Positions 1 through 64,000 of a DNA stretch of 64,000 bases are shown here, piece after piece. This DNA is from Neorhizobium sp. NCHU2750 (GTDB taxonomy: Bacteria; Pseudomonadota; Alphaproteobacteria; Rhizobiales; Rhizobiaceae). Made by a program: the position numbers and the translations under genes. Below the pieces are notes generated by a model. The model was not told where the DNA came from, did no database searches, and saw only the letters and a list, made by a program, of their open reading frames with translations. Position 1 is the first letter of the stretch. Each line of letters starts with the position of its first letter. The stretch lies in contig NZ_CP030828.1 in the NCBI RefSeq assembly GCF_003597675.1, forward strand, positions 446,001 through 510,000. Direction: 5' to 3'.

Positions 1-1854
1 ATGGGTGAGCCATCCCTTGGACAGGTCGCCATCGCTCACCTCGGCCAGGATCTCGCGGCTCTTCGGCCCGGACAGGATCTGGCAGGAAAAGTCGTCAGTG
101 ACATCGTCGATCGTAAAGGCTGCATCGGTGGGACGATGCTTCTTCAGCCAGTCCAGATCGTGCCACTGGGCCGTCGCCGCAGTGATCAGGAAGAAAAAGT
201 CATCGGCAAGCATCATCACCGACATTTCCGTGATGATACGGCCCTTGTCATCGGCAAAATAGGCAAGACCTATACGGCCGGGCTTTGGTACCTTGCCGGT
301 GATCAGCGATGACAGCCATTCGGTGGCGCCTTCACCCTTCACTCGGTAGCGCGAGAAGCCGGGAAGGTCGAGAATGCCGGCGGCGTCCTTTACGGCAAGA
401 CATTCCTCCTCGATCCGCGCGCTCCAGGGGCCGTTGCGGCTCCAGGTCTGGGTCGCCTCTTCCGATATGTCGTCGCCGGGCTTTGCGTACCACATGGCCC
501 GTTCCCAGCCGTTGAACGGTTTGAACTGGGCTCCGAGCGCGGCGATCCGGTCATGGATCGGCGAATGTTTCTTTCCGCGTCCAGCCGGCCAGTAATGCTT
601 GGGAAAATGCATCGCGTATTCGTGGCCATAGATCTCCATGCCCTTGTCGACGCAATATTGCTTGTCGGAGGCGAACGCCGTGTAGCGCCGCGGATCGCAG
701 CTCCACATGTCCCATTCCGTCTCGCCCTCGGTGACCCACTCGGCCAGAACCTTGCCGGCGCCGCCTGCCTGACAGATGCCGAAGGTGAAGACGCAGGCTT
801 CGAAGGCGTTCGGCACGCCGGGCATCGGCCCGATCAGCGGATTGCCATCGGGCGCATAGGGGATCGGACCGTTGATCATCTTCGACAGGCCGGCCGTGCC
901 GAGGATCGGCACTCGCTCGATCGCGTCGCTCAGATACCATTCAAGCCGATCGAGATCGTCGGGGAATAGCTGGAAGGAAAAATCATCCGGCATCGGATCG
1001 TCAGACGTTGCCCAATGGGCGCGGCAGTTCTTCTCGTAAGGGCCGAGATTCATGCCGTATTTTTCCTGGCGCAGATAATAGGAGGAATCCACATCGCGCA
1101 TCAGCGGCAACTTGTGGCCGGCCTCCTTCGACCATGCGGCAAGTTCCGGGATCTCGTCGAAGAGAATGTATTGATGGCTCATCACCATCATCGGCACATC
1201 ACGGCCGAACAATTTGCCCACTTCGCGGGCGTAATAGCCGGCGGCATTGACCACGTATTCGCACGCGATTTCGCCTTTCGGCGTCGTCAATATCCACTCG
1301 TCCTTCTCGCGGCGGGCGGCCGTGACAGGACAGAAGCGGATGACTTTCGCGCCCATGTCACGCGCACCCTTTGCCAGCGCCTGGGTAAGCTGAGCCGGGT
1401 CTATATCGCCATCATAGGGATCGTACAGTGCGCCGGTCAGTTCGTGCGTTTCAAGGAAAGGATATTTCGAGCGCATTTCGTCCGGCGAGAGAATATCCAG
1501 GTCCATGCCTTGGTAACGTCCCATCCCGACGACACACTTGAATTCGCGCAGACGCTCGCCGGTGTGTCCAAGGCGAAGCGAGCCGGTTACGTGGTAGTTC
1601 ATCGGATAATCGACGAGCTTGCCGAGGTCGCGGTAGAGCGTGGCGGAATAGCGCTGCATGTTCATGATCGACCAGGAAGACGAAAAGGTCGGCACATTGC
1701 CGGCCGCATGCCATGTGGAACCGGCGGTCAGCTCGTTTTTCTCCAGTAGAACGCAGTCCGTCCAGCCTGCTTTTGCGAGATGATAGAGCGACGACGCGCC
1801 CACCGCACCGCCACCGATAATCACCACGCGCGCCCGTCCCGGCAATTCCGACAT
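1..1854 (-). CDS. GcvT-type FAD-dependent dehydrogenase (dimethylglycine/sarcosine dehydrogenase-like), partial
   Basis: Translation from the ATG at 1854 gives 618 codons with no stop to the window edge, so the C-terminus is missing. The N-terminus has a dinucleotide-binding fold (VVIIGGGAVGASSLYHLAKAG) followed by GSTWHAAG, the motif of dimethylglycine and sarcosine dehydrogenases whose histidine carries covalent FAD. The residues at the window edge (SREILAEVSDGDLS) resemble the GcvT aminomethyltransferase half of the same two-domain family, usually about 800 residues. Such enzymes oxidatively demethylate N-methyl glycines and pass the C1 unit to tetrahydrofolate. No signal peptide is visible, so it is probably cytoplasmic. 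It is divergent from a LysR gene, which probably controls it. The family is clear; the exact substrate is not. Confidence 0.85.
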   Translation of the reverse strand, partial: MSELPGRARVVIIGGGAVGASSLYHLAKAGWTDCVLLEKNELTAGSTWHAAGNVPTFSSSWSIMNMQRYSATLYRDLGKLVDYPMNYHVTGSLRLGHTGERLREFKCVVGMGRYQGMDLDILSPDEMRSKYPFLETHELTGALYDPYDGDIDPAQLTQALAKGARDMGAKVIRFCPVTAARREKDEWILTTPKGEIACEYVVNAAGYYAREVGKLFGRDVPMMVMSHQYILFDEIPELAAWSKEAGHKLPLMRDVDSSYYLRQEKYGMNLGPYEKNCRAHWATSDDPMPDDFSFQLFPDDLDRLEWYLSDAIERVPILGTAGLSKMINGPIPYAPDGNPLIGPMPGVPNAFEACVFTFGICQAGGAGKVLAEWVTEGETEWDMWSCDPRRYTAFASDKQYCVDKGMEIYGHEYAMHFPKHYWPAGRGKKHSPIHDRIAALGAQFKPFNGWERAMWYAKPGDDISEEATQTWSRNGPWSARIEEECLAVKDAAGILDLPGFSRYRVKGEGATEWLSSLITGKVPKPGRIGLAYFADDKGRIITEMSVMMLADDFFFLITAATAQWHDLDWLKKHRPTDAAFTIDDVTDDFSCQILSGPKSREILAEVSDGDLSKGWLTH

Positions 1855-1931
1855 GCTTCAGATCCCCTTGTTTTGAAGGGAGGTTCGCAGGCGAATTGAC
1901 GTTCATCAAGCAGGCAGAAACTGCTTTATTG

Positions 1932-1946
1932 ATCGAGAATTTCGAT
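1932..1946. promoter_or_regulatory. candidate LysR operator
   Basis: Dyad ATCGA-N5-TCGAT containing a T-N11-A core, in the 127-bp gap between the FAD dehydrogenase and the divergent LysR gene. Its position and form fit a LysR binding site. Assignment is by inference only. Confidence 0.4.
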
Positions 1947-1981
1947 TAGCGTGGCACTGGTTGTCTTCTGCGGAGTTGAGT

Positions 1982-2833
1982 ATGCAGATCGAGTTGATCG
2001 AAACCTTTCTGGATTTGATGGAGACGCGCAGCTTCAACCGCACTGCCGAACGCATGAACCTCAGCCAGTCGAGCATTTCTCACCGGGTCAACGCTCTGGA
2101 AGCCGATCTGGACTGCAAGCTGTTTGTCAGGGGCAAGGGTGGCACGGTACCGACGGCTGCGGCGTTACGGTTTTTTGACCACGCCAAGGCCTTGCAGCAG
2201 AACTGGCATGAAGCGCTGAGGGCCGTGGAAGCGGCCGGCAGCTACGAACAGTCGATGCGGATCGGCATGCAGCATGATGTGGCAGAAGTCATCGGTGCGG
2301 AGTTTCTCAAGGCTTTGCGCAGGGAAATGCCCGGCACGTCCTTTTATCTCGAAGCGGATTATTCCAACCAGATGAACCGCGATCTCGGGGCGGGCGATCT
2401 GGATCTGGCTGTACTTTACACGCCTCACCATCTGCCTGATCTGCACTATGAGCGTATCGCCGATCTCTCCTATATGCTGGTCAGCACGAAAACCCACTCG
2501 CTGGAGGAGATCCTTCCCGATGATTATATCTACGCCAATTATTCGCCGGCCTTCGACCGTGCTCATCGGATGGCGATGGCACATTTGACCGCTGCTCCGC
2601 TCACGACGGGTCGCAATATGATGGTGCGCGATCTGTTACTGACGCTCGGCGGTACGGGCTATGTGCTGAAGGCGACCGCGCAGGAGATGATTTCTACCCG
2701 AAAAGCCAGCGCGGTCTCTGATGCGGTCGATCTCATGCAGACGGTATATGTCGCAACCACAGTCCGTTCGAGGCATCGTTCGCCACATCGCCGCGTGCTC
2801 CAGATCCTCTCGGAACTGGCGCAGCGCATATAG
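1982..2833 (+). CDS. LysR-family transcriptional regulator
   Basis: A 283-residue LysR protein. Residues 1-60 form the winged helix-turn-helix (IETFLDLMETRSFNRTAERM, then SQSSISHRVNALE), and the rest is the effector-binding domain. I chose the ATG at 1982 because GGAG lies six bases upstream and the usual LysR N-terminus begins there. A TTG at 1961 would add seven residues. It is divergent from the GcvT-type FAD dehydrogenase, with a T-N11-A dyad in the gap, so it is the likely regulator of that gene. The ligand cannot be told from sequence. Confidence 0.88.
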   Translation: MQIELIETFLDLMETRSFNRTAERMNLSQSSISHRVNALEADLDCKLFVRGKGGTVPTAAALRFFDHAKALQQNWHEALRAVEAAGSYEQSMRIGMQHDVAEVIGAEFLKALRREMPGTSFYLEADYSNQMNRDLGAGDLDLAVLYTPHHLPDLHYERIADLSYMLVSTKTHSLEEILPDDYIYANYSPAFDRAHRMAMAHLTAAPLTTGRNMMVRDLLLTLGGTGYVLKATAQEMISTRKASAVSDAVDLMQTVYVATTVRSRHRSPHRRVLQILSELAQRI

Positions 2834-3013
2834 GTAAACAAATGTGATTATCTGGCATTTTTTATGCTTTGTTTTTACCAGTAACAATTCGCATTCATTG
2901 AAATCGTTGGCGTTTTTTGTTGGATTATCGTTAATACTTTGTGTGTTACAGGATTCACGACAGTCTGAAGCTGTATTACCATCGGTGTTGCGAGATGATT
3001 CGCAATAACGCTG
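2834..3013. other. AT-rich intergenic segment
   Basis: A 180-bp gap that is clearly more AT-rich than its surroundings, with several T-tracts. It probably holds the end of the LysR transcript and a promoter for the next gene. I see no convincing hairpin terminator and no conserved RNA. Confidence 0.3.
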
Positions 3014-3256
3014 ATGATTAGCGAGGTTACATTGAACACATTTAGTCATGCTCAGGATCATGGCGGTTCAATCGAACACTGGGCCATGAATCGCGCACAC
3101 CAGATCGTCGTCCATCAAGGCATGCGCCTTGTCGAGGCGGCTCAAAGCCTGGACAGAAAGCAGACAAGCGCCAATACATATGCCCTTCGCGCCGCGATCA
3201 TGGAGTGCCTGATCGAGGCGATGCGCGAAGGTCCACATCCCATGGCGGCAGAATAA
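3014..3256 (+). CDS. small hypothetical protein (80 aa)
   Basis: An 80-residue, mainly helical, soluble ORF (for example HQGMRLVEAAQSLDRKQTSA) with no signal peptide, membrane span or motif I recognise. No clear Shine-Dalgarno precedes the ATG. It follows an AT-rich promoter-like gap and does not overlap any other plausible gene, which are the main reasons for keeping it. It may be a lineage-specific small protein or a chance ORF. Confidence 0.4.
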   Translation: MISEVTLNTFSHAQDHGGSIEHWAMNRAHQIVVHQGMRLVEAAQSLDRKQTSANTYALRAAIMECLIEAMREGPHPMAAE

Positions 3257-3289
3257 AATAGTCACCGAAAGTTTACCCTTGGGACTCGG

Positions 3290-4144
3290 GTGGTCCAAGG
3301 CGAGGCATCGCCCCTGCTGCATCCTGTGTTACAGTCCGGCAATCGACACTGCAGTGAATGGATTGCCATGCTTACAACACTTGCAATGTTAATGAGCCTG
3401 TCCGCGGTCAATACTGTTATGGCGCAAGCGGACAACGAGGTCGACGTCCAACTGGTGCTGGCGGTCGATACATCCCGCTCGATGGATAGCGAAGAGGCCC
3501 AAATTCAGCGTGAAGGCTATGTGTCGGCGCTGAAGCACAAGGAATTCATCGACGCGGTGAAGGACGGGCTGACCGGAAAGATCGCCATCAGCTATTTCGA
3601 ATGGGCCGGAGATGTCGTTCCCGGGTCGGTGATCGATTGGCAGGTCATCGAAAACGAGCAGGATGCCATCGCCTTTGCCGACAAGCTTGAAGCGCGTCCG
3701 CTCGAGATGCAGCGGCGAACGTCGATTTCGGCTGCAATCGCCCAGGGCGCGGCGATGCTGGTTTCAGGGCCTTATCACGGCATCCGCAAAGTGATCGACA
3801 TCTCGGGAGATGGTCCGAACAATTCCGGCAATCCGGTAGCACCCGCACGCGATAAGGCTGTCGAGGCCGGGATCATCATCAATGGCCTGGCGATCATGCT
3901 TCGGCCATCAGGCACGCCGGGCGGGCTCGATCAGTATTATGGAGATTGCGTCGTCGGAGGCCCGGGATCCTTCGTACTGCCCGTCCACAACATCGACGAC
4001 TTTGCCGTCGCGGTCCGCCGGAAGCTGGTGATGGAAGTCAGCGGCATCGGCGCGCCGCCTGCTGTTCGCCGCATTGCAGACAAGCCAGCCATGTCGGATT
4101 GCCTTGTGGGAGAAAAGCAGTGGCAGGATATGTTCGACCGGTGA
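3290..4144 (+). CDS. DUF1194 vWFA-like exported protein
   Basis: A von Willebrand factor A-like fold of the DUF1194 family. It has a MIDAS-like DTSRSM motif after the first strand (VQLVLAVDTSRSM), a central DISGDGPNNSG segment and a C-terminal helix ending LVMEVSGIG. A Sec-type signal (LTTLAMLMSLSAVNTVMAQA) shows it is exported. The start is uncertain. GTG 3290 gives 284 residues. GTG 3326 would give a signal peptide with a charged start. ATG 3368 leaves an uncharged one. No start has a strong ribosome site. The family function is unknown; metal-dependent protein binding in the periplasm is the usual inference for vWFA folds. Confidence 0.82.
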   Translation: MVQGEASPLLHPVLQSGNRHCSEWIAMLTTLAMLMSLSAVNTVMAQADNEVDVQLVLAVDTSRSMDSEEAQIQREGYVSALKHKEFIDAVKDGLTGKIAISYFEWAGDVVPGSVIDWQVIENEQDAIAFADKLEARPLEMQRRTSISAAIAQGAAMLVSGPYHGIRKVIDISGDGPNNSGNPVAPARDKAVEAGIIINGLAIMLRPSGTPGGLDQYYGDCVVGGPGSFVLPVHNIDDFAVAVRRKLVMEVSGIGAPPAVRRIADKPAMSDCLVGEKQWQDMFDR

Positions 4145-4515
4145 GAACCCATCAAGCCTTGATCCGTGAATGAAACGATTGTTATCCACTCCGGATAATA
4201 TGATTTGCGAGCTGCGCCCAAGGGGACGAATATAACCCCGGATATCGAATGGTCGGCACCGCGCTTGTATCTCCCCGGCAGATTACGGCAGAGGAAATAA
4301 CGTCAAGACGGCGGCGGCTCTTGGATGCCAGTTTGCGGCCAAATGTGTTTGATGGGGTGTAGGGCGCCCAAATGCTCTCCTGTCACATTCGTGCATAGGC
4401 CGTGACAATTCGTGTTCCAATTATTTTGGATCATTCTTCCGCCACATGCGTTAGCCAACGCTGTGTTCCCATCCGAACCCGAACGGATGGTAAGAAGACT
4501 ATAAGGAGTACAGGG
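4145..4515. other. intergenic region upstream of the DUF992 gene
   Basis: A 371-bp gap. It contains a small hairpin (TTATCC-N5-GGATAA, 4182-4198) that could end the DUF1194 transcript, and the ribosome site AAGGAG near 4503-4508 for the next gene. An in-frame upstream extension from 4402 is open but lacks a ribosome site and would bury the signal peptide, so I treat it as non-coding. Nothing else stands out. Confidence 0.4.
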
Positions 4516-5052
4516 ATGAAAAAGACACTTGCCGTAGCGCTTGCCGCATTTCCGATCGCATTCGTTGCCACCGCAGCTTCAGCTGCCGACATTATCAGCC
4601 GCCGTGACAGCGTACCGGCAGTTCAGGATACGGATCAGCGCGATGGCGTGCGCATCGGTTATCTGGATTGCTCGATCGGTGGCGGCGTAGGCTATGTCAT
4701 CGGCTCGGCAAAGGAAGCCGATTGCGTATTCAAGTCGACCATGGGCAGTGAGCCGCTCGACCATTACACGGGTGTGGTCCGCAAGATGGGCGTGGACCTT
4801 GGCTTCACCACCAGGAGCCGGCTGATCTGGGCGGTCTTTGCCCCGACTGCTGGTTATCACCATGGCTCGCTCTCTGGTCTTTATCAGGGTGCAACTGCTG
4901 AGGCGACCCTGGGTGCGGGTATCGGAGCCAACATTCTGGTTGGCGGCACCTCCGGTTCGATCCACCTGCAGACGATCAGCGTGACGGGCCAACTGGGTCT
5001 CAACGTAGCCGCCACGGGCACCTCGCTGACGTTGACGCCAGCTGACCGCTAA
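4516..5052 (+). CDS. DUF992 exported protein
   Basis: A 178-residue protein with a clear Sec signal (MKKTLAVALAAFPIAFVATA, then ASA cleavage). The mature part is a glycine-rich beta-type domain with two conserved cysteines (LDCSIGGGVGYVIGS and EADCVF) and a WAVFAP segment, matching the rhizobial DUF992 family of small periplasmic or outer-membrane-associated proteins. The start at 4516 is set by AAGGAG eight bases upstream. It is monocistronic, followed at once by a strong hairpin. Function is unknown. Confidence 0.85.
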   Translation: MKKTLAVALAAFPIAFVATAASAADIISRRDSVPAVQDTDQRDGVRIGYLDCSIGGGVGYVIGSAKEADCVFKSTMGSEPLDHYTGVVRKMGVDLGFTTRSRLIWAVFAPTAGYHHGSLSGLYQGATAEATLGAGIGANILVGGTSGSIHLQTISVTGQLGLNVAATGTSLTLTPADR

Positions 5053-5060
5053 TGCGTTTC

Positions 5061-5090
5061 AACCTGCCCCGACAATCGTCGGGGCAGGTT
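5061..5090 (+). terminator. hairpin terminator after the DUF992 gene
   Basis: Perfect 13-bp stem (AACCTGCCCCGAC / GTCGGGGCAGGTT) with a 4-base loop, 8 bases after the stop codon. The downstream T-run is short, so termination efficiency is uncertain. Confidence 0.75.
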
Positions 5091-5204
5091 GTTCCTGGCT
5101 TCGCCCTTGCGAAGCGTGGCGGCGGTCCATAACTTAGCGGAATAGATGCTTCCGTTTTTGAGGCGCATCCGCTTTGATCACTTGGTTCGTTTCAGGATTT
5201 CGCC

Positions 5205-6110
5205 ATGGATCTCGAAAAAGTCTTGCGCTCGGTTGTCGCCGTCCGTTCGTCCATTCCGGACAAAGCATTTACCGCCGGCACGCTCGGGACCAGCCGAGAA
5301 GGAAGCGGCGTCGTTATTCGCGAGAACGGGCTTGTTCTTACGATCGGTTATCTGATTACAGAGGCTGACGAGGTATGGCTGACGCGTCATGATGGTCGTG
5401 TCGTGCAGGCCTATGTCATGGCATATGACCAGGAAAGCGGTTTCGGACTTGTGCAGGCGCTTGCGCCACTCGACCTTCCTGCGCTTCCGATCGGTGATTC
5501 CGACAATGCTTCGGTCGAGGATTCGATCGTCTTTGCCGATGGTGAGGGCCAGTATGTGCGTGGCCATATCGTCGCCAAGCAGGAATTCGCGGGCTATTGG
5601 GAATATTTGCTCGACGAGGCGATTTTCATCGCGCCGGCGCATCCATCCTGGGGTGGAGCGGCCCTTATTGATGCCGAAGGGAAGCTCGTCGGGCTCGGAT
5701 CGCTGCGCCTGCAGATGAGCAAGGGCGGCGAAATTGCCGATATCAACATGGCGGTTCCGATCAACCTGCTCAAGCCCATCCTGGACGACGTGCTCAATCA
5801 GGGTGCGATCAACAAGCCGCCGCGACCATGGCTCGGCGCCTATTCCGCGGAAACCAACGGGGAAGTCGTGGTGATGAGCGTTACCGAAGACGGCCCAGCA
5901 GCCAAGGCCGGTCTGCGTCGGGGTGACGTCATTTCCGAAGTCCGCGACGGTGAAGTCGATGGGCTGGCGGACTTCTATCGCAAGGTATGGCAGAGCGGGT
6001 CTCCCGGCGCGGAGATCCCGATGCGCATCCTGCGGGACGGCCGCGAGGCGTGGCTGAGGGTCAAGTCTGCTGACCGGAACGATTTTCTGATCAAACCGTC
6101 GCTGCAATAG
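5205..6110 (+). CDS. HtrA/DegP-like protein with PDZ domain, catalytically degenerate
   Basis: A trypsin-like fold (residues about 1-195) followed by a PDZ domain (about 205-290, with GPAAKAGLRRGDVISEV). The fold aligns well with DegP, but all three catalytic positions are changed. The His loop reads LTIGYLI (Tyr49 for His), the Asp loop reads DQESGFGLVQ (Gly79 for Asp), and the oxyanion loop reads HPSWGGAAL (Trp149 for Ser). There is no signal peptide, so it should stay in the cytoplasm, unlike DegP or DegQ. It is likely a pseudoprotease acting as a peptide-binding adaptor or chaperone. AGGA lies eight bases before the ATG. It is convergent with the glycerate kinase gene. Confidence 0.85.
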   Translation: MDLEKVLRSVVAVRSSIPDKAFTAGTLGTSREGSGVVIRENGLVLTIGYLITEADEVWLTRHDGRVVQAYVMAYDQESGFGLVQALAPLDLPALPIGDSDNASVEDSIVFADGEGQYVRGHIVAKQEFAGYWEYLLDEAIFIAPAHPSWGGAALIDAEGKLVGLGSLRLQMSKGGEIADINMAVPINLLKPILDDVLNQGAINKPPRPWLGAYSAETNGEVVVMSVTEDGPAAKAGLRRGDVISEVRDGEVDGLADFYRKVWQSGSPGAEIPMRILRDGREAWLRVKSADRNDFLIKPSLQ

Positions 6111-6113
6111 CCG

Positions 6114-7373
6114 CTATCGGATCAGGATAGCCCGGAAATCATTGACGTTGGTTCCGGTCGGGCCGGTCTCGAACAAGTCGCCTGTGGCTGCAAATCCGCT
6201 ATAGCTGTCGTTGCGTTCGAGCAGCGAGCGCGGGTCCAGGCTGGTGGCGAGCAGGCGTTCGACGGTCGAGCCGTCGACAAAAGCTCCAGCATTGTTCTCC
6301 GAACCATCAATGCCGTCGGTGTCGGCCGCCAAGGCTTTGACGTCGAGACCGCTGATGCTCAGCGCGAGGGCAAGGGCGAATTCTCCGTTTCGTCCGCCTT
6401 TGCCGACCTTGGAGCGCAGTGTCACCGTTGTTTCTCCACCAGAGAGCAGCAAGGCAGGTTTGGCGAATGGTCGGTTTCGTGTGGCGATCTCGCGGGCGAG
6501 TGCCGCATGGACCATGGCAACATCGCGTGCCTCACCCTCGACTGAGTCGGACAGAATATGTGCCTTGATGCCGAAGTTTTGAGCCAGAGCCGCGGCAGCT
6601 TCCAGCGAGACGGAGGACGATGCGATGACGTAATGCTCGTTACGCGAAAAGCGTGCATCGTCCGGTCTTGGCGCTTCCGCTTCAGGAGAGTTGAGATGGG
6701 CGATAATGGCGGCCGGAAGCGACATTCGGTATCGCTCGACAATGGCGAGTGCTTCATCGCGGGTGCTGGCGTCCGGCACCGTCGGGCCCGATGCGACAAA
6801 GGCGGGATTGTCCCCGGGGATATCCGACACGATCAGGCTGACCACGCGTGACCTTGTAGCCGCAGCGAGCCTTCCCCCCTTGATGGTGGAGACGTGCTTG
6901 CGCACGACATTCATCGCCGAAATCGGTGCGCCGGAGGCAAGCAGCGCCTCGTTGAGAGCAATTTCATCATTTAGCGAGAGGCCTTCGGGAGGCGAAGGCA
7001 AAAGCGCCGATCCGCCACCGCAGATCAGCGCGATGACCAGATCCTCTTCCGAAAGGTTCTGGACTGTCTCGATCAATCGACGACTGGCTACGAGACCGGC
7101 CTCATCAGGCACCGGATGGGCGGCCTCGACAATCTCGATTGCTTCCGTGTGGCAGCCATATCCATAGCGAGTGACGACGATGCCGGTGAGTGGAGGGCCG
7201 TTCCATACCGTTTCGAGGGCGGCAGCCATCTGTGCTGCGCCCTTGCCGGCTCCGATCACTACCGTGCGTCCTTTCGCCGGTGGCGTCGGCAGATATTTTC
7301 GGATGCCGTAGATCGGATCGGCGGCCTTCACAGCCTCATCGAAGAGCCTTGCTAACAGTTGGCGATCGTCCAC
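6114..7373 (-). CDS. ttuD: glycerate 2-kinase (MOFRL family)
   Basis: A 419-residue glycerate kinase of the DUF4147-MOFRL family (TtuD/GckA). It has an N-terminal Rossmann-like region (VVIGAGKGAAQMA), a glycine-rich catalytic loop (ALICGGGSALLPSPP), the conserved VRKHVSTIKGGRLA stretch and a C-terminal MOFRL domain (LLSGGETTVTLR, GKGGRNGEFALA, AADTDGIDGS). It phosphorylates D-glycerate to 2-phosphoglycerate, in tartrate/hydroxypyruvate or serine-cycle catabolism. It is full length and stands alone between unrelated genes, ending three bases from the convergent HtrA-like gene. Confidence 0.92.
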   Translation of the reverse strand: MDDRQLLARLFDEAVKAADPIYGIRKYLPTPPAKGRTVVIGAGKGAAQMAAALETVWNGPPLTGIVVTRYGYGCHTEAIEIVEAAHPVPDEAGLVASRRLIETVQNLSEEDLVIALICGGGSALLPSPPEGLSLNDEIALNEALLASGAPISAMNVVRKHVSTIKGGRLAAATRSRVVSLIVSDIPGDNPAFVASGPTVPDASTRDEALAIVERYRMSLPAAIIAHLNSPEAEAPRPDDARFSRNEHYVIASSSVSLEAAAALAQNFGIKAHILSDSVEGEARDVAMVHAALAREIATRNRPFAKPALLLSGGETTVTLRSKVGKGGRNGEFALALALSISGLDVKALAADTDGIDGSENNAGAFVDGSTVERLLATSLDPRSLLERNDSYSGFAATGDLFETGPTGTNVNDFRAILIR

Positions 7374-7698
7374 GGCATGCCTCCATTCGCTATCAGCACG
7401 TTCTGATCATGCGACGGCAGGTGCGTCAACGGTGTTCGGAAGGGTAATCGGCTCGCCGTTCGGCGCAACGGCTGGCTAGCAGCGTCGTTCCTCAGCCGAG
7501 GCCGGATGGCCGCTCTGTATGTGCGCCGAACAATTCAGGTCTGCGAAGCCGGTAAGGACGCCGTAGCTGCAACTCTTGGAGATTTTGGACAAGCGTCTCG
7601 CCCATCCCGGTGGATGAAGCGGCTTGGCGGCATGTGGGACTTGTGCGCCTGATCATGAACGGTGCGGATATCCTCCGCACCGTGGCCATGGCTCGGCC
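7374..7698. other. intergenic region, nothing coding recognised
   Basis: A 325-bp gap between the start of the glycerate kinase gene and the end of torA, both on the minus strand. It should hold the glycerate kinase promoter's far upstream part and the torA terminator (hairpin at 7661-7681). Short ORFs of about 50-65 codons exist on both strands but have no ribosome sites or recognisable sequence. Confidence 0.4.
7661..7681 (-). terminator. hairpin downstream of torA
   Basis: Perfect 8-bp stem GGTGCGGA / TCCGCACC with a 5-base loop, 18 bases past the torA stop on the minus strand. No strong U-tract follows. Confidence 0.5.
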
Positions 7699-10167
7699 TC
7701 AGGAATAGGCAGGCTCCGAGAAGACCATGACCTTAGGCAGGTCTCCTTTGAACTTCTCGACTTCGACAACCGCGGTCTGACCGCAATTGCCTTGCGCCAG
7801 TTTCGAGGTTCCGATGCCTGTGGTCAGGTTATTCACGTCGCCATAGCGGCAGAGGCTCTTCGGCTCGCGCGGGGCGATGGGATCATACCAGCCACCTTCG
7901 TCGATGCGGATGACGCCGGGGCGGATCTCGTCAGTCACCCGAATGCCGGCAAGGATTTGGCCGCGATCGTTGAATACCCGAACGACATCGCCGCTGACCA
8001 GACCGCGCTGGCTGGCATCCGCAGGGTTCATCCAGCAGGGCTCGCGTCCGCTAACCGCATATTTTTCCCGCAGCGAGGTACCGCAAAGTTGCGAATGTAG
8101 CCGCATCCGTGGGTGATTGGCGGCAATCCCGAGCGGATACTTGGTTGTTGGTCCGTCCAGACGCTCGATGGGCTCCATCCATGTGGGATGCGGAGGGCAA
8201 TCGTCATAGGCAAATTTCTCGATGTTATGCGAGTATATCTCGATCTTGCCCGATGGAGTGCCCAGCGCGTTCAATAGCGGATCGGCGCGGAAATCCGCAT
8301 AGCGGACATAGTCCCGCTGTTCATCGGTCAATGGGAATTCCAATGCCTGATTGCTCTTCCAGAACACGTCGAAGACGGGCATTTCCATGCCCTTGGCGCG
8401 GGCCTCGATCTTGGCCGTCTCGTAGAAGTCCCTAATCCAGTCCATCTCGGTCTTGCCTTCGGTGAAGGCATAGCCGTGACCCATGCGGTTGGCGATCTCG
8501 GCAAAGATGTCGTAGTCGCTGCGCGCCTCGAAGAGTGGATCGACGATCTTGTGCATCGGAACGATATGGCTGAGCGCATAATCGCCGACCATGGAGATAT
8601 CGTTGCGTTCGTAGGACGTGGTCGCGGGCAGCACGATATCGGCATGGCGTGCCGATGCTGTCCACTGGAAGTCATGCACGATGAAGGTCTCCAAGCGCTT
8701 CCACGCCTCAACCATCTGGTTGCGATCCTGCTGATGGGAAAATGGATTCCCACCGGCCCAATAGGCGAGCTTGATGGAGGGCAGGGTGATCTGGTGCCCA
8801 TTATAGTCCAACTTCTTGCCGGGATTGAGAAGGGTCTCGACGAGACGTGATACGGGGATGGAAATGTTGCCTGTCGGCTGGAGCCAGGTTGCCCCGCTGC
8901 TGGAGGCGCTCTGTCCGGGCGTGTCGGTAATTCTGGGCAAGGTCGGTGAATTGCGGGTCGGTGCGCCGCCTGAAGCATAGTGATAACTGAGGCCGTAGCC
9001 GCCGCCGGGCAGACCGATCTGTCCGAGCATGGTGGCAAGCGTGATCAGCATCCAGTGGACCTGTTCCCCGTGGTGTTGGCGCTGTGTCGAATAGCCGAGA
9101 CCGAGCATCGTGCGATGGGAGGCGAACTGTCTGGCCAGATCCTTGAGCTTGTCCGCCGGCACTCCACAGAGAGCCGATGCCCATTCCGCCGATTTGGGCT
9201 GCCCGTCGGTCTCGCCGGTCAGATACGGAATGAACTTGTCGAAGCCCACCGAATACTTGTCCATGAAGGCCTGATTATGCAGCTTCTCCATATAGAGCGT
9301 ATGGGCAATGCCGAGCATCATCGCCACATCGGTCTGCGGCTTCGGAGCGATCCATTCCGATTTCAGCCGTTGTGCCGTCTCGGTATAGATCGGGTCGATG
9401 CAGATTGTCCGGACACCCGCGTCGCGGATCATGTCGACACCTGCATAGCCACCATGATCGCCGACAGTATTACCGATCTCTGAGTTGCGGAGCGGGTTGC
9501 AACCCCAGAACACCATCAGTTCTGTATTCTTGGCGACAACCGGCCATGTCGTGCACTGTTCGTAGACTTCGATCGAGCCGATCACATAAGGCAGAATGAC
9601 CTGAGCGGCCCCGGTTGAGTAGTCACCGGCGCCATTGGTGAAGCCGCCATTCATCTTCAACATGCGGCGCAGCAGGGTCTGGCAGTTATGCAGATTGCCG
9701 GAACTGCGCCAGCCGTAGGAGCCGCCGAAGATTGCTTCGGCTCCATGCGCTTCCCGGACGCGGATAAGCTCCTTGGTTACCAGGTCGAGGGCCTTGTCCC
9801 AGCTGACGCGAACGAAGTCTCCTTCGCCTCGTCCATCCGGATCGGCTCCGGGGCCATTCTCCAACCATGCCCTGCGGACCATGGGATATTTGATGCGCGT
9901 CGGCGAATAGATCGAATCGGCAACGCCCGACAATTGCGGCGAAGGATACTGGTCGTGTTCCCAAGGGTTGAAGCTGGTGGCGCGGCCGTCCTTGACCTGC
10001 GCACGGAAGACACCCCAGTGACAGGCGGAAATGATGTCGTTGTCCAAGGCGGCGGCTCGTGCTCCCTTGGTCAGTAAGGGGCTGCCCGCAACGCCCATGG
10101 CCCCAATGGCCGCTGCACTCAAAAGGAACTGACGTCGCGAAATGGTTTTATCGATCAGATGAGTCAT
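7699..10167 (-). CDS. torA: trimethylamine-N-oxide reductase, molybdopterin subunit
   Basis: An 822-residue periplasmic Mo-bis-MGD reductase of the TorA/DorA/BisC branch of the DMSO reductase family. The N-terminus is a Tat signal (SRRQFL at residues 10-15, then a hydrophobic stretch and ARAAA). The N-terminal CHWGVFRA segment and the GDYSTGAAQ motif, whose Ser184 is the expected molybdenum ligand, place it with S/N-oxide reductases. No iron-sulphur cysteine cluster is present, as is usual for TorA. Length fits the family. It is the last gene of a cytochrome-torD-torA operon, 11 bases after torD. The substrate could be TMAO, DMSO or biotin sulfoxide, but the Tat signal and the TorC-like C-terminal domain nearby favour TMAO. 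Confidence 0.92.
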   Translation of the reverse strand: MTHLIDKTISRRQFLLSAAAIGAMGVAGSPLLTKGARAAALDNDIISACHWGVFRAQVKDGRATSFNPWEHDQYPSPQLSGVADSIYSPTRIKYPMVRRAWLENGPGADPDGRGEGDFVRVSWDKALDLVTKELIRVREAHGAEAIFGGSYGWRSSGNLHNCQTLLRRMLKMNGGFTNGAGDYSTGAAQVILPYVIGSIEVYEQCTTWPVVAKNTELMVFWGCNPLRNSEIGNTVGDHGGYAGVDMIRDAGVRTICIDPIYTETAQRLKSEWIAPKPQTDVAMMLGIAHTLYMEKLHNQAFMDKYSVGFDKFIPYLTGETDGQPKSAEWASALCGVPADKLKDLARQFASHRTMLGLGYSTQRQHHGEQVHWMLITLATMLGQIGLPGGGYGLSYHYASGGAPTRNSPTLPRITDTPGQSASSSGATWLQPTGNISIPVSRLVETLLNPGKKLDYNGHQITLPSIKLAYWAGGNPFSHQQDRNQMVEAWKRLETFIVHDFQWTASARHADIVLPATTSYERNDISMVGDYALSHIVPMHKIVDPLFEARSDYDIFAEIANRMGHGYAFTEGKTEMDWIRDFYETAKIEARAKGMEMPVFDVFWKSNQALEFPLTDEQRDYVRYADFRADPLLNALGTPSGKIEIYSHNIEKFAYDDCPPHPTWMEPIERLDGPTTKYPLGIAANHPRMRLHSQLCGTSLREKYAVSGREPCWMNPADASQRGLVSGDVVRVFNDRGQILAGIRVTDEIRPGVIRIDEGGWYDPIAPREPKSLCRYGDVNNLTTGIGTSKLAQGNCGQTAVVEVEKFKGDLPKVMVFSEPAYS

Positions 10168-10178
10168 GAATATCGTTC

Positions 10179-10844
10179 CTAGTGGGTGACCGTAGTTTGA
10201 GCACGCGTCGCCATGGCGATCGTCTCGGAGATGGCGGAGAGATATGCGACCAGCAGCTTTGTTGCTGCCGCGTAAAAGCCGACTTGGTCACTGGCCTGGA
10301 GTCGACTTGACAGCACAAGCGTCCATGTCCGCAGCCTGCCAACAAGACCGGCGGCCTCTTGCATGTCCCCACACTTCAAAGCATAGGCCAATGCGGCCAG
10401 TTCTATGGCCAGGTGGTCAGCGGGCTCGGCGCAGGCGGCATCGACCGCAATGTCAAGCCTCTGCAATGTGGCATTCATCTCAGACAGCGGCTCCTGGAAA
10501 AGCCGATGGCCATCACCGTAATAGGCGCTCTCATATAGCAGCACTGTTCTCGGGCCGGTTATTCCTTCGAAAAGGTCGGTATAGCAGCGTTCCAGAATAC
10601 GCTTTATTTCGGATGGTCCGCCTGCGTTGACGAGACCGAGCATTGCACCGGTTGCATCGTTGCACTCGAATATCTCACCGAGTTCCGTGAAAAGGATCAC
10701 CGTCTCCTCCCTGCGGAGGTTTTCGACAAAGGTCTGATCCGGCGGCGCCAGGAAGATCTTTGCCAACCAGTCGGCGACGGAACCCCAAGCACTGGTTCCC
10801 TCATGGCTCGGGGCCGATGTTGTTTGAGTGGCTAGGGGCTTCAT
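10179..10844 (-). CDS. torD: TorD-family chaperone
   Basis: A 221-residue all-helical protein of the TorD/DmsD family, the cytoplasmic chaperones that insert cofactor into and proofread Tat export of molybdoenzymes. Support comes from its size, the helical pattern (ELAALAYALKCGDMQEAAGL, then a WTLVLSSRLQ segment) and its position directly before torA. I chose the ATG at 10844 because it overlaps the cytochrome stop codon in an ATGA junction. A longer in-frame extension to 11048 only runs into that gene. Sequence conservation is modest, as is normal for this family. Confidence 0.82.
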   Translation of the reverse strand: MKPLATQTTSAPSHEGTSAWGSVADWLAKIFLAPPDQTFVENLRREETVILFTELGEIFECNDATGAMLGLVNAGGPSEIKRILERCYTDLFEGITGPRTVLLYESAYYGDGHRLFQEPLSEMNATLQRLDIAVDAACAEPADHLAIELAALAYALKCGDMQEAAGLVGRLRTWTLVLSSRLQASDQVGFYAAATKLLVAYLSAISETIAMATRAQTTVTH

Positions 10845-12502
10845 TTCTGGGCCTGCTCCATGTGAACATCCTTCGAGTGGTTCTGGAGATAGGCAAGCAA
10901 CAGCCGGTACTGATCGTCGGACAATGAGGTGAACCGCTTCATCGCCTTCAAAGTGCCCACCCACTGGTTGGCCAGGAAGTGGTTGGATTCCGGCAGCACA
11001 TGGCAGACAGAACACGTGTTTCCGAACAGCGTGGAGCTGTATTGCCACAATTCCGGCAACTGGGTGTTCAGGTTCTGGGCGTCGATCCAGCCGTCGATGT
11101 TGACGGCATGCCAGACCTGGCCGGTATCGGCGTCCTTCTGCGTGGCGGTGCTTTTTACGGTGGCGATGGCATTATCGCCCAATACGGCCTGCATGATGCG
11201 TTGGCCCTGAGCCTGATAGAATACCGATTCAGCGCCTTGCAATTGCCATCCTGCGAGGCGGACCTGCAGTTTGTCGCCGTCACGCTTGAGAATCTGCAGC
11301 TTTGCTGCACCCAGAAATTTTCCGGCCGGATCGGCCTTGCTGCCGACATCCTGCTCGTTGAGATAAAACGGTTTGGTTGTGACGACGAATGCGTCGTCGG
11401 TGGAAGCGAGGGCCGACGTCTGGGATGTCGGCAGGGACACGACAGTGGCGGTAGCCTTGGCGAGCATGACCACCTTGTCGGTATAGTTGGGTTCCGGCAT
11501 TCCAGGGGCGAGATTATGGACGGGAGGCAGCGACTTCAGGTAAGCCGCCATCGCATGCCTGTCCTCATTGCTGAGCTTTGAGGTATTTTCGATGACCTCG
11601 GCCATGTCTCCACCCGCGATCTTTCCGATCGGGCTGACGCCGCTCTTCAGATAGTCTGCGATCGAGTTGGCAGACCAGAAACCGATGCCTGTTTCATCTG
11701 GCGATATGTTGGGGAAATGCCCCTTGCCATCGGGCGTAGCGCCGCCGCCATAGCGTGCCTTTTCGGGCACGTTGCCCATGAACGTTCTCGCCGAATGGCA
11801 TTCCGCGCAGTGCCCAGGGCCTTCCACCAGATACTGTCCACGCTGCAACACGGCGACACTTGCATCCGTATCGGCGGAGGCTGAGGCCAGATTGATTTTC
11901 GGTGAGCTGTCGGCCACCGGCTCCCCGTCCAGGAATGCCAGACGCCAGACGCCGATACCGCGCCGCAGATTATAGGGGAACTTGAGCTCGTGGGCAGGGA
12001 CCTTGGACGAGACCGGCTGGAGCGACTTGATATAGGCGAACATGTCGCGCACATCGTTGGCAGACAGTCGCTGGTAGGACGTATAGGGGAAGGCCGGATA
12101 GAGGTTCTCTCCATCGGGAAGAAGTCCTGCCGGACCTACACCCTCGCGCACGGCGCGGGTGAATTCGGCAAGAGACCAGTTGCCTATGCCATCGACCGGA
12201 TCAGGCGAGATGTTCGGCATGTGAAATTTGCCGAATGCCGTGTCTAGAACCCGCCCACCGCCAAGGTTGAGGGGATCTCCCTTGCCCGGCGTCGCATGGC
12301 AGGTGGAACAGTCTCCTGCCAGGAAGATCTCTCGGCCATTCTCAAGATTGGCGGGCCCGGCATCGGCGACGTCGCGGCTTGGATGGATCAATGACCAGGT
12401 CCAGGGCGATGTTACGACGAGAAAACCCGCCACACCCAGGATCGCAAGTCCACCAATGCCTGCGAGCAATTTGCTGCGTGTCCGCGACGAAATAAAAGGC
12501 AT
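10841..12502 (-). CDS. chimeric tri-haem cytochrome c of the TMAO reductase operon
   Basis: A 553-residue membrane-anchored cytochrome (one N-terminal span at about residues 12-32). It has three haem motifs: CSTCH (65-69), CAECH (232-236) and CSVCH (497-501). The first two haem domains, with HMPNISPDP and HFPNISPDE signatures, resemble the cytochrome c subunit of alcohol or gluconate dehydrogenases. The last 170 residues, with an SH3-like region and FGNTCSVCHVLPESNHFLAN, resemble the C-terminal domain of TorC/TorY. Classical TorC instead starts with a tetrahaem NapC-type quinol dehydrogenase. I chose the ATG at 12502, with GTGAGA upstream, over the GTG at 12514. It presumably passes electrons to TorA in the periplasm. 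Confidence 0.82.
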   Translation of the reverse strand: MPFISSRTRSKLLAGIGGLAILGVAGFLVVTSPWTWSLIHPSRDVADAGPANLENGREIFLAGDCSTCHATPGKGDPLNLGGGRVLDTAFGKFHMPNISPDPVDGIGNWSLAEFTRAVREGVGPAGLLPDGENLYPAFPYTSYQRLSANDVRDMFAYIKSLQPVSSKVPAHELKFPYNLRRGIGVWRLAFLDGEPVADSSPKINLASASADTDASVAVLQRGQYLVEGPGHCAECHSARTFMGNVPEKARYGGGATPDGKGHFPNISPDETGIGFWSANSIADYLKSGVSPIGKIAGGDMAEVIENTSKLSNEDRHAMAAYLKSLPPVHNLAPGMPEPNYTDKVVMLAKATATVVSLPTSQTSALASTDDAFVVTTKPFYLNEQDVGSKADPAGKFLGAAKLQILKRDGDKLQVRLAGWQLQGAESVFYQAQGQRIMQAVLGDNAIATVKSTATQKDADTGQVWHAVNIDGWIDAQNLNTQLPELWQYSSTLFGNTCSVCHVLPESNHFLANQWVGTLKAMKRFTSLSDDQYRLLLAYLQNHSKDVHMEQAQK

Positions 12503-12619
12503 GGAAATTCTCACTTTTATCGCAAATTCAGTATGATCTGGAACAGCAAGGCGGTCGCAATCGGCCGGAAGATAAAGCGAAGCGACGGGATAATTACAGC
12601 CGCTGTGGCCGCCGTTGTC

Positions 12620-12633
12620 TTGATCTGCATCAA
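12620..12633. promoter_or_regulatory. FNR/FixK-type box
   Basis: Exact match to the FNR/FixK consensus, TTGAT-CTGC-ATCAA, 118 bp before the tor cytochrome ATG. It suggests oxygen-limited activation of TMAO respiration. Rhizobia carry FnrN/FixK activators that bind this site. Confidence 0.7.
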
Positions 12634-12648
12634 CGCTGGCGGGCGATT

Positions 12649-12667
12649 ACCCCTCAAAACGAGGGGT
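12649..12667. repeat. inverted repeat in the tor upstream region
   Basis: Perfect 7-bp arms ACCCCTC / GAGGGGT around AAAAC, just upstream of the FNR-type box relative to the tor operon. It may be an operator or a small hairpin. Confidence 0.35.
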
Positions 12668-12745
12668 GGTTGCGCACGATTTGTTGAAGGGCGCAACTGA
12701 GCAGGCTTGACGTGGAAGACATGGTCGCGCTGCTCGACGCAGATG

Positions 12746-12779
12746 CTACAGCACTACGGCGTAAGCCGTCCTGCTGTAG
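12746..12779. repeat. nested palindrome downstream of the ROK gene
   Basis: Outer arms CTACAGCA / TGCTGTAG enclose a second stem ACGGC-GTAA-GCCGT, giving a long hairpin with an internal loop 26 bases past the ROK stop. It may be the ROK terminator or a copy of a dispersed rhizobial palindromic repeat; one window cannot decide. Confidence 0.5.
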
Positions 12780-12804
12780 CGATGCGCTGCGTCTCAAACT
12801 GGCT

Positions 12805-14031
12805 CTAGCCGAGTTCCTTGAACAGCACGGAATGGTCGGTGAGATAGCGGGCGAAGATCGGCAGGCTGGCGCCGCCGATCGCCCTGGCCTGTGAGCCGAC
12901 CATTCCCTCGATGATGTCAGGGATGATCACACCGCGCAGATCGAGCCGAGCAACCGCTTCCCGCGTCGCGACGACGATCCGCCTTCTCACCCAGCCTGGA
13001 AAGCCGCCGTCGATGACGGCAGCACCGAAATCGATGATGGATGCTGCGGCGATGATTGCCTGGGCAAGGGCGGCGGCCGTCATCTGTATCCACTGCTCCA
13101 GTGGTTCGCCGAAATCGATCCAGTCGTCGGCGGAATACCACAAAGGCTGCGGATCGATGCCGCGCTCGCGCAGCATGTTTTCCAGCACGAAGATCGAAGC
13201 GATATCGAGCAATTGGCGGTTCTCGCCGTTTTTCCCCCGCACGGGCAGGGGGCCGACGGCACCTGCGGTGCCGGTTCGGCCGGAAAAGATGCTGGAATTC
13301 AGAACGATGCCGCCGCCGATGAACGAGCCGATGAAGAGATAGATGAAATCCGGATAGGTTGGGCCTACGCCGAACACCAGTTCCGCCCCGCAGGCGCTCG
13401 TCGCGTCGTTCTGCAGGTAGACTGCGTAAGACATTCTGGCGGTGATTTCGGCTTGCAGGTCGAAGCCACGCCAGGCTTCCATCGCGCCGGTCGGGGCCCC
13501 GATTTCATCGGCCCAGTTCCACAATTCGAATGGCGCCGCTATGCCGATGCCCGCAATCCGGCTGCGCTGGTCATCATTGAGCCTGGCTTCGATCTTTTCC
13601 ACGCCCGAGGTGATGATGCGCAGGATTTCCCGCGGCTGTGGATAGGCGTAGGTCTCGTGATATTGCTGGCGGACCCCGCCGATGAAATCCATCAGTACAA
13701 GGTCGGCGCTGCGTCGGCCGATCTTGACGCCGAAGGAGAGGACGGCGTCGGGATTGAGCCGCATGGGAATGGACGGCTGTCCGACCCTGCCGCGCAGGGG
13801 TTCGCCTCTCAGGAGCAGTCCGTCCTTTTCAAGCGCCCGCATGATGACCGATGCCGTCTGTGCCGACAAGCCGCTGAGCCGGGTGATGTCGGCCTTCGAC
13901 AGGGCGCCATGCAGCCGTACCAGTGACAGGACAAGCCGCTCATTATAGGCGCGCACCCTGGTCTGATTGGAGCCGCCGGAAAAACTTGTGGAAGAAACGG
14001 GCCCGGAAAGCGGGCCATCGGTGATCGACAT
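12805..14031 (-). CDS. ROK-family transcriptional regulator, probable fructose-operon repressor
   Basis: A 408-residue ROK regulator. An N-terminal winged helix (LSKADITRLSGLSAQTASVI) is followed by an actin-like sugar-kinase fold (VGQPSIPMRLNP; IAGIGIAAPFELW; FIGSFIGGGIVLN). The usual ROK signatures are eroded: the G-x-AGE-x-GH segment reads GTAGAVGPLP and the cysteine-rich zinc motif after it is absent. It is therefore a sensor rather than a kinase, and zinc binding is doubtful. The ATG at 14031 is preceded by a strong GGGAGGT. It is divergent from frcBCA with a dyad over the frc promoter, so it most likely represses fructose uptake. Confidence 0.85.
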   Translation of the reverse strand: MSITDGPLSGPVSSTSFSGGSNQTRVRAYNERLVLSLVRLHGALSKADITRLSGLSAQTASVIMRALEKDGLLLRGEPLRGRVGQPSIPMRLNPDAVLSFGVKIGRRSADLVLMDFIGGVRQQYHETYAYPQPREILRIITSGVEKIEARLNDDQRSRIAGIGIAAPFELWNWADEIGAPTGAMEAWRGFDLQAEITARMSYAVYLQNDATSACGAELVFGVGPTYPDFIYLFIGSFIGGGIVLNSSIFSGRTGTAGAVGPLPVRGKNGENRQLLDIASIFVLENMLRERGIDPQPLWYSADDWIDFGEPLEQWIQMTAAALAQAIIAAASIIDFGAAVIDGGFPGWVRRRIVVATREAVARLDLRGVIIPDIIEGMVGSQARAIGGASLPIFARYLTDHSVLFKELG

Positions 14032-14089
14032 CCAGCACCTCCCTTGCCTTCGCTCTCTCACGCCGGAGACAGCATGACAAGAGAGAATA

Positions 14090-14114
14090 AATAATTCAAT
14101 AGGAATTAATTATT
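14090..14114. promoter_or_regulatory. candidate ROK operator
   Basis: Inverted repeat AATAATT-N11-AATTATT in the ROK-frcB gap. Its right arm touches the -35 element of the frcB promoter, a position suited to repression. Confidence 0.5.
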
Positions 14115-14140
14115 GACAGGCGGTTTTGTTTTGCGATTAT
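14113..14140 (+). promoter_or_regulatory. predicted frcB promoter
   Basis: A perfect -35 TTGACA (14113-14118), a 16-base spacer and a -10-like GATTAT (14135-14140), about 105 bp before the frcB ATG. It overlaps the candidate ROK operator. Confidence 0.55.
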
Positions 14141-14246
14141 GCAACTTGCGAGGATGCAGGACTGCCTGGAGGAGGCGCCTGGCTCAATCCGGTTTGTATC
14201 GCTTGATCCGTCCGCAGGTCGCGGACTTCGTCTCTGGGAGGAGATC

Positions 14247-15272
14247 ATGAGGAAATTTGTATTGTCCCTGTCATTCGGGGCGTTGGCGCTTGGCGTCGTA
14301 TTTTCGGCTCCGGCCCAGGCTGCCGACGTATCGGCATGCCTGATCACCAAGACCGATACCAATCCCTTTTTCGTCAAGATGAAGGAAGGCGCCACCGCCA
14401 AGGCAAAGGAACTCGGCGTTACTCTGAAATCCTATGCCGGCAAGATCGATGGCGATTCCGAAAGCCAAGTGGCTGCGATCGAGACCTGTATCGCCGATGG
14501 CGCCAAGGGCATCCTGATCACCGCCTCCGACACCAAGGGCATCGTGCCGAACCTGAAGAAGGCTCGCGACGCCGGCATGCTGGTTATCGCGCTCGATACG
14601 CCGCTTGAGCCGATCGATGCCGCCGACATGACCTTTGCTACCGACAATCTTCTCGCCGGCAAGCTTATCGGCCAATGGGCGAAGGATACGCTCGGCGACA
14701 AGGCCAAGGATGCAAAGGTCGCCTTCCTCGATCTCACACCATCGCAGCCTTCCGTCGATATCCTTCGTGACCAGGGTTTCATGATGGGCTTCGGCATCGA
14801 TCCGAAGGATCCGAACCGGATCGGTGACGAAAACGATCCGCGCATCGTCGGCCATGACGTGACCAACGGCAACGAAGAGGGTGGCCGCACGGCGATGGAG
14901 AACCTTCTGCAGAAGGATCCCACCATCAATGTCGTTCACACGATCAACGAACCGGCGGCAGCTGGCGCCTACGAGGCCCTGAAGTCGGTCGGACGCGAAA
15001 AGGATGTCCTGATCGTATCGGTCGACGGCGGTTGCCCCGGTGTCAAGAACGTTGCGGAAGGCGCGATCGGTGCCACGTCCCAGCAATATCCTCTGCAGAT
15101 GGCGTCGCTCGGTATCGAGGCGATCAAGAAATTCGCCGATACCGGCGAAAAGCCGAAGCCGACTGAAGGCAAGAATTTCTTCGATACCGGTGTGACGCTG
15201 GTGACCGACAAGCCCGTCCCCTCGATCAAGTCGATCGACACAAAGGAAGGCCTGAAGAAGTGCTGGGGCTGA
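14247..15272 (+). CDS. frcB: fructose ABC transporter substrate-binding protein
   Basis: A 341-residue periplasmic sugar-binding protein of the RbsB/FrcB cluster. It has a Sec signal ([20 protein letters not shown], then AQA cleavage) and a mature start [19 protein letters not shown], typical of rhizobial FrcB. Conserved segments include [40 protein letters not shown] and [14 protein letters not shown]. The ATG at 14247 follows GGGAGGAG. An open extension to 14139 lies over the promoter and is rejected. It is the first gene of frcBCA and is followed by an intercistronic stem-loop. FrcB of Sinorhizobium binds fructose, and also ribose and mannose; the same is inferred here. Confidence 0.93.
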
Positions 15273-15294
15273 CCAGCTGATTTCTTAGCCGATG

Positions 15295-15317
15295 GCCGGC
15301 GGAGAGAATCCGCCGGC
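15295..15317 (+). promoter_or_regulatory. intercistronic stem-loop after frcB
   Basis: Perfect 9-bp stem GCCGGCGGA / TCCGCCGGC with a 5-base loop between frcB and frcC and no U-run. Such structures often protect the binding-protein transcript, giving more FrcB than FrcC or FrcA. Confidence 0.6.
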
Positions 15318-15377
15318 TGTCAGGACAGCGCCTCGCCTGTTGCCGGGGAACACAAGAAAACGCGGGAGGAGGATACC

Positions 15378-16456
15378 ATGAGCGAGCCAGTGGCAACCGC
15401 ACCGCATCATGACTACGAGAAAGTACTGAAGGACAGTTCGAAGGACGTTGCATCCTTTGAGACGGAAAAGCCTTCGGTGCTGCACAAGTTCCGCCACTTC
15501 CTGCATTCCAATCCGTCAGCGGTGTCGCTGATCGTGCTGCTCGTCTCGCTCGTCGTGTTCGGGCTGACACTCGGCGGCAAGTTCTTCTCCGCCTTCTCCC
15601 TGACGCTGATCCTGCAGCAGGTGGCGATCACCGGCATTGTTGGCGCGGCCCAATCGCTGGTCATCATGACGGCCGGCATCGATCTGTCTGTCGGCGCCAT
15701 CATGGTCCTGTCCTCGGTGGTCATGGGCCAGTTCACCTTCCGCTACGGCTTGCCGCCAGAACTTTCCATTCTCTGCGGTTTTGCCACCGGCGCGCTTTGC
15801 GGCTTCATCAATGGCGTGCTGATCGCCAGGGTCAAGCTGCCGCCATTCATCGTCACGCTCGGCATGTGGCAGATCGTGCTGGCCAGCAACTTTCTCTACT
15901 CGGCGAACGAAACGATCCGTTCCCAGGAGATCGAGACCACTGCGCCGATCCTGCAATTCTTCGGCGAGACGTTCCGGTTGGGCGGCGCGGTATTCACCTA
16001 TGGTGTCATCGCCATGATCCTGCTCGTCGCAGTTCTCTGGTATGTCCTCAATCACACGGCCTGGGGTCGCCATCTCTATGCCGTGGGCGACGATCCTGAG
16101 GCGGCCGACCTCTCCGGCGTCAACGTCCAGCGCATGCTGATCTCCGTCTATGTTCTTTCCGGCATCATCTGCGCGCTCGCCGGATGGGCACTCATCGGCC
16201 GCATAGGCTCTGTTTCTCCGACCGCGGGGCAGTTTGCCAACATCGAGTCGATCACCGCGGTGGTTATCGGGGGCATCTCGCTCTTCGGCGGCCGCGGCTC
16301 GATCCTCGGCATGATGTTCGGCGCCTTGATCGTCGGCGTCTTCTCGCTCGGCCTGCGCCTGCTCGGCACCGATGTGCAATGGACCTATCTCCTGATCGGC
16401 GTACTCATCATCGTCGCCGTCGCAGCCGACCAATGGATCAGAAAGGCTTCACGCTG

Positions 16457-16457
<1 letters not shown>
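15378..16457 (+). CDS. frcC: fructose ABC transporter permease
   Basis: A 359-residue inner-membrane permease of the RbsC/FrcC family, with a cytoplasmic N-terminal tail of about 45 residues followed by eight to ten predicted spans. Family markers include GIVGAAQSLVIMTAGIDLSV, GFINGVLIARVKLPPFIVTL, the NHTAWGRHLYAVGDDPEAA loop that contacts the ATPase, and ESITAVVIGGISLFGGRGSI. A strong GGGAGGAGG ribosome site precedes the ATG. Its stop overlaps the frcA start (TGATG), so the two are translationally coupled. Confidence 0.93.
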
Positions 16458-17245
<788 letters not shown>

Positions 17246-17392
17246 TAGATGATAATCAAGGTGTCGAGATGTGGAGTGGGCAGCGCAGTCCTGCCTCTCG
17301 CGGCCATCTATTTCTGGGGCAGGTCTCCAGGGCATGTCGCGTTCAACAGGGAGCGGGTTTCAAACACAAAAAATTGTGAAGTGATGGCCGTT

Positions 17393-17411
17393 CGCCCCAA
17401 AGGGCGATTTT
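17393..17411 (+). terminator. weak terminator after frcA
   Basis: Stem CGCCC / GGGCG with a 4-base loop followed by ATTTT, about 150 bases past frcA. Short stem, modest support. Confidence 0.35.
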
Positions 17412-17609
17412 CAAGCGGTAGTCTTAGGGTCCGGGCGGAAAACGGCAAGAAACTTGGTGCAAAGGGCTTTCAGCCCGTCTTTCAGGCCATGCCTTTGATG
17501 GTCGTATGATGTTGGCGTTTTTGCCGGCCATGCGGCAAGTGATAGACGGTGGGCATTCATTAGTTGCCAAACTGACATAATTGCTCCACCAACAGCACTC
17601 AGTGTAACG

Positions 17610-17621
17610 TTCGATATCGAA
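17610..17621. promoter_or_regulatory. palindrome upstream of prc
   Basis: Perfect 12-bp palindrome TTCGATATCGAA, 17 bp before the prc ATG. It could be an operator or part of the leader; no regulator is identified. Confidence 0.3.
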
Positions 17622-17638
17622 AACTGGATCTGAGCTGA

Positions 17639-19723
17639 ATGCGCATAAGACATGGTGCCGCCCTCTGGATATTTCTCGCCATCGCTCCTTCGGCCTATGC
17701 CTTGGAGAGCGGCGATCCGCCGGTTTTGGCGCCATTGGAGCAACAGGGCAAGGCTGCCCACCTGAGCTCCGAATTTCTCGATCGCTATGCCTACAGGCCT
17801 GTGCCGCTCGACGACAGCCTGTCCGTCACGGTCTTCAACCAGTTTATCAAGTCGCTGGATCCCGATCGCATGCTGTTCCTGCAGTCGGACATCGACTCGT
17901 TCACGGCTGACAGCAAGAAAATCGACGACGCCATTCGCGGCGAGGACCTGAAGATCCCGTTTCATGTCTTCAATGTCTACGAACAGCGTGTCGTTGACCG
18001 GATGAATTACGCCAAAAGCCTGCTGCAGAAGGGCTTCGATTTCAGCGTCAAGGAAGATTTCGCCCTGCAGCGTGACAATGCGCCATGGCCACAGTCGCAG
18101 GCTGCGAGCGACGATCTTTGGCGCAAGCGGGTCAAGGACGATTGGCTGCGCCTGAAGCTTGCCGGCCAATCCGACGATGCCATTCGTACCACGCTTGGCA
18201 AGCGTTATGAAAATTCGCTCGACCGCGCCTACAAGTACAAGAGCGACGACGTTTTCCAGTCCTTTATGGAGGCCTATACGACGTCGGTCGATCCGCACAC
18301 GGATTATTTCGGTGCGGCTGCTTCCGCCGAATTCGATATCTCGATGTCGCTGTCACTGGTTGGCATCGGCGCCGTGCTGCAGGAGCGCGACGACTATACG
18401 ACTATCCGCGAACTCGTGCCGGGCGGACCGGCACAATTGTCCAATAAGCTCGTCGTGGGTGATCGCATCATCGGCGTCGGTCAGGGCGAGGATGGTCCGA
18501 TCAAGGAAGTCGTCGGCACCCGCCTGGACGAAGTGGTGCAGATGATCCGTGGTGCCAAGAACACGGTTGTGCGGCTGGATATTCTCCCTGCCGATGCGGT
18601 GGCGAATGGCAGCCATCACATCGTCAACCTGGTGCGCGACAAGATCAGCCTCGAGAAGCAGGCGGCGCGCAAGACCATTCTGACGGTGAAGGACGGCGAC
18701 GCAACGCGCAAGATCGGTGTCATCACGCTGCCGGCCTTCTATGAGGACTTCGAGGCAAGGCGCAAGGGCGATCGCAATTACAAGAGCGCAAGCCGCGACG
18801 TCGCCAAGCTTCTCGACGAAATGAAGAGCGAGGGCGTCGATGGCGTGCTGATGGATCTGCGCGACAATGGCGGCGGCTCGCTTTCCGAAGCGATCGATCT
18901 GACCGGCCTGTTCGTCGGCAAGGGCCCTGTCGTTCAGCAACGTGACAGCCAGGGCAAGATCGAGGTCGAGAGTGACGATCTTTCCACACCTGCGTGGAAG
19001 GGACCGGTCGGCGTGCTGATCAATCGCGGCTCGGCCTCCGCGTCCGAAATTTTCGCTGCGGCGATCCAGGATTATGGACGGGGTGTGATCATTGGCGAAC
19101 CGAGCTTCGGCAAGGGCACGGTTCAAACCGTGGTCGATCTCGACAAGGCTGTTCACAACAGTCAGGCGCAATATGGCACTCTGAAACTGACGATTGCCCA
19201 GTTCTTCCGCGTAAACGGTGGAACAACCCAGTTGCGCGGCGTAACACCGGACATCAGTCTACCCGGCATCTCCGACCCGAAGACGCTCGGCGAATCCAGC
19301 TATGACAATGCTTTGCCGTGGACCGAGATAAAGCCCGCCACCTACAAGGCTGCCGGTAACGTCAAGGCATTGCTGCCGCAATTGCAAAGCCTTCATGACG
19401 CGCGTGTGGCAAAGGATAGTGATTTCAAGCGCTTTGCAGACGATGTTGCCAATTTGAAAGCCCAGCGCGACAAGAAGGTCATTTCTCTCAATGAGGCCGA
19501 CCGCCGCGCCGAGATGGAGGCGCAGCAGAAGCGTTTGAAGGCGCGCGATCAGCTCAACGACGGTCTTGAACAGAATGCCGACGACGGCCTGCAGGCCAAC
19601 GAACGCAGCCTGACCGCCGATCTTGCGATCGAAAGGGCGCGCAAGAACGAGACGGATGTGCTGCGTAACGAGGCTGCCGCCATTGTTGCTGACCAAGCGG
19701 ACCTGCTGCAAACCAAGCAATAA
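17639..19723 (+). CDS. prc: tail-specific protease Prc (S41A)
   Basis: A 694-residue periplasmic C-terminal processing protease. It has a Sec signal (MRIRHGAALWIFLAIAPSAY), an N-terminal helical DUF3340-like region, a PDZ domain (about 230-310, VPGGPAQLSNKLVVGDRI), the S41 catalytic domain and a helical C-terminal domain rich in Lys, Arg and Gln. The catalytic segment NRGSASASEIFAAA (Ser in 465-469) and SFGKGTVQ (Lys492) are intact. Length matches E. coli Prc (682) rather than the shorter CtpA. It degrades misfolded or C-terminally tagged envelope proteins and processes cell-wall enzymes. It sits directly beside the motor-like locus but is separated from it by a terminator and faces it. Confidence 0.93.
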   Translation: MRIRHGAALWIFLAIAPSAYALESGDPPVLAPLEQQGKAAHLSSEFLDRYAYRPVPLDDSLSVTVFNQFIKSLDPDRMLFLQSDIDSFTADSKKIDDAIRGEDLKIPFHVFNVYEQRVVDRMNYAKSLLQKGFDFSVKEDFALQRDNAPWPQSQAASDDLWRKRVKDDWLRLKLAGQSDDAIRTTLGKRYENSLDRAYKYKSDDVFQSFMEAYTTSVDPHTDYFGAAASAEFDISMSLSLVGIGAVLQERDDYTTIRELVPGGPAQLSNKLVVGDRIIGVGQGEDGPIKEVVGTRLDEVVQMIRGAKNTVVRLDILPADAVANGSHHIVNLVRDKISLEKQAARKTILTVKDGDATRKIGVITLPAFYEDFEARRKGDRNYKSASRDVAKLLDEMKSEGVDGVLMDLRDNGGGSLSEAIDLTGLFVGKGPVVQQRDSQGKIEVESDDLSTPAWKGPVGVLINRGSASASEIFAAAIQDYGRGVIIGEPSFGKGTVQTVVDLDKAVHNSQAQYGTLKLTIAQFFRVNGGTTQLRGVTPDISLPGISDPKTLGESSYDNALPWTEIKPATYKAAGNVKALLPQLQSLHDARVAKDSDFKRFADDVANLKAQRDKKVISLNEADRRAEMEAQQKRLKARDQLNDGLEQNADDGLQANERSLTADLAIERARKNETDVLRNEAAAIVADQADLLQTKQ

Positions 19724-19737
19724 GTTGGCATCAGGAG

Positions 19738-19766
19738 CGGGGGCGTGCCGATCAGGTACGCCCCCG
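19738..19766 (+). terminator. terminator after prc
   Basis: 9-bp stem CGGGGGCGT / ACGCCCCCG with an 11-base loop that can pair further, 15 bases past the prc stop, followed by TCTCATT. Confidence 0.7.
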
Positions 19767-19837
19767 TCTCTCATTGGCTGTTGATGACTTTACGCGAGGC
19801 GCGACCATCTGTGTAACCGGCGTCCGCGCATCAACGA

Positions 19838-22060
19838 TTATACGGGCCGGGAAAGCTGTGCAGCGTCAGCCCAGGCCTTGGTCGATCTTGCCGGAACCAA
19901 GCCGTAAAGCCGAGAAAGCTCTTCGGTCAGTCTGATAAGCGATGACAGCCTCGCCTCGTCGACCACCCGACAGGGGGCGATATCGATCTCGGTGTGGTGT
20001 GCGACTTGGCCGGTCCTGAGGGACTGAGCCGTTATACTATCGATATTGATATAGAATTGCTCCTGTTCGCCCTGCGTCGAAGATAGGTCGCTCAGTGCGA
20101 ATTTCTCGCGCAGCACGGTGTGCGAGATGACTGGCTCAAATCTCGTCTTGGGAAACAGGCCGGTCATCGACGCCAGTAAGAGCGGGTTTCCTGCATCCTC
20201 ACCGGCAATCTCTGCTGAATTCAGGAATTCATCGATCCCGGTCTCCAGATTGTCGATCCAGTTGAATTCAAGCCTAGCAATCACGGCGCTTGCACCGTAC
20301 CGAACTGAAGGCAATTCGAGATTGAGGGGGCGCATCGAAGAATCGGAACACGTGCCCCAAGTCATGAATTTGCTCGACATCAGCCTTTGGCGAAGCGTGA
20401 ACCCTGCCGCGATCAGTCCATTGCCCAATGCGGCCGTGGTGTCATCATAGTAAAGATCCACACTTTGCGGGCCGGGAGCGCGATCGAAGCGTGAGACGCC
20501 AAGGCCCGCAAAACGGCTGTCGGATGCAAGCAGTCCATCCGCCGCCGTGCCGCCGCTGGAGCGATGGAGTGCATCACGCAGTTGCTGGACCGATTTTTCC
20601 GCCAAAGGACGCAGCCGCCCTTCATGCTCGAGAGAGAGTTCGACGGGCTTGTTTTGAGCGTTTGGCCGATCTGGTGGCCAATGTAGCAACTGGAAGCCGC
20701 GTCGATCCAGCGTTTCGGCCACATCGGGGAGTTTTGCCCGCACCATATCTCTGAAACGGCGCAGCGTTTCCGGCTCGACCTCGTTCGGTCCCGCGGCCGC
20801 TACGGGTGGGCTGCTGATTGCGAAGCCTTCTTCGAGCCGCGCACAGAAACGTGCGAGCCATTTCAAACCCTCTCCATAAAGGCCGAGCGCCACATCTTCG
20901 CGCGGGGGCGATTTCTTCAGCCGGTCGCGCGGCAGACCAAGCAGATTGGCCGCCATGCCGAGTTCATATCGCGCCTGCCAGAGATGGTCGCCATGCGCCC
21001 CGGCAAATTCTGCGGCCCTGTCGAGGCACAGAGCCACAACGCCAGGGGTCCAGGTAGCGCTGTCGATGCGGTAGGTGAGGGTGGCGCCTTCGCCATCGAT
21101 CGAGCGGTATTGGGCCTTGAATGGCTGCCCATCATGGGGCTTTTCCATTGGCCCGGTATTCTCGATGAAATGCGTGAGTTTGGCGATGTCGAAAAGATAG
21201 TCGCCGGTCAGCCATTCCTTCGGATCGATGAATTTCAGTTCCAGCTTGCCCTCGTTCTTGCGAAGAAGGATGTTGCCTGGATTGGGGTCGCCGTGGACAA
21301 TCGTGGAAAAGGGGGCAGAGATCCGATCCAGATAATCGGCCTTCCGCTGGATGAGGTCGATATAGTGCTGCCACGGTGCGTAATGTTCGCCGTTGATCTC
21401 CAGCGGCTGGGATATGAAGCGTGCATCCTGTTCGGCTGTCTCTGTCAACCGCTCGACTATGCGACCGAGATAGTCGGCGCGGATGCTCGGGATGGTCCGC
21501 CTGTCCTGGCTGGACGAAAAACCGCGGAACATGATGTCGAGCGTATGCAGCATCATCTCGTCGGGAAAACCGCCCACCGGCCTTCCAGGCTTGGGGAACA
21601 ACCGGTCCTCGAGCGACGACCAACCATCGCCCGGCGGGAAAAATTCCATGAGATAGGCATAGGGTGGCGTGTCATGGACGGCATAGATGGCAGGCCAGGC
21701 TTTCCTGTAATCCTCATCCAGCCTGTGATTATTGCCTATGGCCTGCATGACCTTCGCCTCTTCGGCGAGCTTCTTTGTCTTCTGGTCGAGCTTGAAGGCG
21801 AAGGGCGCCTGGAACTTGTAGAACGCCACCATCTCGGCAGTGTTGCCGCCGGATAAATGCTTGCCTTCGATATCGAGCTTTATGACCGGTAGTCCTTTTC
21901 CAACGACCGAATGGATGAGGTCCCTGGCGATCCGATCGGCCTCTCGCCGTGCTTCGTCCCGGTCCAGCGGCGGTGTGTTTCCATCCTCGTCCGTGTCCTG
22001 CAGAAGGGCAGCAATCGCCTCGGTAAGCACATCTTTCAAATAAGTGTCCTGATCGGCCAT
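19838..22060 (-). CDS. APH-type kinase fused to a CYTH-like domain
   Basis: A 740-residue cytoplasmic protein. Residues about 50-400 are an aminoglycoside-phosphotransferase/choline-kinase fold with apparently intact residues: Lys90 and Glu100/101 in the ATP pocket, the catalytic loop HGDPNPGNILL (His256, Asp258, Asn263) and the metal loop FIDPKEWLTGDYLFDIAKL (Asp279). The last 240 residues resemble a CYTH/triphosphate-tunnel domain (DLYYDDTTAALGNGL; FTLRQRL; TEIDIAPCRVVDEARL; a terminal TKAWADA), although the usual N-terminal E-x-E-x-K is not obvious. APH and CYTH domains in one chain could make a small-molecule phosphotransferase coupled to polyphosphate or nucleotide chemistry; this is inference. 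AGGAGG precedes the ATG. It is the last gene of the left arm of the locus. Confidence 0.75.
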   Translation of the reverse strand: MADQDTYLKDVLTEAIAALLQDTDEDGNTPPLDRDEARREADRIARDLIHSVVGKGLPVIKLDIEGKHLSGGNTAEMVAFYKFQAPFAFKLDQKTKKLAEEAKVMQAIGNNHRLDEDYRKAWPAIYAVHDTPPYAYLMEFFPPGDGWSSLEDRLFPKPGRPVGGFPDEMMLHTLDIMFRGFSSSQDRRTIPSIRADYLGRIVERLTETAEQDARFISQPLEINGEHYAPWQHYIDLIQRKADYLDRISAPFSTIVHGDPNPGNILLRKNEGKLELKFIDPKEWLTGDYLFDIAKLTHFIENTGPMEKPHDGQPFKAQYRSIDGEGATLTYRIDSATWTPGVVALCLDRAAEFAGAHGDHLWQARYELGMAANLLGLPRDRLKKSPPREDVALGLYGEGLKWLARFCARLEEGFAISSPPVAAAGPNEVEPETLRRFRDMVRAKLPDVAETLDRRGFQLLHWPPDRPNAQNKPVELSLEHEGRLRPLAEKSVQQLRDALHRSSGGTAADGLLASDSRFAGLGVSRFDRAPGPQSVDLYYDDTTAALGNGLIAAGFTLRQRLMSSKFMTWGTCSDSSMRPLNLELPSVRYGASAVIARLEFNWIDNLETGIDEFLNSAEIAGEDAGNPLLLASMTGLFPKTRFEPVISHTVLREKFALSDLSSTQGEQEQFYINIDSITAQSLRTGQVAHHTEIDIAPCRVVDEARLSSLIRLTEELSRLYGLVPARSTKAWADAAQLSRPV

Positions 22061-22078
22061 TCCGCCGCCCTCCTGTCG

Positions 22079-22609
22079 CTATTGTTCGATCGACGCCCGA
22101 ATGTTCTTCACCTGTTGGATGAGGTCCCCGACTGGAATTTCCTGCAGTTCGCGGGCAGCCTCCTGGCGCCTTGTCTCGTTTTCGGCGGTGCGGATGCCAT
22201 TCTCGATTGCCATGACGAGCCGCTCGCGGTCGGATGCCTTGGCGAGCGATGCCGCGATCTCCGCACGAAGGCGTTGGCGTTGCCCGGCAAGTTCGGCCAG
22301 CCTCTGCAAATCGGCACGAACCTTAGCGAGTTCCGTGCGTTTTGCCGCGATTTCGCGGTCGAGCCTCGATAGCTGGCGATCACTGTCGCGCAGCGACGCG
22401 CTCAGTCGCGCATTGGCCGTATCAAGCGTGTTGGCGCGGGCCGTCAGCGAAGCAACGCGTTGGTCATAAGCTCCCGTCGTGGTCCCGCATATCCCGCCTG
22501 CCAGGCCGCCTTCGCGGGGATCGGTGGTGACGCCGGTGCAGCATCCGGCGAGCAGGCCCAAGCCAAGCAGCGACGGGTTTTTCCACCATGATGACCATCG
22601 CTGCATCAT
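22079..22609 (-). CDS. coiled-coil lipoprotein
   Basis: A 176-residue predicted lipoprotein. A short signal ends in the lipobox LLAGCC (Cys23), a glycine-rich patch follows (EGGLAGGICGTTTGAYDQ), then about 110 residues of strong heptad coiled coil (VASLTARANTLDTANARL; LSRLDREIAAKRTELAKV; LQRLAELAGQRQRLRAEI). Its ATG overlaps the stop of the upstream lipoprotein gene (ATGATGA), so the two are translationally coupled and probably form a pair. It likely sits in the periplasm attached to a membrane. No homologue is known to me. Confidence 0.75.
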   Translation of the reverse strand: MMQRWSSWWKNPSLLGLGLLAGCCTGVTTDPREGGLAGGICGTTTGAYDQRVASLTARANTLDTANARLSASLRDSDRQLSRLDREIAAKRTELAKVRADLQRLAELAGQRQRLRAEIAASLAKASDRERLVMAIENGIRTAENETRRQEAARELQEIPVGDLIQQVKNIRASIEQ

Positions 22610-23310
22610 AGTTTTTCCTCGACCTCGATCAGGGTCGCCCGGCTGTCGACAAGTTGCGCCTTGCCGTGCTCGGCCGCGTTGATCTGCTGGTTCAGCGCGG
22701 AGCCACCGGACACCCGGCTGTTGAGCGACTTGAGCTGCGAAATCTCTTTTTCGGCGGCGCCGATCGCATCGGATATCGTATGCCTGTCGTCAGAGATTGC
22801 AGCTTTCAGGGCAACCTTTTCCCGCGCATTGGCCCTGTTCAGTGAGGAGGCTTGCTGGCGTCTACGAGCAACAAGCGCGTTCGCGGTGGAAACCATTCCT
22901 GAGAGCTTGGCATTGTTGGCGCGCGCCTGGCGGATGACCTGGTTGAGATCATCTTCCTTGCGCACGTAGCTCTTCTTCTTTTCCGCCACGCCCTGGCCGA
23001 CCCCGGCACCGATCAAGGTTCCGACCAACCCGCCGATCAGGGCGTTGCGAGCGACCTGCCTGCCATCGCCGCCGCTCAGTGCCGTCACTGCGGCGGCCCC
23101 CAACGCGCCGATCATGGCACCCGCCGTCGCGCCATCGGTGACGGTCCGCCTGTAATCGGCGGTCTGATGTGCCAACCGTTCTGATGCAGCGCCGTTGGGT
23201 CGCGTCGATGGATTGCCGTCTGCCATTGCGCCTGATGATGTCTCGCAGGAGGCGAGGGCAAAGCTCAACAGCAGCGCCATGGCTGCCTTGGAAATTCTGT
23301 GTAGATGCAT
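22606..23310 (-). CDS. glycine-zipper coiled-coil lipoprotein
   Basis: A 234-residue predicted lipoprotein with lipobox ALASC (Cys22). Residues about 60-110 form two glycine-zipper stretches (TAGAMIGALGAAAVTALSGG and LIGGLVGTLIGAGVGQGV), typical of short membrane-inserting or oligomerising hairpins. The rest is helical coiled coil (VIRQARANNAKLSGMVSTAN; IGAAEKEISQLKSLNSR). It lies between the MotB-like gene (16 bp upstream) and the second lipoprotein gene (4-bp overlap). A role as a periplasmic stalk or ring around the motor-like proteins is an inference from topology and operon position. Confidence 0.75.
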   Translation of the reverse strand: MHLHRISKAAMALLLSFALASCETSSGAMADGNPSTRPNGAASERLAHQTADYRRTVTDGATAGAMIGALGAAAVTALSGGDGRQVARNALIGGLVGTLIGAGVGQGVAEKKKSYVRKEDDLNQVIRQARANNAKLSGMVSTANALVARRRQQASSLNRANAREKVALKAAISDDRHTISDAIGAAEKEISQLKSLNSRVSGGSALNQQINAAEHGKAQLVDSRATLIEVEEKL

Positions 23311-23326
23311 GAAAGCCCCCTTGCTC

Positions 23327-24247
23327 CTAAAGGTCTTGCAATCGTTTCATCAGACGGCCTGGGTCGCAGAGCCCGTCCCTTGTCGTGCCGAGGCGGATGT
23401 CGATGCTCGCCTTGGCCTTGCTGATTTCTTCCGACGAGAGGCCGCGATAATAGGTCGCCATCTCCGAGAAGGCGTGGATCGCATCCTCGCTTTCGATCAT
23501 GATGCTGCGGCGCAGTTCCGGTGCGTTTTCGAAGCTTCCGGGATTGACCCTTATGCAGGCGAGCGGAAATCCGGCGGCGGCGAAGGCTTCCCGATAGGCT
23601 GCTGCGAGCCTGCCGCTCAGCAGGTAGATCGCATTCATGGCTCCCTCATCCGCAAGGCCGGCGGGTATCAGCGCAAGAATCTGCGGCGGCATGAATGTCT
23701 CGATCAGAATTTCATTGGCACCCGGCGGCAGAGGTCTCGCCTTCGCAATCATCCGCGCGAGCATGTCTCGATCAAGGGACAGGCGCAGCTTGCTGGCGTC
23801 GGTAAAGAAAGGCGCCAGCGATTTCGCGGATATGAAAAATTGGCCAATATCCTGATATCCTGGCGAAGCTTGGCTACTGAGTATTTCAAGTCTGGATTGG
23901 GCCAGGGACAAAGCCTCGCCGGCTGCCGTCAGTAACCGCTCCTTCTCCTTAAGCTCGTCGGCCTGGAGGCTATTTTGTCGCTTGAGACGGTCCGTCTCTT
24001 CCGCGGCGGCTGCCAATAGTCTTGCCTGTTTGTCGAATGCCTGCCGCGAAACCAGGTCTTGAAGTTTCGTCTGGCCTGTCTTCTGAGCCGGTGTCGGCAA
24101 CGTCGAACTGGGCGCTGCCTGTCCGATCTGTTGGCCCACGCCGACGATACCCAATAGCAGCATGGCGATCGCAAATAGCGAGATCATCAGGTCCGATCCC
24201 GGCCCGTAAGCATCCTCGATGGGCTCATAGAGGCTAACGTCTTCCAT
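23327..24247 (-). CDS. MotB/ExbD/ZorB-like membrane partner protein
   Basis: A 306-residue single-span protein. The only membrane helix (about 20-38) begins GSDLMISLFAIAMLLLGIVG, with Asp19 where MotB, ExbD and ZorB carry the proton-binding aspartate. A coiled coil (about 75-125) follows, then a C-terminal periplasmic domain (about 155-290) with a pattern loosely like OmpA/MotB peptidoglycan-binding domains (NAIYLLSGRLAAAYREAFAA, then FPLACIRVNPGSFENAP), too divergent to assert. Its start overlaps the end of the channel gene by 14 bp. Together they form the expected two-component stator pair. The gene order, the conserved Asp and the topology are the main evidence. Confidence 0.72.
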   Translation of the reverse strand: MEDVSLYEPIEDAYGPGSDLMISLFAIAMLLLGIVGVGQQIGQAAPSSTLPTPAQKTGQTKLQDLVSRQAFDKQARLLAAAAEETDRLKRQNSLQADELKEKERLLTAAGEALSLAQSRLEILSSQASPGYQDIGQFFISAKSLAPFFTDASKLRLSLDRDMLARMIAKARPLPPGANEILIETFMPPQILALIPAGLADEGAMNAIYLLSGRLAAAYREAFAAAGFPLACIRVNPGSFENAPELRRSIMIESEDAIHAFSEMATYYRGLSSEEISKAKASIDIRLGTTRDGLCDPGRLMKRLQDL

Positions 24248-25787
24248 CTGTCAGCGCCTCCCTGGCCGAGGCAGGCGCGGCTGGCGAGATGGCTGACGCC
24301 GAGATCCTCTGAATACTGCCCCATTGCTGCAGGGCGATCTGGCCGACCGAGATCGCCAGAATAGCGACGACGTAGACGATAAAGGCGCGCCGAACTTGCC
24401 TCTCGCTGTCGCGTTGCGTTCGCGCGATCATCTGGGCGACCAAGGCGCTGGAACCGGAGAGGTGGTTTGAAACGCCCTCTGCAATGCCGCGCCTGAGGCT
24501 GTCTCGTAGCGTATCGTTCAGTCCGGCGGACAGCGCTTCACTCGCCCTGGAAAGCCCGTCGGAAAGGGATGCCGTCATGCCGGCCAGAGACGCGGCCGTG
24601 CTGTCACGGCTGATCTTGAGCGTGTTTTCCAGAGCCAGCATGCCGCCCGTTGCATGTCGATCCATGTCCGCGACCAGCCGTTCCAGTCGCTCGGACGTCA
24701 TGCTCTCGATCAACTGCATTCTTTCGGCAACGGTGCGAACATGAAGCGTTGCCTCTCGCCCTTGTTCTAGCATGGCCTTGATATCCGAAGCCTGTTGCGC
24801 AAAGAGCAGGGCGGGCTTCGAGAGGCCCTCTGCCATTGTGCGGGCGGTCGTCTCCAGCCTCCCTACATGCCCATGTATGTCAGTGCGGGTCTCCGACAGG
24901 ACGCGCAGATTGTCTTTCAGGGCTTCCCGCAGATCTTCGGCGGTCCGGACCAGTTCCTCATTGACGACGGATGTATCCCTGAAGAACCTTTGGGCGCTGA
25001 TCGCAAGACGCTGGATCTGGCCAATCAGCTTTGCTTCGCGCCATCGCGCCACGGAGGCGATGAGGGAGATCAGGATCGCTGCGACAATCCCTGCGATGGA
25101 CGTGCCGAAGGCGATGGCCAGCCCTTCGATGACATCGCCCATCAGACCGCTGATGCGCTCCATCAGGCCTTCGAATTCGATGGCATGCTGAGGATTGGCG
25201 CCTGCGCTCATCTGCGCGCTGCGTAGCACGAAGACCTCCTGAACCTGCTGGAGCGACATGATGAGGCCGACAAATGTGCCGAGGATGCCGGTACGGATGG
25301 CCAGGGTCTGTACCGCCGATATGCGGTAGGAAAAGGCGCGAATGCCCATCTCTTCGGCCCGTATCGCCAGATGCACCGGCTCGTAGCGGAAGAAGCGGGC
25401 GTCGTTGTGCAGTATGGCGATGATCCGCCCGGTGGACGTCGCCAAGCGTCGGGCGGCGTCGACATCGTTGTCGCCCAGAAGACCCGATGCCGCGAGATCT
25501 GGCGACATGGTGCGGAAATGGACTTCGCTGCTGTGAAAGTGATTGCGGATACGTTTGCCGACGAAGGCGACCACCTCCTGTTCCTGACGTTCCTTACGGT
25601 GCCCGGCAATGGCAAGCAGCCCGGCTAGCAGGAGCGAACCGACAAAAACACCGAGCGTGGACCACAGGGCCAAGGCGGAGGAAAAAAGCGGAGACAGCAC
25701 ACCCAGCCGATGCCAGTCGAAGAGGCTAGCGCCGAGAGCGACAAGGGCGAGCGCGGCCATGACCGTGACTGGATAGAATTTTCTCAT
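24234..25787 (-). CDS. MotA/TolQ/ExbB-type channel protein with long coiled-coil tail (ZorA-like)
   Basis: A 517-residue inner-membrane protein. Predicted spans are at about 5-23, 38-62, 162-182 and 219-247, and a fifth near 467-490. The third and fourth carry the MotA/ExbB hallmark (AIRTGILGTFVGLIMSLQ; EGLAIAFGTSIAGIVAAI). Between the fourth and fifth spans lie about 200 residues of helical tail rich in heptads (TARTMAEGLSKPALLF; DIKAMLEQGREATLHV), similar in concept to the long cytoplasmic tail of ZorA of the Zorya antiphage system, though here the tail returns to the membrane. I chose the ATG at 25787 (MRKFYPVTVM). An in-frame TTG at 25853 would add 22 residues inside the AT-rich promoter gap. 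First gene of the left arm. Confidence 0.78.
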   Translation of the reverse strand: MRKFYPVTVMAALALVALGASLFDWHRLGVLSPLFSSALALWSTLGVFVGSLLLAGLLAIAGHRKERQEQEVVAFVGKRIRNHFHSSEVHFRTMSPDLAASGLLGDNDVDAARRLATSTGRIIAILHNDARFFRYEPVHLAIRAEEMGIRAFSYRISAVQTLAIRTGILGTFVGLIMSLQQVQEVFVLRSAQMSAGANPQHAIEFEGLMERISGLMGDVIEGLAIAFGTSIAGIVAAILISLIASVARWREAKLIGQIQRLAISAQRFFRDTSVVNEELVRTAEDLREALKDNLRVLSETRTDIHGHVGRLETTARTMAEGLSKPALLFAQQASDIKAMLEQGREATLHVRTVAERMQLIESMTSERLERLVADMDRHATGGMLALENTLKISRDSTAASLAGMTASLSDGLSRASEALSAGLNDTLRDSLRRGIAEGVSNHLSGSSALVAQMIARTQRDSERQVRRAFIVYVVAILAISVGQIALQQWGSIQRISASAISPAAPASAREALTDGRR

Positions 25788-25908
25788 TCTGCATTCCAGG
25801 GTTGCTAAATTTGGAATTAATGCACCCATAAGATGTAAAATCATCTTGATCAATACGCGCTTTTATATTTATTGATATGCAACCAAAAATTGTTTTCGGG
25901 GATGGTGC
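25788..25908. promoter_or_regulatory. divergent promoter region of the motor-like locus
   Basis: A 121-bp AT-rich gap between the two divergent arms. It contains AAGATG-TAAAAT-CATCTT (25830-25847), a perfect 6-6-6 inverted repeat, and ATCAAT (25849-25854) / ATTGAT (25871-25876). Both arms are probably driven from here, perhaps under one regulator that is not encoded in the locus. Confidence 0.5.
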
Positions 25909-27045
25909 ATGATGGAAGGTTCCGGGCTGATCGGCCAGTTTCTAAGGCAGCAATCCAACCCGCCGCCTGCCCTTGGGCGGACGGCACGACCGATCGGCGA
26001 TGTCTCGACCACCGCAGCGGTGACACTGACGGCAATCCGCCGTGCCGACGGGGGTGGCGAGCTGATCATGGGGCGCGAAGTCGAGGCGCGGCTCAGGTTC
26101 GCCGTCCATAGATATGTCGCGCCCCTTCAGGGCAGCTTTCATCGCATGGAGATCACGCTCGACCCGGCTTCCATGGCGGGCCTGGATGCGCGGGCGGGCG
26201 TAGATCGGCCCCTGATGCTGATCACGGCGGAAATGCCGCTGGAAAATGAGCAGGTTTTCACCGTGCCCTTTCAGCGCGCCGGCGTCGCCCGAATTGAAGC
26301 TGAGCCGGATGGGAATGGAGATTTCGCCCGGTTCAATCCGACGGTCGGGGCGGTATCGCTCGGTGGCGATGAGGGCAGGCATCTCCTCGCAAGCTGTATG
26401 GCTGCTGTCGATCCCTATCGCGAGGAGAGTTCAGGCGCTTGCGCGTCATTTCCTCTACCATTGGTAGAAATGTCGTTCTGGCCAGATACCCAGACCCCAC
26501 CAAAACCGCTCTGGCAACTTCATCGTCAGTCGCGGCCGGCAAGCCGTCAGCGATTTGCTGTTGCTGCCGCAAACCATGACGAATTGATCGGGTGGCACCG
26601 AGAGATTTCCGATGCGCTCCGACCGGATTGCGAGCGCTGGCTCGAACATGGTCGTCCCACCGGTGATGCCTATCTGACTGAGGCGATTGCCGCGAGGCAG
26701 GCGGATATTGCTGCCTGGCAGGCCTTGGCGGGGTCTGATGACGCGCGCGGTCTCGGCGCGGGTGCAACCGTATCTGCACTTGCCCGGCTCTATCTCAGCC
26801 AGGCGATCGCGGCCTGGGCGCGTTTTCGCGCTTTCGACGAGATGATCGGCTTTGGCGTATCGCCGGAGGACAGCCGGTCCCGACGTGAGCTCCTCCTCTT
26901 GCTGGATGGCATTGCCAATGCGGATGGCCAGCAGGCGATGCTGACCGCGATCCGCGACGCGCTGGCTAACGGCCAGACATTGTTTTCACCGCCGCGGGCA
27001 GAGGAACTGCTGCGAAAGGTATCGAGGCGCCTGAATGATCTGTGA
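25909..27045 (+). CDS. hypothetical protein, first gene of the right arm
   Basis: A 378-residue soluble protein I do not recognise. The first 190 residues look beta-rich (VTLTAIRRADGGGELIMGRE; GSFHRMEITLDPASMAGL; VFTVPFQRAGVARIEAE); the rest is helical (ARQADIAAWQALAG; SRRELLLLLDGIANADGQQA). There is no signal peptide or membrane span, so it is cytoplasmic. GGGGA six bases upstream supports the ATG at 25909. It overlaps the protease gene by 11 bp, so the two are translationally coupled. Confidence 0.75.
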   Translation: MMEGSGLIGQFLRQQSNPPPALGRTARPIGDVSTTAAVTLTAIRRADGGGELIMGREVEARLRFAVHRYVAPLQGSFHRMEITLDPASMAGLDARAGVDRPLMLITAEMPLENEQVFTVPFQRAGVARIEAEPDGNGDFARFNPTVGAVSLGGDEGRHLLASCMAAVDPYREESSGACASFPLPLVEMSFWPDTQTPPKPLWQLHRQSRPASRQRFAVAAANHDELIGWHREISDALRPDCERWLEHGRPTGDAYLTEAIAARQADIAAWQALAGSDDARGLGAGATVSALARLYLSQAIAAWARFRAFDEMIGFGVSPEDSRSRRELLLLLDGIANADGQQAMLTAIRDALANGQTLFSPPRAEELLRKVSRRLNDL

Positions 27046-28330
27046 TCACAGCCCCCATGAATGCCTTGTCATGATCATCCCTGCCGGCAAGGAGTTGGGG
27101 CATGGAAGCGGCATTCTGCTGGGGGATCGTCATGTCCTTACGTGTGCCCATGTCGTCGACATGGATTTCTTCAGGTTCGCCTACGATCGCGAGACGACGC
27201 ATGAACAGCAATGCGGTGCGAATATTGCACTGAAGCAGAAGGCCGAAAGCCGAGGCGTGACTGCCACGGTACGGCTCTATGACGGAATGGAGCGTCAGGC
27301 GACCGTCGAGCAAGTCCATGCCGTTCTCGACATGGTACTGCTGCGTCTTGACCTGCCGGTGCCCGTTGCCGTTCACATCAGGATGCCGGAGGCGGATGTC
27401 ATCCTTGATAGCGCGACGGGGCTGACGGGGCTTGGTGTTGGTCGGGCAAACGATGGCTCCTTTCGGATAATTTCAAAGCCGCTTTCTCCGAGCGCCAACG
27501 AAAGCGTCGGGAGCCGGGTATCGTCTTTCTCTGGTGACGCCGATCCCGGCATGAGTGGCGGGCCGATATTCCTTAGGGCTGCCGAGGGCTATCGGCTTGT
27601 CGGCATGCTGACGCTCGGCGGCAAGACTATCGATTTTGCTCGAGGCATTCGGGATTGTGAAATCGCGGCCTTCCTGCGGGATGTTCAGACCTTGTCGAAC
27701 TGGGAAGGGGGCAGTTGCGGCCTTCCTCACGACTTCATCACGCCGGTAGGATCAGCGGATGACACAATACGATGGGTCCGCTGTGCCGGGGCGGACGGTG
27801 ACACGGATCGATCGGAGCGAGAATCCCGGTTGCGTGCGGTTCGCTATATCGCCTCCCAGCCACTGACTCTGGGAAATGTCGATGCATTGCTCGACGTGAG
27901 GCGAACCGCGTTGCTGACGGAGGCCCGTCGATCGTGTCTTGCGGACTTCAGCGCAGATGAGACTGGCAAGGTCTGCGCGCTGCTCTCGACGAGGACAGGC
28001 CTTGCGATCTCGCCGCCCGACCTGGTCGGGTTTGCTGCGGTCACCCGGGAAATGGGCAACCCTCCAGAACTGGAGAGCGAGAACGACGATCGCATCACCA
28101 ATATGCCTTTGGCGACCTGGCAATTACGTCGTGTCGGTAATTTTGCCATGGCGCCGGAAGCAGCCCTGGAGTGGATCGACGACGGCGGGCTGTCTAAGGC
28201 TTTCTTCGATGGTTCGAATTTGAAGCCACGGCGTGAGAGCATCGTTCTAAGAGCAACGTCCCGTCGCAGGCGAGCGTTGTTGCGCCCCGCTCTGTCCGTT
28301 CGATTATGGGATGGAGTGACGATCGGATGA
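27035..28330 (+). CDS. trypsin-like serine protease with C-terminal extension
   Basis: A 431-residue protein without a signal peptide. Residues about 10-220 are a trypsin-like (S1) domain with an intact triad: LTCAHVV (His39), VLDMVLLRLD (Asp99) and GMSGGPIFL (Ser174). The last 200 residues are helical then basic (RRRRALLRPALS) and match nothing I recognise. Cytoplasmic trypsin-like domains with extra modules are known as effectors in bacterial conflict systems, which is suggestive only. It overlaps its neighbours by 11 bp and 4 bp (ATGA), so expression is tightly coupled to both. In contrast to the HtrA-like protein at 5.2 kb it should be active. Confidence 0.82.
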   Translation: MICDHSPHECLVMIIPAGKELGHGSGILLGDRHVLTCAHVVDMDFFRFAYDRETTHEQQCGANIALKQKAESRGVTATVRLYDGMERQATVEQVHAVLDMVLLRLDLPVPVAVHIRMPEADVILDSATGLTGLGVGRANDGSFRIISKPLSPSANESVGSRVSSFSGDADPGMSGGPIFLRAAEGYRLVGMLTLGGKTIDFARGIRDCEIAAFLRDVQTLSNWEGGSCGLPHDFITPVGSADDTIRWVRCAGADGDTDRSERESRLRAVRYIASQPLTLGNVDALLDVRRTALLTEARRSCLADFSADETGKVCALLSTRTGLAISPPDLVGFAAVTREMGNPPELESENDDRITNMPLATWQLRRVGNFAMAPEAALEWIDDGGLSKAFFDGSNLKPRRESIVLRATSRRRRALLRPALSVRLWDGVTIG

Positions 28331-31305
28331 GCGATGATCAGGATCACATCTCTGCGGGAGAACGCAGCATTTCAAATGCTGTCATTGGCCTGTCCGATCC
28401 AGATGAAGGGGGGAAACGGGGGAACGCTGCGGGGCCGGCCAGATCGGCGGAGGGTGCCTTTACGAGGGTTGGTGGGGAAGAAAGGCCGGAAGCAAGGGAA
28501 GGGGAGGACGCAGGCAACAACTTCAAATCCGGGCGTGCTGGACTGTTGCCACCAGACGGAGGAAGGCCTGCCTACGATTTTCAATGGGTCGATGCCGGGC
28601 GGGGATTGGATCTGTTGGAGATTGCCTCATCGCTCGCCGAGCAGGGGCTTACCTTCATGCGCCATCTTCTGCATATCGCGGGCAGCGTGCTCGGCGAGGG
28701 GCTGGATGAAAGACCGCAACCGATCGTGGGCATTGCACTTCGCTCCTTGGATATGGCGCCGCTTCTGGCGCTCACCCAGCTGTTGAGCGGATATGACGAA
28801 GACAAGCTTACCGTGATCAATTATCGGGGCGATCTTGCCGCAGGTAATTCGCCAGGTCTTCTGGCAGAGGCGCTTTTGCGCCACCACGACGCGGGTCATC
28901 CGACGAGCGAAACGATCCTGTTCATATTGCCGGATGCCATGCGGACGCTTGCCTGGGAACGCGCGACGCTCTGCGGTGACGATCCGCTCTCCCATCTGTT
29001 GCGTCGGCTCGCCAAGCGCCTGATCATCGGGTTCGAGGCGGGCGGCGCTCATCCCCTCAGCCGGTTGGTCAACGCTGATACACGCATTATGCCATTGCCT
29101 TGGGCGCTGCCTGCCGTCCTGCTGCATACCGATCGACATGAATTCAGCCCTCGCCGTATCGATGGTCGGCTCTTGCTGACGATGTCAGCGGCAACAGCCT
29201 GGCATGGTTCCGAAGATGACCGGAGAGAACGTGGCCGATTTCAACAGCTGACGACTGGCCTCGAAGATACAGCCGGGGCGATGGAGTTCCAGTCACGCCT
29301 GGAAAGCCTGCTGGCTGATGACAGCTATGACATCGAGGCGATATGGCAGATGCGGGGCAGGTTGGTATCCGAAGCGTTCGGTCTGCTGCCCCTGGCGCAG
29401 AATGAGACCACAGAATTTTTCCCTTGCGGTCCCGCCGTGCTGCGCCAGGCCATTCTGTTTACCGTTGCCTTCTGCAAGGCATTGCCCGGTCATCACTTCA
29501 TGAAGATCGTGCGTGCAAGCGTCGATATGCAGACGCAGCTCAAGCCTTCCGAAATACTGCCGCAAGACAGGGCCGACTTGCCGGAGCTGCCCGCCACCGA
29601 GGATGCAAAGGTCAAGCCGGCCCCGGCAATGCCGATATTGGCAGATTGTTTCGAGCGCTATTTCGACCGCCTGTGCCGCGAGTATGATATCGTCGTGAAT
29701 GACGGATACTTACGGCTCTCCGGAAAATGGGCCGATTTCCCGTTGGCGAGCTTTATCGGGCAAAATGCACCAATCCAGGCCGCAAGCCTTGCTCACCGAC
29801 TGATGGCCAATATGCATGTGCTCGATCTGCAGAGCCTCGTGGAACATGCGGCACTTATCGACATATTGGCGCTGGCAAAGATCCATCTGCCCGCGAGCTT
29901 CGACGACGAATTGCTGGTCAAATGGCTGACGGAGCACACGTTCCGGCCGCTTCTTCCGAAGCTTCAGCAGGCTGCCAATATCGATGTCCTGGCGCAGGAT
30001 ATCAGGATGAGCAACGCCGACAGTGCCGGCGTGATTGCCAACATCATGCAGGCAGACAATTCCGAGAGAATGGCCCGCTATGCGCGCGACGCCGGCTGGC
30101 AGATGGCCAAGACGATAACCCTGTTCTCCAATGCCTGCCGCCAGATCGCCGATACAAACCACATCCGGCGCAATTCGGGGGATGAAGAGGCGAAGCTGCT
30201 AGCGGCTATAATCGGGTACGAGGACTGGGTTGGGAATTTCGTGGCGGGGCTCTCCCTCGGGATGCTGCTGATGGATATGCAGCCGCCCGGCAAGGTCGAT
30301 CGACGTGAGCTTTATGCTCTCGTCCGTAGATTTGTTCGTCGCGACGACCCTGCCTTGCGTGCGATCAGATCCATCATCTCGCAATATCTGGACACGCGTG
30401 CAAACGTCCTCGGCGGCGCCTTCGGACCGCTGGATCAGGCCCATCGGGTGCTTCGGGTGCTGGCCGGAGGAGATGGTGACCTGCCGGAATTCTGGGGCGC
30501 CATGTCCGTCACCATCACCGAGCTTCTACTGAATTTCGATATTCGCTGGCCTCCGTCGGATGGGGAGTTACTGGCTTACGAAGAGATGCGGCGCGGGCGG
30601 CGTTACACTGCGCCCGTCCTCATCTGCGGCGATCGTCGGACACGGGATGGCCATGAAGGATTGAATGTCGAAGGGAGCTATGTCCTGGAGAGGCTTGCCA
30701 CGCGCTTTTTTGCATGCTCGCCCGCGCTCTGGCTCGACAGAAGCCTGAACCGGCAGGCGATCGAGGATGCCGGGCATCGGCTGCGCGATTGCATCTACGT
30801 TCTGCTCGATGGCGTTCCACAAGGGGCAAAAACCTGGCGGCTGACCGACAAATCCGAACATGAAGCGCGGGTGCTGCGCGCCCTGTGCATCAATAGTGGT
30901 GCGCGGCCACTCGCGGGTTGTGAGGAATTGTCCGTCTCTCTGGCGGACATTCACGATTTTTCCGAGCTCTTGCCATCGGAGGAGGCGATGGTTCGGCTCT
31001 ATGGGCTGTTCTGGTCTGCGGTTCTTCTTCATTGGCGTTTTCAGTTGTTCGACGTGAGCCCGCTGGCCGCCGGTTCTGAGGATGCGGAATGTCTGGCGGG
31101 CGCGTTGGCGCAGTTGACCCGTGGCGTTCCGCGGGGGGCTCTTGCCGGCCTGATCGATGGGCTGGGCATTTTGCAGACCGTCACTCGCGATGCCTTGGAA
31201 CATCACGCGCTGGCCTTGGGAGATCAGAGTGCCGCACGGTTTTACGCCGCCAAGGCCGACGCCATCGGCAAGTTGAAGCGACATCTCGGAAGACAGGGGG
31301 CTTGA
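28327..31305 (+). CDS. large hypothetical protein (992 aa) of the motor-like locus
   Basis: A 992-residue cytoplasmic protein with no family I recognise. The first 75 residues are polar and low in complexity (rich in Gly, Glu and Arg), probably disordered. The rest is mainly helical with repeated leucine-rich segments (ALTQLLSGYDEDKLTVINYR; LSHLLRRLAKRLIIGFEAGG; SFIGQNAPIQAASLAHRLMA). No nucleotide-binding, nuclease or membrane motif is visible. The ATG at 28327 overlaps the protease stop codon in an ATGA junction, which sets the start. Its size and central position suggest a scaffold or sensor; this is speculation. Confidence 0.75.
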   Translation: MSDDQDHISAGERSISNAVIGLSDPDEGGKRGNAAGPARSAEGAFTRVGGEERPEAREGEDAGNNFKSGRAGLLPPDGGRPAYDFQWVDAGRGLDLLEIASSLAEQGLTFMRHLLHIAGSVLGEGLDERPQPIVGIALRSLDMAPLLALTQLLSGYDEDKLTVINYRGDLAAGNSPGLLAEALLRHHDAGHPTSETILFILPDAMRTLAWERATLCGDDPLSHLLRRLAKRLIIGFEAGGAHPLSRLVNADTRIMPLPWALPAVLLHTDRHEFSPRRIDGRLLLTMSAATAWHGSEDDRRERGRFQQLTTGLEDTAGAMEFQSRLESLLADDSYDIEAIWQMRGRLVSEAFGLLPLAQNETTEFFPCGPAVLRQAILFTVAFCKALPGHHFMKIVRASVDMQTQLKPSEILPQDRADLPELPATEDAKVKPAPAMPILADCFERYFDRLCREYDIVVNDGYLRLSGKWADFPLASFIGQNAPIQAASLAHRLMANMHVLDLQSLVEHAALIDILALAKIHLPASFDDELLVKWLTEHTFRPLLPKLQQAANIDVLAQDIRMSNADSAGVIANIMQADNSERMARYARDAGWQMAKTITLFSNACRQIADTNHIRRNSGDEEAKLLAAIIGYEDWVGNFVAGLSLGMLLMDMQPPGKVDRRELYALVRRFVRRDDPALRAIRSIISQYLDTRANVLGGAFGPLDQAHRVLRVLAGGDGDLPEFWGAMSVTITELLLNFDIRWPPSDGELLAYEEMRRGRRYTAPVLICGDRRTRDGHEGLNVEGSYVLERLATRFFACSPALWLDRSLNRQAIEDAGHRLRDCIYVLLDGVPQGAKTWRLTDKSEHEARVLRALCINSGARPLAGCEELSVSLADIHDFSELLPSEEAMVRLYGLFWSAVLLHWRFQLFDVSPLAAGSEDAECLAGALAQLTRGVPRGALAGLIDGLGILQTVTRDALEHHALALGDQSAARFYAAKADAIGKLKRHLGRQGA

Positions 31306-31330
31306 GCCAATGGGCATGAGGGAGAGTGAC

Positions 31331-33784
31331 ATGAAGGAATACGGTTCGCTTGCGCCCTGCACCTATCGACAGGCGATCGTTCGGCTCGAGCTGGATGAAG
31401 AGGCGCCGGATGGCTTCGATGTCGTCACGCTGAATGCCCGCGGAGAAACGCTCAGAGGTCCGAGGGCGCTGCTGCCGGGCAAACGATACCGCATCGCAGT
31501 CAGCCGCGATTTCTACCGCTCGATATCGGATGCGACCAGGAAGCTGCGGGAACAATTGGAACCTATCCTGTTTACGACCCGGGAAACGGTGAACTTCAAT
31601 CTGGATCTGCGCGTGCGCACTGAGGGCCGTCATTCAGCCGAAATCGCCAGGCGCCATTTTCACGAGAGCAAGGGCCCCGAACAGCTTTTCTATGCTTTCT
31701 TCGGCAACGAATTTCGCGCGCTTCTCGAACAGTCCGCACGACAGCAGACCGGCGATATCGACAGGCGGATCGATGAAAACAAGGAGAAGTGGGAGCCGCT
31801 TCTCGCGGAGAAACTGGAAGCGCGCTTCGGCCTCGGCTTCGAGATCAATTTCCTGATCGACAAGACCGTCGAGCAGGACAAGCAGATTGCGACCGAGGGA
31901 GCTGCACCTCTTCATGTCGCCTTTGTCGATCGCATTGACAAGGACATGCCCCTGCGCGTCGATCTTCGTATTCGTCGTCATCCCGTCAGCAAGAGTAATC
32001 TGGCCTTGCCGCGCGGAGAAACGAAGTTGCGCAACGTCTTGCTCGAGGTGATCCGGAAAGCCTGCGCCGAAGAGTTGACGCTTTTTGACTACTGGTATCG
32101 ACCGGCGCAGATGCGGCAGGCGATCGCGACGAGACTTGCCGCCTATCTCGACGAATATTCCTATGGCGTGGCCAATCTCGTCGTCGTCCGGGACGAAGCC
32201 AGCAGGAATCCGCCGCCGCAGAGCGTGAAGCTCGAAGCGAGCGTGCGCTGGCAGGACACGCGGGGATATGAACTGGAGTTCAGGGCCGACGCCGTCGCCA
32301 GGATCGCCGAGGACGGAGCCGGCCTTTACGATCGTTCCGAACAGCCCGAGCGTGCCGCCTGGTTCAGGGCAACGATTGCCGATTGCCTCAGCCAGGTTCT
32401 GGCAGGGGTCGCCATCAATGACCTCGGCGAGACGCAGATTGCAGCCTATAATGACGAAGTCAGGCAGCGTATTTCGGATCGTGCCGATGGCATAGGCCTC
32501 AAGCTCGACGTCTTCTTCGCATCGGTCTTCCTGCCGCTGCACGGCTGGCTGAAGACCCGGCGGGTAACCGTGCCGGAGCAGGATTACCGCACGGCGCATC
32601 CAAGAATTCCCGGTACATTCGCGATGGATATGGAGCTCAGGTTCGAAACCCGGGCCGCCTTGGAGCCGTTCTTCATCGAATATGCAAGGCAAAACGGCGG
32701 CCAGAACAGCCGGGTGCCCGACGATGACTTCATCCGTGAAAAACTGGCTGCTGCGGCACGCGAAGCGGCCGAGCTGGTGATGCAGTCGACGCCCGCCGAG
32801 ATCTATTTCAGCAATTTTATCGGTGCTGCCCGATGGAATGCCTCCATGTCCGAATCGCCCGATCCCGGATTTGGTGGCGTCGACAACAATCTGATCTCTG
32901 CCAAGCTGGTCTCCATTCTGGAGAACCGCTATCCCGGCGTCACGCTGGTGGCGCTGCATTTTCATCGGATCGATCGTTGTGTGGAGGACCTGCGGCGGCT
33001 GGTGGCGGCAGTGCGGACGGTGCAGTTCGAATGCGTGATCAAGGATCGCCTTTTCGGCGATGGTGGGCGCGACCGCAATATCAAGGGCTATGTGATCATC
33101 GAAGGAGGCTCGGCAGAACGCATCGTCATGATGCTGAACAATGATCTCCACCTCATCGCACCCGACAGGTTCAAGGCGGACCTCATCCAACGCCTTCGGG
33201 TCGCGGTGGAAAACCGCCTGAGCCACGCCACCAAGTCGGAGCTCGAGTCGCTGATGAATTCGATGACTGCAGAAGGGGGCGCTTTCATTAACCCGGTCTC
33301 ACGGCTCCTGAAAGAGCACCTAAGGGCTGTGCTTGAGACCGGCTTCGGCCTGATCGTTGGAGATATCGAGTTTACTGCTGAACTTTCCGCGGGTGAGGAG
33401 AACCTGCGGGAATTTTCCAATAGCGCGATGCGCGTGTCACTTGGCACATTGAAGGACGAGTATCTTTCGCTGGAACGACAGTTCAATAATCTCCTGGAAC
33501 AGCGGCAGGCGATCATCGGGACCTCTGTGGAGGACAACAAGAGGCGGAGCGACCTGACCGGCGAGATCGAAAAGACGCGGGCCGCGATACAGTCGCTCCG
33601 GGAACGGGCCTCGGGTGGAAAGCTTCGGGATCCGGCTGACGTCGTCATCGAGGCAAGCCATTACTATCTTGCGCAGGCGGTACCGTTGGCCTTGCCGTCT
33701 TCCGTCGTCGGGCCTGACGGCCATCGCAGCTTGCCGGATGACAAGGGCGGATCGGGCGGCGAGCCGACGGACGAGGGGTTCTGA
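31331..33784 (+). CDS. protein with about five tandem SPFH/band-7-like repeats
   Basis: An 817-residue soluble protein. Reading along it, a unit recurs about five times (roughly 87-177, 194-287, 298-403, 428-548, 563-685). Each unit starts with a strand such as VNFNLDLRVRT, PLRVDLRIRRH, FAMDMELRFET or VQFECVIKDR. It continues through helices and closes with a helix-plus-strand such as KLEARFGLGFEINFLID or HLRAVLETGFGLIVGDIEFT. This resembles the SPFH/band-7 fold, normally present once per chain. A coiled coil (about 695-760) and a Gly/Asp-rich tail follow. The ATG at 31331 has GAGGGAGAG just upstream; earlier ATGs at 31310 and 31316 lack this. Last gene of the right arm. Confidence 0.72.
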   Translation: MKEYGSLAPCTYRQAIVRLELDEEAPDGFDVVTLNARGETLRGPRALLPGKRYRIAVSRDFYRSISDATRKLREQLEPILFTTRETVNFNLDLRVRTEGRHSAEIARRHFHESKGPEQLFYAFFGNEFRALLEQSARQQTGDIDRRIDENKEKWEPLLAEKLEARFGLGFEINFLIDKTVEQDKQIATEGAAPLHVAFVDRIDKDMPLRVDLRIRRHPVSKSNLALPRGETKLRNVLLEVIRKACAEELTLFDYWYRPAQMRQAIATRLAAYLDEYSYGVANLVVVRDEASRNPPPQSVKLEASVRWQDTRGYELEFRADAVARIAEDGAGLYDRSEQPERAAWFRATIADCLSQVLAGVAINDLGETQIAAYNDEVRQRISDRADGIGLKLDVFFASVFLPLHGWLKTRRVTVPEQDYRTAHPRIPGTFAMDMELRFETRAALEPFFIEYARQNGGQNSRVPDDDFIREKLAAAAREAAELVMQSTPAEIYFSNFIGAARWNASMSESPDPGFGGVDNNLISAKLVSILENRYPGVTLVALHFHRIDRCVEDLRRLVAAVRTVQFECVIKDRLFGDGGRDRNIKGYVIIEGGSAERIVMMLNNDLHLIAPDRFKADLIQRLRVAVENRLSHATKSELESLMNSMTAEGGAFINPVSRLLKEHLRAVLETGFGLIVGDIEFTAELSAGEENLREFSNSAMRVSLGTLKDEYLSLERQFNNLLEQRQAIIGTSVEDNKRRSDLTGEIEKTRAAIQSLRERASGGKLRDPADVVIEASHYYLAQAVPLALPSSVVGPDGHRSLPDDKGGSGGEPTDEGF

Positions 33785-33812
33785 GCTGCCCGGCACCCGA
33801 TGATGGAGGCTT

Positions 33813-35039
33813 TCAGATTTTGGCGGCGAGACGGCAGAGCATCCGCGCAACTTCGAACGACTTCTCGAAGGCGGGGAGCGGCAGGAATTCGAAGCGCGAG
33901 TGGAAATTATAGGCGCCGGTGAAGAAATTCGGTGTGGGTAGGCCACGTGACGAAAGCGCTGCGCCATCCGTTCCGCCGCGCATGGGCAGCGGCTTGGGTG
34001 TTATGCCGAGTGCTTCCATCGCCGAGAAAATCATGTCCACGGGCCTTGTTTCCCCACCGAGATGATCGCTGATATTGTGATACTGATCGCTGATCCTGCA
34101 GGCCACATGGCCGCTCGGATAACGATTCCCTATCGCGGCCGCAGCCTTGTTGATCCTGTCCTTGCGCTTCTCAAATCCGGCCTTGTCGAAGTCGCGGATC
34201 ATCACCGACAGGCGCGCCTCCGTGTCGTTGGCGCTTAGGTCCTTGAACCAGAAATATCCTTCTCGCCCCTCGGTTTGCTCCGGTGTCTCGGCCCGATCGA
34301 ACTCGGCAACGAAATCCATGGCCATGAGCAGTGGATTGACGAGCACGCCCTTGGCGGACATGGGATGCGCGCTGACGCCGGTAAAGGTGATCTCGCCGCT
34401 TGCGGCGTTGAAATTCTCGAACACGATCTCGCCAAGCTCGCAACAGTCGATCGTATAGGCGAAATCGCAGGGAAAACGGTCGAGATCGAGAGCTTTTGAT
34501 CCGCGCAACCCGATTTCCTCGTCCGGGACGAAAGCGATGCATATATCGCCATACTGGCCCGAGCTTCCAAGGCGGTTGAGCAGGGTCATAATAACCGCGA
34601 TCGCCGCCTTGTTGTCGGCGCCGAGCACGCTGGTGCCGTCGCTGAAGATGATATCCTGGCCTTCCCATCCGCGGATTTCCGGGTGTTCCGCAACCCGAAG
34701 CCAGATGTCGCTTTCCGTATTGAGGCAGAGATCCTCCCCGTTGAAACGAAGGATCTGGGGCTTGATGTTGGGCGATAGGCCGACATTCACCGTGTCGAGA
34801 TGAGCGATGAAGCCGATCTTTGGCGCCTTCGGCAGGGAGCCGCGTCTTATGGCCGTTACTGTCGCATGCCCGTCGATCGTCACCGCGTCGAGACCCATGC
34901 CCCGCAACTCGTCACGGAGAAGCGCGGCGAGCCTTGCCTGACCGAGGGTGGAAGGGAGAGTGGTGGACTTCGCATCGCTCTGGCTTTCGACCGCAAGATA
35001 ACGGAAGAACCGTTCGATCAGTTCATTGCGAAGTTCCAT
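33813..35039 (-). CDS. pepT: peptidase T (tripeptide aminopeptidase)
   Basis: A 408-residue M20B metallopeptidase, the same length as E. coli PepT. It releases the N-terminal residue of tripeptides in the cytoplasm. Visible motifs are IAHLDTVNVG (zinc His and Asp), GADNKAAIAVIMTLL (bridging Asp), FVPDEEIGLRG (Glu-Glu), TIDCCELGEI and the C-terminal MRGGTDGAALS. I chose the ATG at 35039 (MELRNELIERFFRYLA); the open extension to 35135 is out of line with the family. It is convergent with the SPFH-repeat gene, 28 bp away, and divergent from a LysR gene. Confidence 0.92.
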   Translation of the reverse strand: MELRNELIERFFRYLAVESQSDAKSTTLPSTLGQARLAALLRDELRGMGLDAVTIDGHATVTAIRRGSLPKAPKIGFIAHLDTVNVGLSPNIKPQILRFNGEDLCLNTESDIWLRVAEHPEIRGWEGQDIIFSDGTSVLGADNKAAIAVIMTLLNRLGSSGQYGDICIAFVPDEEIGLRGSKALDLDRFPCDFAYTIDCCELGEIVFENFNAASGEITFTGVSAHPMSAKGVLVNPLLMAMDFVAEFDRAETPEQTEGREGYFWFKDLSANDTEARLSVMIRDFDKAGFEKRKDRINKAAAAIGNRYPSGHVACRISDQYHNISDHLGGETRPVDMIFSAMEALGITPKPLPMRGGTDGAALSSRGLPTPNFFTGAYNFHSRFEFLPLPAFEKSFEVARMLCRLAAKI

Positions 35040-35225
35040 GGCATGTCCTGTCTGTGGGGAGATGAATGAGAGATACGACTGCCACCAGCATAATTGGCTT
35101 GTGTTCCTTGCGCCATCGGTGGCTGTCCTGATCATGCCAATGGCTCACGCGGCTACGTATTACCTTTATCAATTCATTCGAATATTTTGAGTTTTCACGA
35201 TCATTTATCCGTGTACACCTTGCTG

Positions 35226-36191
35226 ATGGAGTGCTGTCGGGAGGATGGGTTGGAACTCAGGCAACTGAAATATCTGCTGACGGCAGTCGATTGTGGCAGT
35301 CTCGGCAAGGCCGCTTCCGAACTCGGGCTTGGAACATCCGCGCTCAGCCAGCAGATAAGCCGGTTGGAAAGCGAATTGTCGACAAGGCTGCTGGTGCGTG
35401 GCGCCTCCGGCGTCACGCCGACAGAGGCCGGTTATGCATTCTGTCAGCAGGCGAGGCTGGCGCTCCGCCACCTTGATGCAGCGACGGCTGCGGCTCAGGG
35501 CGCTCGTTTATCCGGCGTGGTGTCCCTGGGGCTCGCTCCCACCACGGCGTCTGTTCTGGCCCTGCCGCTGATCGAGGCGATGGCACGCCGTTACCCGAAT
35601 ATTCGACTGCAGCTGGTCGAGGGCATGTCGGGTCATCTGGCTGGAATGTTGAAGAACCGCCAGATCGACATCGCCGTGCTGTTCAACGCCGAATCCGTTG
35701 CATTCGCCGGCTCGGAGGCCATCCCTCTTCTGGACGAAAGCCTGTTCCTGATCGGCTCTCCGGCCCGTTCGGAGATTGCGGATCGCATTATCGGCGACAC
35801 TGTCGCGATGGCAGAACTCGGCGGATTTCCGCTTATCTTGCCAAGCCGCGGACATGGACTGCGCGCGAGTCTCGATCGTTCGTTCGCCATCGCGGCGACC
35901 GCCCCGACGATCGTGATGGAAATCGACTCGCTGGCAGTTATCATGGATGCCGTGTCCGCCGGTGTCGGCTACACGATCCAGCCGGGTGCCGCCTTGGCAC
36001 GCGTTGCCTCGAGCCAGCTCGACGTTCGCCCAATTTCGGACCCCGATGCCCATCGGCAAAATCTGCTTGCCAGCCTTCCCGAGCAGGAGTTGTCACCCGC
36101 GGCGCTGGCTCTGAGAGCGCAGGCGCGCAAGGTCGTGGCCGGTCTGGTTCGCGATGGGCGATGGAGCGGCGCTACCCTTCATGATCTGTAA
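35226..36191 (+). CDS. tcuR: LysR-family regulator, probable tricarballylate-operon regulator
   Basis: A LysR protein of about 321 residues. The winged helix reads RQLKYLLTAVDCGSLGKAAS then GTSALSQQISRLES, followed by the ligand-binding domain (GVVSLGLAPTTASVLALPLI). The start is uncertain. ATG 35226 has no ribosome site, whereas TTG 35250, giving LELRQLKYLL at the usual LysR N-terminus, is preceded by GGGAGG five bases away. It lies directly before tcuA and tcuB in the order tcuR-tcuA-tcuB known from Salmonella, so control of tricarballylate use is the best guess. The divergent pepT could also be a target. Confidence 0.85.
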   Translation: MECCREDGLELRQLKYLLTAVDCGSLGKAASELGLGTSALSQQISRLESELSTRLLVRGASGVTPTEAGYAFCQQARLALRHLDAATAAAQGARLSGVVSLGLAPTTASVLALPLIEAMARRYPNIRLQLVEGMSGHLAGMLKNRQIDIAVLFNAESVAFAGSEAIPLLDESLFLIGSPARSEIADRIIGDTVAMAELGGFPLILPSRGHGLRASLDRSFAIAATAPTIVMEIDSLAVIMDAVSAGVGYTIQPGAALARVASSQLDVRPISDPDAHRQNLLASLPEQELSPAALALRAQARKVVAGLVRDGRWSGATLHDL

Positions 36192-36257
36192 ATACACCTT
36201 CATCGAACGATGATGGTCGCATGCCCACCGTTACCATAGGTCTGAGTCCGAACCCTA

Positions 36258-37661
36258 ATGGAGCTTTGGATCGTGATCGATGTCCTGATCATAGGCGGCG
36301 GTAATGCGGCCTTGTGTGCGGCCCTGATGGCAAGCGAGGCCGGCGCCTCGGTGCTGATGCTGGAAGCAGCGCCAAAGGCGTGGCGCGGCGGAAATTCGCA
36401 GCATACCCGCAATCTCAGATGCATGCATGATGCGCCGCAGGATGTACTGGTCGAAGCCTATCCTGAAGAGGAATTCTGGCAGGACCTTTTGAAGGTAACG
36501 GGCGGCGAGACCAACGAGCATCTGGCGCGTCTGGTCATCCGGGCATCGTCGAACTGTCGTGACTGGATGCGACGCCATGGCGTCCGCTTCCAGCCACCGC
36601 TTTCCGGCGCGCTGCATGTGGCGCGCACCAACGCCTTTTTCATGGGTGGCGGCAAGGCGCTCGTCAATGCCTATTACCGCAGCGCCGAGGCGCTTGGCGT
36701 CAAGGTCCGCTACGAAACGCCGGTGAGCGAGATCATCCTCGAAGGCGGCAAATTCATTGGCGTCGTGACGGAGAAAGGCGAGAGGATCACCGCGAAATCC
36801 TGTGTCCTTGCGGCAGGAGGGTTCGAGTCGAACCGCGAATGGCTGCGCTCCGCCTGGGGTCGCAATGATCGCGGCGAGTGGCCGGCTGACAATTTCCTCA
36901 TTCGCGGAACGCGCTTCAATCAGGGTGTTCTGCTGAAATACATGATGGACGCGGGCGCCGACATGATCGGAGATCCTTCGCAGGGGCATTGCGTTGCCAT
37001 CGACGCGCGTGCACCGCTCTATGACGGCGGCATCTGCACGCGCATCGACTGCGTCTCGCTCGGTGTCGTTGTCAACGGGCAGGGCGAGCGGTTCTACGAC
37101 GAGGGCGAGGATTTCTGGCCGAAGCGCTATGCGATCTGGGGCCGTCTCGTGGCACAGCAGGCGGGACAGATCGGCTATTCGATCATCGACCGCAAGGTCC
37201 TTGGCCGTTTCATGCCGCCGGTTTTTCTCGGTGTCGTCGCCGACAGCCTTCCGCAACTGGCCGAAAAGCTCGGCCTGCCGGTGGATGCGTTCGTGAATAC
37301 GCTCGCGGACTATAACGATGCCTGCCAGCCGGGTACGTTCAACCATACCGTTCTCGACGACTGTCGAACGGAAGGCGTGACACCGGCCAAGACCCACTGG
37401 GCACAGAAAATCGATACGCCGCCTTTTTATGGTTACGCTCTGCGTCCGGGCATCACCTTCACCTACCTGTCGCTAAAAGTGGACGATACGGCCGCAGTGC
37501 GCTTTGCCGATCGGCCGAGCCCCAACCTCTTCGTCGCAGGCGAGATGATGGCCGGCAACGTACTCGGCAAGGGCTACACGGCGGGTGTCGGGATGAGCAT
37601 CGGAACGGCCTTTGGCCGCATCGCCGGATCGCGCGCTGCCGCCGCCGCACTTGCCGCGTGA
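36258..37661 (+). CDS. tcuA: FAD-dependent tricarballylate dehydrogenase
   Basis: A flavoprotein of the fumarate reductase/succinate dehydrogenase family, closely resembling TcuA, which oxidises tricarballylate to cis-aconitate. It has an FAD motif [18 protein letters not shown] at the extreme N-terminus, the TcuA-typical [20 protein letters not shown] stretch and a C-terminal FAD segment [23 protein letters not shown] 36258 gives 467 residues. GTG 36273, with GGAG nine bases upstream, would start exactly at the FAD strand and may be the true start. It is followed by tcuB 22 bp later. Confidence 0.88.
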
Positions 37662-37683
37662 CATTTTTTCAGGAGCAACAAGA

Positions 37684-38844
37684 ATGGCCGCCGTCGAAGA
37701 TCTGATGGGTCTTGCCCGTCAAGCCGAGAGCGAACTGGACAACAACGCAGCCGAGGTTGACCGGATACTGCATATCTGCAACGCGTGCCGCTATTGCGAA
37801 AGCTTTTGCGCGGTGTTTCCGGCGATGACGCGAAGGCTGGATTTCAACGTGGCGGACGCCCACTATCTCGCCAATCTCTGCCACAACTGTTCGGCCTGTC
37901 TTTACGCCTGCCAATATGCGCCCCCGCATGAGTTCGGCGTCAATCTGCCGAAGACGCTCGCGCGGGTGCGGCGGGATACCTATATCGAATATGCTTTCCC
38001 CAAGGCCTTCGGCGAATTGTATCGGCGCAATGGTCTCACGGTGGCGATGGCCGTCAGTCTTGGTGTTGCCGCGTTCCTCATCGCCACGATAGCCATCAGG
38101 GGTAGCCTGCTGGTCCACGGGCTTGAGGGCGAGTTCTACGCCATTTTCCCGCATAATCTTCTTGCGGTCCTGTTCGGTGCGTCCTTCCTGTTCTCGATCG
38201 CGGCACTCGCCGTCGGTGTCACTCGGTTCTGGCGACAGGTGTCCGAGCCGGGCAGGCCCGTACCCCTCTCCGATGCCGTAGGGGAAGCGGCCAAGTCCGC
38301 TCTCACGCTGCAATATCTGGGCGGCGGACACGGAGACGGCTGCAATAACGAGGACGATGGCTTTACCTTGTGGCGCCGGCGGTTCCACCACTTTACCTTC
38401 TACGGTTTCATGCTCTGTTTCGCCTCCACCAGCGTCGCCACGCTTTATCACTACCTGTTTGCAATCGAAGCGCCCTATCCGGTTTTCAGCCTGCCGGTGA
38501 TCCTTGGCACACTGGGGGGAGTTGGCCTCCTGATCGGCCCCGCCGGTCTTTTCTGGCTCAACATGAAGCGCAACCAGATGCAGACCGACGAGCGGCAGAA
38601 GGTGATGGATCGAGGCTTCATAGCCTTGTTGTTCTTCATCAGCCTGACCGGCCTTGCGCTTCTGATATGGAGAGAGAGCGCGGCGATGCCGCTCTTGCTG
38701 GCGATCCATCTCGGCTTCGTCATGGGACTGTTCCTGACGCTTCCCTACGGCAAGTTCGCCCACGGCATCTTCCGTTGTGCTGCTCTCCTCAAACATGCGA
38801 TCGAAAAGCGGCGCCCGAATCCCATTCAGGCGGGGAGTGATTGA
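37684..38844 (+). CDS. tcuB: TcuB electron-transfer membrane protein
   Basis: A 386-residue protein. The N-terminus has two cysteine motifs for iron-sulphur clusters ([11 protein letters not shown] and [13 protein letters not shown]). About six membrane spans follow (for example [19 protein letters not shown] and [20 protein letters not shown]), with histidines that may ligate haem ([17 protein letters not shown]). This is the TcuB/CitB family, which re-oxidises TcuA FADH2 and delivers electrons to the quinone pool. AGGAG lies eight bases before the ATG at 37684. The earlier in-frame ATG at 37612 lies inside tcuA and is rejected. Confidence 0.88.
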
Positions 38845-38845
38845 T

Positions 38846-40567
38846 ATGGATGCAAGACCTGAAAATGTCGGCCGAACGGCCAAGCCACAAAACGATCCAG
38901 TCAACTATGATGTCATCGTCATCGGGTCGGGTGCGGCCGGGCTCTCTGCCGCCGTTGTGGCAGCGTGCGAAGGCCAGCGGGTTCTGGTCGTCGAAAAGAC
39001 CGACAGGGTCGGTGGAACGACCGCGATCTCCGGCGGGATGGTCTGGGTTCCGGCAAACAGCAAGATGGCTGCCGCTGGCCGTAGCGACAGCCTTGATCAG
39101 GCGCGGACGTATCTCGATGCCACCGTCCCGAAAGGGCTGGACCCGGCCCTGCGAGAGGCTTTCCTGAAACGCGGCAACGAGGCGATCGACTATCTGGAAA
39201 GTCACAGCGAGGTGAAGCTGCAGCCCGTCGTCACCTATCCGGACTATTATCCGGATCAGCCCGGCGCGGTTCTCGGCGCAAGGGTGCTGGAGTCCGTTCC
39301 CTTTGACGCGGGCGCTCTCGGTCCATGGTTTTCCAGGCTGCGTTCCCCGTTGCCGGATTTCATGCTGCTCGGCGGTATGATGGTTAGCCGGGCAGACATT
39401 CCCCATTGGCGGCGGTTCGCCAAATCGCCTCGGTCTGCGATGAAGGTCATCAGACTGGTCGCGCAATATCTCTGGCAGCGGACGCGCCACTCTCGCGGCA
39501 CGACCCTTTATCTCGGCAATGCGCTTGTCGGTCGGCTTCTGCTGTCGGCCATCAAGGCGGGGGTGGTGATCGAAACCGAAACGGAGGTTCTCTCGTTGCT
39601 TCAGGACGGCGCAGCAGTCATCGGCATCCGTGCGAAGCAGGACGGGACTGTTGTCGAAATCGGCGCGCGCAAGGGCGTGATACTGGCAACCGGCGGCTTT
39701 TCGCATGACCCGGAGCTTCGCCGGAAATATCTGCCGCAGGCATTGGGCGAGGGCACGGCGACGATCGGCAGCAATAGTGGCACTGGCGGGCTGCGTCTGG
39801 GCCTTGCTGCGGGTGGAACGATTGCACCATCGCAGGGCGGCGGCTTTTGGGTGCCCGCGTCACCCTATACGGATGCTGACGGCAACAAACGCTATTTCCC
39901 GCATACGGTGACCGATCGCGGCAAGCCGGGATTGATTGCGGTAAACCGCCATGGTGTGCGGTTCACTAACGAAGCACGCTCCTACCACGAGTTCGTCAAA
40001 GCTCAGATCGAGGAGGGCGCCGACGCCTGTCCCGCATGGCTGGTCTGCGATGCGGCCTTCCTCTGGAAATATGGCCTTGGCCGGGTGAAGCCGTTCTCGC
40101 TCAACCCGTCGCGCTACGTCCGGGAAGGTTATCTTTTCAAGGCTGCTTCGCTTGATGAACTCGCGCAGCAGATCGGTTTGCCGACTGGCAGCCTCTCGCG
40201 CACCGTCGCTGCCTTCAACAAGGATGCAAAGAACGGCGTCGACCCCGAATTTGGTCGTGGTGGTGATGCCTATCAGCGGCATCTGGGCGATGCGGATGTG
40301 AAGCCCAATCCCTGTATCGCGCCGATCCTGAAGGCGCCGTTCTTTGCCGTGCCGGTCTATCCGGCCGATCTTGGAACGGCCGCTGGCCTGACGACAAGCA
40401 AGGACGGTGAGGTCCTTGGTGAGGATGGAAAGCCGATCGCGGGGCTTTATGCCTGCGGCAACGACATGGCATCGATCATGAACGGAGCCTATCCCGGCCC
40501 GGGCATTACCATCGGCCCGGCGGTGGTCTTCGGTTACATTGTTGGCCGGCATTGTGCAGCCCGGTGA
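38846..40567 (+). CDS. KstD-like FAD-dependent oxidoreductase
   Basis: A 573-residue flavoprotein of the 3-oxosteroid 1-dehydrogenase/fumarate reductase family. An FAD fold near residue 25 (VIVIGSGAAGLSAAVVAACE; GGTTAISGGMVWVPAN) and the C-terminal motif CGNDMASIMNGAYPGPGITI match KstD-type enzymes, which introduce a double bond next to a ketone. GGGGAG sets the start at 38846, one base after the tcuB stop, so it belongs to the tcu operon. In Salmonella the operon carries the transporter tcuC here; no transporter is present in this one. The substrate is unknown; a role on a related polycarboxylate or enone intermediate is possible. Confidence 0.85.
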   Translation: MDARPENVGRTAKPQNDPVNYDVIVIGSGAAGLSAAVVAACEGQRVLVVEKTDRVGGTTAISGGMVWVPANSKMAAAGRSDSLDQARTYLDATVPKGLDPALREAFLKRGNEAIDYLESHSEVKLQPVVTYPDYYPDQPGAVLGARVLESVPFDAGALGPWFSRLRSPLPDFMLLGGMMVSRADIPHWRRFAKSPRSAMKVIRLVAQYLWQRTRHSRGTTLYLGNALVGRLLLSAIKAGVVIETETEVLSLLQDGAAVIGIRAKQDGTVVEIGARKGVILATGGFSHDPELRRKYLPQALGEGTATIGSNSGTGGLRLGLAAGGTIAPSQGGGFWVPASPYTDADGNKRYFPHTVTDRGKPGLIAVNRHGVRFTNEARSYHEFVKAQIEEGADACPAWLVCDAAFLWKYGLGRVKPFSLNPSRYVREGYLFKAASLDELAQQIGLPTGSLSRTVAAFNKDAKNGVDPEFGRGGDAYQRHLGDADVKPNPCIAPILKAPFFAVPVYPADLGTAAGLTTSKDGEVLGEDGKPIAGLYACGNDMASIMNGAYPGPGITIGPAVVFGYIVGRHCAAR

Positions 40568-40651
40568 TGTCGATGTGAGATGTGGGTGCAGCCTGATGCA
40601 GATCAGCCGGAACGCGGCTCGGGGGCTGCAGTTGGGCCGTCGATCACAGGT

Positions 40652-40666
40652 ATAGCCCTGACCTAT
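40652..40666. promoter_or_regulatory. LysR-type box upstream of the M20 hydrolase
   Basis: ATAGC-CCTGA-CCTAT with a T-N11-A core, 101 bp before the hydrolase ATG. It matches the boxes at 43054 and 46671 in arms and spacing, with one arm mismatch. Confidence 0.55.
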
Positions 40667-40767
40667 TTGAGTTTACCCGGGTGGTTGCCTCTTATTGCCT
40701 CCGGCGGGGTTGCTATATTCCGTCCGCCGCCTCGGCGACGTAATTCAGGCAATATCGAGAGGCTTTC

Positions 40768-42009
40768 ATGAGCTTTACACCCGACAGTCGAACCGACCTC
40801 GATCGGTTCTGGTTGACCATTCAGCGTTCCGCCGAGATCGGCAAGGGGCGCGAGGGCGGGCTTGCGCGCCTTGCGTTGACCGACAGCGATCGCGAGATGA
40901 GAGATGAATTCGTGGCGTGGTGCAAAGCTGCGGGCCTCTCGGTCGAGATCGACGCGATGGGCTCGATTTTCGCCCGCCGTGCAGGGCTCGACGACAGCCT
41001 TGCGCCGGTCATCATCGGCAGCCATCTCGACACGCAGATCAATGGCGGACGTTTCGACGGAATTGCCGGGGTGCTGGCCGGACTGGAAGTGGTTCGCACG
41101 CTGAACGATCTCGGACATGTGACAAAGCGCCCGATCATCGTTGTCAACTGGACCAATGAGGAAGGCGCGCGGTTCTCTCCGCCCATGGTGGCGTCCGGCG
41201 TTTTCGTTGGACAATACACGGTCGATTGGGCGCATGATCTTATTGCCGACGATGGGGCGCGGTTCGGCGACGAACTGGCGCGGATCGGATACCGGGGTGA
41301 TGCAGCGCCCTTGAACGATGTCGATGCGTATCTAGAACTTCACATCGAGCAGGGGCCGATCCTCGATGCGGAAAGCCGACAGGTCGGCGTCGTCACGGGC
41401 GGGTATCCGAGCTATGGCATGCGTGTGCGTTTCGACGGCGAGACGGCCCATACGGGGCCGACGCCAATGGATCTGCGCCACAATGCATTGATCGCCGGCG
41501 CACGGTTCCTCACGGCAGTCGATGACATCGGCTGGGATTTTGCGGTTCACGACGGCAAGGCCACCGGTTCGCGCCTTGCAGCATGGCCGAACAAGCCCGG
41601 CATCCTGTCGGAGACCGCGCAATGTGTGGCGGATGTCCGGCATCCGGATCCGATCACCGCCAGGGTGATGGCTGAAAAGATGCGCCGTGCGGCCCACGAA
41701 GCCGGCGCAAAGGCTGGATGCAGCGTCACTGTCGAGGACGAATGGGCTTGGGGTGGCGACATCTTCGATGATGAACTGGTGACTTCCATACGTACGGAGG
41801 CCAAGCGTCAGGGCTGGAACTGGAGAGACATCGAAGCCCAGGCGGGGCACGATGCCTATCACATGGCGATGCGCTACCCGACCGCCATGATCTTCACGCC
41901 CTGCAAGGGCGGCATCACCCACAACAACAAGGAGGATTGCAGTCCGGACGATCTCGTCGCCGGCCTGAACATGCTCCTTCACGTCGCCGTGCAGCGCGCC
42001 GATCGCTGA
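40768..42009 (+). CDS. M20-family amidohydrolase (N-carbamoyl amino acid / allantoate type)
   Basis: A 413-residue zinc-dependent hydrolase of the HyuC/AllC/beta-ureidopropionase group. Metal and substrate motifs are intact: IIGSHLDTQINGGRFDGIAG (His, Asp and bridging Asp), NWTNEEGARFSPPM (Glu-Glu), LELHIEQGPIL and a C-terminal AGHDAYHMA. It cleaves N-carbamoyl, ureido or related amide groups in the cytoplasm. A candidate LysR box lies in the 200-bp upstream gap. It is convergent with the LysR gene at 42063. The substrate cannot be fixed by sequence reading; ureido acids, allantoate or N-carbamoyl amino acids are all possible. Confidence 0.88.
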   Translation: MSFTPDSRTDLDRFWLTIQRSAEIGKGREGGLARLALTDSDREMRDEFVAWCKAAGLSVEIDAMGSIFARRAGLDDSLAPVIIGSHLDTQINGGRFDGIAGVLAGLEVVRTLNDLGHVTKRPIIVVNWTNEEGARFSPPMVASGVFVGQYTVDWAHDLIADDGARFGDELARIGYRGDAAPLNDVDAYLELHIEQGPILDAESRQVGVVTGGYPSYGMRVRFDGETAHTGPTPMDLRHNALIAGARFLTAVDDIGWDFAVHDGKATGSRLAAWPNKPGILSETAQCVADVRHPDPITARVMAEKMRRAAHEAGAKAGCSVTVEDEWAWGGDIFDDELVTSIRTEAKRQGWNWRDIEAQAGHDAYHMAMRYPTAMIFTPCKGGITHNNKEDCSPDDLVAGLNMLLHVAVQRADR

Positions 42010-42036
42010 GACGGGCAGGCGCTGCCGTCATCGAAT

Positions 42037-42063
42037 ATCCCGGCACGCCCCTCGTGCCGGGAT
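42037..42063. terminator. bidirectional hairpin terminator
   Basis: Perfect 11-bp stem ATCCCGGCACG / CGTGCCGGGAT with a 5-base loop between two convergent genes; its last base coincides with the LysR stop codon. Confidence 0.65.
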
Positions 42064-42998
42064 CAGATCATGTCCGGATAGAGTTTCAGCAATTCGTCGA
42101 TCAGATCGATGAACTTCTGCTCGGGCGGGGTCGGCTGCGACAGCGGGCTGTTGATCAGGAATACGTCCGCGCCGAGCGGCTGGTCGACAAGCCGGAGTGG
42201 CCAGAGTTTACCCGCCGGTGAGGCTTCCGATACGGTCATCACCGGTAGTATGCCGATACCAAGCCCGGAAACGATCATCCGCTGGACCTCTTCGAGATCA
42301 TGGCTCGAGCCGCTGATGCGGCTGCCGAGGCCCATTCCCTCGCGCAGCATGATCATCGGCTCCAATCCCATGCCTTCCGTGGCGCAGTTGAAGGCGACAA
42401 AAGGCTCCTGCTGCAGATCGCGGGCGGTCACTTCCGTCCGGCCGTAGAGGGAATGTTCTATCCCGCAGAAAATCGAGAATTCCTCGCGAAACAGGTGGCG
42501 GCAGGTGAGGTTGATCAGCGGTTTCGTCAACAGGCAGATGCCAAGCCCCTTCTTCTCGCTGGTGATGCGACGCACGGTCTCGGCCGAATTCTGCACCTCG
42601 ATCCGCCACGTGATGGACGGGTGGCGCTGGTGGTAAAGGCGGATTGCCTCGTCAATCAGTGGGGAGCGGAGCTGGCTGATGATGCTAAGGCGCAGTTCAC
42701 CGAATTCCTCGTCGTTTCGGTCCTCGGTCAGGACGCCGATCCGGTCGACGGCGCGGAACATGTCGGCGCATTCCTGATAGATCTTCTCGCCACGCAGGGT
42801 GAGGGCAAAATGTCGGCTTCCGCGAAAGATGAGCTGGCAGTCCAGCTGTTCCTCGAGCTTCTGAAGCGCGAGGCTCACGGATGGCTGGCTAATGTTCAGC
42901 CGCTTTGCCGCGCGCGTCAGGCTCTTCTCCTCCGCGATGATGCAGAAGCTGCGCAGCAGGTTCCAGTTCAGGTCGGAAAGTTCGGGACGTTGGGGCAT
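42063..42998 (-). CDS. LysR-family regulator of the 40.8-46.6 kb catabolic cluster
   Basis: A 311-residue LysR protein. The winged helix reads LLRSFCIIAEEKSLTRAAKR then SQPSVSLALQKLEEQL, followed by the effector domain (LRLSIISQLRSPLIDEAIRL; MIVSGLGIGILPVMTV). I chose the ATG at 42998 (MPQRPELSDLNWN); an open extension to 43064 would cover the promoter. It is divergent from the RraA-like gene. A dyad at 43054-43068 in that gap recurs before the amidohydrolase and ridA genes, so this protein is the likely regulator of the whole cluster. Confidence 0.88.
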   Translation of the reverse strand: MPQRPELSDLNWNLLRSFCIIAEEKSLTRAAKRLNISQPSVSLALQKLEEQLDCQLIFRGSRHFALTLRGEKIYQECADMFRAVDRIGVLTEDRNDEEFGELRLSIISQLRSPLIDEAIRLYHQRHPSITWRIEVQNSAETVRRITSEKKGLGICLLTKPLINLTCRHLFREEFSIFCGIEHSLYGRTEVTARDLQQEPFVAFNCATEGMGLEPMIMLREGMGLGSRISGSSHDLEEVQRMIVSGLGIGILPVMTVSEASPAGKLWPLRLVDQPLGADVFLINSPLSQPTPPEQKFIDLIDELLKLYPDMI

Positions 42999-43053
42999 TG
43001 GAACATCTCGTCTGGGCTGCAGCGCTTTAGCATAATTTCGCAGGTCCGGAAGT

Positions 43054-43068
43054 ATAGGCAACACCTAT
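43054..43068. promoter_or_regulatory. LysR-type box in the LysR-rraA gap
   Basis: Perfect dyad ATAGG-CAACA-CCTAT with a T-N11-A core, 55 bp before the LysR start and 105 bp before the RraA-like start. Typical place for a LysR recognition site. Confidence 0.65.
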
Positions 43069-43173
43069 CGTTCGGATCAGGCCGAACGGCCATTGCCGGC
43101 TATATCCCGATCACGCCAGGCGTTAGTTTGCTCTCAAGTAGACACGACGCCGCGCTTCTGCGGGCGGAAATCT

Positions 43174-43833
43174 ATGTCGACCGCGAGTAAGCAGATGATA
43201 CCCAACCTGTCGCAAGTGCAGACCACGACCCTCGGCTCCTTTCTCTTTGAAGGTTTCATGGTGCCGTCGATCCAATCGATCATTCCGGCCACGCGGATAT
43301 GGGGACCGGCGCTGACGGTGCGTTTGCCGGGTACGGATGGTGCGGCGCTGGTCGAGGCTCTTTCCATTGCTGCAGCCGGCGAGGTGATCGTCATTGATCG
43401 CTGTGGCGATCTTCGGCATGCCTGTTTCGGTGCGATCGCCGCGACGGCGGCGCTCAAGCGTGGAGTGGCAGGCGTCGTGATCGACGGTTTCGTGACGGAT
43501 CTCGCTGCCTTGCTCGATATCGGCCTTCCTGTCTGGTGTCGCGGCCGCTCGCCGATCACCACACGCAGCCGCGGTATTGCCGGGCATGTTGGTGCCGTCA
43601 TCAATTGCGGGGGAACCATGGTCGGACCGGGCGATATCATTCTGGCGGACGAAAATGGTGTCGTCGTGCTCGATCCGGCGATGGCGGGTGAACATGCGGC
43701 GACGGCGTTGCGCCTGCAGCAGGAGCAGATCGAGGTGTTGCATGCTCTCAATGCGGGAAAAACGCTGATGGAGATAGCCAAAGCTCGATCAGGATCCGGC
43801 GAAAACCGGTCGATATCGGGGAAAACGTCGTAA
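43174..43833 (+). CDS. RraA-family protein (aldolase/decarboxylase-like)
   Basis: A 219-residue protein of the RraA/HMG-aldolase family (often misnamed dimethylmenaquinone methyltransferase). Conserved segments include ACFGAIAATAALKRGVAG, VVIDGFVTD and VGPGDIILADENGVVVLD. In active HMG/CHA aldolases the third strand ends in an Arg-Asp pair; here it is Thr108-Asp109, so the catalytic arginine is missing and the reaction may differ. The ATG at 43174 was chosen over an in-frame ATG at 43093, which overlaps the regulatory gap. It precedes the amino-acid ABC genes. Confidence 0.85.
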   Translation: MSTASKQMIPNLSQVQTTTLGSFLFEGFMVPSIQSIIPATRIWGPALTVRLPGTDGAALVEALSIAAAGEVIVIDRCGDLRHACFGAIAATAALKRGVAGVVIDGFVTDLAALLDIGLPVWCRGRSPITTRSRGIAGHVGAVINCGGTMVGPGDIILADENGVVVLDPAMAGEHAATALRLQQEQIEVLHALNAGKTLMEIAKARSGSGENRSISGKTS

Positions 43834-43854
43834 AGCGGTATTGTCAGGCAGACG

Positions 43855-43880
43855 CTATGATAGCCATAGGTAGGCCATCT
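43855..43880. promoter_or_regulatory. possible LysR-type box before the ABC importer genes
   Basis: CTATG-N5-CATAG (43855-43869, T-N11-A) partly overlaps a degenerate ATAGG-N5-CATCT (43866-43880), about 75-100 bp before the binding-protein gene. Weaker than the other boxes in this cluster. Confidence 0.35.
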
Positions 43881-43955
43881 TCATGGTGCGAGACGCGGTG
43901 CTCGGGAACTTCTAGATTACAACTCAACGACAACACTGACAAAAAGGGGACTTGC

Positions 43956-44759
43956 ATGACCTTCCTCAATCGTATCCGTTGCTTGGCGATTGCTGCCGTG
44001 GCGACCGTAAGCGTGTCTGCCGGCATGGCGCAGGCCGATGACCTTGCTGACATCAAGGCTGCCGGCGTCATTAATGTCGGGATTTTCCCCGACTTCCCGC
44101 CGTTCTCCTCCGTCACCACTGATATGAGCACGGTCGGCTATGATGTTGACGTGGCAAACGACATTGCCAAGGTTCTTGGCGTCAAGGTCAACCTCGTTCC
44201 GATCAACGGCCAGAACCGCATCGCATTCCTCAACGACAAGCGCGTCGACATGCTGATGAGCGTCGGTTATTCCGACGAGCGTGCAAAGGCGATCGGCTTT
44301 GTCGCTCCCTACGCTCCTTATTACATCGCCGTGATCGGCCCTCAGGCAACGAAGCTGTCCGGCCCGGCCGATCTCGCCGGCAAGACGATCGCCGTCAATC
44401 AAGGTACGCTGGAAGACACGTCGCTGACCAAGGCTGCCCCGGAAAGCGCCACGATCCGCCGCTTCCCCAACTACAGTGCCGTAATCCAGGCTTTCATCTC
44501 CGGCCAGACCGACTTGATGGCTGCCGGCAACAACGTTGGCGCCCAGGTATTGGAAAAGCAGACGGGTCTGAAGCCGGAAGAGAAGTTCCAGCTGATGTCT
44601 TCGCCGTCGAATATCGCAGTTCGCAAGGGTGAGGATGCTCTCTCTGGCGTGATCGGCGATGCGCTGAAGACCATGATCAGCGACGGCACGCTTAACGCTG
44701 CATCCGAAAAGTGGCTGAAGACGCCGCTGAAGCTTGAAAACCTCAAGCGTCCGGAGTGA
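43956..44759 (+). CDS. amino-acid ABC transporter substrate-binding protein
   Basis: A 267-residue periplasmic binding protein of the SBP_bac_3 family for polar amino acids. The Sec signal (RIRCLAIAAVATVSVSAGMA, then QA) is followed by the domain start VINVGIFPDFPPFSSV, and by GYDVDVANDIAKVLG, KRVDMLMSVGYSDERAK and LAGKTIAVNQGTLED. AAGGGGA precedes the ATG at 43956. It is the first of three importer genes in a row (binding protein and two permeases). Confidence 0.9.
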   Translation: MTFLNRIRCLAIAAVATVSVSAGMAQADDLADIKAAGVINVGIFPDFPPFSSVTTDMSTVGYDVDVANDIAKVLGVKVNLVPINGQNRIAFLNDKRVDMLMSVGYSDERAKAIGFVAPYAPYYIAVIGPQATKLSGPADLAGKTIAVNQGTLEDTSLTKAAPESATIRRFPNYSAVIQAFISGQTDLMAAGNNVGAQVLEKQTGLKPEEKFQLMSSPSNIAVRKGEDALSGVIGDALKTMISDGTLNAASEKWLKTPLKLENLKRPE

Positions 44760-44788
44760 TTGATGGCTGATCGGCCGGTGGCAGGCGC

Positions 44789-45457
44789 ATGAACGGCGCT
44801 TTCGACTTCGGTTGGCTGGCAACCGGTTCCCGCGCCCTTCTTGAAGGCGCGGGAATGACCGTCATGCTGACCGTCACCTCAACAATTCTGGGAATGATAA
44901 TCAGCGTATTCGGCGCAGCCGCTCGCCGTGGGCACATTCGCTGGCTGCAGGCGCTGGTCGGCGTCTATGTCGAAGCCATTCGTAATACGCCTTTCATCGT
45001 CCAGCTGTTCTTCATCTATTTCGGTCTGCCGAGCCTCGGTGTGAACCTCAATCCGGTATGGGCCGGCATCATCGCGATGACGCTCAATGTCGGTGCCTAT
45101 GCGACCGAAATCGTTGCCGCCGGACTTGGTGCAATCGGTGATGGCCAGCGGGAGGCCGCACAGGCTCTTGGGCTCAAGCCGCGCGTGGTGTTTTTCAAGG
45201 TCATCCTGCCGCAGGCAATGGCGGTGATCTTCCCGGCTCTGGCCAGCCAGGTGGTGATGACCATGCTCGATTCCGCGGTCATCTCGCAGATCTCTGTGCG
45301 CGAACTGACGATGCATGCCAACCTGATTCAGAGCCAGACCTTCCGCCCATTCGAAACCTTTGCGATCGTGGCAGCCATCTATCTGCTGCTGGCCATCGCA
45401 GTGCGCCGCCTGTTGGGTTTTTGCGCCCGCCGATATGTGGGGCCGGGACTGTCATGA
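44789..45457 (+). CDS. amino-acid ABC transporter permease 1
   Basis: A 222-residue HisM/GlnP-type inner-membrane permease with about five spans. Markers are AGMTVMLTVTSTILGM, the Arg-Asn-Thr-Pro motif EAIRNTPFIVQLFFIYFGLP, and the ATPase-contacting EAA loop GDGQREAAQALGLKPRVVFF. Its TGA overlaps the next gene's ATG (ATGA), so the two permeases are coupled and probably form a heterodimer. Confidence 0.9.
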   Translation: MNGAFDFGWLATGSRALLEGAGMTVMLTVTSTILGMIISVFGAAARRGHIRWLQALVGVYVEAIRNTPFIVQLFFIYFGLPSLGVNLNPVWAGIIAMTLNVGAYATEIVAAGLGAIGDGQREAAQALGLKPRVVFFKVILPQAMAVIFPALASQVVMTMLDSAVISQISVRELTMHANLIQSQTFRPFETFAIVAAIYLLLAIAVRRLLGFCARRYVGPGLS

Positions 45458-46101
45458 TCGAATTCACTCTCTGGGACATCCTGCGCAATCTGCTGTTTGC
45501 CGCACGCTGGACCGTGCTGCTGTCGATCGCTGCCTTTATCGGCGGCACGATCGTCGGGCTCGGCGTATTGTTTGCGCGGATCAGCGAAAGAAAATGGGTG
45601 TGGAAGGCGGCACACTGGTACATCGAAGTGTTTCAGGGCACTCCGCTGCTGCTACAGCTCTTCCTGATTTTCTTCGGTCTGCCGCAGTTCGGGTTGAGAA
45701 TCGAGCCCTGGACTGCTGCAGTCCTTGGCCTGACGCTTTACGCATCGGCCTATCTCGGTGAAATCTGGCGATCTGGTGTCGAAGCGCTTCCGCAGGGACA
45801 GTGGGATGCAGGCACGAGCCTCGGCCTGAAGCGATGGCAGGAACTGCGTCTGGTGATCCTGCCGCAGGCGTTTCGGATCACGACCGGACCGACCGTCGGC
45901 TTTCTCGTGCAGCTGATCAAGTCTACGGCGCTGGCCTCCATTCTCGGTTTCGAGGAACTGGTGCGTACGGCGGATGCTCTGAATAACGCAACGTTCCAGC
46001 CGTTTCGCGTCTACGGCCTTGTCGCGATCATCTATTTCGTCATGTGTTTCCCGCTGACGCGCTATGCGCTCTGGCTGGAAAAGCGGCAGGCAAAATACTG
46101 A
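45454..46101 (+). CDS. amino-acid ABC transporter permease 2
   Basis: A 215-residue HisQ/GlnP-type permease with about five spans. Markers are NLLFAARWTVLLSIAAFIGG, YIEVFQGTPLLLQLFLIFFG and the EAA-like loop GQWDAGTSLGLKRWQELRLV. The ATG at 45454 sits in an ATGA junction with permease 1. No ATPase gene follows: transcription ends at a hairpin and the next gene is on the other strand. The importer must borrow an ATPase from elsewhere, for example the one at 58.4 kb. Confidence 0.9.
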   Translation: MIEFTLWDILRNLLFAARWTVLLSIAAFIGGTIVGLGVLFARISERKWVWKAAHWYIEVFQGTPLLLQLFLIFFGLPQFGLRIEPWTAAVLGLTLYASAYLGEIWRSGVEALPQGQWDAGTSLGLKRWQELRLVILPQAFRITTGPTVGFLVQLIKSTALASILGFEELVRTADALNNATFQPFRVYGLVAIIYFVMCFPLTRYALWLEKRQAKY

Positions 46102-46128
46102 CGGCGTGATCAGCCGATTTTTGTCGTG

Positions 46129-46161
46129 CCCCGGCTGTGAGGTTTCTCAGCCGGGGTTTCT
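46129..46161 (+). terminator. terminator after the permease genes
   Basis: 9-bp stem CCCCGGCTG / CAGCCGGGG with a 10-base loop followed by TTTCTTT; a good intrinsic terminator, 27 bases past permease 2. Confidence 0.75.
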
Positions 46162-46187
46162 TTACTGCGGTTGGCCTCGGGCGAAAA

Positions 46188-46580
46188 TTACAAGATCGAC
46201 GCAATGCATTCGATTTCGATATCGAAGGCAGGCCATGTGTTGATGGCAACGCAGGTGCGGGCCGGGAAGCCTTCGGGAAAATAGGTGCGATAGACCGTGT
46301 TCATGTCGCCGGCGAGATTGTTATCGGCGATGTAGACCGTCGCCTTGACGACCTGGGCGAGCGAGGATCCGCCGAATTCCAGGGTGAATGCCAATGCGTC
46401 CAGGGCGACACGTGTCTGTGTCGCTATATCGCCACGAACGATTTCGCCTGTACGATGATCGATAGGAGGCATGCCGCAGGTGTAGAGCATGTCGCCGCTG
46501 CGCACGAGGACTGAAACCGGTGCGCCTATCCGGGCCAGTGTCTCCGAGATGACCGGGACCTCGATGATGGTTCTTTTCAT
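46188..46580 (-). CDS. RidA-family protein
   Basis: A 130-residue protein of the Rid/YjgF/YER057c family. RidA hydrolyses reactive enamine/imine intermediates of amino-acid metabolism. The key arginine is present in FPEGFPARTCVAINTWP (Arg108), and the carboxylate-binding IEIECIA tail is conserved. It has the normal length for a trimer-forming subunit. It is convergent with the ABC permeases. A LysR-type box 90 bp upstream ties it to the cluster. Its presence suggests that imine intermediates arise in the pathway. Confidence 0.88.
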   Translation of the reverse strand: MKRTIIEVPVISETLARIGAPVSVLVRSGDMLYTCGMPPIDHRTGEIVRGDIATQTRVALDALAFTLEFGGSSLAQVVKATVYIADNNLAGDMNTVYRTYFPEGFPARTCVAINTWPAFDIEIECIASIL

Positions 46581-46670
46581 GAAAGCATTCCTGTGATGGG
46601 ACGGTCATCACTATAGCGTCACCTCGGCTGGGCGAAACCGGCGCAAGTCTAGCGGTCCACGATCACAGAC

Positions 46671-46685
46671 ATAGGCAGGGCCTAT
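46671..46685. promoter_or_regulatory. LysR-type box upstream of ridA
   Basis: Perfect dyad ATAGG-CAGGG-CCTAT with a T-N11-A core, 91 bp before the RidA start. It shares arms and the following C with the box at 43054-43068. Confidence 0.6.
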
Positions 46686-46841
46686 TGCACCGTTCGCGCC
46701 GTCACGCCTGGCCTCGATGGCCTTCCCGGCAGCATCAAACTTGTGATTTTCCCTCCAGATTGATGTGTGCCGGCTTGCTTCTGCCACGGTTGATCCCTTA
46801 GCCGTAACTGTCTTGCCGAAAAGGGATAGAAGAGGCGCATA

Positions 46842-47708
46842 ATGGACGGGGTTACAGCCTACGCGATGCCTGGAACGGGCTATTTCGACCTCACGCCTGC
46901 GTCCGGCGGTGAGCCGTACCGCATATTTCTGTCCATTCCTGCAGGCGAGCCACCGGCTGAAGGGTGGCCTCTTCTCGTCCTGACCGACGGTAACGCGACC
47001 TTTCCATTTGCTGTCGCAAGCCTCGTCACCCAGGCACCCTATCCGACCGCCACCAATACCGGCTGGGGTGTCGTTGCGGCTATCGGCTATCCAAACGATG
47101 AGCCCTATAACGCCATGCGTCGTGCCTGGGATCTCGGCCCTCCGCCGATAAAATCCTATCCTCCCTATGTCGAGGGAGGCCCCCCGGTGCTGATCGGAGG
47201 AACCGGGCAATTGCTTTCGTTCATCGAGAACGAGTTGCTGCCGCGACTTGCGGATATGGTGCGGCTTGATCCGGCGCGGCGCTCGCTTTTCGGCCATTCC
47301 TTCGGTGGGCTTTTCACCCTCTATGCGCTTTTCGAGCGGCCCGGCCTGTTCAAGAACTGGATTGCAGCCAGCCCGACCATCTACTGGGAGGGGAGCGAAA
47401 TTCTCAACAATGAGGCGCGCCGTCCGGCGGCGCCGGGCAATTCGCCATTCCTGCATCTGTCCGCAGGCGAATACGAAGGCGACGAACTGGCGCCGTTCCA
47501 GTACAAAAATGACGATGCCATGGAGCGTCTCGAAAAGAAGAAGGCCGAGCGCACCGTCGCACTGGCAAGAGAGATGGCAGAACGGTTGAACGGGACGGCG
47601 GATGGGATTCGCACCGAATTCGAAGTGTTTGCCGGAGAAACCCACATGTCTGTACTTGGCCCGGCAACCAACCGCGCCATCGGTATTGCCTTCGCTCTCA
47701 ACGCCTGA
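46842..47708 (+). CDS. alpha/beta-hydrolase, probable siderophore esterase
   Basis: A 288-residue esterase of the Esterase_D/IroE/Fes-like family. The nucleophile elbow GHSFGG (Ser153) and a C-terminal GETHMSVLG (catalytic His) are intact. No signal peptide is present, so it acts in the cytoplasm. Such enzymes cleave ester-linked siderophores to release iron. It lies 200 bp before a TonB-dependent siderophore receptor, followed by the ATPase, binding protein and permease genes, which supports a role in iron release. The true substrate is not known. Confidence 0.82.
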   Translation: MDGVTAYAMPGTGYFDLTPASGGEPYRIFLSIPAGEPPAEGWPLLVLTDGNATFPFAVASLVTQAPYPTATNTGWGVVAAIGYPNDEPYNAMRRAWDLGPPPIKSYPPYVEGGPPVLIGGTGQLLSFIENELLPRLADMVRLDPARRSLFGHSFGGLFTLYALFERPGLFKNWIAASPTIYWEGSEILNNEARRPAAPGNSPFLHLSAGEYEGDELAPFQYKNDDAMERLEKKKAERTVALAREMAERLNGTADGIRTEFEVFAGETHMSVLGPATNRAIGIAFALNA

Positions 47709-47812
47709 TTGGTGTTGCATCCCTCGGAATACGGGTCCCGTGCTTGGTTCCCGCCGGCACAAGTGAGCTGCCTCTTCAGCTTGGAAGTGTTCACGGACGC
47801 GTGATTAATAAG

Positions 47813-47840
47813 TTGACTTTTTTTCTCCTGTTTTGCTAAT
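47813..47840 (+). promoter_or_regulatory. predicted promoter of the siderophore receptor
   Basis: -35 TTGACT (47813-47818), a 16-base T-rich spacer and -10-like GCTAAT (47835-47840), 70 bp before the receptor ATG. An iron-responsive box is not evident. Confidence 0.4.
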
Positions 47841-47909
47841 GGCTCTGAGCGACTCCCTTCGGGGAAACGCCGTTGGGTTGAACCCGGGCTGCAAAAAAAG
47901 GGATAAGAG

Positions 47910-50051
47910 ATGGCGTTTGGCGGGCGAGGTGTCCTGAATTTCAGGGTGAAATTGTTGATTGCCGGAACTGCCTTGGCAACGGCGACAGTGGTGAGTTCGG
48001 GCCAGGCCCAACAGGCAACGGGTAACAGCAGCGCTGCGCAATTGCAGCCAATCATTTTGGAGGGTGGTTCAGCGGGGCCTGTAGGGCCGGACAAGACAAT
48101 CGTCGCCAAAGACACGGCCACCGGCACCAAGACCGATAGCCCGATCGTCGATATCTCCGCATCGGTTTCCGTCGTAACCGAGAAAGAGCTGGAGGAGCGT
48201 AAGGTTGACAACCTGCAACAGGCGGTTGCCTACACATCCAGCGTGTTCACCGACGAATTCGGCAATGATGATCGATATGACTATATCCGAATCCGCGGGT
48301 TCGACCAGACGACGCTCGGGACCTATCGCGATGGTCTTGCTGCCCGTATTCCAGCTTTCTTTACGGCGAGCCGGCTGGAGCCCTACGGGTTACAGCGCGT
48401 GGAAGTATTAAAGGGATCGACGTCGACATTGTTCGGTCTCAACGGTCCCGGTGGTCTGGTGAATGCCATTACAAAACGGCCGCAAGATGAGAAGTTCGGC
48501 GAAGTCTACACGTCCTATGGTGACGGCACCAAGGAGGTCGGTGTGGATTTCGGCGGTCCTATCGACCCCGATGGTGTCTGGACCTACCGGTTTACGGGTC
48601 TCGGCAAAAACGGAGATCTCGGCTGGGACTATTCCAATGACGATCGCATCTATATCGCTCCAGCGCTGACCATCAAGCCAGATGAAGGCACGTCGTTGAC
48701 CATCCTGACCGACTTCTACAAGCGTGACGGAACGGGTGCCCGCGGCTTTCCAACCGGTGCGGACGTCGATATCAACACCTTCATCGGCGAACCGGATTTC
48801 AACCGCTTCAATACCAAGCAGACGGATATCGGTTATCAGTTCGAGCACGAGTTGAATGACAACCTGACCTTTCGCCAAAATGCGCGTTACTCCCATGTCA
48901 GCCTTGATTACGCTGAGGTTTATGGGGCGTCGCTCGACCCGGATGATCCGCGCACCGCGTTTACCGTCGATGGGAGATCTAACCGCTATGCGATCGACAA
49001 CCAGCTCCAATACGATACCGATTGGCACGGCGGAGCGAGCAAGACGCTGTTTGGTATCGACTATGCCAACGATAATACGCGTGAGCGGATATTCTGGGAT
49101 CCGGCTGCCGGCGGGATCGACATTCATGATCCCGTATACTGCGGTGCATCCTGCATAAATCTGGTGCCCTATCAAAATTGGCGAGTGAGACAGCAGGCAC
49201 TGGGCATTTACGCGCAGGAAGAGCTGACGCTTGACGATCGCTGGATTTTTACGCTTGGCGGGCGTTGGGATCACGTGAATACCAAGGCGGACTATTACCT
49301 GGACGGGACGCAGGATGACAACACGGCGTCGGCTTTCACAAAACGCGTCGGTGTTACATACAAGTTCACCCCGAACCTGGCGGCCTATGCAAATTACTCT
49401 GAGAGCTTTCAGCCGATCGTCACACCGACCGGAAACGGATATGCGCTCACCGGAACCTTGAAGCCGCAGGAAGGTGAGCAATATGAAATCGGGCTCAAAT
49501 ATCGGCCTGATGGTTTCGACGGGCTTTTCACTCTGGCCTTCTTTGACCTGACACAGACAAATGTGCCGAGCTGGATCAGTGACCTGGAGCAACGGCAGAT
49601 TGGCAAGGTCGGTGTCCGTGGCGTGGAGTTCGAGGGGAAAGCGGCGATTGCGGACAATCTAAATCTGACGCTCGCCTATTCCTATTGGGATGCTGAAATC
49701 AAGGAAGACGGGACGGACAATGTCGGCAACAGGCCATCGCGCGTGCCGCGCCATCTTGCCTCTGCATGGCTCGACTATACCATTCCCGGCGACGGGTGGC
49801 GTGGCGATCTGAACTTTGGGGGTGGCGTACGCTATATCGGCCAGACATATGGCGACGACGAAAATACCGTTTCGAACGGGGGCTACGCCACTTTCGATGC
49901 TGCGATCAAATACAAGGTGACGAAGGACGTGAGCCTGGCGCTCAATGCGACCAATCTGTTCGATCGCAAATACGTCGCGACGTCCTACTATGGGACGGAA
50001 TATTATGGCGATCGGCGCAAAGTCGTCGGAACACTCAAATATTCGTGGTGA
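47910..50051 (+). CDS. TonB-dependent siderophore receptor
   Basis: A 713-residue outer-membrane receptor of the FhuA/FpvA-type siderophore family. A Sec signal (VKLLIAGTALATATVVSSG) is followed by a TonB-box-like segment near LQPIILEGG. The plug domain carries DNLQQAVAYTSSV, YIRIRGFDQTTLGTYRDGL and RVEVLKGSTSTLFGLNGPGG. The barrel ends in a terminal aromatic strand (RRKVVGTLKYSW), as required for outer-membrane insertion. An AAGGGATAAGAG leader supports the start. The genes after it encode a complete FhuBCD-type importer, pointing to a hydroxamate-like siderophore, though that is inference. Confidence 0.93.
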   Translation: MAFGGRGVLNFRVKLLIAGTALATATVVSSGQAQQATGNSSAAQLQPIILEGGSAGPVGPDKTIVAKDTATGTKTDSPIVDISASVSVVTEKELEERKVDNLQQAVAYTSSVFTDEFGNDDRYDYIRIRGFDQTTLGTYRDGLAARIPAFFTASRLEPYGLQRVEVLKGSTSTLFGLNGPGGLVNAITKRPQDEKFGEVYTSYGDGTKEVGVDFGGPIDPDGVWTYRFTGLGKNGDLGWDYSNDDRIYIAPALTIKPDEGTSLTILTDFYKRDGTGARGFPTGADVDINTFIGEPDFNRFNTKQTDIGYQFEHELNDNLTFRQNARYSHVSLDYAEVYGASLDPDDPRTAFTVDGRSNRYAIDNQLQYDTDWHGGASKTLFGIDYANDNTRERIFWDPAAGGIDIHDPVYCGASCINLVPYQNWRVRQQALGIYAQEELTLDDRWIFTLGGRWDHVNTKADYYLDGTQDDNTASAFTKRVGVTYKFTPNLAAYANYSESFQPIVTPTGNGYALTGTLKPQEGEQYEIGLKYRPDGFDGLFTLAFFDLTQTNVPSWISDLEQRQIGKVGVRGVEFEGKAAIADNLNLTLAYSYWDAEIKEDGTDNVGNRPSRVPRHLASAWLDYTIPGDGWRGDLNFGGGVRYIGQTYGDDENTVSNGGYATFDAAIKYKVTKDVSLALNATNLFDRKYVATSYYGTEYYGDRRKVVGTLKYSW

Positions 50052-50218
50052 GCTTGAGTGGGCGCGCCTATAGCGTCTAGGATCACGCATTCAGCGAAGG
50101 CGTTCAGCCGGTGGCGTTGGCCGTCAGCATGAGCCGTTGGCGCAAATGACGAATGGGGCATCGATGGTGAATTTCCGTCATCGGTGCCGATTTGGTTATC
50201 TAGTACTAGGAATATGAT

Positions 50219-51031
50219 GTGGCCAGGTTTCAGATTCCGCAGGATGCGTCGAAGCAGACGGAAGCCTTCGCTGTCGATCGTGTCAGCCTGTCGATAGATG
50301 GTAGCAAGATCCTCTCGGACGTCAGCCTTGACTTCCCGGCGGGAGAAGTGGTGGCGCTGGTTGGCCACAATGGCTCGGGCAAGTCGAGCCTGATCAAGAT
50401 GCTGGCACGGCAGATCGTGCCGAGCCAGGGAACGATTGCCTATGGCGAAACGGATCTGATGCGCTTCGATGACAGGTCTTTCGCACGCTCGGTTGCTTAT
50501 CTGCCGCAGGACCTGACCACCGGATCGGAGATGACCATCCGCGAACTCGTCAGTTGCGGACGTTATCCTTGGCATGGCGCGCTCGGCCGCTTCTCGGAGA
50601 CCGACCGCAAGAAGGTCGAGGATGCGATCGACGCCACCCATATGTCGGCCTTTGCCGACCGGGTGCTGGGAACTTTATCCGGCGGCGAGCGGCAACGCGC
50701 CTGGATCGCGATGCTGATTGCGCAGGATGCACGCTGCCTGCTGCTCGACGAACCCACGGCGGCTCTCGACATCGCCCATCAGATCGAGGTCCTGTCGCTG
50801 GTGCGCAGGCTGGCGCATGATGGCAGCAGGAGTGTCATCATCGTTCTGCACGATATCAACATGGCGGCCCGGTTCTGCGACCGGATCCATGCGCTCAAAG
50901 GCGGTCGCGTCGTTGCCAGCGGCACACCAGAAGACATTCTTGTGCCTGATACTCTGCAGGCCATATACGGGATTGAAATGAATGTGATTTCAGCGCCGAA
51001 TACGGCGCACCCGCTCGCCTATGCCTACTAA
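50219..51031 (+). CDS. fhuC: iron-siderophore ABC transporter ATP-binding protein
   Basis: A 270-residue ABC ATPase of the FhuC/FepC family. It has Walker A GHNGSGKSS, signature LSGGERQRA, Walker B CLLLDEPTAALD and H-loop VLHD. It starts with GTG at 50219, seven bases after AGGA; two nearby ATGs are in another frame. It overlaps the binding-protein gene by 11 bp. The ATPase powers uptake of ferric siderophore through the fused permease encoded downstream. Confidence 0.9.
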   Translation: MARFQIPQDASKQTEAFAVDRVSLSIDGSKILSDVSLDFPAGEVVALVGHNGSGKSSLIKMLARQIVPSQGTIAYGETDLMRFDDRSFARSVAYLPQDLTTGSEMTIRELVSCGRYPWHGALGRFSETDRKKVEDAIDATHMSAFADRVLGTLSGGERQRAWIAMLIAQDARCLLLDEPTAALDIAHQIEVLSLVRRLAHDGSRSVIIVLHDINMAARFCDRIHALKGGRVVASGTPEDILVPDTLQAIYGIEMNVISAPNTAHPLAYAY

Positions 51032-51926
51032 AGCCATGCCCTTGACAATAGTATCTCGTCGTACCCTTCTCCAGGCTGGCATGGCCGCCATGCTCGCGCC
51101 CGCGCCGTCCTTTGCCCAGCAGGGGCCGCTCCGGATCGTCAGCCTCGACTATGGGCTTGCCTCGACGCTGCTTTCGCTCGGCATTACCCCCGTCGGCATT
51201 TCCGACGGCGCTGATTGGGACAAATGGGTGGTCGAGCCGGCCATGCCGAAATCTGTCGTCGACATAGGCAGTTCCTACGAGGTCAATTTCGAGATTCTTC
51301 TGGAGCTCAAGCCGGATATCATCCTGACGACACCTTATCTCGACGACATGCTGCCGAAGCTTCAATCCGTTGCCAAGGTGCTGCGCCTGGAGATCTTCAC
51401 GCCTGACTCAGGGCCGGTCCTCTCGTCCGCCATTGCCGCCACGCGCAAGCTTGCGGCCGAACTCGGGCGGGAGACGGAAGGCGAAGAGTTCCTTGCCCGA
51501 TCGGATGCCTTCTTCGATGATTGCCACCGCCGGCTTGTCGGCAGGCAGGTGCCACCGGTTGCCCTTGTGAGCTTCATGGATGCCCGACACGCACGGATCT
51601 ATTCGGCGCCGGGCCTGTTTGACAATGCTCTGCAACGTATCGGCGTCAGGAATGCCTGGACGCAGCAATCGAATTACTGGGGTTTCGAGACGATCGGCAT
51701 CGAGGAATTGTCAAGGATCGCCGATCCCGACGCACGCCTGATCGCCTTCGAGCCGGTGCCACCCGATGTCATGCCAAAACTCGCCGACAGTCCGCTCTGG
51801 CGCGAACTTCCCTTCGCCAAGCCTGGACATCTTTCCATTCTGCCGCCGGCCCTGATGTTCGGCATGGTGAACGAGGCGATGCGCTTTGCAGGCCTCGTGA
51901 CAGACCTTCTGGAACAACAGGCATGA
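51021..51926 (+). CDS. fhuD: iron-siderophore ABC transporter binding protein
   Basis: A 301-residue cluster-A binding protein (FhuD/FecB fold). A Tat-like signal SRRTLLQAGMAAMLAPAPSF is followed by LRIVSLDYGLASTLLSLG. Typical FhuD features are the NFEILLELKPDIILTTPY segment and a long helix linking two lobes. The presence of the twin arginine suggests export in folded form. It overlaps both neighbours (11 bp and 4 bp), so the importer is one translational unit. Confidence 0.9.
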   Translation: MPTKAMPLTIVSRRTLLQAGMAAMLAPAPSFAQQGPLRIVSLDYGLASTLLSLGITPVGISDGADWDKWVVEPAMPKSVVDIGSSYEVNFEILLELKPDIILTTPYLDDMLPKLQSVAKVLRLEIFTPDSGPVLSSAIAATRKLAAELGRETEGEEFLARSDAFFDDCHRRLVGRQVPPVALVSFMDARHARIYSAPGLFDNALQRIGVRNAWTQQSNYWGFETIGIEELSRIADPDARLIAFEPVPPDVMPKLADSPLWRELPFAKPGHLSILPPALMFGMVNEAMRFAGLVTDLLEQQA

Positions 51927-53890
51927 CGCTTCATCCCCGCGATAACATGGGACCGGCACTCGTTGTCCTTATGCTGCTTGGTGCCGGATGCGTGGCCTCC
52001 TGGCTGCTTGCCACACCCGCAATTTTTTCGTCGCACGAGCCCCACTACGGCGTCGAGCGCATGCTGCTCTACTATTCAACCTTGCCGCGCCTTGCGACAG
52101 CGCTGATCGCCGGAGCGGCGCTGGCGCTCTCGGGAGCGCTGTTCCAGCAGGTCCTCCGCAACCCGCTGGCCGATCCGACGACGCTTGGTGTATCGGCCGG
52201 GGCAAACCTCGCTCTCGTGGTGGCGTCCCTGTTCCTGCCCGACCTGTTGGGGGCGGGGCGGGATATCGTTGCCCTGTTCGGCAGCGCGATTGCGGCTGCA
52301 ATCGTCGTCGGCCTGGGCGCTCGCCGTGGCTTCTCGCCCTATTCGCTGGTCCTTTCGGGCCTTGTCCTCAGCCTGTGGTGCGGCGGTCTGTCCGCCATCC
52401 TCACCTATCTGAACGAACGGTATCTCGCGAGCCTGTTCATCTGGGGCGCAGGCTCCCTGGCACAGCAGAGCTGGGTCATCCCGCTGTCGCTTTCATGGAA
52501 GTTGGCTGCCGTCGCAATCATCTGCTCTCTGGTGATCCGCCCCCTTTCACTGCTCGATCTCGGAGACAGCAGTTCTTCGGCGCTCGGCGTGCGCATCGCG
52601 CGATTGCGTGTCGTCGTTATCGCCTGCGCCGTCATGCTGGCGGCCTTCGTCACCAGTGCCGTCGGGGTCATCGGCTTCATAGGGCTCGTTGCGCCCACGC
52701 TCGCCCGGCTTGCAGGGGCACGACGCCCGGTACAACTGATCTTCTGGTCGCCACTGATCGGCGCCGGACTGCTCTTTCTTGCCGATTCCGTCCTGCAACT
52801 CGTCGCAGGCGGTCTTGGCGACTTTCTGCCAACTGGGGCCGTCACCGCGATTTTCGGTTCGCCGCTGCTTCTGGCGCTCCTGCCTAGGCTGAAGGTCCGT
52901 CACCGTATCCAGCAGATGCCGGTAGGAAGGCGACTTCGCCGCTGGAACGGCACTGCGGTGCTCCTTGCTGTCACCTGCGCCTTTGTCCTGTTGCTGGCGA
53001 TTGCCGTCCTTCTCGGGCGCGGAGCGGACGGCAGCTGGACTTTGCTCTCCGGAGATCTGTGGCGTGATATTCTCGCCATCCGGGCGCCGAAAATATTCGC
53101 GGCTCTGGCATCGGGCGCGATGCTCGCCGTTGCCGGCTCCATTCTCCAGAGATTAACGGGTAACGAAATGGCAAGCCCGGAGGTGCTGGGCATCAGCGCC
53201 GGCTCAACGTTTGGCGTGGCGATTGCGCTCTTTGCCGTCGCTCCCGGCTTTTCGGGCCAGTTTGCCTTTGCAGTGATTGGCGCTGTCAGCGTCTTGGCCG
53301 TCATCCTCCTGACCTCCCGTCGCTCCGGCTTTGCGCCTGAACGGGTATTGCTGGCCGGCATCGCGCTGAGCGCGATGGTCGATGCGGTCGTCGGCGTACT
53401 GAGTTCGACCGGAGACCCTCGGGCTGCCTTGCTGATGCGATGGATGAGCGGCTCGACCTATCTTGTCGACGGTTCGATGGCCGCGGCCGAGATGATCATC
53501 GCCTGCATCCTGATTGCCGCGGCGCTGACGGCGAGGCGCTGGCTGGACATTCTGCCGCTCGGGCCGGCGCCGGCTGCGGCTGTCGGTTTGTCGCTTGCCA
53601 GATCGAGGCTGGCACTTTTCGGCTTGGCCGGTCTGATGACGGCGGCTGCAACCCTGACTGTCGGGCCACTTTCATTCGTCGGACTGATGGGACCGCACCT
53701 GGCGCGCGAAGCGGGCCTCACCCGGGCTTTGCCGCAGACGATCGGCGCAGCCTTGATCGGTGGCAGCCTGATGGTGGCTGCGGATTTCATCGGACGCACG
53801 CTCGTCTCGCCCTACCAGATACCGGCCGGGCTCGTTTCCGCCCTGATCGGGGCACCGTTTCTGATGCTGATGATGAGAAGAAAAGCCTAA
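51923..53890 (+). CDS. fhuB: iron-siderophore ABC permease, fused two-domain
   Basis: A 655-residue permease made of two FecCD-type halves in one chain (about 1-325 and 335-655), as in E. coli FhuB (660). Each half has about ten spans, a GALFQQVLRNPLADPTTLGV or GSILQRLTGNEMASPEVLGI motif and a GFIGLVAPTLARLAG or SFVGLMGPHLAREAG coupling motif. ATGA overlap with fhuD. It ends before a strong bidirectional terminator. Confidence 0.92.
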   Translation: MTLHPRDNMGPALVVLMLLGAGCVASWLLATPAIFSSHEPHYGVERMLLYYSTLPRLATALIAGAALALSGALFQQVLRNPLADPTTLGVSAGANLALVVASLFLPDLLGAGRDIVALFGSAIAAAIVVGLGARRGFSPYSLVLSGLVLSLWCGGLSAILTYLNERYLASLFIWGAGSLAQQSWVIPLSLSWKLAAVAIICSLVIRPLSLLDLGDSSSSALGVRIARLRVVVIACAVMLAAFVTSAVGVIGFIGLVAPTLARLAGARRPVQLIFWSPLIGAGLLFLADSVLQLVAGGLGDFLPTGAVTAIFGSPLLLALLPRLKVRHRIQQMPVGRRLRRWNGTAVLLAVTCAFVLLLAIAVLLGRGADGSWTLLSGDLWRDILAIRAPKIFAALASGAMLAVAGSILQRLTGNEMASPEVLGISAGSTFGVAIALFAVAPGFSGQFAFAVIGAVSVLAVILLTSRRSGFAPERVLLAGIALSAMVDAVVGVLSSTGDPRAALLMRWMSGSTYLVDGSMAAAEMIIACILIAAALTARRWLDILPLGPAPAAAVGLSLARSRLALFGLAGLMTAAATLTVGPLSFVGLMGPHLAREAGLTRALPQTIGAALIGGSLMVAADFIGRTLVSPYQIPAGLVSALIGAPFLMLMMRRKA

Positions 53891-53942
53891 TACTGCGCTT
53901 GGGCTAAGGCCGAATATCTTTCCGATCCTTGTGATCGGCTTT

Positions 53943-53977
53943 GGAAACGGGATGGCGTTCGCTGCAATCCCGTTTCC
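53943..53977. terminator. bidirectional hairpin terminator
   Basis: Perfect 11-bp arms GGAAACGGGAT / ATCCCGTTTCC with a 13-base loop, between convergent fhuB and the ureohydrolase gene. Confidence 0.7.
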
Positions 53978-54022
53978 GTTTGGCGAAGGATGGCTGAAAA
54001 CCACCTCGAGCTTCAACGGGTC

Positions 54023-55081
54023 TCAGGCACTTGCTGCGAGAGCCGGGCTGAAACGGATGAGGCTCAGGATTTCGAACAACATCTGCGCACCGGCATGTGC
54101 GGTATTGGTCGTTGCATCGTATTGAGGCGCCACTTCCACCACGTCGCCGCCGACGAAATTGATGCCCTTCAATCCATGCAGGATGTCGAGTGCCTGCCGG
54201 CTCGTCAGGCCGCCGATCTCCGGTGTCCCTGTTCCGGGTGCGAAGGCAGGATCGAGGCTGTCGACATCGAAGGAAAGATAGGTCGGTCCGTCGCCGACGA
54301 CCTCGCGGGCCTTGGCGATTACCGCCTCGATGCCCATCTTGCCGATCTCCTCGGCATGGATGACGGTCATGCCGCTCTCATAGGAAAATTCCCAGAGATA
54401 TTCGGCCGCGCCGCGGATACCGATCTGGATCACGCGGGTCGGATCGAGCACGCCGTCGAGCACTGCATTGCGGAAGGGGCCGCCATGGTGGAACTTGGTC
54501 AGGTCGTAGGCACCACCGGTATCGCAATGGGCATCGATATGGATCATTCCGACGGGGCGATCGCGACCGACAGCCCTGAGGATCGGATGCGTGATCGAAT
54601 GGTCGCCGCCGACCGAAAGCGGAATGACATTGGCATCCACCACCTTCTGCAAATGTGCCTCGATATCCTCGTGGCTCATTTCGAGGCGGTAGCGGCTGCG
54701 AAACGGCACGTCGCCGATATCCGCCACCTTGATTTCGAAAAGGGGCGCCGTCTTCAGCACGTGGTTATAGGGGCCGACGCGTTCGATGGATCTTAGCGCC
54801 CTCGGCCCGAAACGCGAGCCCGGACGGTTCGTCACGCCGAGATCCATCGGCACGCCGATCAGCGCCACGTCGAGATCGCTGAGATCGGGGGCCGCCGGAT
54901 CGACCTGGCGATAGGTGGCGTCGAGAAGGGTAGGGATCCCGCTATAGGGGGCAGCGCGAGTGCCGCCGGATGAAAAGATGCGGTCTGCCACGGCCCGGAA
55001 TTCCGGGTCATGAATGCTGCCGCCATGCCCCTCGCCATATCGTTCGCGCAGGCGCTTGAGCGTTTCTTCGTCGATAGCCAT
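54023..55081 (-). CDS. ureohydrolase (agmatinase/guanidino-acid hydrolase family)
   Basis: A 352-residue manganese- or nickel-type ureohydrolase. All six metal ligands are visible: GGDHSI (His161), IDAHCD (Asp183, His185, Asp187) and FDVDSLDP (Asp272, Asp274), with the family GTGTPE motif. The protein is about 40 residues longer at the N-terminus than E. coli agmatinase, as in guanidinobutyrase-like and guanidine-hydrolase-like members. It removes urea from a guanidino compound. It is the last gene of a seven-gene operon headed by an ArgH-type lyase, so it may act on a guanidino product of that pathway. The exact substrate is uncertain. Confidence 0.88.
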   Translation of the reverse strand: MAIDEETLKRLRERYGEGHGGSIHDPEFRAVADRIFSSGGTRAAPYSGIPTLLDATYRQVDPAAPDLSDLDVALIGVPMDLGVTNRPGSRFGPRALRSIERVGPYNHVLKTAPLFEIKVADIGDVPFRSRYRLEMSHEDIEAHLQKVVDANVIPLSVGGDHSITHPILRAVGRDRPVGMIHIDAHCDTGGAYDLTKFHHGGPFRNAVLDGVLDPTRVIQIGIRGAAEYLWEFSYESGMTVIHAEEIGKMGIEAVIAKAREVVGDGPTYLSFDVDSLDPAFAPGTGTPEIGGLTSRQALDILHGLKGINFVGGDVVEVAPQYDATTNTAHAGAQMLFEILSLIRFSPALAASA

Positions 55082-55113
55082 GCCGGATTCCTCCGCTGTT
55101 GTTGTCTTGGTTG

Positions 55114-56001
55114 TTATTTCGATGCCGCTTCGAGGGCTTCGTAGTGATCGGTGATCTCGGCACCGGTCGCGATCCAGACGTCGCCCTTGTCGATCACATG
55201 CTTAAGGAAGTCGCGCAGAATATGCCACCGCATCGGCCTGCCCGAAACCTGGGGATGCAGGACAAGCGTGGTGACGCCGCCCCATGCGTGGGTGGCCTCG
55301 AACTCGTCGATCCAGAGCGGCAGAATGCTCTCGCGGCCAAATAGCGGGCGCGAGCTGGTGCGGCTGGACATGCCGAAATTCCAGTCGTCGAAAGCAAAGT
55401 TGACGGGAATTTCGACCGGGCCGGTCAGTCCTTCCGGACCCGCATGCCGGTAGGGCAGGATGTCATCGCGGAACGAGCTCGAATAACGGATTCCGGACTT
55501 CTTCAGATAGGCGAGAAGTTCAGGGAAATTCTCGCCCGAGGGCGCGCGATAGCCGACAGGGCGGACACCGAGGGCCGATTGCAGCGCTTCGAAGCCGCGG
55601 TCAATTTCCTCGAAGGCTTCATCGAGCTTGGTGCGGTCGGGAAGCTTGTGGAGATATCCGTGGTGGCCGATTTCGTGGCCTGCCTTGAGCATCGCCTCAC
55701 ACTGGGCAGGATGGGCAAGCGCTGTCCAGCCGGGGGTGAAGAATGTGCCCTTCAACCCGAGTTCGTCCATCAATTCGAGGATCTTGGCAATGCCGACGCG
55801 CGCGTCGTACCCACCGTGGGATGTCGTTACCATGCGGTCGACATTGGACGGGTTGTTGCCGATCCATGCGGTTTCCGCATCGACGTCGAAGCCGATGAAC
55901 AACGCGCTCCTGGCGCCGTTCGGCCAGATCATCTTCGGCGTTTCGGGGGCAGGGTTCAGCGGGCGGGGAGAAAGGTCGAACGTCATGTCTGGAACTCTCA
56001 T
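55114..56001 (-). CDS. polysaccharide-deacetylase-fold hydrolase, cytoplasmic
   Basis: A NodB-fold metal-dependent deacetylase of 295 residues. Motifs are FIGFDVDAE (catalytic and metal Asp), GHEIGHHGYLH (two metal His), GYRAPSG and LVLHPQVSGRP. No signal peptide, so it is not a cell-wall enzyme. It resembles the PuuE/PgdA-like branch that cleaves amides of small molecules. The ATG at 56001 forms an ATGA overlap with the upstream MmgE/PrpD gene; ATG 55986, with GAGAG upstream, is an alternative five codons inside. In this operon it probably cleaves an amide or cyclic ureide intermediate. Confidence 0.85.
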   Translation of the reverse strand: MRVPDMTFDLSPRPLNPAPETPKMIWPNGARSALFIGFDVDAETAWIGNNPSNVDRMVTTSHGGYDARVGIAKILELMDELGLKGTFFTPGWTALAHPAQCEAMLKAGHEIGHHGYLHKLPDRTKLDEAFEEIDRGFEALQSALGVRPVGYRAPSGENFPELLAYLKKSGIRYSSSFRDDILPYRHAGPEGLTGPVEIPVNFAFDDWNFGMSSRTSSRPLFGRESILPLWIDEFEATHAWGGVTTLVLHPQVSGRPMRWHILRDFLKHVIDKGDVWIATGAEITDHYEALEAASK

Positions 56002-57389
56002 CGGAATGTGGGAATGCTGTCGGCATTGCCGGTCATCAGAGCTTCTATCTCGGCGCAGTCGGTAATCTCTTCCAGATTGCCAAGCGCCTGCCACAAGCCA
56101 TCGACCTTATCCGCCGGCAGGCTCATTGCAACAAGTTCGCGGAACTTTGCTTCGACGGCTACTGCCGGCATCGGACGCTCCGCCGAGCCTGTGGCACGGG
56201 GCACCATGCGCTCGAATGTCATGCCGTCGCTGAAGGTCAGCGTCACCACCGGCTCGGCCATGGCATCCATCGTCTCGTCAACGGCCACGCCGATCCTGTC
56301 CATCATTGCATGGACATCCGGGCTGCTTCGGCGGTCCTCGGTATAGGCCTGAAGGCCTGCCGTCCCGAACGCACAGCGGGCGGCAAGCGCATAGGGCAGG
56401 CTCATCTGCGTCGGCGCCATGGCTGCGCCGACCTTGGCGCCACACATGTCCTTCAGCATCGCGCTCATGCGCAGATCGATATGCTCTATCTCGGAAGCCG
56501 TGCGGCCGGTCTCGGCCAGCAGATCTTCAAGCGCATCGACCGCCGAATGGGCGCCGCGGCAGGACGCATAGGGCTTGAGCACGGCGCGGTTGACCTTCCA
56601 GATCTCGCCCAGCCCTTCGGCGAGCAGTTCCGGCTGGCAGGCCGACTTGTTATAGGATTTGAAAAATCCGCCCCAGACATCTTCGAAGACCCGGGAAGGT
56701 CCGGCAAAACCTTTTGCGGCAAGCAGGGCCGCAAGCAGGCCGCCCTCGGCAGCGCGGCCCGCATGCAGCTTCTTGGCCTGCGATCCGTCATGAATGAAGG
56801 CCCAGAGACCCGAGGAAAAACTTGTGGCAAGCGTGATGGCGTCGCGCGTGGCCGATGCATCCAGTCCGAACAATCGGGCACAGGCCGCCGCTGCCGCCAT
56901 GGTCCCGCATGTGCCGGTAGAGTGCCAGCCGAGACTGTTATGGGCATCGTAGCCGCCGGTCGCTTCCAGAATGCGCCGACCGACATCATAGCCGGCAACC
57001 ACGGCGGTGATCATGCGCTTGCCGTCAACCGGTTCGCCGATTTCATGCAGGGCGGAAAACAGCGCCGGCATCACGACCGCGCCGGAATGGTCGCAACCAC
57101 CGGAATCGTCGAGTTCGAATGCATGGGCTGCGCAGCCGTTGAGGAGTGCGGCGTCGCGGGTCGAAGCGGAAAGACCGGTTCCCCAGAGCGGCACCAGGCC
57201 CTGCGGGCGCAGAGCCTTTACCGAGATTGCAAATTCGTTCGATCGGGCTCCGGCTACTGCAGCACCAAGCGTATCGGCAATGTGGGTCTTGGTCTTGGCG
57301 ACGACGCTTGCGGGAAGGGCATCGTATTCGAGAGTGGAGACGAAGCGGGCCAGCCGGTCGACCGGCGTGTCGGCGAGGGGACGGTTCAT
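55998..57389 (-). CDS. MmgE/PrpD family protein
   Basis: A 463-residue MmgE/PrpD protein. Typical segments are LARFVSTLEYDALPASVVAK, DTLGAAVAGARS, DDSGGCDHSGAVVMPALFSA and YASCRGAHSAVDALEDLLAE. The family includes 2-methylcitrate dehydratase and iminodisuccinate epimerase; the latter was characterised in an Agrobacterium strain. The ATG at 57389 was chosen by similarity of the N-terminus. Beside an ArgH-family C-N lyase and an amino-acid importer, an epimerase role fits better than methylcitrate dehydration, as no other prp genes are present. Confidence 0.85.
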   Translation of the reverse strand: MNRPLADTPVDRLARFVSTLEYDALPASVVAKTKTHIADTLGAAVAGARSNEFAISVKALRPQGLVPLWGTGLSASTRDAALLNGCAAHAFELDDSGGCDHSGAVVMPALFSALHEIGEPVDGKRMITAVVAGYDVGRRILEATGGYDAHNSLGWHSTGTCGTMAAAAACARLFGLDASATRDAITLATSFSSGLWAFIHDGSQAKKLHAGRAAEGGLLAALLAAKGFAGPSRVFEDVWGGFFKSYNKSACQPELLAEGLGEIWKVNRAVLKPYASCRGAHSAVDALEDLLAETGRTASEIEHIDLRMSAMLKDMCGAKVGAAMAPTQMSLPYALAARCAFGTAGLQAYTEDRRSSPDVHAMMDRIGVAVDETMDAMAEPVVTLTFSDGMTFERMVPRATGSAERPMPAVAVEAKFRELVAMSLPADKVDGLWQALGNLEEITDCAEIEALMTGNADSIPTFR

Positions 57390-57458
57390 GGAATACTCGG
57401 GGATGCCTGGGAATGCTCGGCGACAGCGGCGCATTCGCTATCGGAATGCGCAATGGAT

Positions 57459-57485
57459 GTTCGGCCGCGACTGCCGCGGCCGAAC
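57459..57485 (-). promoter_or_regulatory. intercistronic stem-loop after the binding-protein gene
   Basis: Perfect 11-bp arms GTTCGGCCGCG / CGCGGCCGAAC around a 5-base loop, 12 bases past the binding-protein stop on the minus strand. No U-run follows in that direction, so it is more likely an mRNA-stabilising structure or partial terminator. Confidence 0.6.
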
Positions 57486-57497
57486 TTTTTACGAGTC

Positions 57498-58325
57498 TTA
57501 CTTTACGGCTTCGCCGTTGATGTAGATGCCGTCGAGCATGGCGCCTTCGAGGCCGTTCTTGGTATAGATCGCCTTGTATTCACCCGATGCCATCAGGGCC
57601 TTGAGTGCGCCGACATAAGCGTCACGCAGTGCCGGATCCTTCTTGGAGAAGGCAATGCCCTGGTAGACGGCGGTGAAGGGCTCGCCGATGATGGCATAGG
57701 TGCCCTTTTCCAGGTTGGTCATGTAGGGAAGGGTTTCCGAACCCTGCACGGCGCCGTCAACTCGGCCCTGCTTCAACTGCGCACGGGCATCGGCCGAACC
57801 TTCGGTGCCGACAACCTTGACGGCTGGAAGGCCCTTGGCTTCGCAGTTGGCCGCGCTCCACTTCGCCGTTTCGTCCGGGAAGGAGGTGCGGCGGCTCATG
57901 CCGACAGTCTTGCCGCAGAAATCGGTCGGAACCTTGATCTTGTCACTGTTCGAAGCCAGCGTGTAGAACTGCGCACCGGACTTCATGTAGTCGAGGAAGT
58001 CGAGCGTTTCGCGGCGCTTCGGCAGATCGCTCATGCCGCTGTGGATGAGATCGACGCGGCCGGTTTCAAGCGACGAAACCATCTGTTCGAAGCCGATGTC
58101 GGCCCATTCCACCGTCGTGCCGAGCTGCTTGGCGAGCGCCAGGCCGAGATCGATATCGACGCCCATCAGAGTGTTGGTGGCCGGGTCCTTGTATTCCATC
58201 GGCGGATAGTTGGGCTGGTTGGCGACGACAACCTTGCCGGCGGACTTGATGCGGTCCGGCAGGCCGTCCGCATGCGCGGCTGTCGACGCAAGCACTGCGG
58301 CGAGAGCGATGAAAACTGTCTTCAT
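57498..58325 (-). CDS. amino-acid ABC transporter substrate-binding protein
   Basis: A 275-residue SBP_bac_3 binding protein. The Sec signal MKTVFIALAAVLASTAAHA is followed by the mature domain with VVVANQPNYPPMEYKDPATN, MGVDIDLGLALAKQLGTTVE and GRVDLIHSGMSDLPKRRE. AAGGGGA sets the start. It belongs with the permease and ATPase encoded just upstream in the same operon and presumably captures the amino-acid-like substrate of the pathway. Confidence 0.92.
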   Translation of the reverse strand: MKTVFIALAAVLASTAAHADGLPDRIKSAGKVVVANQPNYPPMEYKDPATNTLMGVDIDLGLALAKQLGTTVEWADIGFEQMVSSLETGRVDLIHSGMSDLPKRRETLDFLDYMKSGAQFYTLASNSDKIKVPTDFCGKTVGMSRRTSFPDETAKWSAANCEAKGLPAVKVVGTEGSADARAQLKQGRVDGAVQGSETLPYMTNLEKGTYAIIGEPFTAVYQGIAFSKKDPALRDAYVGALKALMASGEYKAIYTKNGLEGAMLDGIYINGEAVK

Positions 58326-58405
58326 GTGTATTCCCCTTGTTAAGAACCTATCTGGTTTGAAGTCTGTTCGTTCTTGCCGGCCCGCTATCCCATCGGGCCG
58401 ATTGC

Positions 58406-59176
58406 CTAGCTGTGAACCGCCTTGATGAACTCAGCCGTGCGCGGGCTTTTCGGCGTGGTCAGCACCTCGGATGCCGGGCCGATCTCGACCATCTTCCCAG
58501 CCTCCATGAAAGCCACGGTGTTGGCGACGTTGCGGGCAAAACCGAGTTCGTGGGTGACGACGATCATGGTCATGCCGCTCGCGGCGAGATCCTTCATCAC
58601 GTCGAGCACTTCGGAAACGAGTTCCGGGTCCAGTGCCGAGGTCGGCTCGTCGAACAGGATCAGTTCCGGCCGCATGCACATGGCGCGGGCGATCGCCACA
58701 CGCTGCTGCTGACCGCCGGAAAGCTGCGAGGGATAATGGCCGGTCTTGTCGCCCAACCCGACGCGCGCGAGAAGCTCTTCGGCACGCTTGCGCACCTCCG
58801 CCACGGGTTCGCGGAGAACCTGCACGGGGCCTTCCATGACGTTTTCCAGCGCCGTCTTGTGCGGAAAAAGATTGAAGCGCTGGAACACCATGCCGACACG
58901 GCGGCGCTGGCGGGCCATATCCGCATCGCTGATCTCATAGAGATTGTTGCCTTCGCGGCGATAGCCGACCAGTTCGTCATTGACCCAGATGGCACCTGAA
59001 TTCATCTTCTCGAGCTGGTTGATGCAGCGCAGGAAGGTGCTCTTGCCGGAACCCGACGGTCCGATGATGCAGCAGACTTCGCCCTTGGAAATTTCCAGGT
59101 TGACCTTGTCGAGGGCGGTGAAGGGGCCGTAGAGCTTGGTGACGTCGACTGCTTTTACAACGATATTCTTGGTCAT
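58406..59176 (-). CDS. amino-acid ABC transporter ATP-binding protein
   Basis: A 256-residue GlnQ/HisP-type ATPase. Walker A GPSGSGKST, Q-loop VFQRFNLFPH, signature LSGGQQQRVAIARAM, Walker B LILFDEPTSALDPE and H-loop VVTHE are all intact. It lies 8 bp after the permease gene. It could also serve the orphan importer at 44-46 kb, which has no ATPase of its own. Confidence 0.93.
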   Translation of the reverse strand: MTKNIVVKAVDVTKLYGPFTALDKVNLEISKGEVCCIIGPSGSGKSTFLRCINQLEKMNSGAIWVNDELVGYRREGNNLYEISDADMARQRRRVGMVFQRFNLFPHKTALENVMEGPVQVLREPVAEVRKRAEELLARVGLGDKTGHYPSQLSGGQQQRVAIARAMCMRPELILFDEPTSALDPELVSEVLDVMKDLAASGMTMIVVTHELGFARNVANTVAFMEAGKMVEIGPASEVLTTPKSPRTAEFIKAVHS

Positions 59177-59184
59177 CTCTCACC

Positions 59185-60057
59185 TCACATCGACGCGCTG
59201 ACGGACTTGCTGCCACGTCCGAAATAGCGCTCGATATAGTATTGGCCGATCGACAGGAGCGTCACGACGACGAGGTACCAGAAGCAGGCGACCAGAAGCA
59301 GTTCGAGCACGCGGGTATTGGCGAAGTAGATGATCTGGGCGTTATGGAGTATTTCCGAATACTGGATGACGCTGGCAAGCGAGGTGAGCTTGACCATGCC
59401 GATCACTTCGTTGCCGATCGGCGGCACCATGACGCGCATGGCCTGCGGCAGCACGATCCGGCGCAACATCTGCAACTGCTTCATGCCGATCGCGCGGGCT
59501 GCCTCGTACTGGCCGCTATCGACGGACAGGAGGCCGCTGCGCACGACTTCCGATGTATAGGCGCCCTGCGAAATGCCGAGACCGAGCATCGCCGCAACGA
59601 ACGGCGTCATGATGTCGACGGTGCGGAACTCGAACAGGCCAGGAATGCCCATTTTCGGGAAGATCAGGGCGAGGTTGAACCAGATCATCAATTGCAGAAG
59701 CGCCGGTGCACCACGGAAGATCCACACGTAACCCACCGCAATATAGGACAGGACCGGATTGCCGGAGACCCGCATGATGGCAATGACGACGCCGAGTACG
59801 ATGCCGAGCACCATTGCCGCGACCGTCATGATCAACGTGCTTTCCAGTCCGTCGAGAATGGCCGGGGCGAAAATAAATGTGCCGACGTAGTTCCACTCGA
59901 TCTGGCCGACGCTGAAGGCTCGGATGATCGCGGCAAGGATGACAAGCACGATCGCCGCGGCGATCATCCGTCCGACATGCCGTTTGGGCACGAGTTTCAG
60001 ATGAGCGATCTCGTATTTCTGGTCCACTGCGGTCGCTGGCGTTTCGGCTTTGCTCAT
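59185..60057 (-). CDS. amino-acid ABC transporter permease
   Basis: A 290-residue GlnP/HisM-type permease with an N-terminal cytoplasmic tail of about 30 residues. Markers are GLESTLIMTVAAMVLGIVLG, YVWIFRGAPALLQLMIWFNL and the EAA loop GQYEAARAIGMKQLQMLRRI. It is the only permease in the operon, so it probably forms a homodimer. Its ATG overlaps the argH stop (ATGA). Confidence 0.92.
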   Translation of the reverse strand: MSKAETPATAVDQKYEIAHLKLVPKRHVGRMIAAAIVLVILAAIIRAFSVGQIEWNYVGTFIFAPAILDGLESTLIMTVAAMVLGIVLGVVIAIMRVSGNPVLSYIAVGYVWIFRGAPALLQLMIWFNLALIFPKMGIPGLFEFRTVDIMTPFVAAMLGLGISQGAYTSEVVRSGLLSVDSGQYEAARAIGMKQLQMLRRIVLPQAMRVMVPPIGNEVIGMVKLTSLASVIQYSEILHNAQIIYFANTRVLELLLVACFWYLVVVTLLSIGQYYIERYFGRGSKSVSASM

Positions 60058-61514
60058 CGGGCACTCCGCGTCTGTGGCGATGCTGCCGTCGAAGCTGCGG
60101 CAAGCAGATCGTCGGCTGCAAAGACAGCCTTGGCGTCGAGTGCTGTTGTAAACCGTTCGATCTGCTCGCGCACCCGTAGAGGTGAGGTCGAGCCGTAGCC
60201 GGTGCGGCTGGCGAGCGCGCCGTCAATCGTGATCGCCTTCAGAACGCCGGGCTTCAGGCGGGCGTCGATATTGGGCAGGTCGCTCTCGGTCAGGCCAGCC
60301 AGATCATGCCCACGTTCTTCGCAATAGCGCACTACGGCGCCGGTAATCTCATGCGCCTGGGCGAAGGGGACGCCTTCCGAAACCAGCCAGTCGGCGACTT
60401 CCGTTGCGAGCGTGAAGCCCTTGGGGGCCTCATCACGCAGTTTGGCAACGTCGAATTCCAGTGTGTCGACCATTCCGGCAAACGCTGGGAGGATGAGCTC
60501 CAGTACGTCGATGCTTTCAAACAGCGCGCGTTTGTCCTCGGCGAGGTCGCGGTTATAGGCAAGCGGCATGGCTTTCATCGTCGCCAAGAACCCGGCGACG
60601 TTGCCGATCAGGGTGCCGCTCATGCCGCGTGTCAATTCGGCAATGTCCGGGTTCTTCTTCTGCGGCATGATTGAGGAGCCGGTCGAGTAGCTGTCATGCA
60701 GTTTGGCCCAGCTGAACTGCTTGGATGCCCATATGCAGATCTCTTCCGCCAGACGCGACAGGCTGACCGTCACCAGCGAGCAGATGAACAGGAATTCGGC
60801 GACATGATCGCGCGCCGAGACGGCATCGATGGAGTTTTCGCACGCGGCGGAATAGCCCAGCTCCAGTGCGGAAAGATCCGGACGACATGCGATGCCGGAA
60901 CCGGCGAGAGCGGCGGCGCCGAGCGGCGAGCGGTCGAAGCGACGGTCGAAATCCTCGAAACGCTCCAGATCGCGCAGCAGGCTCTGTGCGTGTGCCATCA
61001 GATGATGGCCGAGGACGATGGGCTGAGCAGGCTGAAGATGGGTGAAGCCCGGCATCACCGTCTCCACATGCTTGGTCGCCTGGGAAACCAGCGCCTTCTC
61101 GACATCGATGACGCCGCGAGAGAGTTCCCTTGCCATGCGGCGCAGATAGAGGCGGGTATTGTTGGCAGTCTGGTCGTTGCGCGAACGGCCGGCTCGCAGC
61201 TTGCCGCCAAGCGCGCCGAGCCGCTGCATCAGCAGGCGCTCGATGAAGGTATGAATGTCTTCGTCAGACGCAATCGGCTCTTCGCGCTTCTCGGCGATGT
61301 CGACTTCAATCTGGTCGAGTGCGCCACGGATCGTTGCAAATTCCGTGTCATCCAGCACGCCGGCGCGCTTGAGTTCGGACGCATGGGCTCGCGAACCTGC
61401 AAGGTCTTCGCGGAAGAGGCGGAAATAGGAAGGGTGGGCGCGAGAAAGGTTAGCAAGCGCTTCGGAAGGGCCGGACTTGAAACGTCCACCCCAGAGCTGG
61501 GTCGGCTCAGACAT
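60054..61514 (-). CDS. argH: argininosuccinate-lyase-family C-N lyase
   Basis: A 486-residue member of the aspartase/fumarase superfamily closest to ArgH. The substrate loop signature GSSIMPQKKNPDIAEL and the segments GGRFKSGPSEALANLSRAHP, AGRSRNDQTANNTRLYLRRM and TPGFTHLQPAQPI-like MPGFTHLQPAQPI are intact. Such enzymes release fumarate from N-substituted aspartates. Housekeeping ArgH would split argininosuccinate, but leading an operon with an importer, an MmgE/PrpD protein and hydrolases suggests a catabolic paralogue acting on a substrate such as iminodisuccinate or another N-succinyl amino compound. GGGGAAGAAT precedes the ATG at 61514. Confidence 0.85.
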   Translation of the reverse strand: MSEPTQLWGGRFKSGPSEALANLSRAHPSYFRLFREDLAGSRAHASELKRAGVLDDTEFATIRGALDQIEVDIAEKREEPIASDEDIHTFIERLLMQRLGALGGKLRAGRSRNDQTANNTRLYLRRMARELSRGVIDVEKALVSQATKHVETVMPGFTHLQPAQPIVLGHHLMAHAQSLLRDLERFEDFDRRFDRSPLGAAALAGSGIACRPDLSALELGYSAACENSIDAVSARDHVAEFLFICSLVTVSLSRLAEEICIWASKQFSWAKLHDSYSTGSSIMPQKKNPDIAELTRGMSGTLIGNVAGFLATMKAMPLAYNRDLAEDKRALFESIDVLELILPAFAGMVDTLEFDVAKLRDEAPKGFTLATEVADWLVSEGVPFAQAHEITGAVVRYCEERGHDLAGLTESDLPNIDARLKPGVLKAITIDGALASRTGYGSTSPLRVREQIERFTTALDAKAVFAADDLLAAASTAASPQTRSAR

Positions 61515-61610
61515 TATTCTTCCCCTGTCTGTCAAAAATTTAGGCAAAATTCCCACGTGCCTCCAATCGGGGCAAGCGAAGTTAATTCCTTCTGCCTATG
61601 ACGAAAACGA

Positions 61611-61622
61611 CTAGCCAGCTAG
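61611..61622. promoter_or_regulatory. palindrome in the argH-LysR gap
   Basis: CTAGC-CA-GCTAG, a perfect 12-bp palindrome between the divergent lyase operon and LysR gene, 50 bp before the LysR start. Candidate operator. Confidence 0.4.
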
Positions 61623-61671
61623 ACGCAAGGCGCTTAGTCTGGAAGCGACTACTTTGGAGAGCGAGGCTTAA

Positions 61672-62571
61672 GTGTCGGGTCGCAAGCAATTTCCATCGAT
61701 GACAGCGCTGCAGGTTCTTCTGGCCGTGGCGGAGCGAGGGTCGACGAGTGCGGCGGCCGAGCCGGTGGCGCTATCGCAGAGCGCCGTCAGCAAGCAATTG
61801 ATCGGGCTTGAGGAACTGATCGGTGGCCCGGCATTCTATAGAACGCCGAACGGCATGGTGCCGACAGAGCTCGGATCAATCTACATCGAACACGCGCGCA
61901 CCGCGATCAAGGCGATGGAAGACGCAGCGCTGAAGGTTGCGCGCCTCAAGCCCGGACCGCGCGTGCTTCGCCTGCAGGTACCGCCGATCTTCGGCGACCG
62001 CTGGCTGCTGCCCCGCTTCGTCCAATTCACCGAGGCGCATCCGGAGATCGAGGTGCAGTTTACGACATTCGTGTCCAAGACCCAGACGGAAGTCCCCGAT
62101 GGCATGGTTCGCTTCGTCGTGGAGCCGGTGGCCGACGAAGAGGGGGAATATCTGTTCGGGCATGATATTCGCCTCGTCAGCGCTCCGTCCTACTGGGAGA
62201 AGCTGGGCGAGTCTCCTTCGATCGAAGCGGCATCAAGAGGGGTAATGCTGGAACATCCGCAGACCCCCTTTCATTGGCCGTTCCTGGCAAGCGCAAATGG
62301 CAGGCAAGGGCTCGAAGTGCGTCACACGATGCGCTTTGGCTATTATACGATGGTCATCCGCGCAGCACTCGCAGGCCAGGGCATGGCCCTGATCCCGCAT
62401 GGATTGATCGTCGAGGATCTGGCGGCAGGGCGCCTCGTCAATCCGGGCGGGCTCGGCTATCGAAGCGATTACGGCTATTGGTTCACCCGGCCCCGCAACC
62501 TGCCGACCAGCCAGTCCATGCAGTTGTTTCAGCAATGGATCGATGCCGAGTCCAGAGCCGTTCGGGATTGA
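61672..62571 (+). CDS. LysR-family regulator of the lyase operon (GcvA-like)
   Basis: A 299-residue LysR protein resembling the GcvA subgroup. The winged helix reads MTALQVLLAVAERGSTSAAA then SQSAVSKQLIGLEELI; the effector domain includes LRLQVPPIFGDRWLLPRFVQ and AALAGQGMALIPHGLIVEDL. The start is GTG at 61672. Divergent from the seven-gene operon, with a palindrome in the gap, so it is its likely regulator. Confidence 0.87.
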   Translation: MSGRKQFPSMTALQVLLAVAERGSTSAAAEPVALSQSAVSKQLIGLEELIGGPAFYRTPNGMVPTELGSIYIEHARTAIKAMEDAALKVARLKPGPRVLRLQVPPIFGDRWLLPRFVQFTEAHPEIEVQFTTFVSKTQTEVPDGMVRFVVEPVADEEGEYLFGHDIRLVSAPSYWEKLGESPSIEAASRGVMLEHPQTPFHWPFLASANGRQGLEVRHTMRFGYYTMVIRAALAGQGMALIPHGLIVEDLAAGRLVNPGGLGYRSDYGYWFTRPRNLPTSQSMQLFQQWIDAESRAVRD

Positions 62572-62812
62572 AACGCCGATGGTTGCCTGGAATGGGTGCC
62601 TGAAGTCCCCGAGGCCCAGCATTAAAAAATCGAGCGATAATTTGACTGGGATTGGGTGGCGAGTAAGATTAACTTATTGAATTCGCGTGAGTTAATTGAC
62701 AATTTTCAGACCTATATCTTTCACATATACCCCTTTCGCTATTTCATATTTTTCCTCCTGTCCTCGGTTCGTTATGCAGAATTACGTTGCATACGACGGG
62801 AGGAAATATTCG
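62572..62812. other. AT-rich gap before the aldehyde dehydrogenase gene
   Basis: A 241-bp AT-rich segment. It includes a TTGACA (62696-62701), the small dyad TAAG-ATTAA-CTTA (62664-62676) and the inverted repeat described at 62774-62792. A properly spaced -10 is not clear. Confidence 0.4.
62774..62792. promoter_or_regulatory. candidate operator before the aldehyde dehydrogenase gene
   Basis: Inverted repeat ATGCA-N9-TGCAT, about 20-40 bp before the TTG start. A regulator binding here would block transcription or translation initiation. Confidence 0.4.
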
Positions 62813-64000
62813 TTGAAAACCGACGATTTTCAAAATGGCGCCATGTCTTCCGGTTCCGATACGAAGCTCGTGTTCGGTGGAAAGAGCGTCGTTGGAACAT
62901 CGACCCTTCCAGTTTACGACAAGTTCAGCCGCCATGTCGTCCGACAGGTTCATCTGCCCTCTCCGGCGCAGGTGCGAGATGCCATAGATGCCCTGCAGGA
63001 GTCTTATGAAGACGATCTCCTGACGCCTTTCGAGCGAGGGGAAATCCTGTTCAAGGCTGCTGGCTTGATCGAGGAAAGGGCAGAGGAATTTGTCGAGGCG
63101 CTTCGGGTCGAGGCGGGTTTTCCTGTCTCCGATGCCCGCGGCGAGATCAGCCGCACCGTGGAGACGCTTCGGCTTTCCGCCGAGGAGGCCAGGCGGCTTG
63201 CGGGTGATATCGTGCCGGTCATGGGCGCACCCGGACAAAAGGGACGTTTCGGTTTCACGCTGCGCGTCCCACTTGGCATCGTTGCCGCGATCACACCCTT
63301 CAACGCGCCGCTCAATACGGTCGCTCACAAGGTCGGTCCGGCAATCGCGGCCGGAAACGCCGTCCTGCTCAAGCCATCGCTGCATACGCCGACGCCGTCG
63401 AATCTGCTGGCCGAGGTGCTGGTAAAAGCCGGGCTTCCGGGCCGCCGTATTGCGGTGCTGCATGGGGGTGGCGATCTCGTCAAGCTGATTGCCGAAGACC
63501 AGCGCATCCGCTTCTTCGCCTTCACCGGCTCAACCGAAGTCGGCGCGATCATCCAGCAATATGCCGGGTTGCGCCGCACGCAGATGGAACTCGGGTCGAT
63601 CGCCTTCACCTATGTGGCCGACGATGCCGACATCGACAAGGCCCTGCCCAAGATCGTCAATGCGGCGTATCGCAAGGCGGGACAGGTCTGCACCTCGGTC
63701 CAGATGCTTCTCGTCCATCGGTCGCGTATGACCGAAGTTGAGAAGAAGCTTACGCCGCTCGTGTCCGCCATGGCTCATGGCGACCCGGCTGACCCGAAGA
63801 CCCGGGTGGGGCCGGTGATCAGCCCCGAGGCGGCAGAACGTATCGAAGCCTGGGTCGAGCAGGCGGTGCGCGGGGGCGCCCGCAAGCTGGTGGGAGGAAA
63901 ACGCCAGGGACCGCTCGTTCCGGCGACCCTGCTTGCCGACGTTCCTGAGGACAGCCCGGTCGGATGCAAGGAAGTGTTCGGACCGGTCATGTCGCTGGTT
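62813..64000 (+). CDS. NAD(P)-dependent aldehyde dehydrogenase, partial
   Basis: 396 codons open to the window edge; the C-terminus is missing. Aldehyde dehydrogenase motifs are present: VPLGIVAAITPFNAPLNTVA, GNAVLLKPSLHTPTPSNLLA, FFAFTGSTEVG (cofactor loop), MELGS (general-base Glu) and AGQVCTSVQ (catalytic Cys). I propose the TTG at 62813, nine bases after GGAGG; ATG 62843 lacks a ribosome site. The subfamily resembles lactaldehyde, succinate-semialdehyde or phosphonoacetaldehyde dehydrogenases; the substrate is unknown. Confidence 0.88.
   Translation, partial: MKTDDFQNGAMSSGSDTKLVFGGKSVVGTSTLPVYDKFSRHVVRQVHLPSPAQVRDAIDALQESYEDDLLTPFERGEILFKAAGLIEERAEEFVEALRVEAGFPVSDARGEISRTVETLRLSAEEARRLAGDIVPVMGAPGQKGRFGFTLRVPLGIVAAITPFNAPLNTVAHKVGPAIAAGNAVLLKPSLHTPTPSNLLAEVLVKAGLPGRRIAVLHGGGDLVKLIAEDQRIRFFAFTGSTEVGAIIQQYAGLRRTQMELGSIAFTYVADDADIDKALPKIVNAAYRKAGQVCTSVQMLLVHRSRMTEVEKKLTPLVSAMAHGDPADPKTRVGPVISPEAAERIEAWVEQAVRGGARKLVGGKRQGPLVPATLLADVPEDSPVGCKEVFGPVMSLV

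Follow-up and report, generated by a model that had tools for sequence, protein, structure and literature searches.

A nine-gene locus of Neorhizobium combining a MotAB-like pair, a kinase and a trypsin-like protease: a candidate conflict system

What is the function of a locus in which a MotA/MotB-type pair lies among genes for a kinase, a protease and putative envelope proteins? An earlier note on this DNA, made from the sequence alone, left the choice between an antiphage or conflict system and an envelope-stress device. The locus lies in the window, by which we mean the whole 64,000-nucleotide stretch of Neorhizobium sp. NCHU2750 that was analysed; the stretch belongs to contig C2, and the whole genome measures 6.35 Mb. 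A RepB gene is found above the family cut-off on C2, and likewise on C3, C4, C5 and C6, so we class C2 as a repABC megaplasmid or chromid. The plasmid records similar to a 24-kb part of the window (n = 266) include 77 from Sinorhizobium, 75 from Rhizobium and 29 from Agrobacterium. The open reading frame list contains nine tightly packed genes in two coupled divergent arms at positions 19838-33784 (Table 1), between the genes for Prc (17639-19723) and PepT (33813-35135), exactly as first described. The overlaps of 4 to 14 bp that had been reported were recovered in part. Among the seven same-strand junctions, we counted four overlaps, of 4, 14, 11 and 25 bp (a g8 start at 28327 would reduce the last to 4 bp), and three gaps, of 18, 16 and 4 bp. 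This alternative start gives g8 the 992 residues mentioned in the earlier note. No sigma-70-type promoter match was found within 25700-26050, around the divergent gap.

The locus had been presented as undescribed. This agrees with our searches: PADLOC recognises no complete system among the nine proteins, and we found no description of the locus in the open-access library searched, a scope outside which most subscription papers and preprints fall. Only three of the nine proteins have Pfam matches above the cut-off, namely g1 (MotA_ExbB), g5 (APH) and g7 (Trypsin_2). A hydropathy scan predicts five transmembrane (TM) segments in g1, one in g2 and none in g5 to g9.

Table 1. Genes and divergent gap of the locus, with positions in the window. 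L042 and L038 are the related loci described in the text; L050 extends L042 and L051 extends L038.
Feature	Position	Strand	Evidence
g5, APH-fold kinase with CYTH/triphosphate-tunnel domain, by predicted fold	19838..22060	-	Pfam APH 6.8e-6; predicted fold
g4, probable lipoprotein, coiled-coil-like part	22079..22609	-	phmmer 6.5e-20 (L038), 1.4e-7 (L042)
g3, probable lipoprotein, Gly-zipper and coiled-coil-like part	22606..23310	-	phmmer 7.7e-19 (L042), 1.9e-16 (L038)
g2, MotB-type partner	23327..24247	-	one TM; profile match 94% to L050+L051 pair
g1, MotA/ExbB/ZorA-like channel	24234..25853	-	Pfam MotA_ExbB 5.8e-6; homologues in L042/L038/L051
Divergent gap between g1 arm and g6 arm	25854..25908	.	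55 bp
g6, protein without predicted TM	25909..27045	+	no relative found
g7, trypsin-like protease	27035..28330	+	Trypsin_2 1.1e-10, above Pfam cut-off
g8, large protein	28306..31305	+	flanked by g7 and g9 in L038/L042 as well
g9, large protein, possibly tandem SPFH/band-7-like units	31310..33784	+	phmmer ~1e-27 to L042/L038

The assignment of g1 as an ExbB/MotA-type channel is upheld by its Pfam match, which exceeds the cut-off. In the hydropathy scan, four channel-type TM segments are followed by ~220 cytoplasmic residues, which look coiled-coil-like by eye, and then by a fifth, C-terminal TM segment; five segments are also predicted in both homologues. Translation could also begin at an in-frame Met, codon 23. 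The putative partner g2 has a short N-terminus, one predicted TM segment and a putative periplasmic part, and its Asp19, which lies ahead of the TM segment, is invariant in the three homologues of the alignment. These traits fit the MotB likeness that had been proposed, but neither g2 nor its L051 homologue has a Pfam MotB/OmpA match, i.e., a recognised peptidoglycan-binding domain. Among 289 genomes of the class, g1 retrieved itself and three weak matches, and searched alone against genome contigs it gave no confirmed relative. One weak match (L004) consists of a channel and a small partner, the other genes of the locus being absent within 3.4 kb; another (L005) extends past the end of the 3.4 kb examined.

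The Zorya systems (types I-III) are the closest precedent for this pair. The locus probably shares with them a MotA/MotB-type inner-membrane pair, an ion-site-type Asp, an extended cytoplasmic portion of the channel protein and, as proposed, a role in envelope sensing. No ZorC-ZorG profile of PADLOC matched any of the nine proteins at E≤1, and we rejected a plain Zorya, as the earlier note had done. Could the locus be a very divergent Zorya, in which ZorAB works with a protease and a kinase in place of ZorC/D/E? Weak matches of g1 to ZorA2 (PADLOC, 1.4e-8) and to the NCBIfam ZorA model NF033915 (4.5e-5, 22.7 bits for a cut-off of 100) point in this direction, together with the long stretch behind the channel and the invariant Asp of g2. 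Yet the best ZorA stretch of g1 (residues 238-412 in PADLOC) lies mostly behind the channel, all three g1 homologues have the additional C-terminal TM segment, and g2 has neither a ZorB match in PADLOC nor an OmpA match, whereas Zorya needs a peptidoglycan-binding domain. The locus also adds a trypsin, a kinase, g8, g9 and two envelope proteins. We thus regard a divergent Zorya as improbable.

The two genes next to the motor pair had been described as encoding coiled-coil lipoproteins. By eye, the N-termini of g3 and g4 show a signal-like stretch ending in Cys, in line with this description, but the position of the Cys is not kept in every homologue. The Gly-zipper of g3 gave a weak match to YiaD (4.1e-5), below the cut-off.

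The other arm starts with g6, which had no match in Pfam, PADLOC, NCBIfam, PHROG or the related loci, and may be lineage-specific or too divergent to detect. It is followed by g7, where an active-looking trypsin-like protease had been predicted. The match to Trypsin_2 and the alignment bear this out, since His39, Asp99 and Ser174, which we read as the catalytic triad, are invariant in the three homologues. The protein has neither a predicted TM segment nor an evident signal peptide, and its residues 20-387 match the profile of the pair of homologues at 98%. Its C-terminal domain is perhaps FGE/C-type-lectin-like: an FGE match was obtained at E = 0.23 on one of the three homologous fragments and none on the window's own. 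For g8, we weakly assign counterparts in L042 and L038 by position plus sequence signal. Local alignments gave z = 5.1 for L042 and z = 3.1 for L038, a score exceeded by one of 200 shuffles, and the C-terminal parts gave z = 4.6 and z = 5.3, respectively; the hhalign match was weak (4%).

The last gene, g9, matches the pair profile at 99.2%. It had been called a tandem SPFH-like protein. Its five best non-self matches in 289 genomes of the class were two Band_7 proteins (L007, L010), a glutamate synthase (L009), a methyltransferase (L011) and a protein without Pfam match (L008). The Band_7 proteins rank first (E = 0.0021, per genome) and fourth (0.0177), a signal that, with 289 genomes searched, is no more than suggestive. 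It lends weak support to the SPFH likeness, but g9 has no Pfam match, internal repeats were not detected, and a model built from four sequences (pLDDT 40.9) was too poor to judge the fold. We also observed a g9-like gene elsewhere in the Rhodopseudomonas genome that contains L042 (L052, 13790-16117), with the other genes of the locus unmatched in the 34 kb surrounding it.

Both large proteins are very rare. Searches of 5.8 billion proteins with g8 and g9 returned only the window's own protein among the best 7,994-7,996 candidates scored, which had to share five-residue words with the query. The genome itself was the only match for g8 in 121 genomes of the family, and for g9 in 199 genomes of the order and, with its profile (A3), in 385 genomes of the class. 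No relatives were found in plasmids with g9, g8, g5, g1, or the g9 and g8 of L042, nor in viral contigs with A3 or A1, the 25-sequence alignment of the g5 family. In the PDB, g9, g1, g5 and the profiles A3, A1, A2 (g1), A6 (g2) and A4 (g8) gave no sequence relative beyond chance.

Do the genes of the locus belong together? We found eight of them co-located in two metagenome-assembled genomes (MAGs), of Rhodopseudomonas palustris (L042) and of an uncultured alphaproteobacterium (L038), g8 being placed there by position and a weak signal; g6 was not found in either. The co-occurrence that the earlier note proposed to test thus holds in these two genomes for all genes except g6, tentatively so for g8. 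In addition to the values of Table 1, phmmer matched g9 (5.2e-28 in L042, 1.8e-27 in L038), g1 (2.5e-15 and 2.3e-11), g7 (2.7e-10 and 5.1e-7) and g2 (6.5e-5 in L050, 1.2e-8 in L051). Both genomes have one arm that reads g7-g8-g9-g1-g2 and a second that reads g3-g4-g5a-g5b, where g5a and g5b are the kinase and the tunnel encoded as two separate genes. Hence, the blocks g1-g2, g3-g4-g5 and g7-g8-g9 are kept in all three loci while the arms are reshuffled. This conservation across rearrangements is strong evidence, drawn from gene content and order, that the eight recurring genes form one functional unit.

An alternative is that two unrelated cassettes happen to be neighbours, i.e., a conflict module made of the kinase and the peptidase and a separate envelope motor. 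We know nine loci of the g5 family, including L042 and L038, and in the other seven the matches to genes of the window are limited to g5 (L036 begins 193 bp before it): their g5 relatives have no detectable motor and are accompanied by a peptidase or a peptidase-like gene. A g9-like gene also stands alone once. The link of kinase and protease with the motor, which the earlier note had drawn, is seen again in L042 and L038, where they travel together, but was not detected in these seven loci. Two cassettes would nonetheless have to explain why the same eight genes are together in two genomes despite shuffled blocks, the protease, g8 and g9 sharing an arm with the motor there, and the kinase sharing one with g3-g4. 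We find this alternative very unlikely.

The g5 family provides a broader view. The fusion of APH and CYTH domains proposed for g5 is upheld for the first part (~residues 7-415) by Pfam, by a predicted APH kinase fold and by the conservation of the catalytic residues. The second part (~430-735) is recognised by predicted fold but not by Pfam, whose CYTH model matches none of 25 family members. Foldseek on the g5 model, a query that included more than the tunnel domain, retrieved YgiF (4.5e-6), VTC (1.7e-5) and Vtc2p (5.1e-4). Tunnel positions 478, 480, 482, 537, 582, 596, 598, 600, 603, 651, 653 and 674 are kept in 21-22 of the 22 rows that remain after dropping P0064, P0066 and P0070; six other checked positions vary. 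The conserved charged residues of the family form the elements ExExR, E582, RxExN, RxK and D674, and the usual CYTH motif is ExExK. The C-terminal part is thus like CYTH/TTM enzymes, such as YgiF and the VTC complex, in fold and charged residues, and differs from them by the fused kinase, the ExExR variant and the absence of a Pfam CYTH match. By predicted fold, we class g5 as a fusion of an APH kinase with a triphosphate-tunnel (CYTH) domain.

We found 101 relatives of g5, of which 49 have at least 700 residues; judged by length, about half of the family carries the fused tunnel domain. The closest relative is 94% identical and the next one 49% over the full length. A weak match to TCAD9 (E≤1) occurs in 22 of the 25 aligned members (best 3.2e-5). 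The nine loci (L036-L044) were obtained by scanning 84,980 species genomes with patterns from A1, a procedure that misses relatives without the patterns and may leave out records of the own genome. They are scattered: besides alphaproteobacteria, the carriers are Hyalangium, three Bacteroidota and a single genus of betaproteobacteria. When A1 was searched in 297 genomes from the order to which G607 belongs, the matches were confined to G607 and G603.

Peptidases recur in these clusters: by raw count, uncorrected for chance neighbours, seven of the nine loci have a Pfam-recognised trypsin, CHAT or caspase. The gene adjoining the g5 relative encodes a CHAT protein in L036 and L039, a divergent trypsin in L041, and a caspase-methyltransferase fusion in L043 and L044, whereas the trypsin of L038 and L042 is two genes away. 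In Hyalangium (L037, 12136-13908) and Sphingomonas (L040, 11110-12807), proteins of 565-590 aa are encoded directly after the g5 relatives. They form one family (28% identity) with an aligned HExxH motif and no Pfam match, so a metallopeptidase is only suggested. A search of 126 genomes of the phylum of L037 with the profile of the family (A11) gave no match, an empty answer being uninformative here. The loci of Mucilaginibacter (L043, 9701-14163) and Pedobacter (L044, 8741-13182) constitute a compact module of their own, in which an APH-only g5 relative is directly followed by the caspase-methyltransferase fusion and two small genes of similar appearance (118 and 212-220 aa). In Aquabacterium (L039, 4671-19046), the neighbourhood of the g5 relative includes a TPR-CHAT protein, a protein of 1654 aa that matches AAA weakly, and the PADLOC phage defence candidate PDC-M54B.

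This exchange of peptidases recalls the MoxR-vWA-VMAP/iSTAND ternary conflict systems, in which trypsin, caspase and rare metallopeptidase effectors are reported to interchange (Kaur et al. 2020, PMC7159879). The same study also mentions band-7 and FGE-type effector domains and a few active APH kinases (PMC7159879), further possible points of likeness to our locus, with its trypsin, and to the g5 relatives with their CHAT, caspase or trypsin neighbours. The difference is that a membrane motor replaces the NTPase core. A plain MoxR-vWA ternary system was rejected, as no Pfam match to MoxR ATPase, vWA, VMAP or iSTAND was found at E≤1. By the tests made, the locus is Zorya-like at the membrane and ternary-system-like at the effector, and a plain member of neither.

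The genomic setting is divided. In the Rhodopseudomonas copy, a DISARM-like set (L050, 3-10786) ends ~1.6 kb from g2; it consists of an MTase_II protein (1.6e-101), a 936-aa protein without match, DrmA (2.4e-79) and DrmB (3.2e-14). In the window, ten neighbours are metabolic or housekeeping (Prc, PepT, LysR, sugar transport, tricarballylate and similar), and no PADLOC match was obtained at 1e-10 for the ten other window genes that we chose. The flanks of L038 look metabolic by eye. Known defence genes are thus near only one of the three copies, and the idea that the locus sits in defence islands finds support in L042 but not in the other two. Downstream of PepT and a LysR regulator, we noted tcuA and tcuB (tricarballylate) at 36258-38844. 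In a genome of the same genus (G244), PepT is 68% identical and its neighbours differ.

These flanks bear on the main rival, an envelope-maintenance or stress-response device akin to Tol-Pal, in which the motor would pull g3 and g4 at the outer membrane, the kinase and protease would tune the response, and there would be no antiphage role. A motor accompanied by Gly-zipper and coiled-coil-like envelope proteins fits such a device, as do the metabolic-looking flanks of two of three copies and the neighbouring Prc, of a periplasmic protease family. The Tol-Pal and ExbBD-TonB motors are likewise ion-driven inner-membrane units with envelope partners, but the locus differs from them by its cytoplasmic kinase and protease, by the absence of Pfam matches to TolA/TonB or Pal, and by its rarity. 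This rarity (only the own genome for the g9 and g8 searches above, and nine g5 loci) counts against an envelope device, and the peptidase exchange and DISARM-like neighbours fit conflict systems better. An envelope device therefore seems unlikely, although less so than the other alternatives.

The evidence best supports a conflict system that has a protease as its effector and an ion-driven motor as its putative sensor. We give a rough probability of 0.55 to the locus being a conserved multi-protein conflict system, probably antiphage, a defence role that we infer from several lines of evidence. Eight of nine genes recur as rearranged blocks, peptidases are exchanged next to g5 relatives, and one copy has DISARM-like neighbours. 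The g5 family is rare and scattered, with weak TCAD9 matches, and g7 has no predicted TM segment. Finally, a motor that acts in phage defence is already known in ZorAB (PMC11890865). The metabolic flanks, the weak homology of g8 and the missing recognisable peptidoglycan-binding domain of g2 count against this reading.

In the mechanism that we infer for such a conflict system, g1 and g2 would make up an ion-driven unit of MotAB/ZorAB type, seated in the inner membrane. Through contacts in the envelope, g3 and g4 would prolong this unit as far as the periplasm or outer membrane, where they may sense a disturbance such as phage injection. A mechanical or ion-flow signal would then pass to the long cytoplasmic stretch of g1 and to an assembly that g8 and g9 would form in the cytoplasm. 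This assembly would release the g7 protease, the putative toxic output, which would cut host or phage proteins and stop growth. The threshold would be set by g5, whose tunnel may read a triphosphate or polyphosphate and whose kinase may phosphorylate a small molecule or a partner.

More tentatively, and at less than even odds, the locus may represent a new class of immune machine, in which control of a cytoplasmic protease falls to an ion-driven MotAB-type motor instead of an NTPase. Here, the kinase and the polyphosphate/triphosphate tunnel would be a safety lock reading energy or alarmones, and the kinase-peptidase pair would be a general module that other bacteria couple to other sensors. 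If true, the locus would join a ZorAB-type motor sensor and an exchangeable protease effector, immunity themes known apart. The uncharacterised g5 kinase family adjoins peptidases of two unrelated folds (trypsin and caspase/CHAT), perhaps of a third, and this pairing raises a testable question: what is the ligand of the tunnel, and does the kinase restrain the peptidase?
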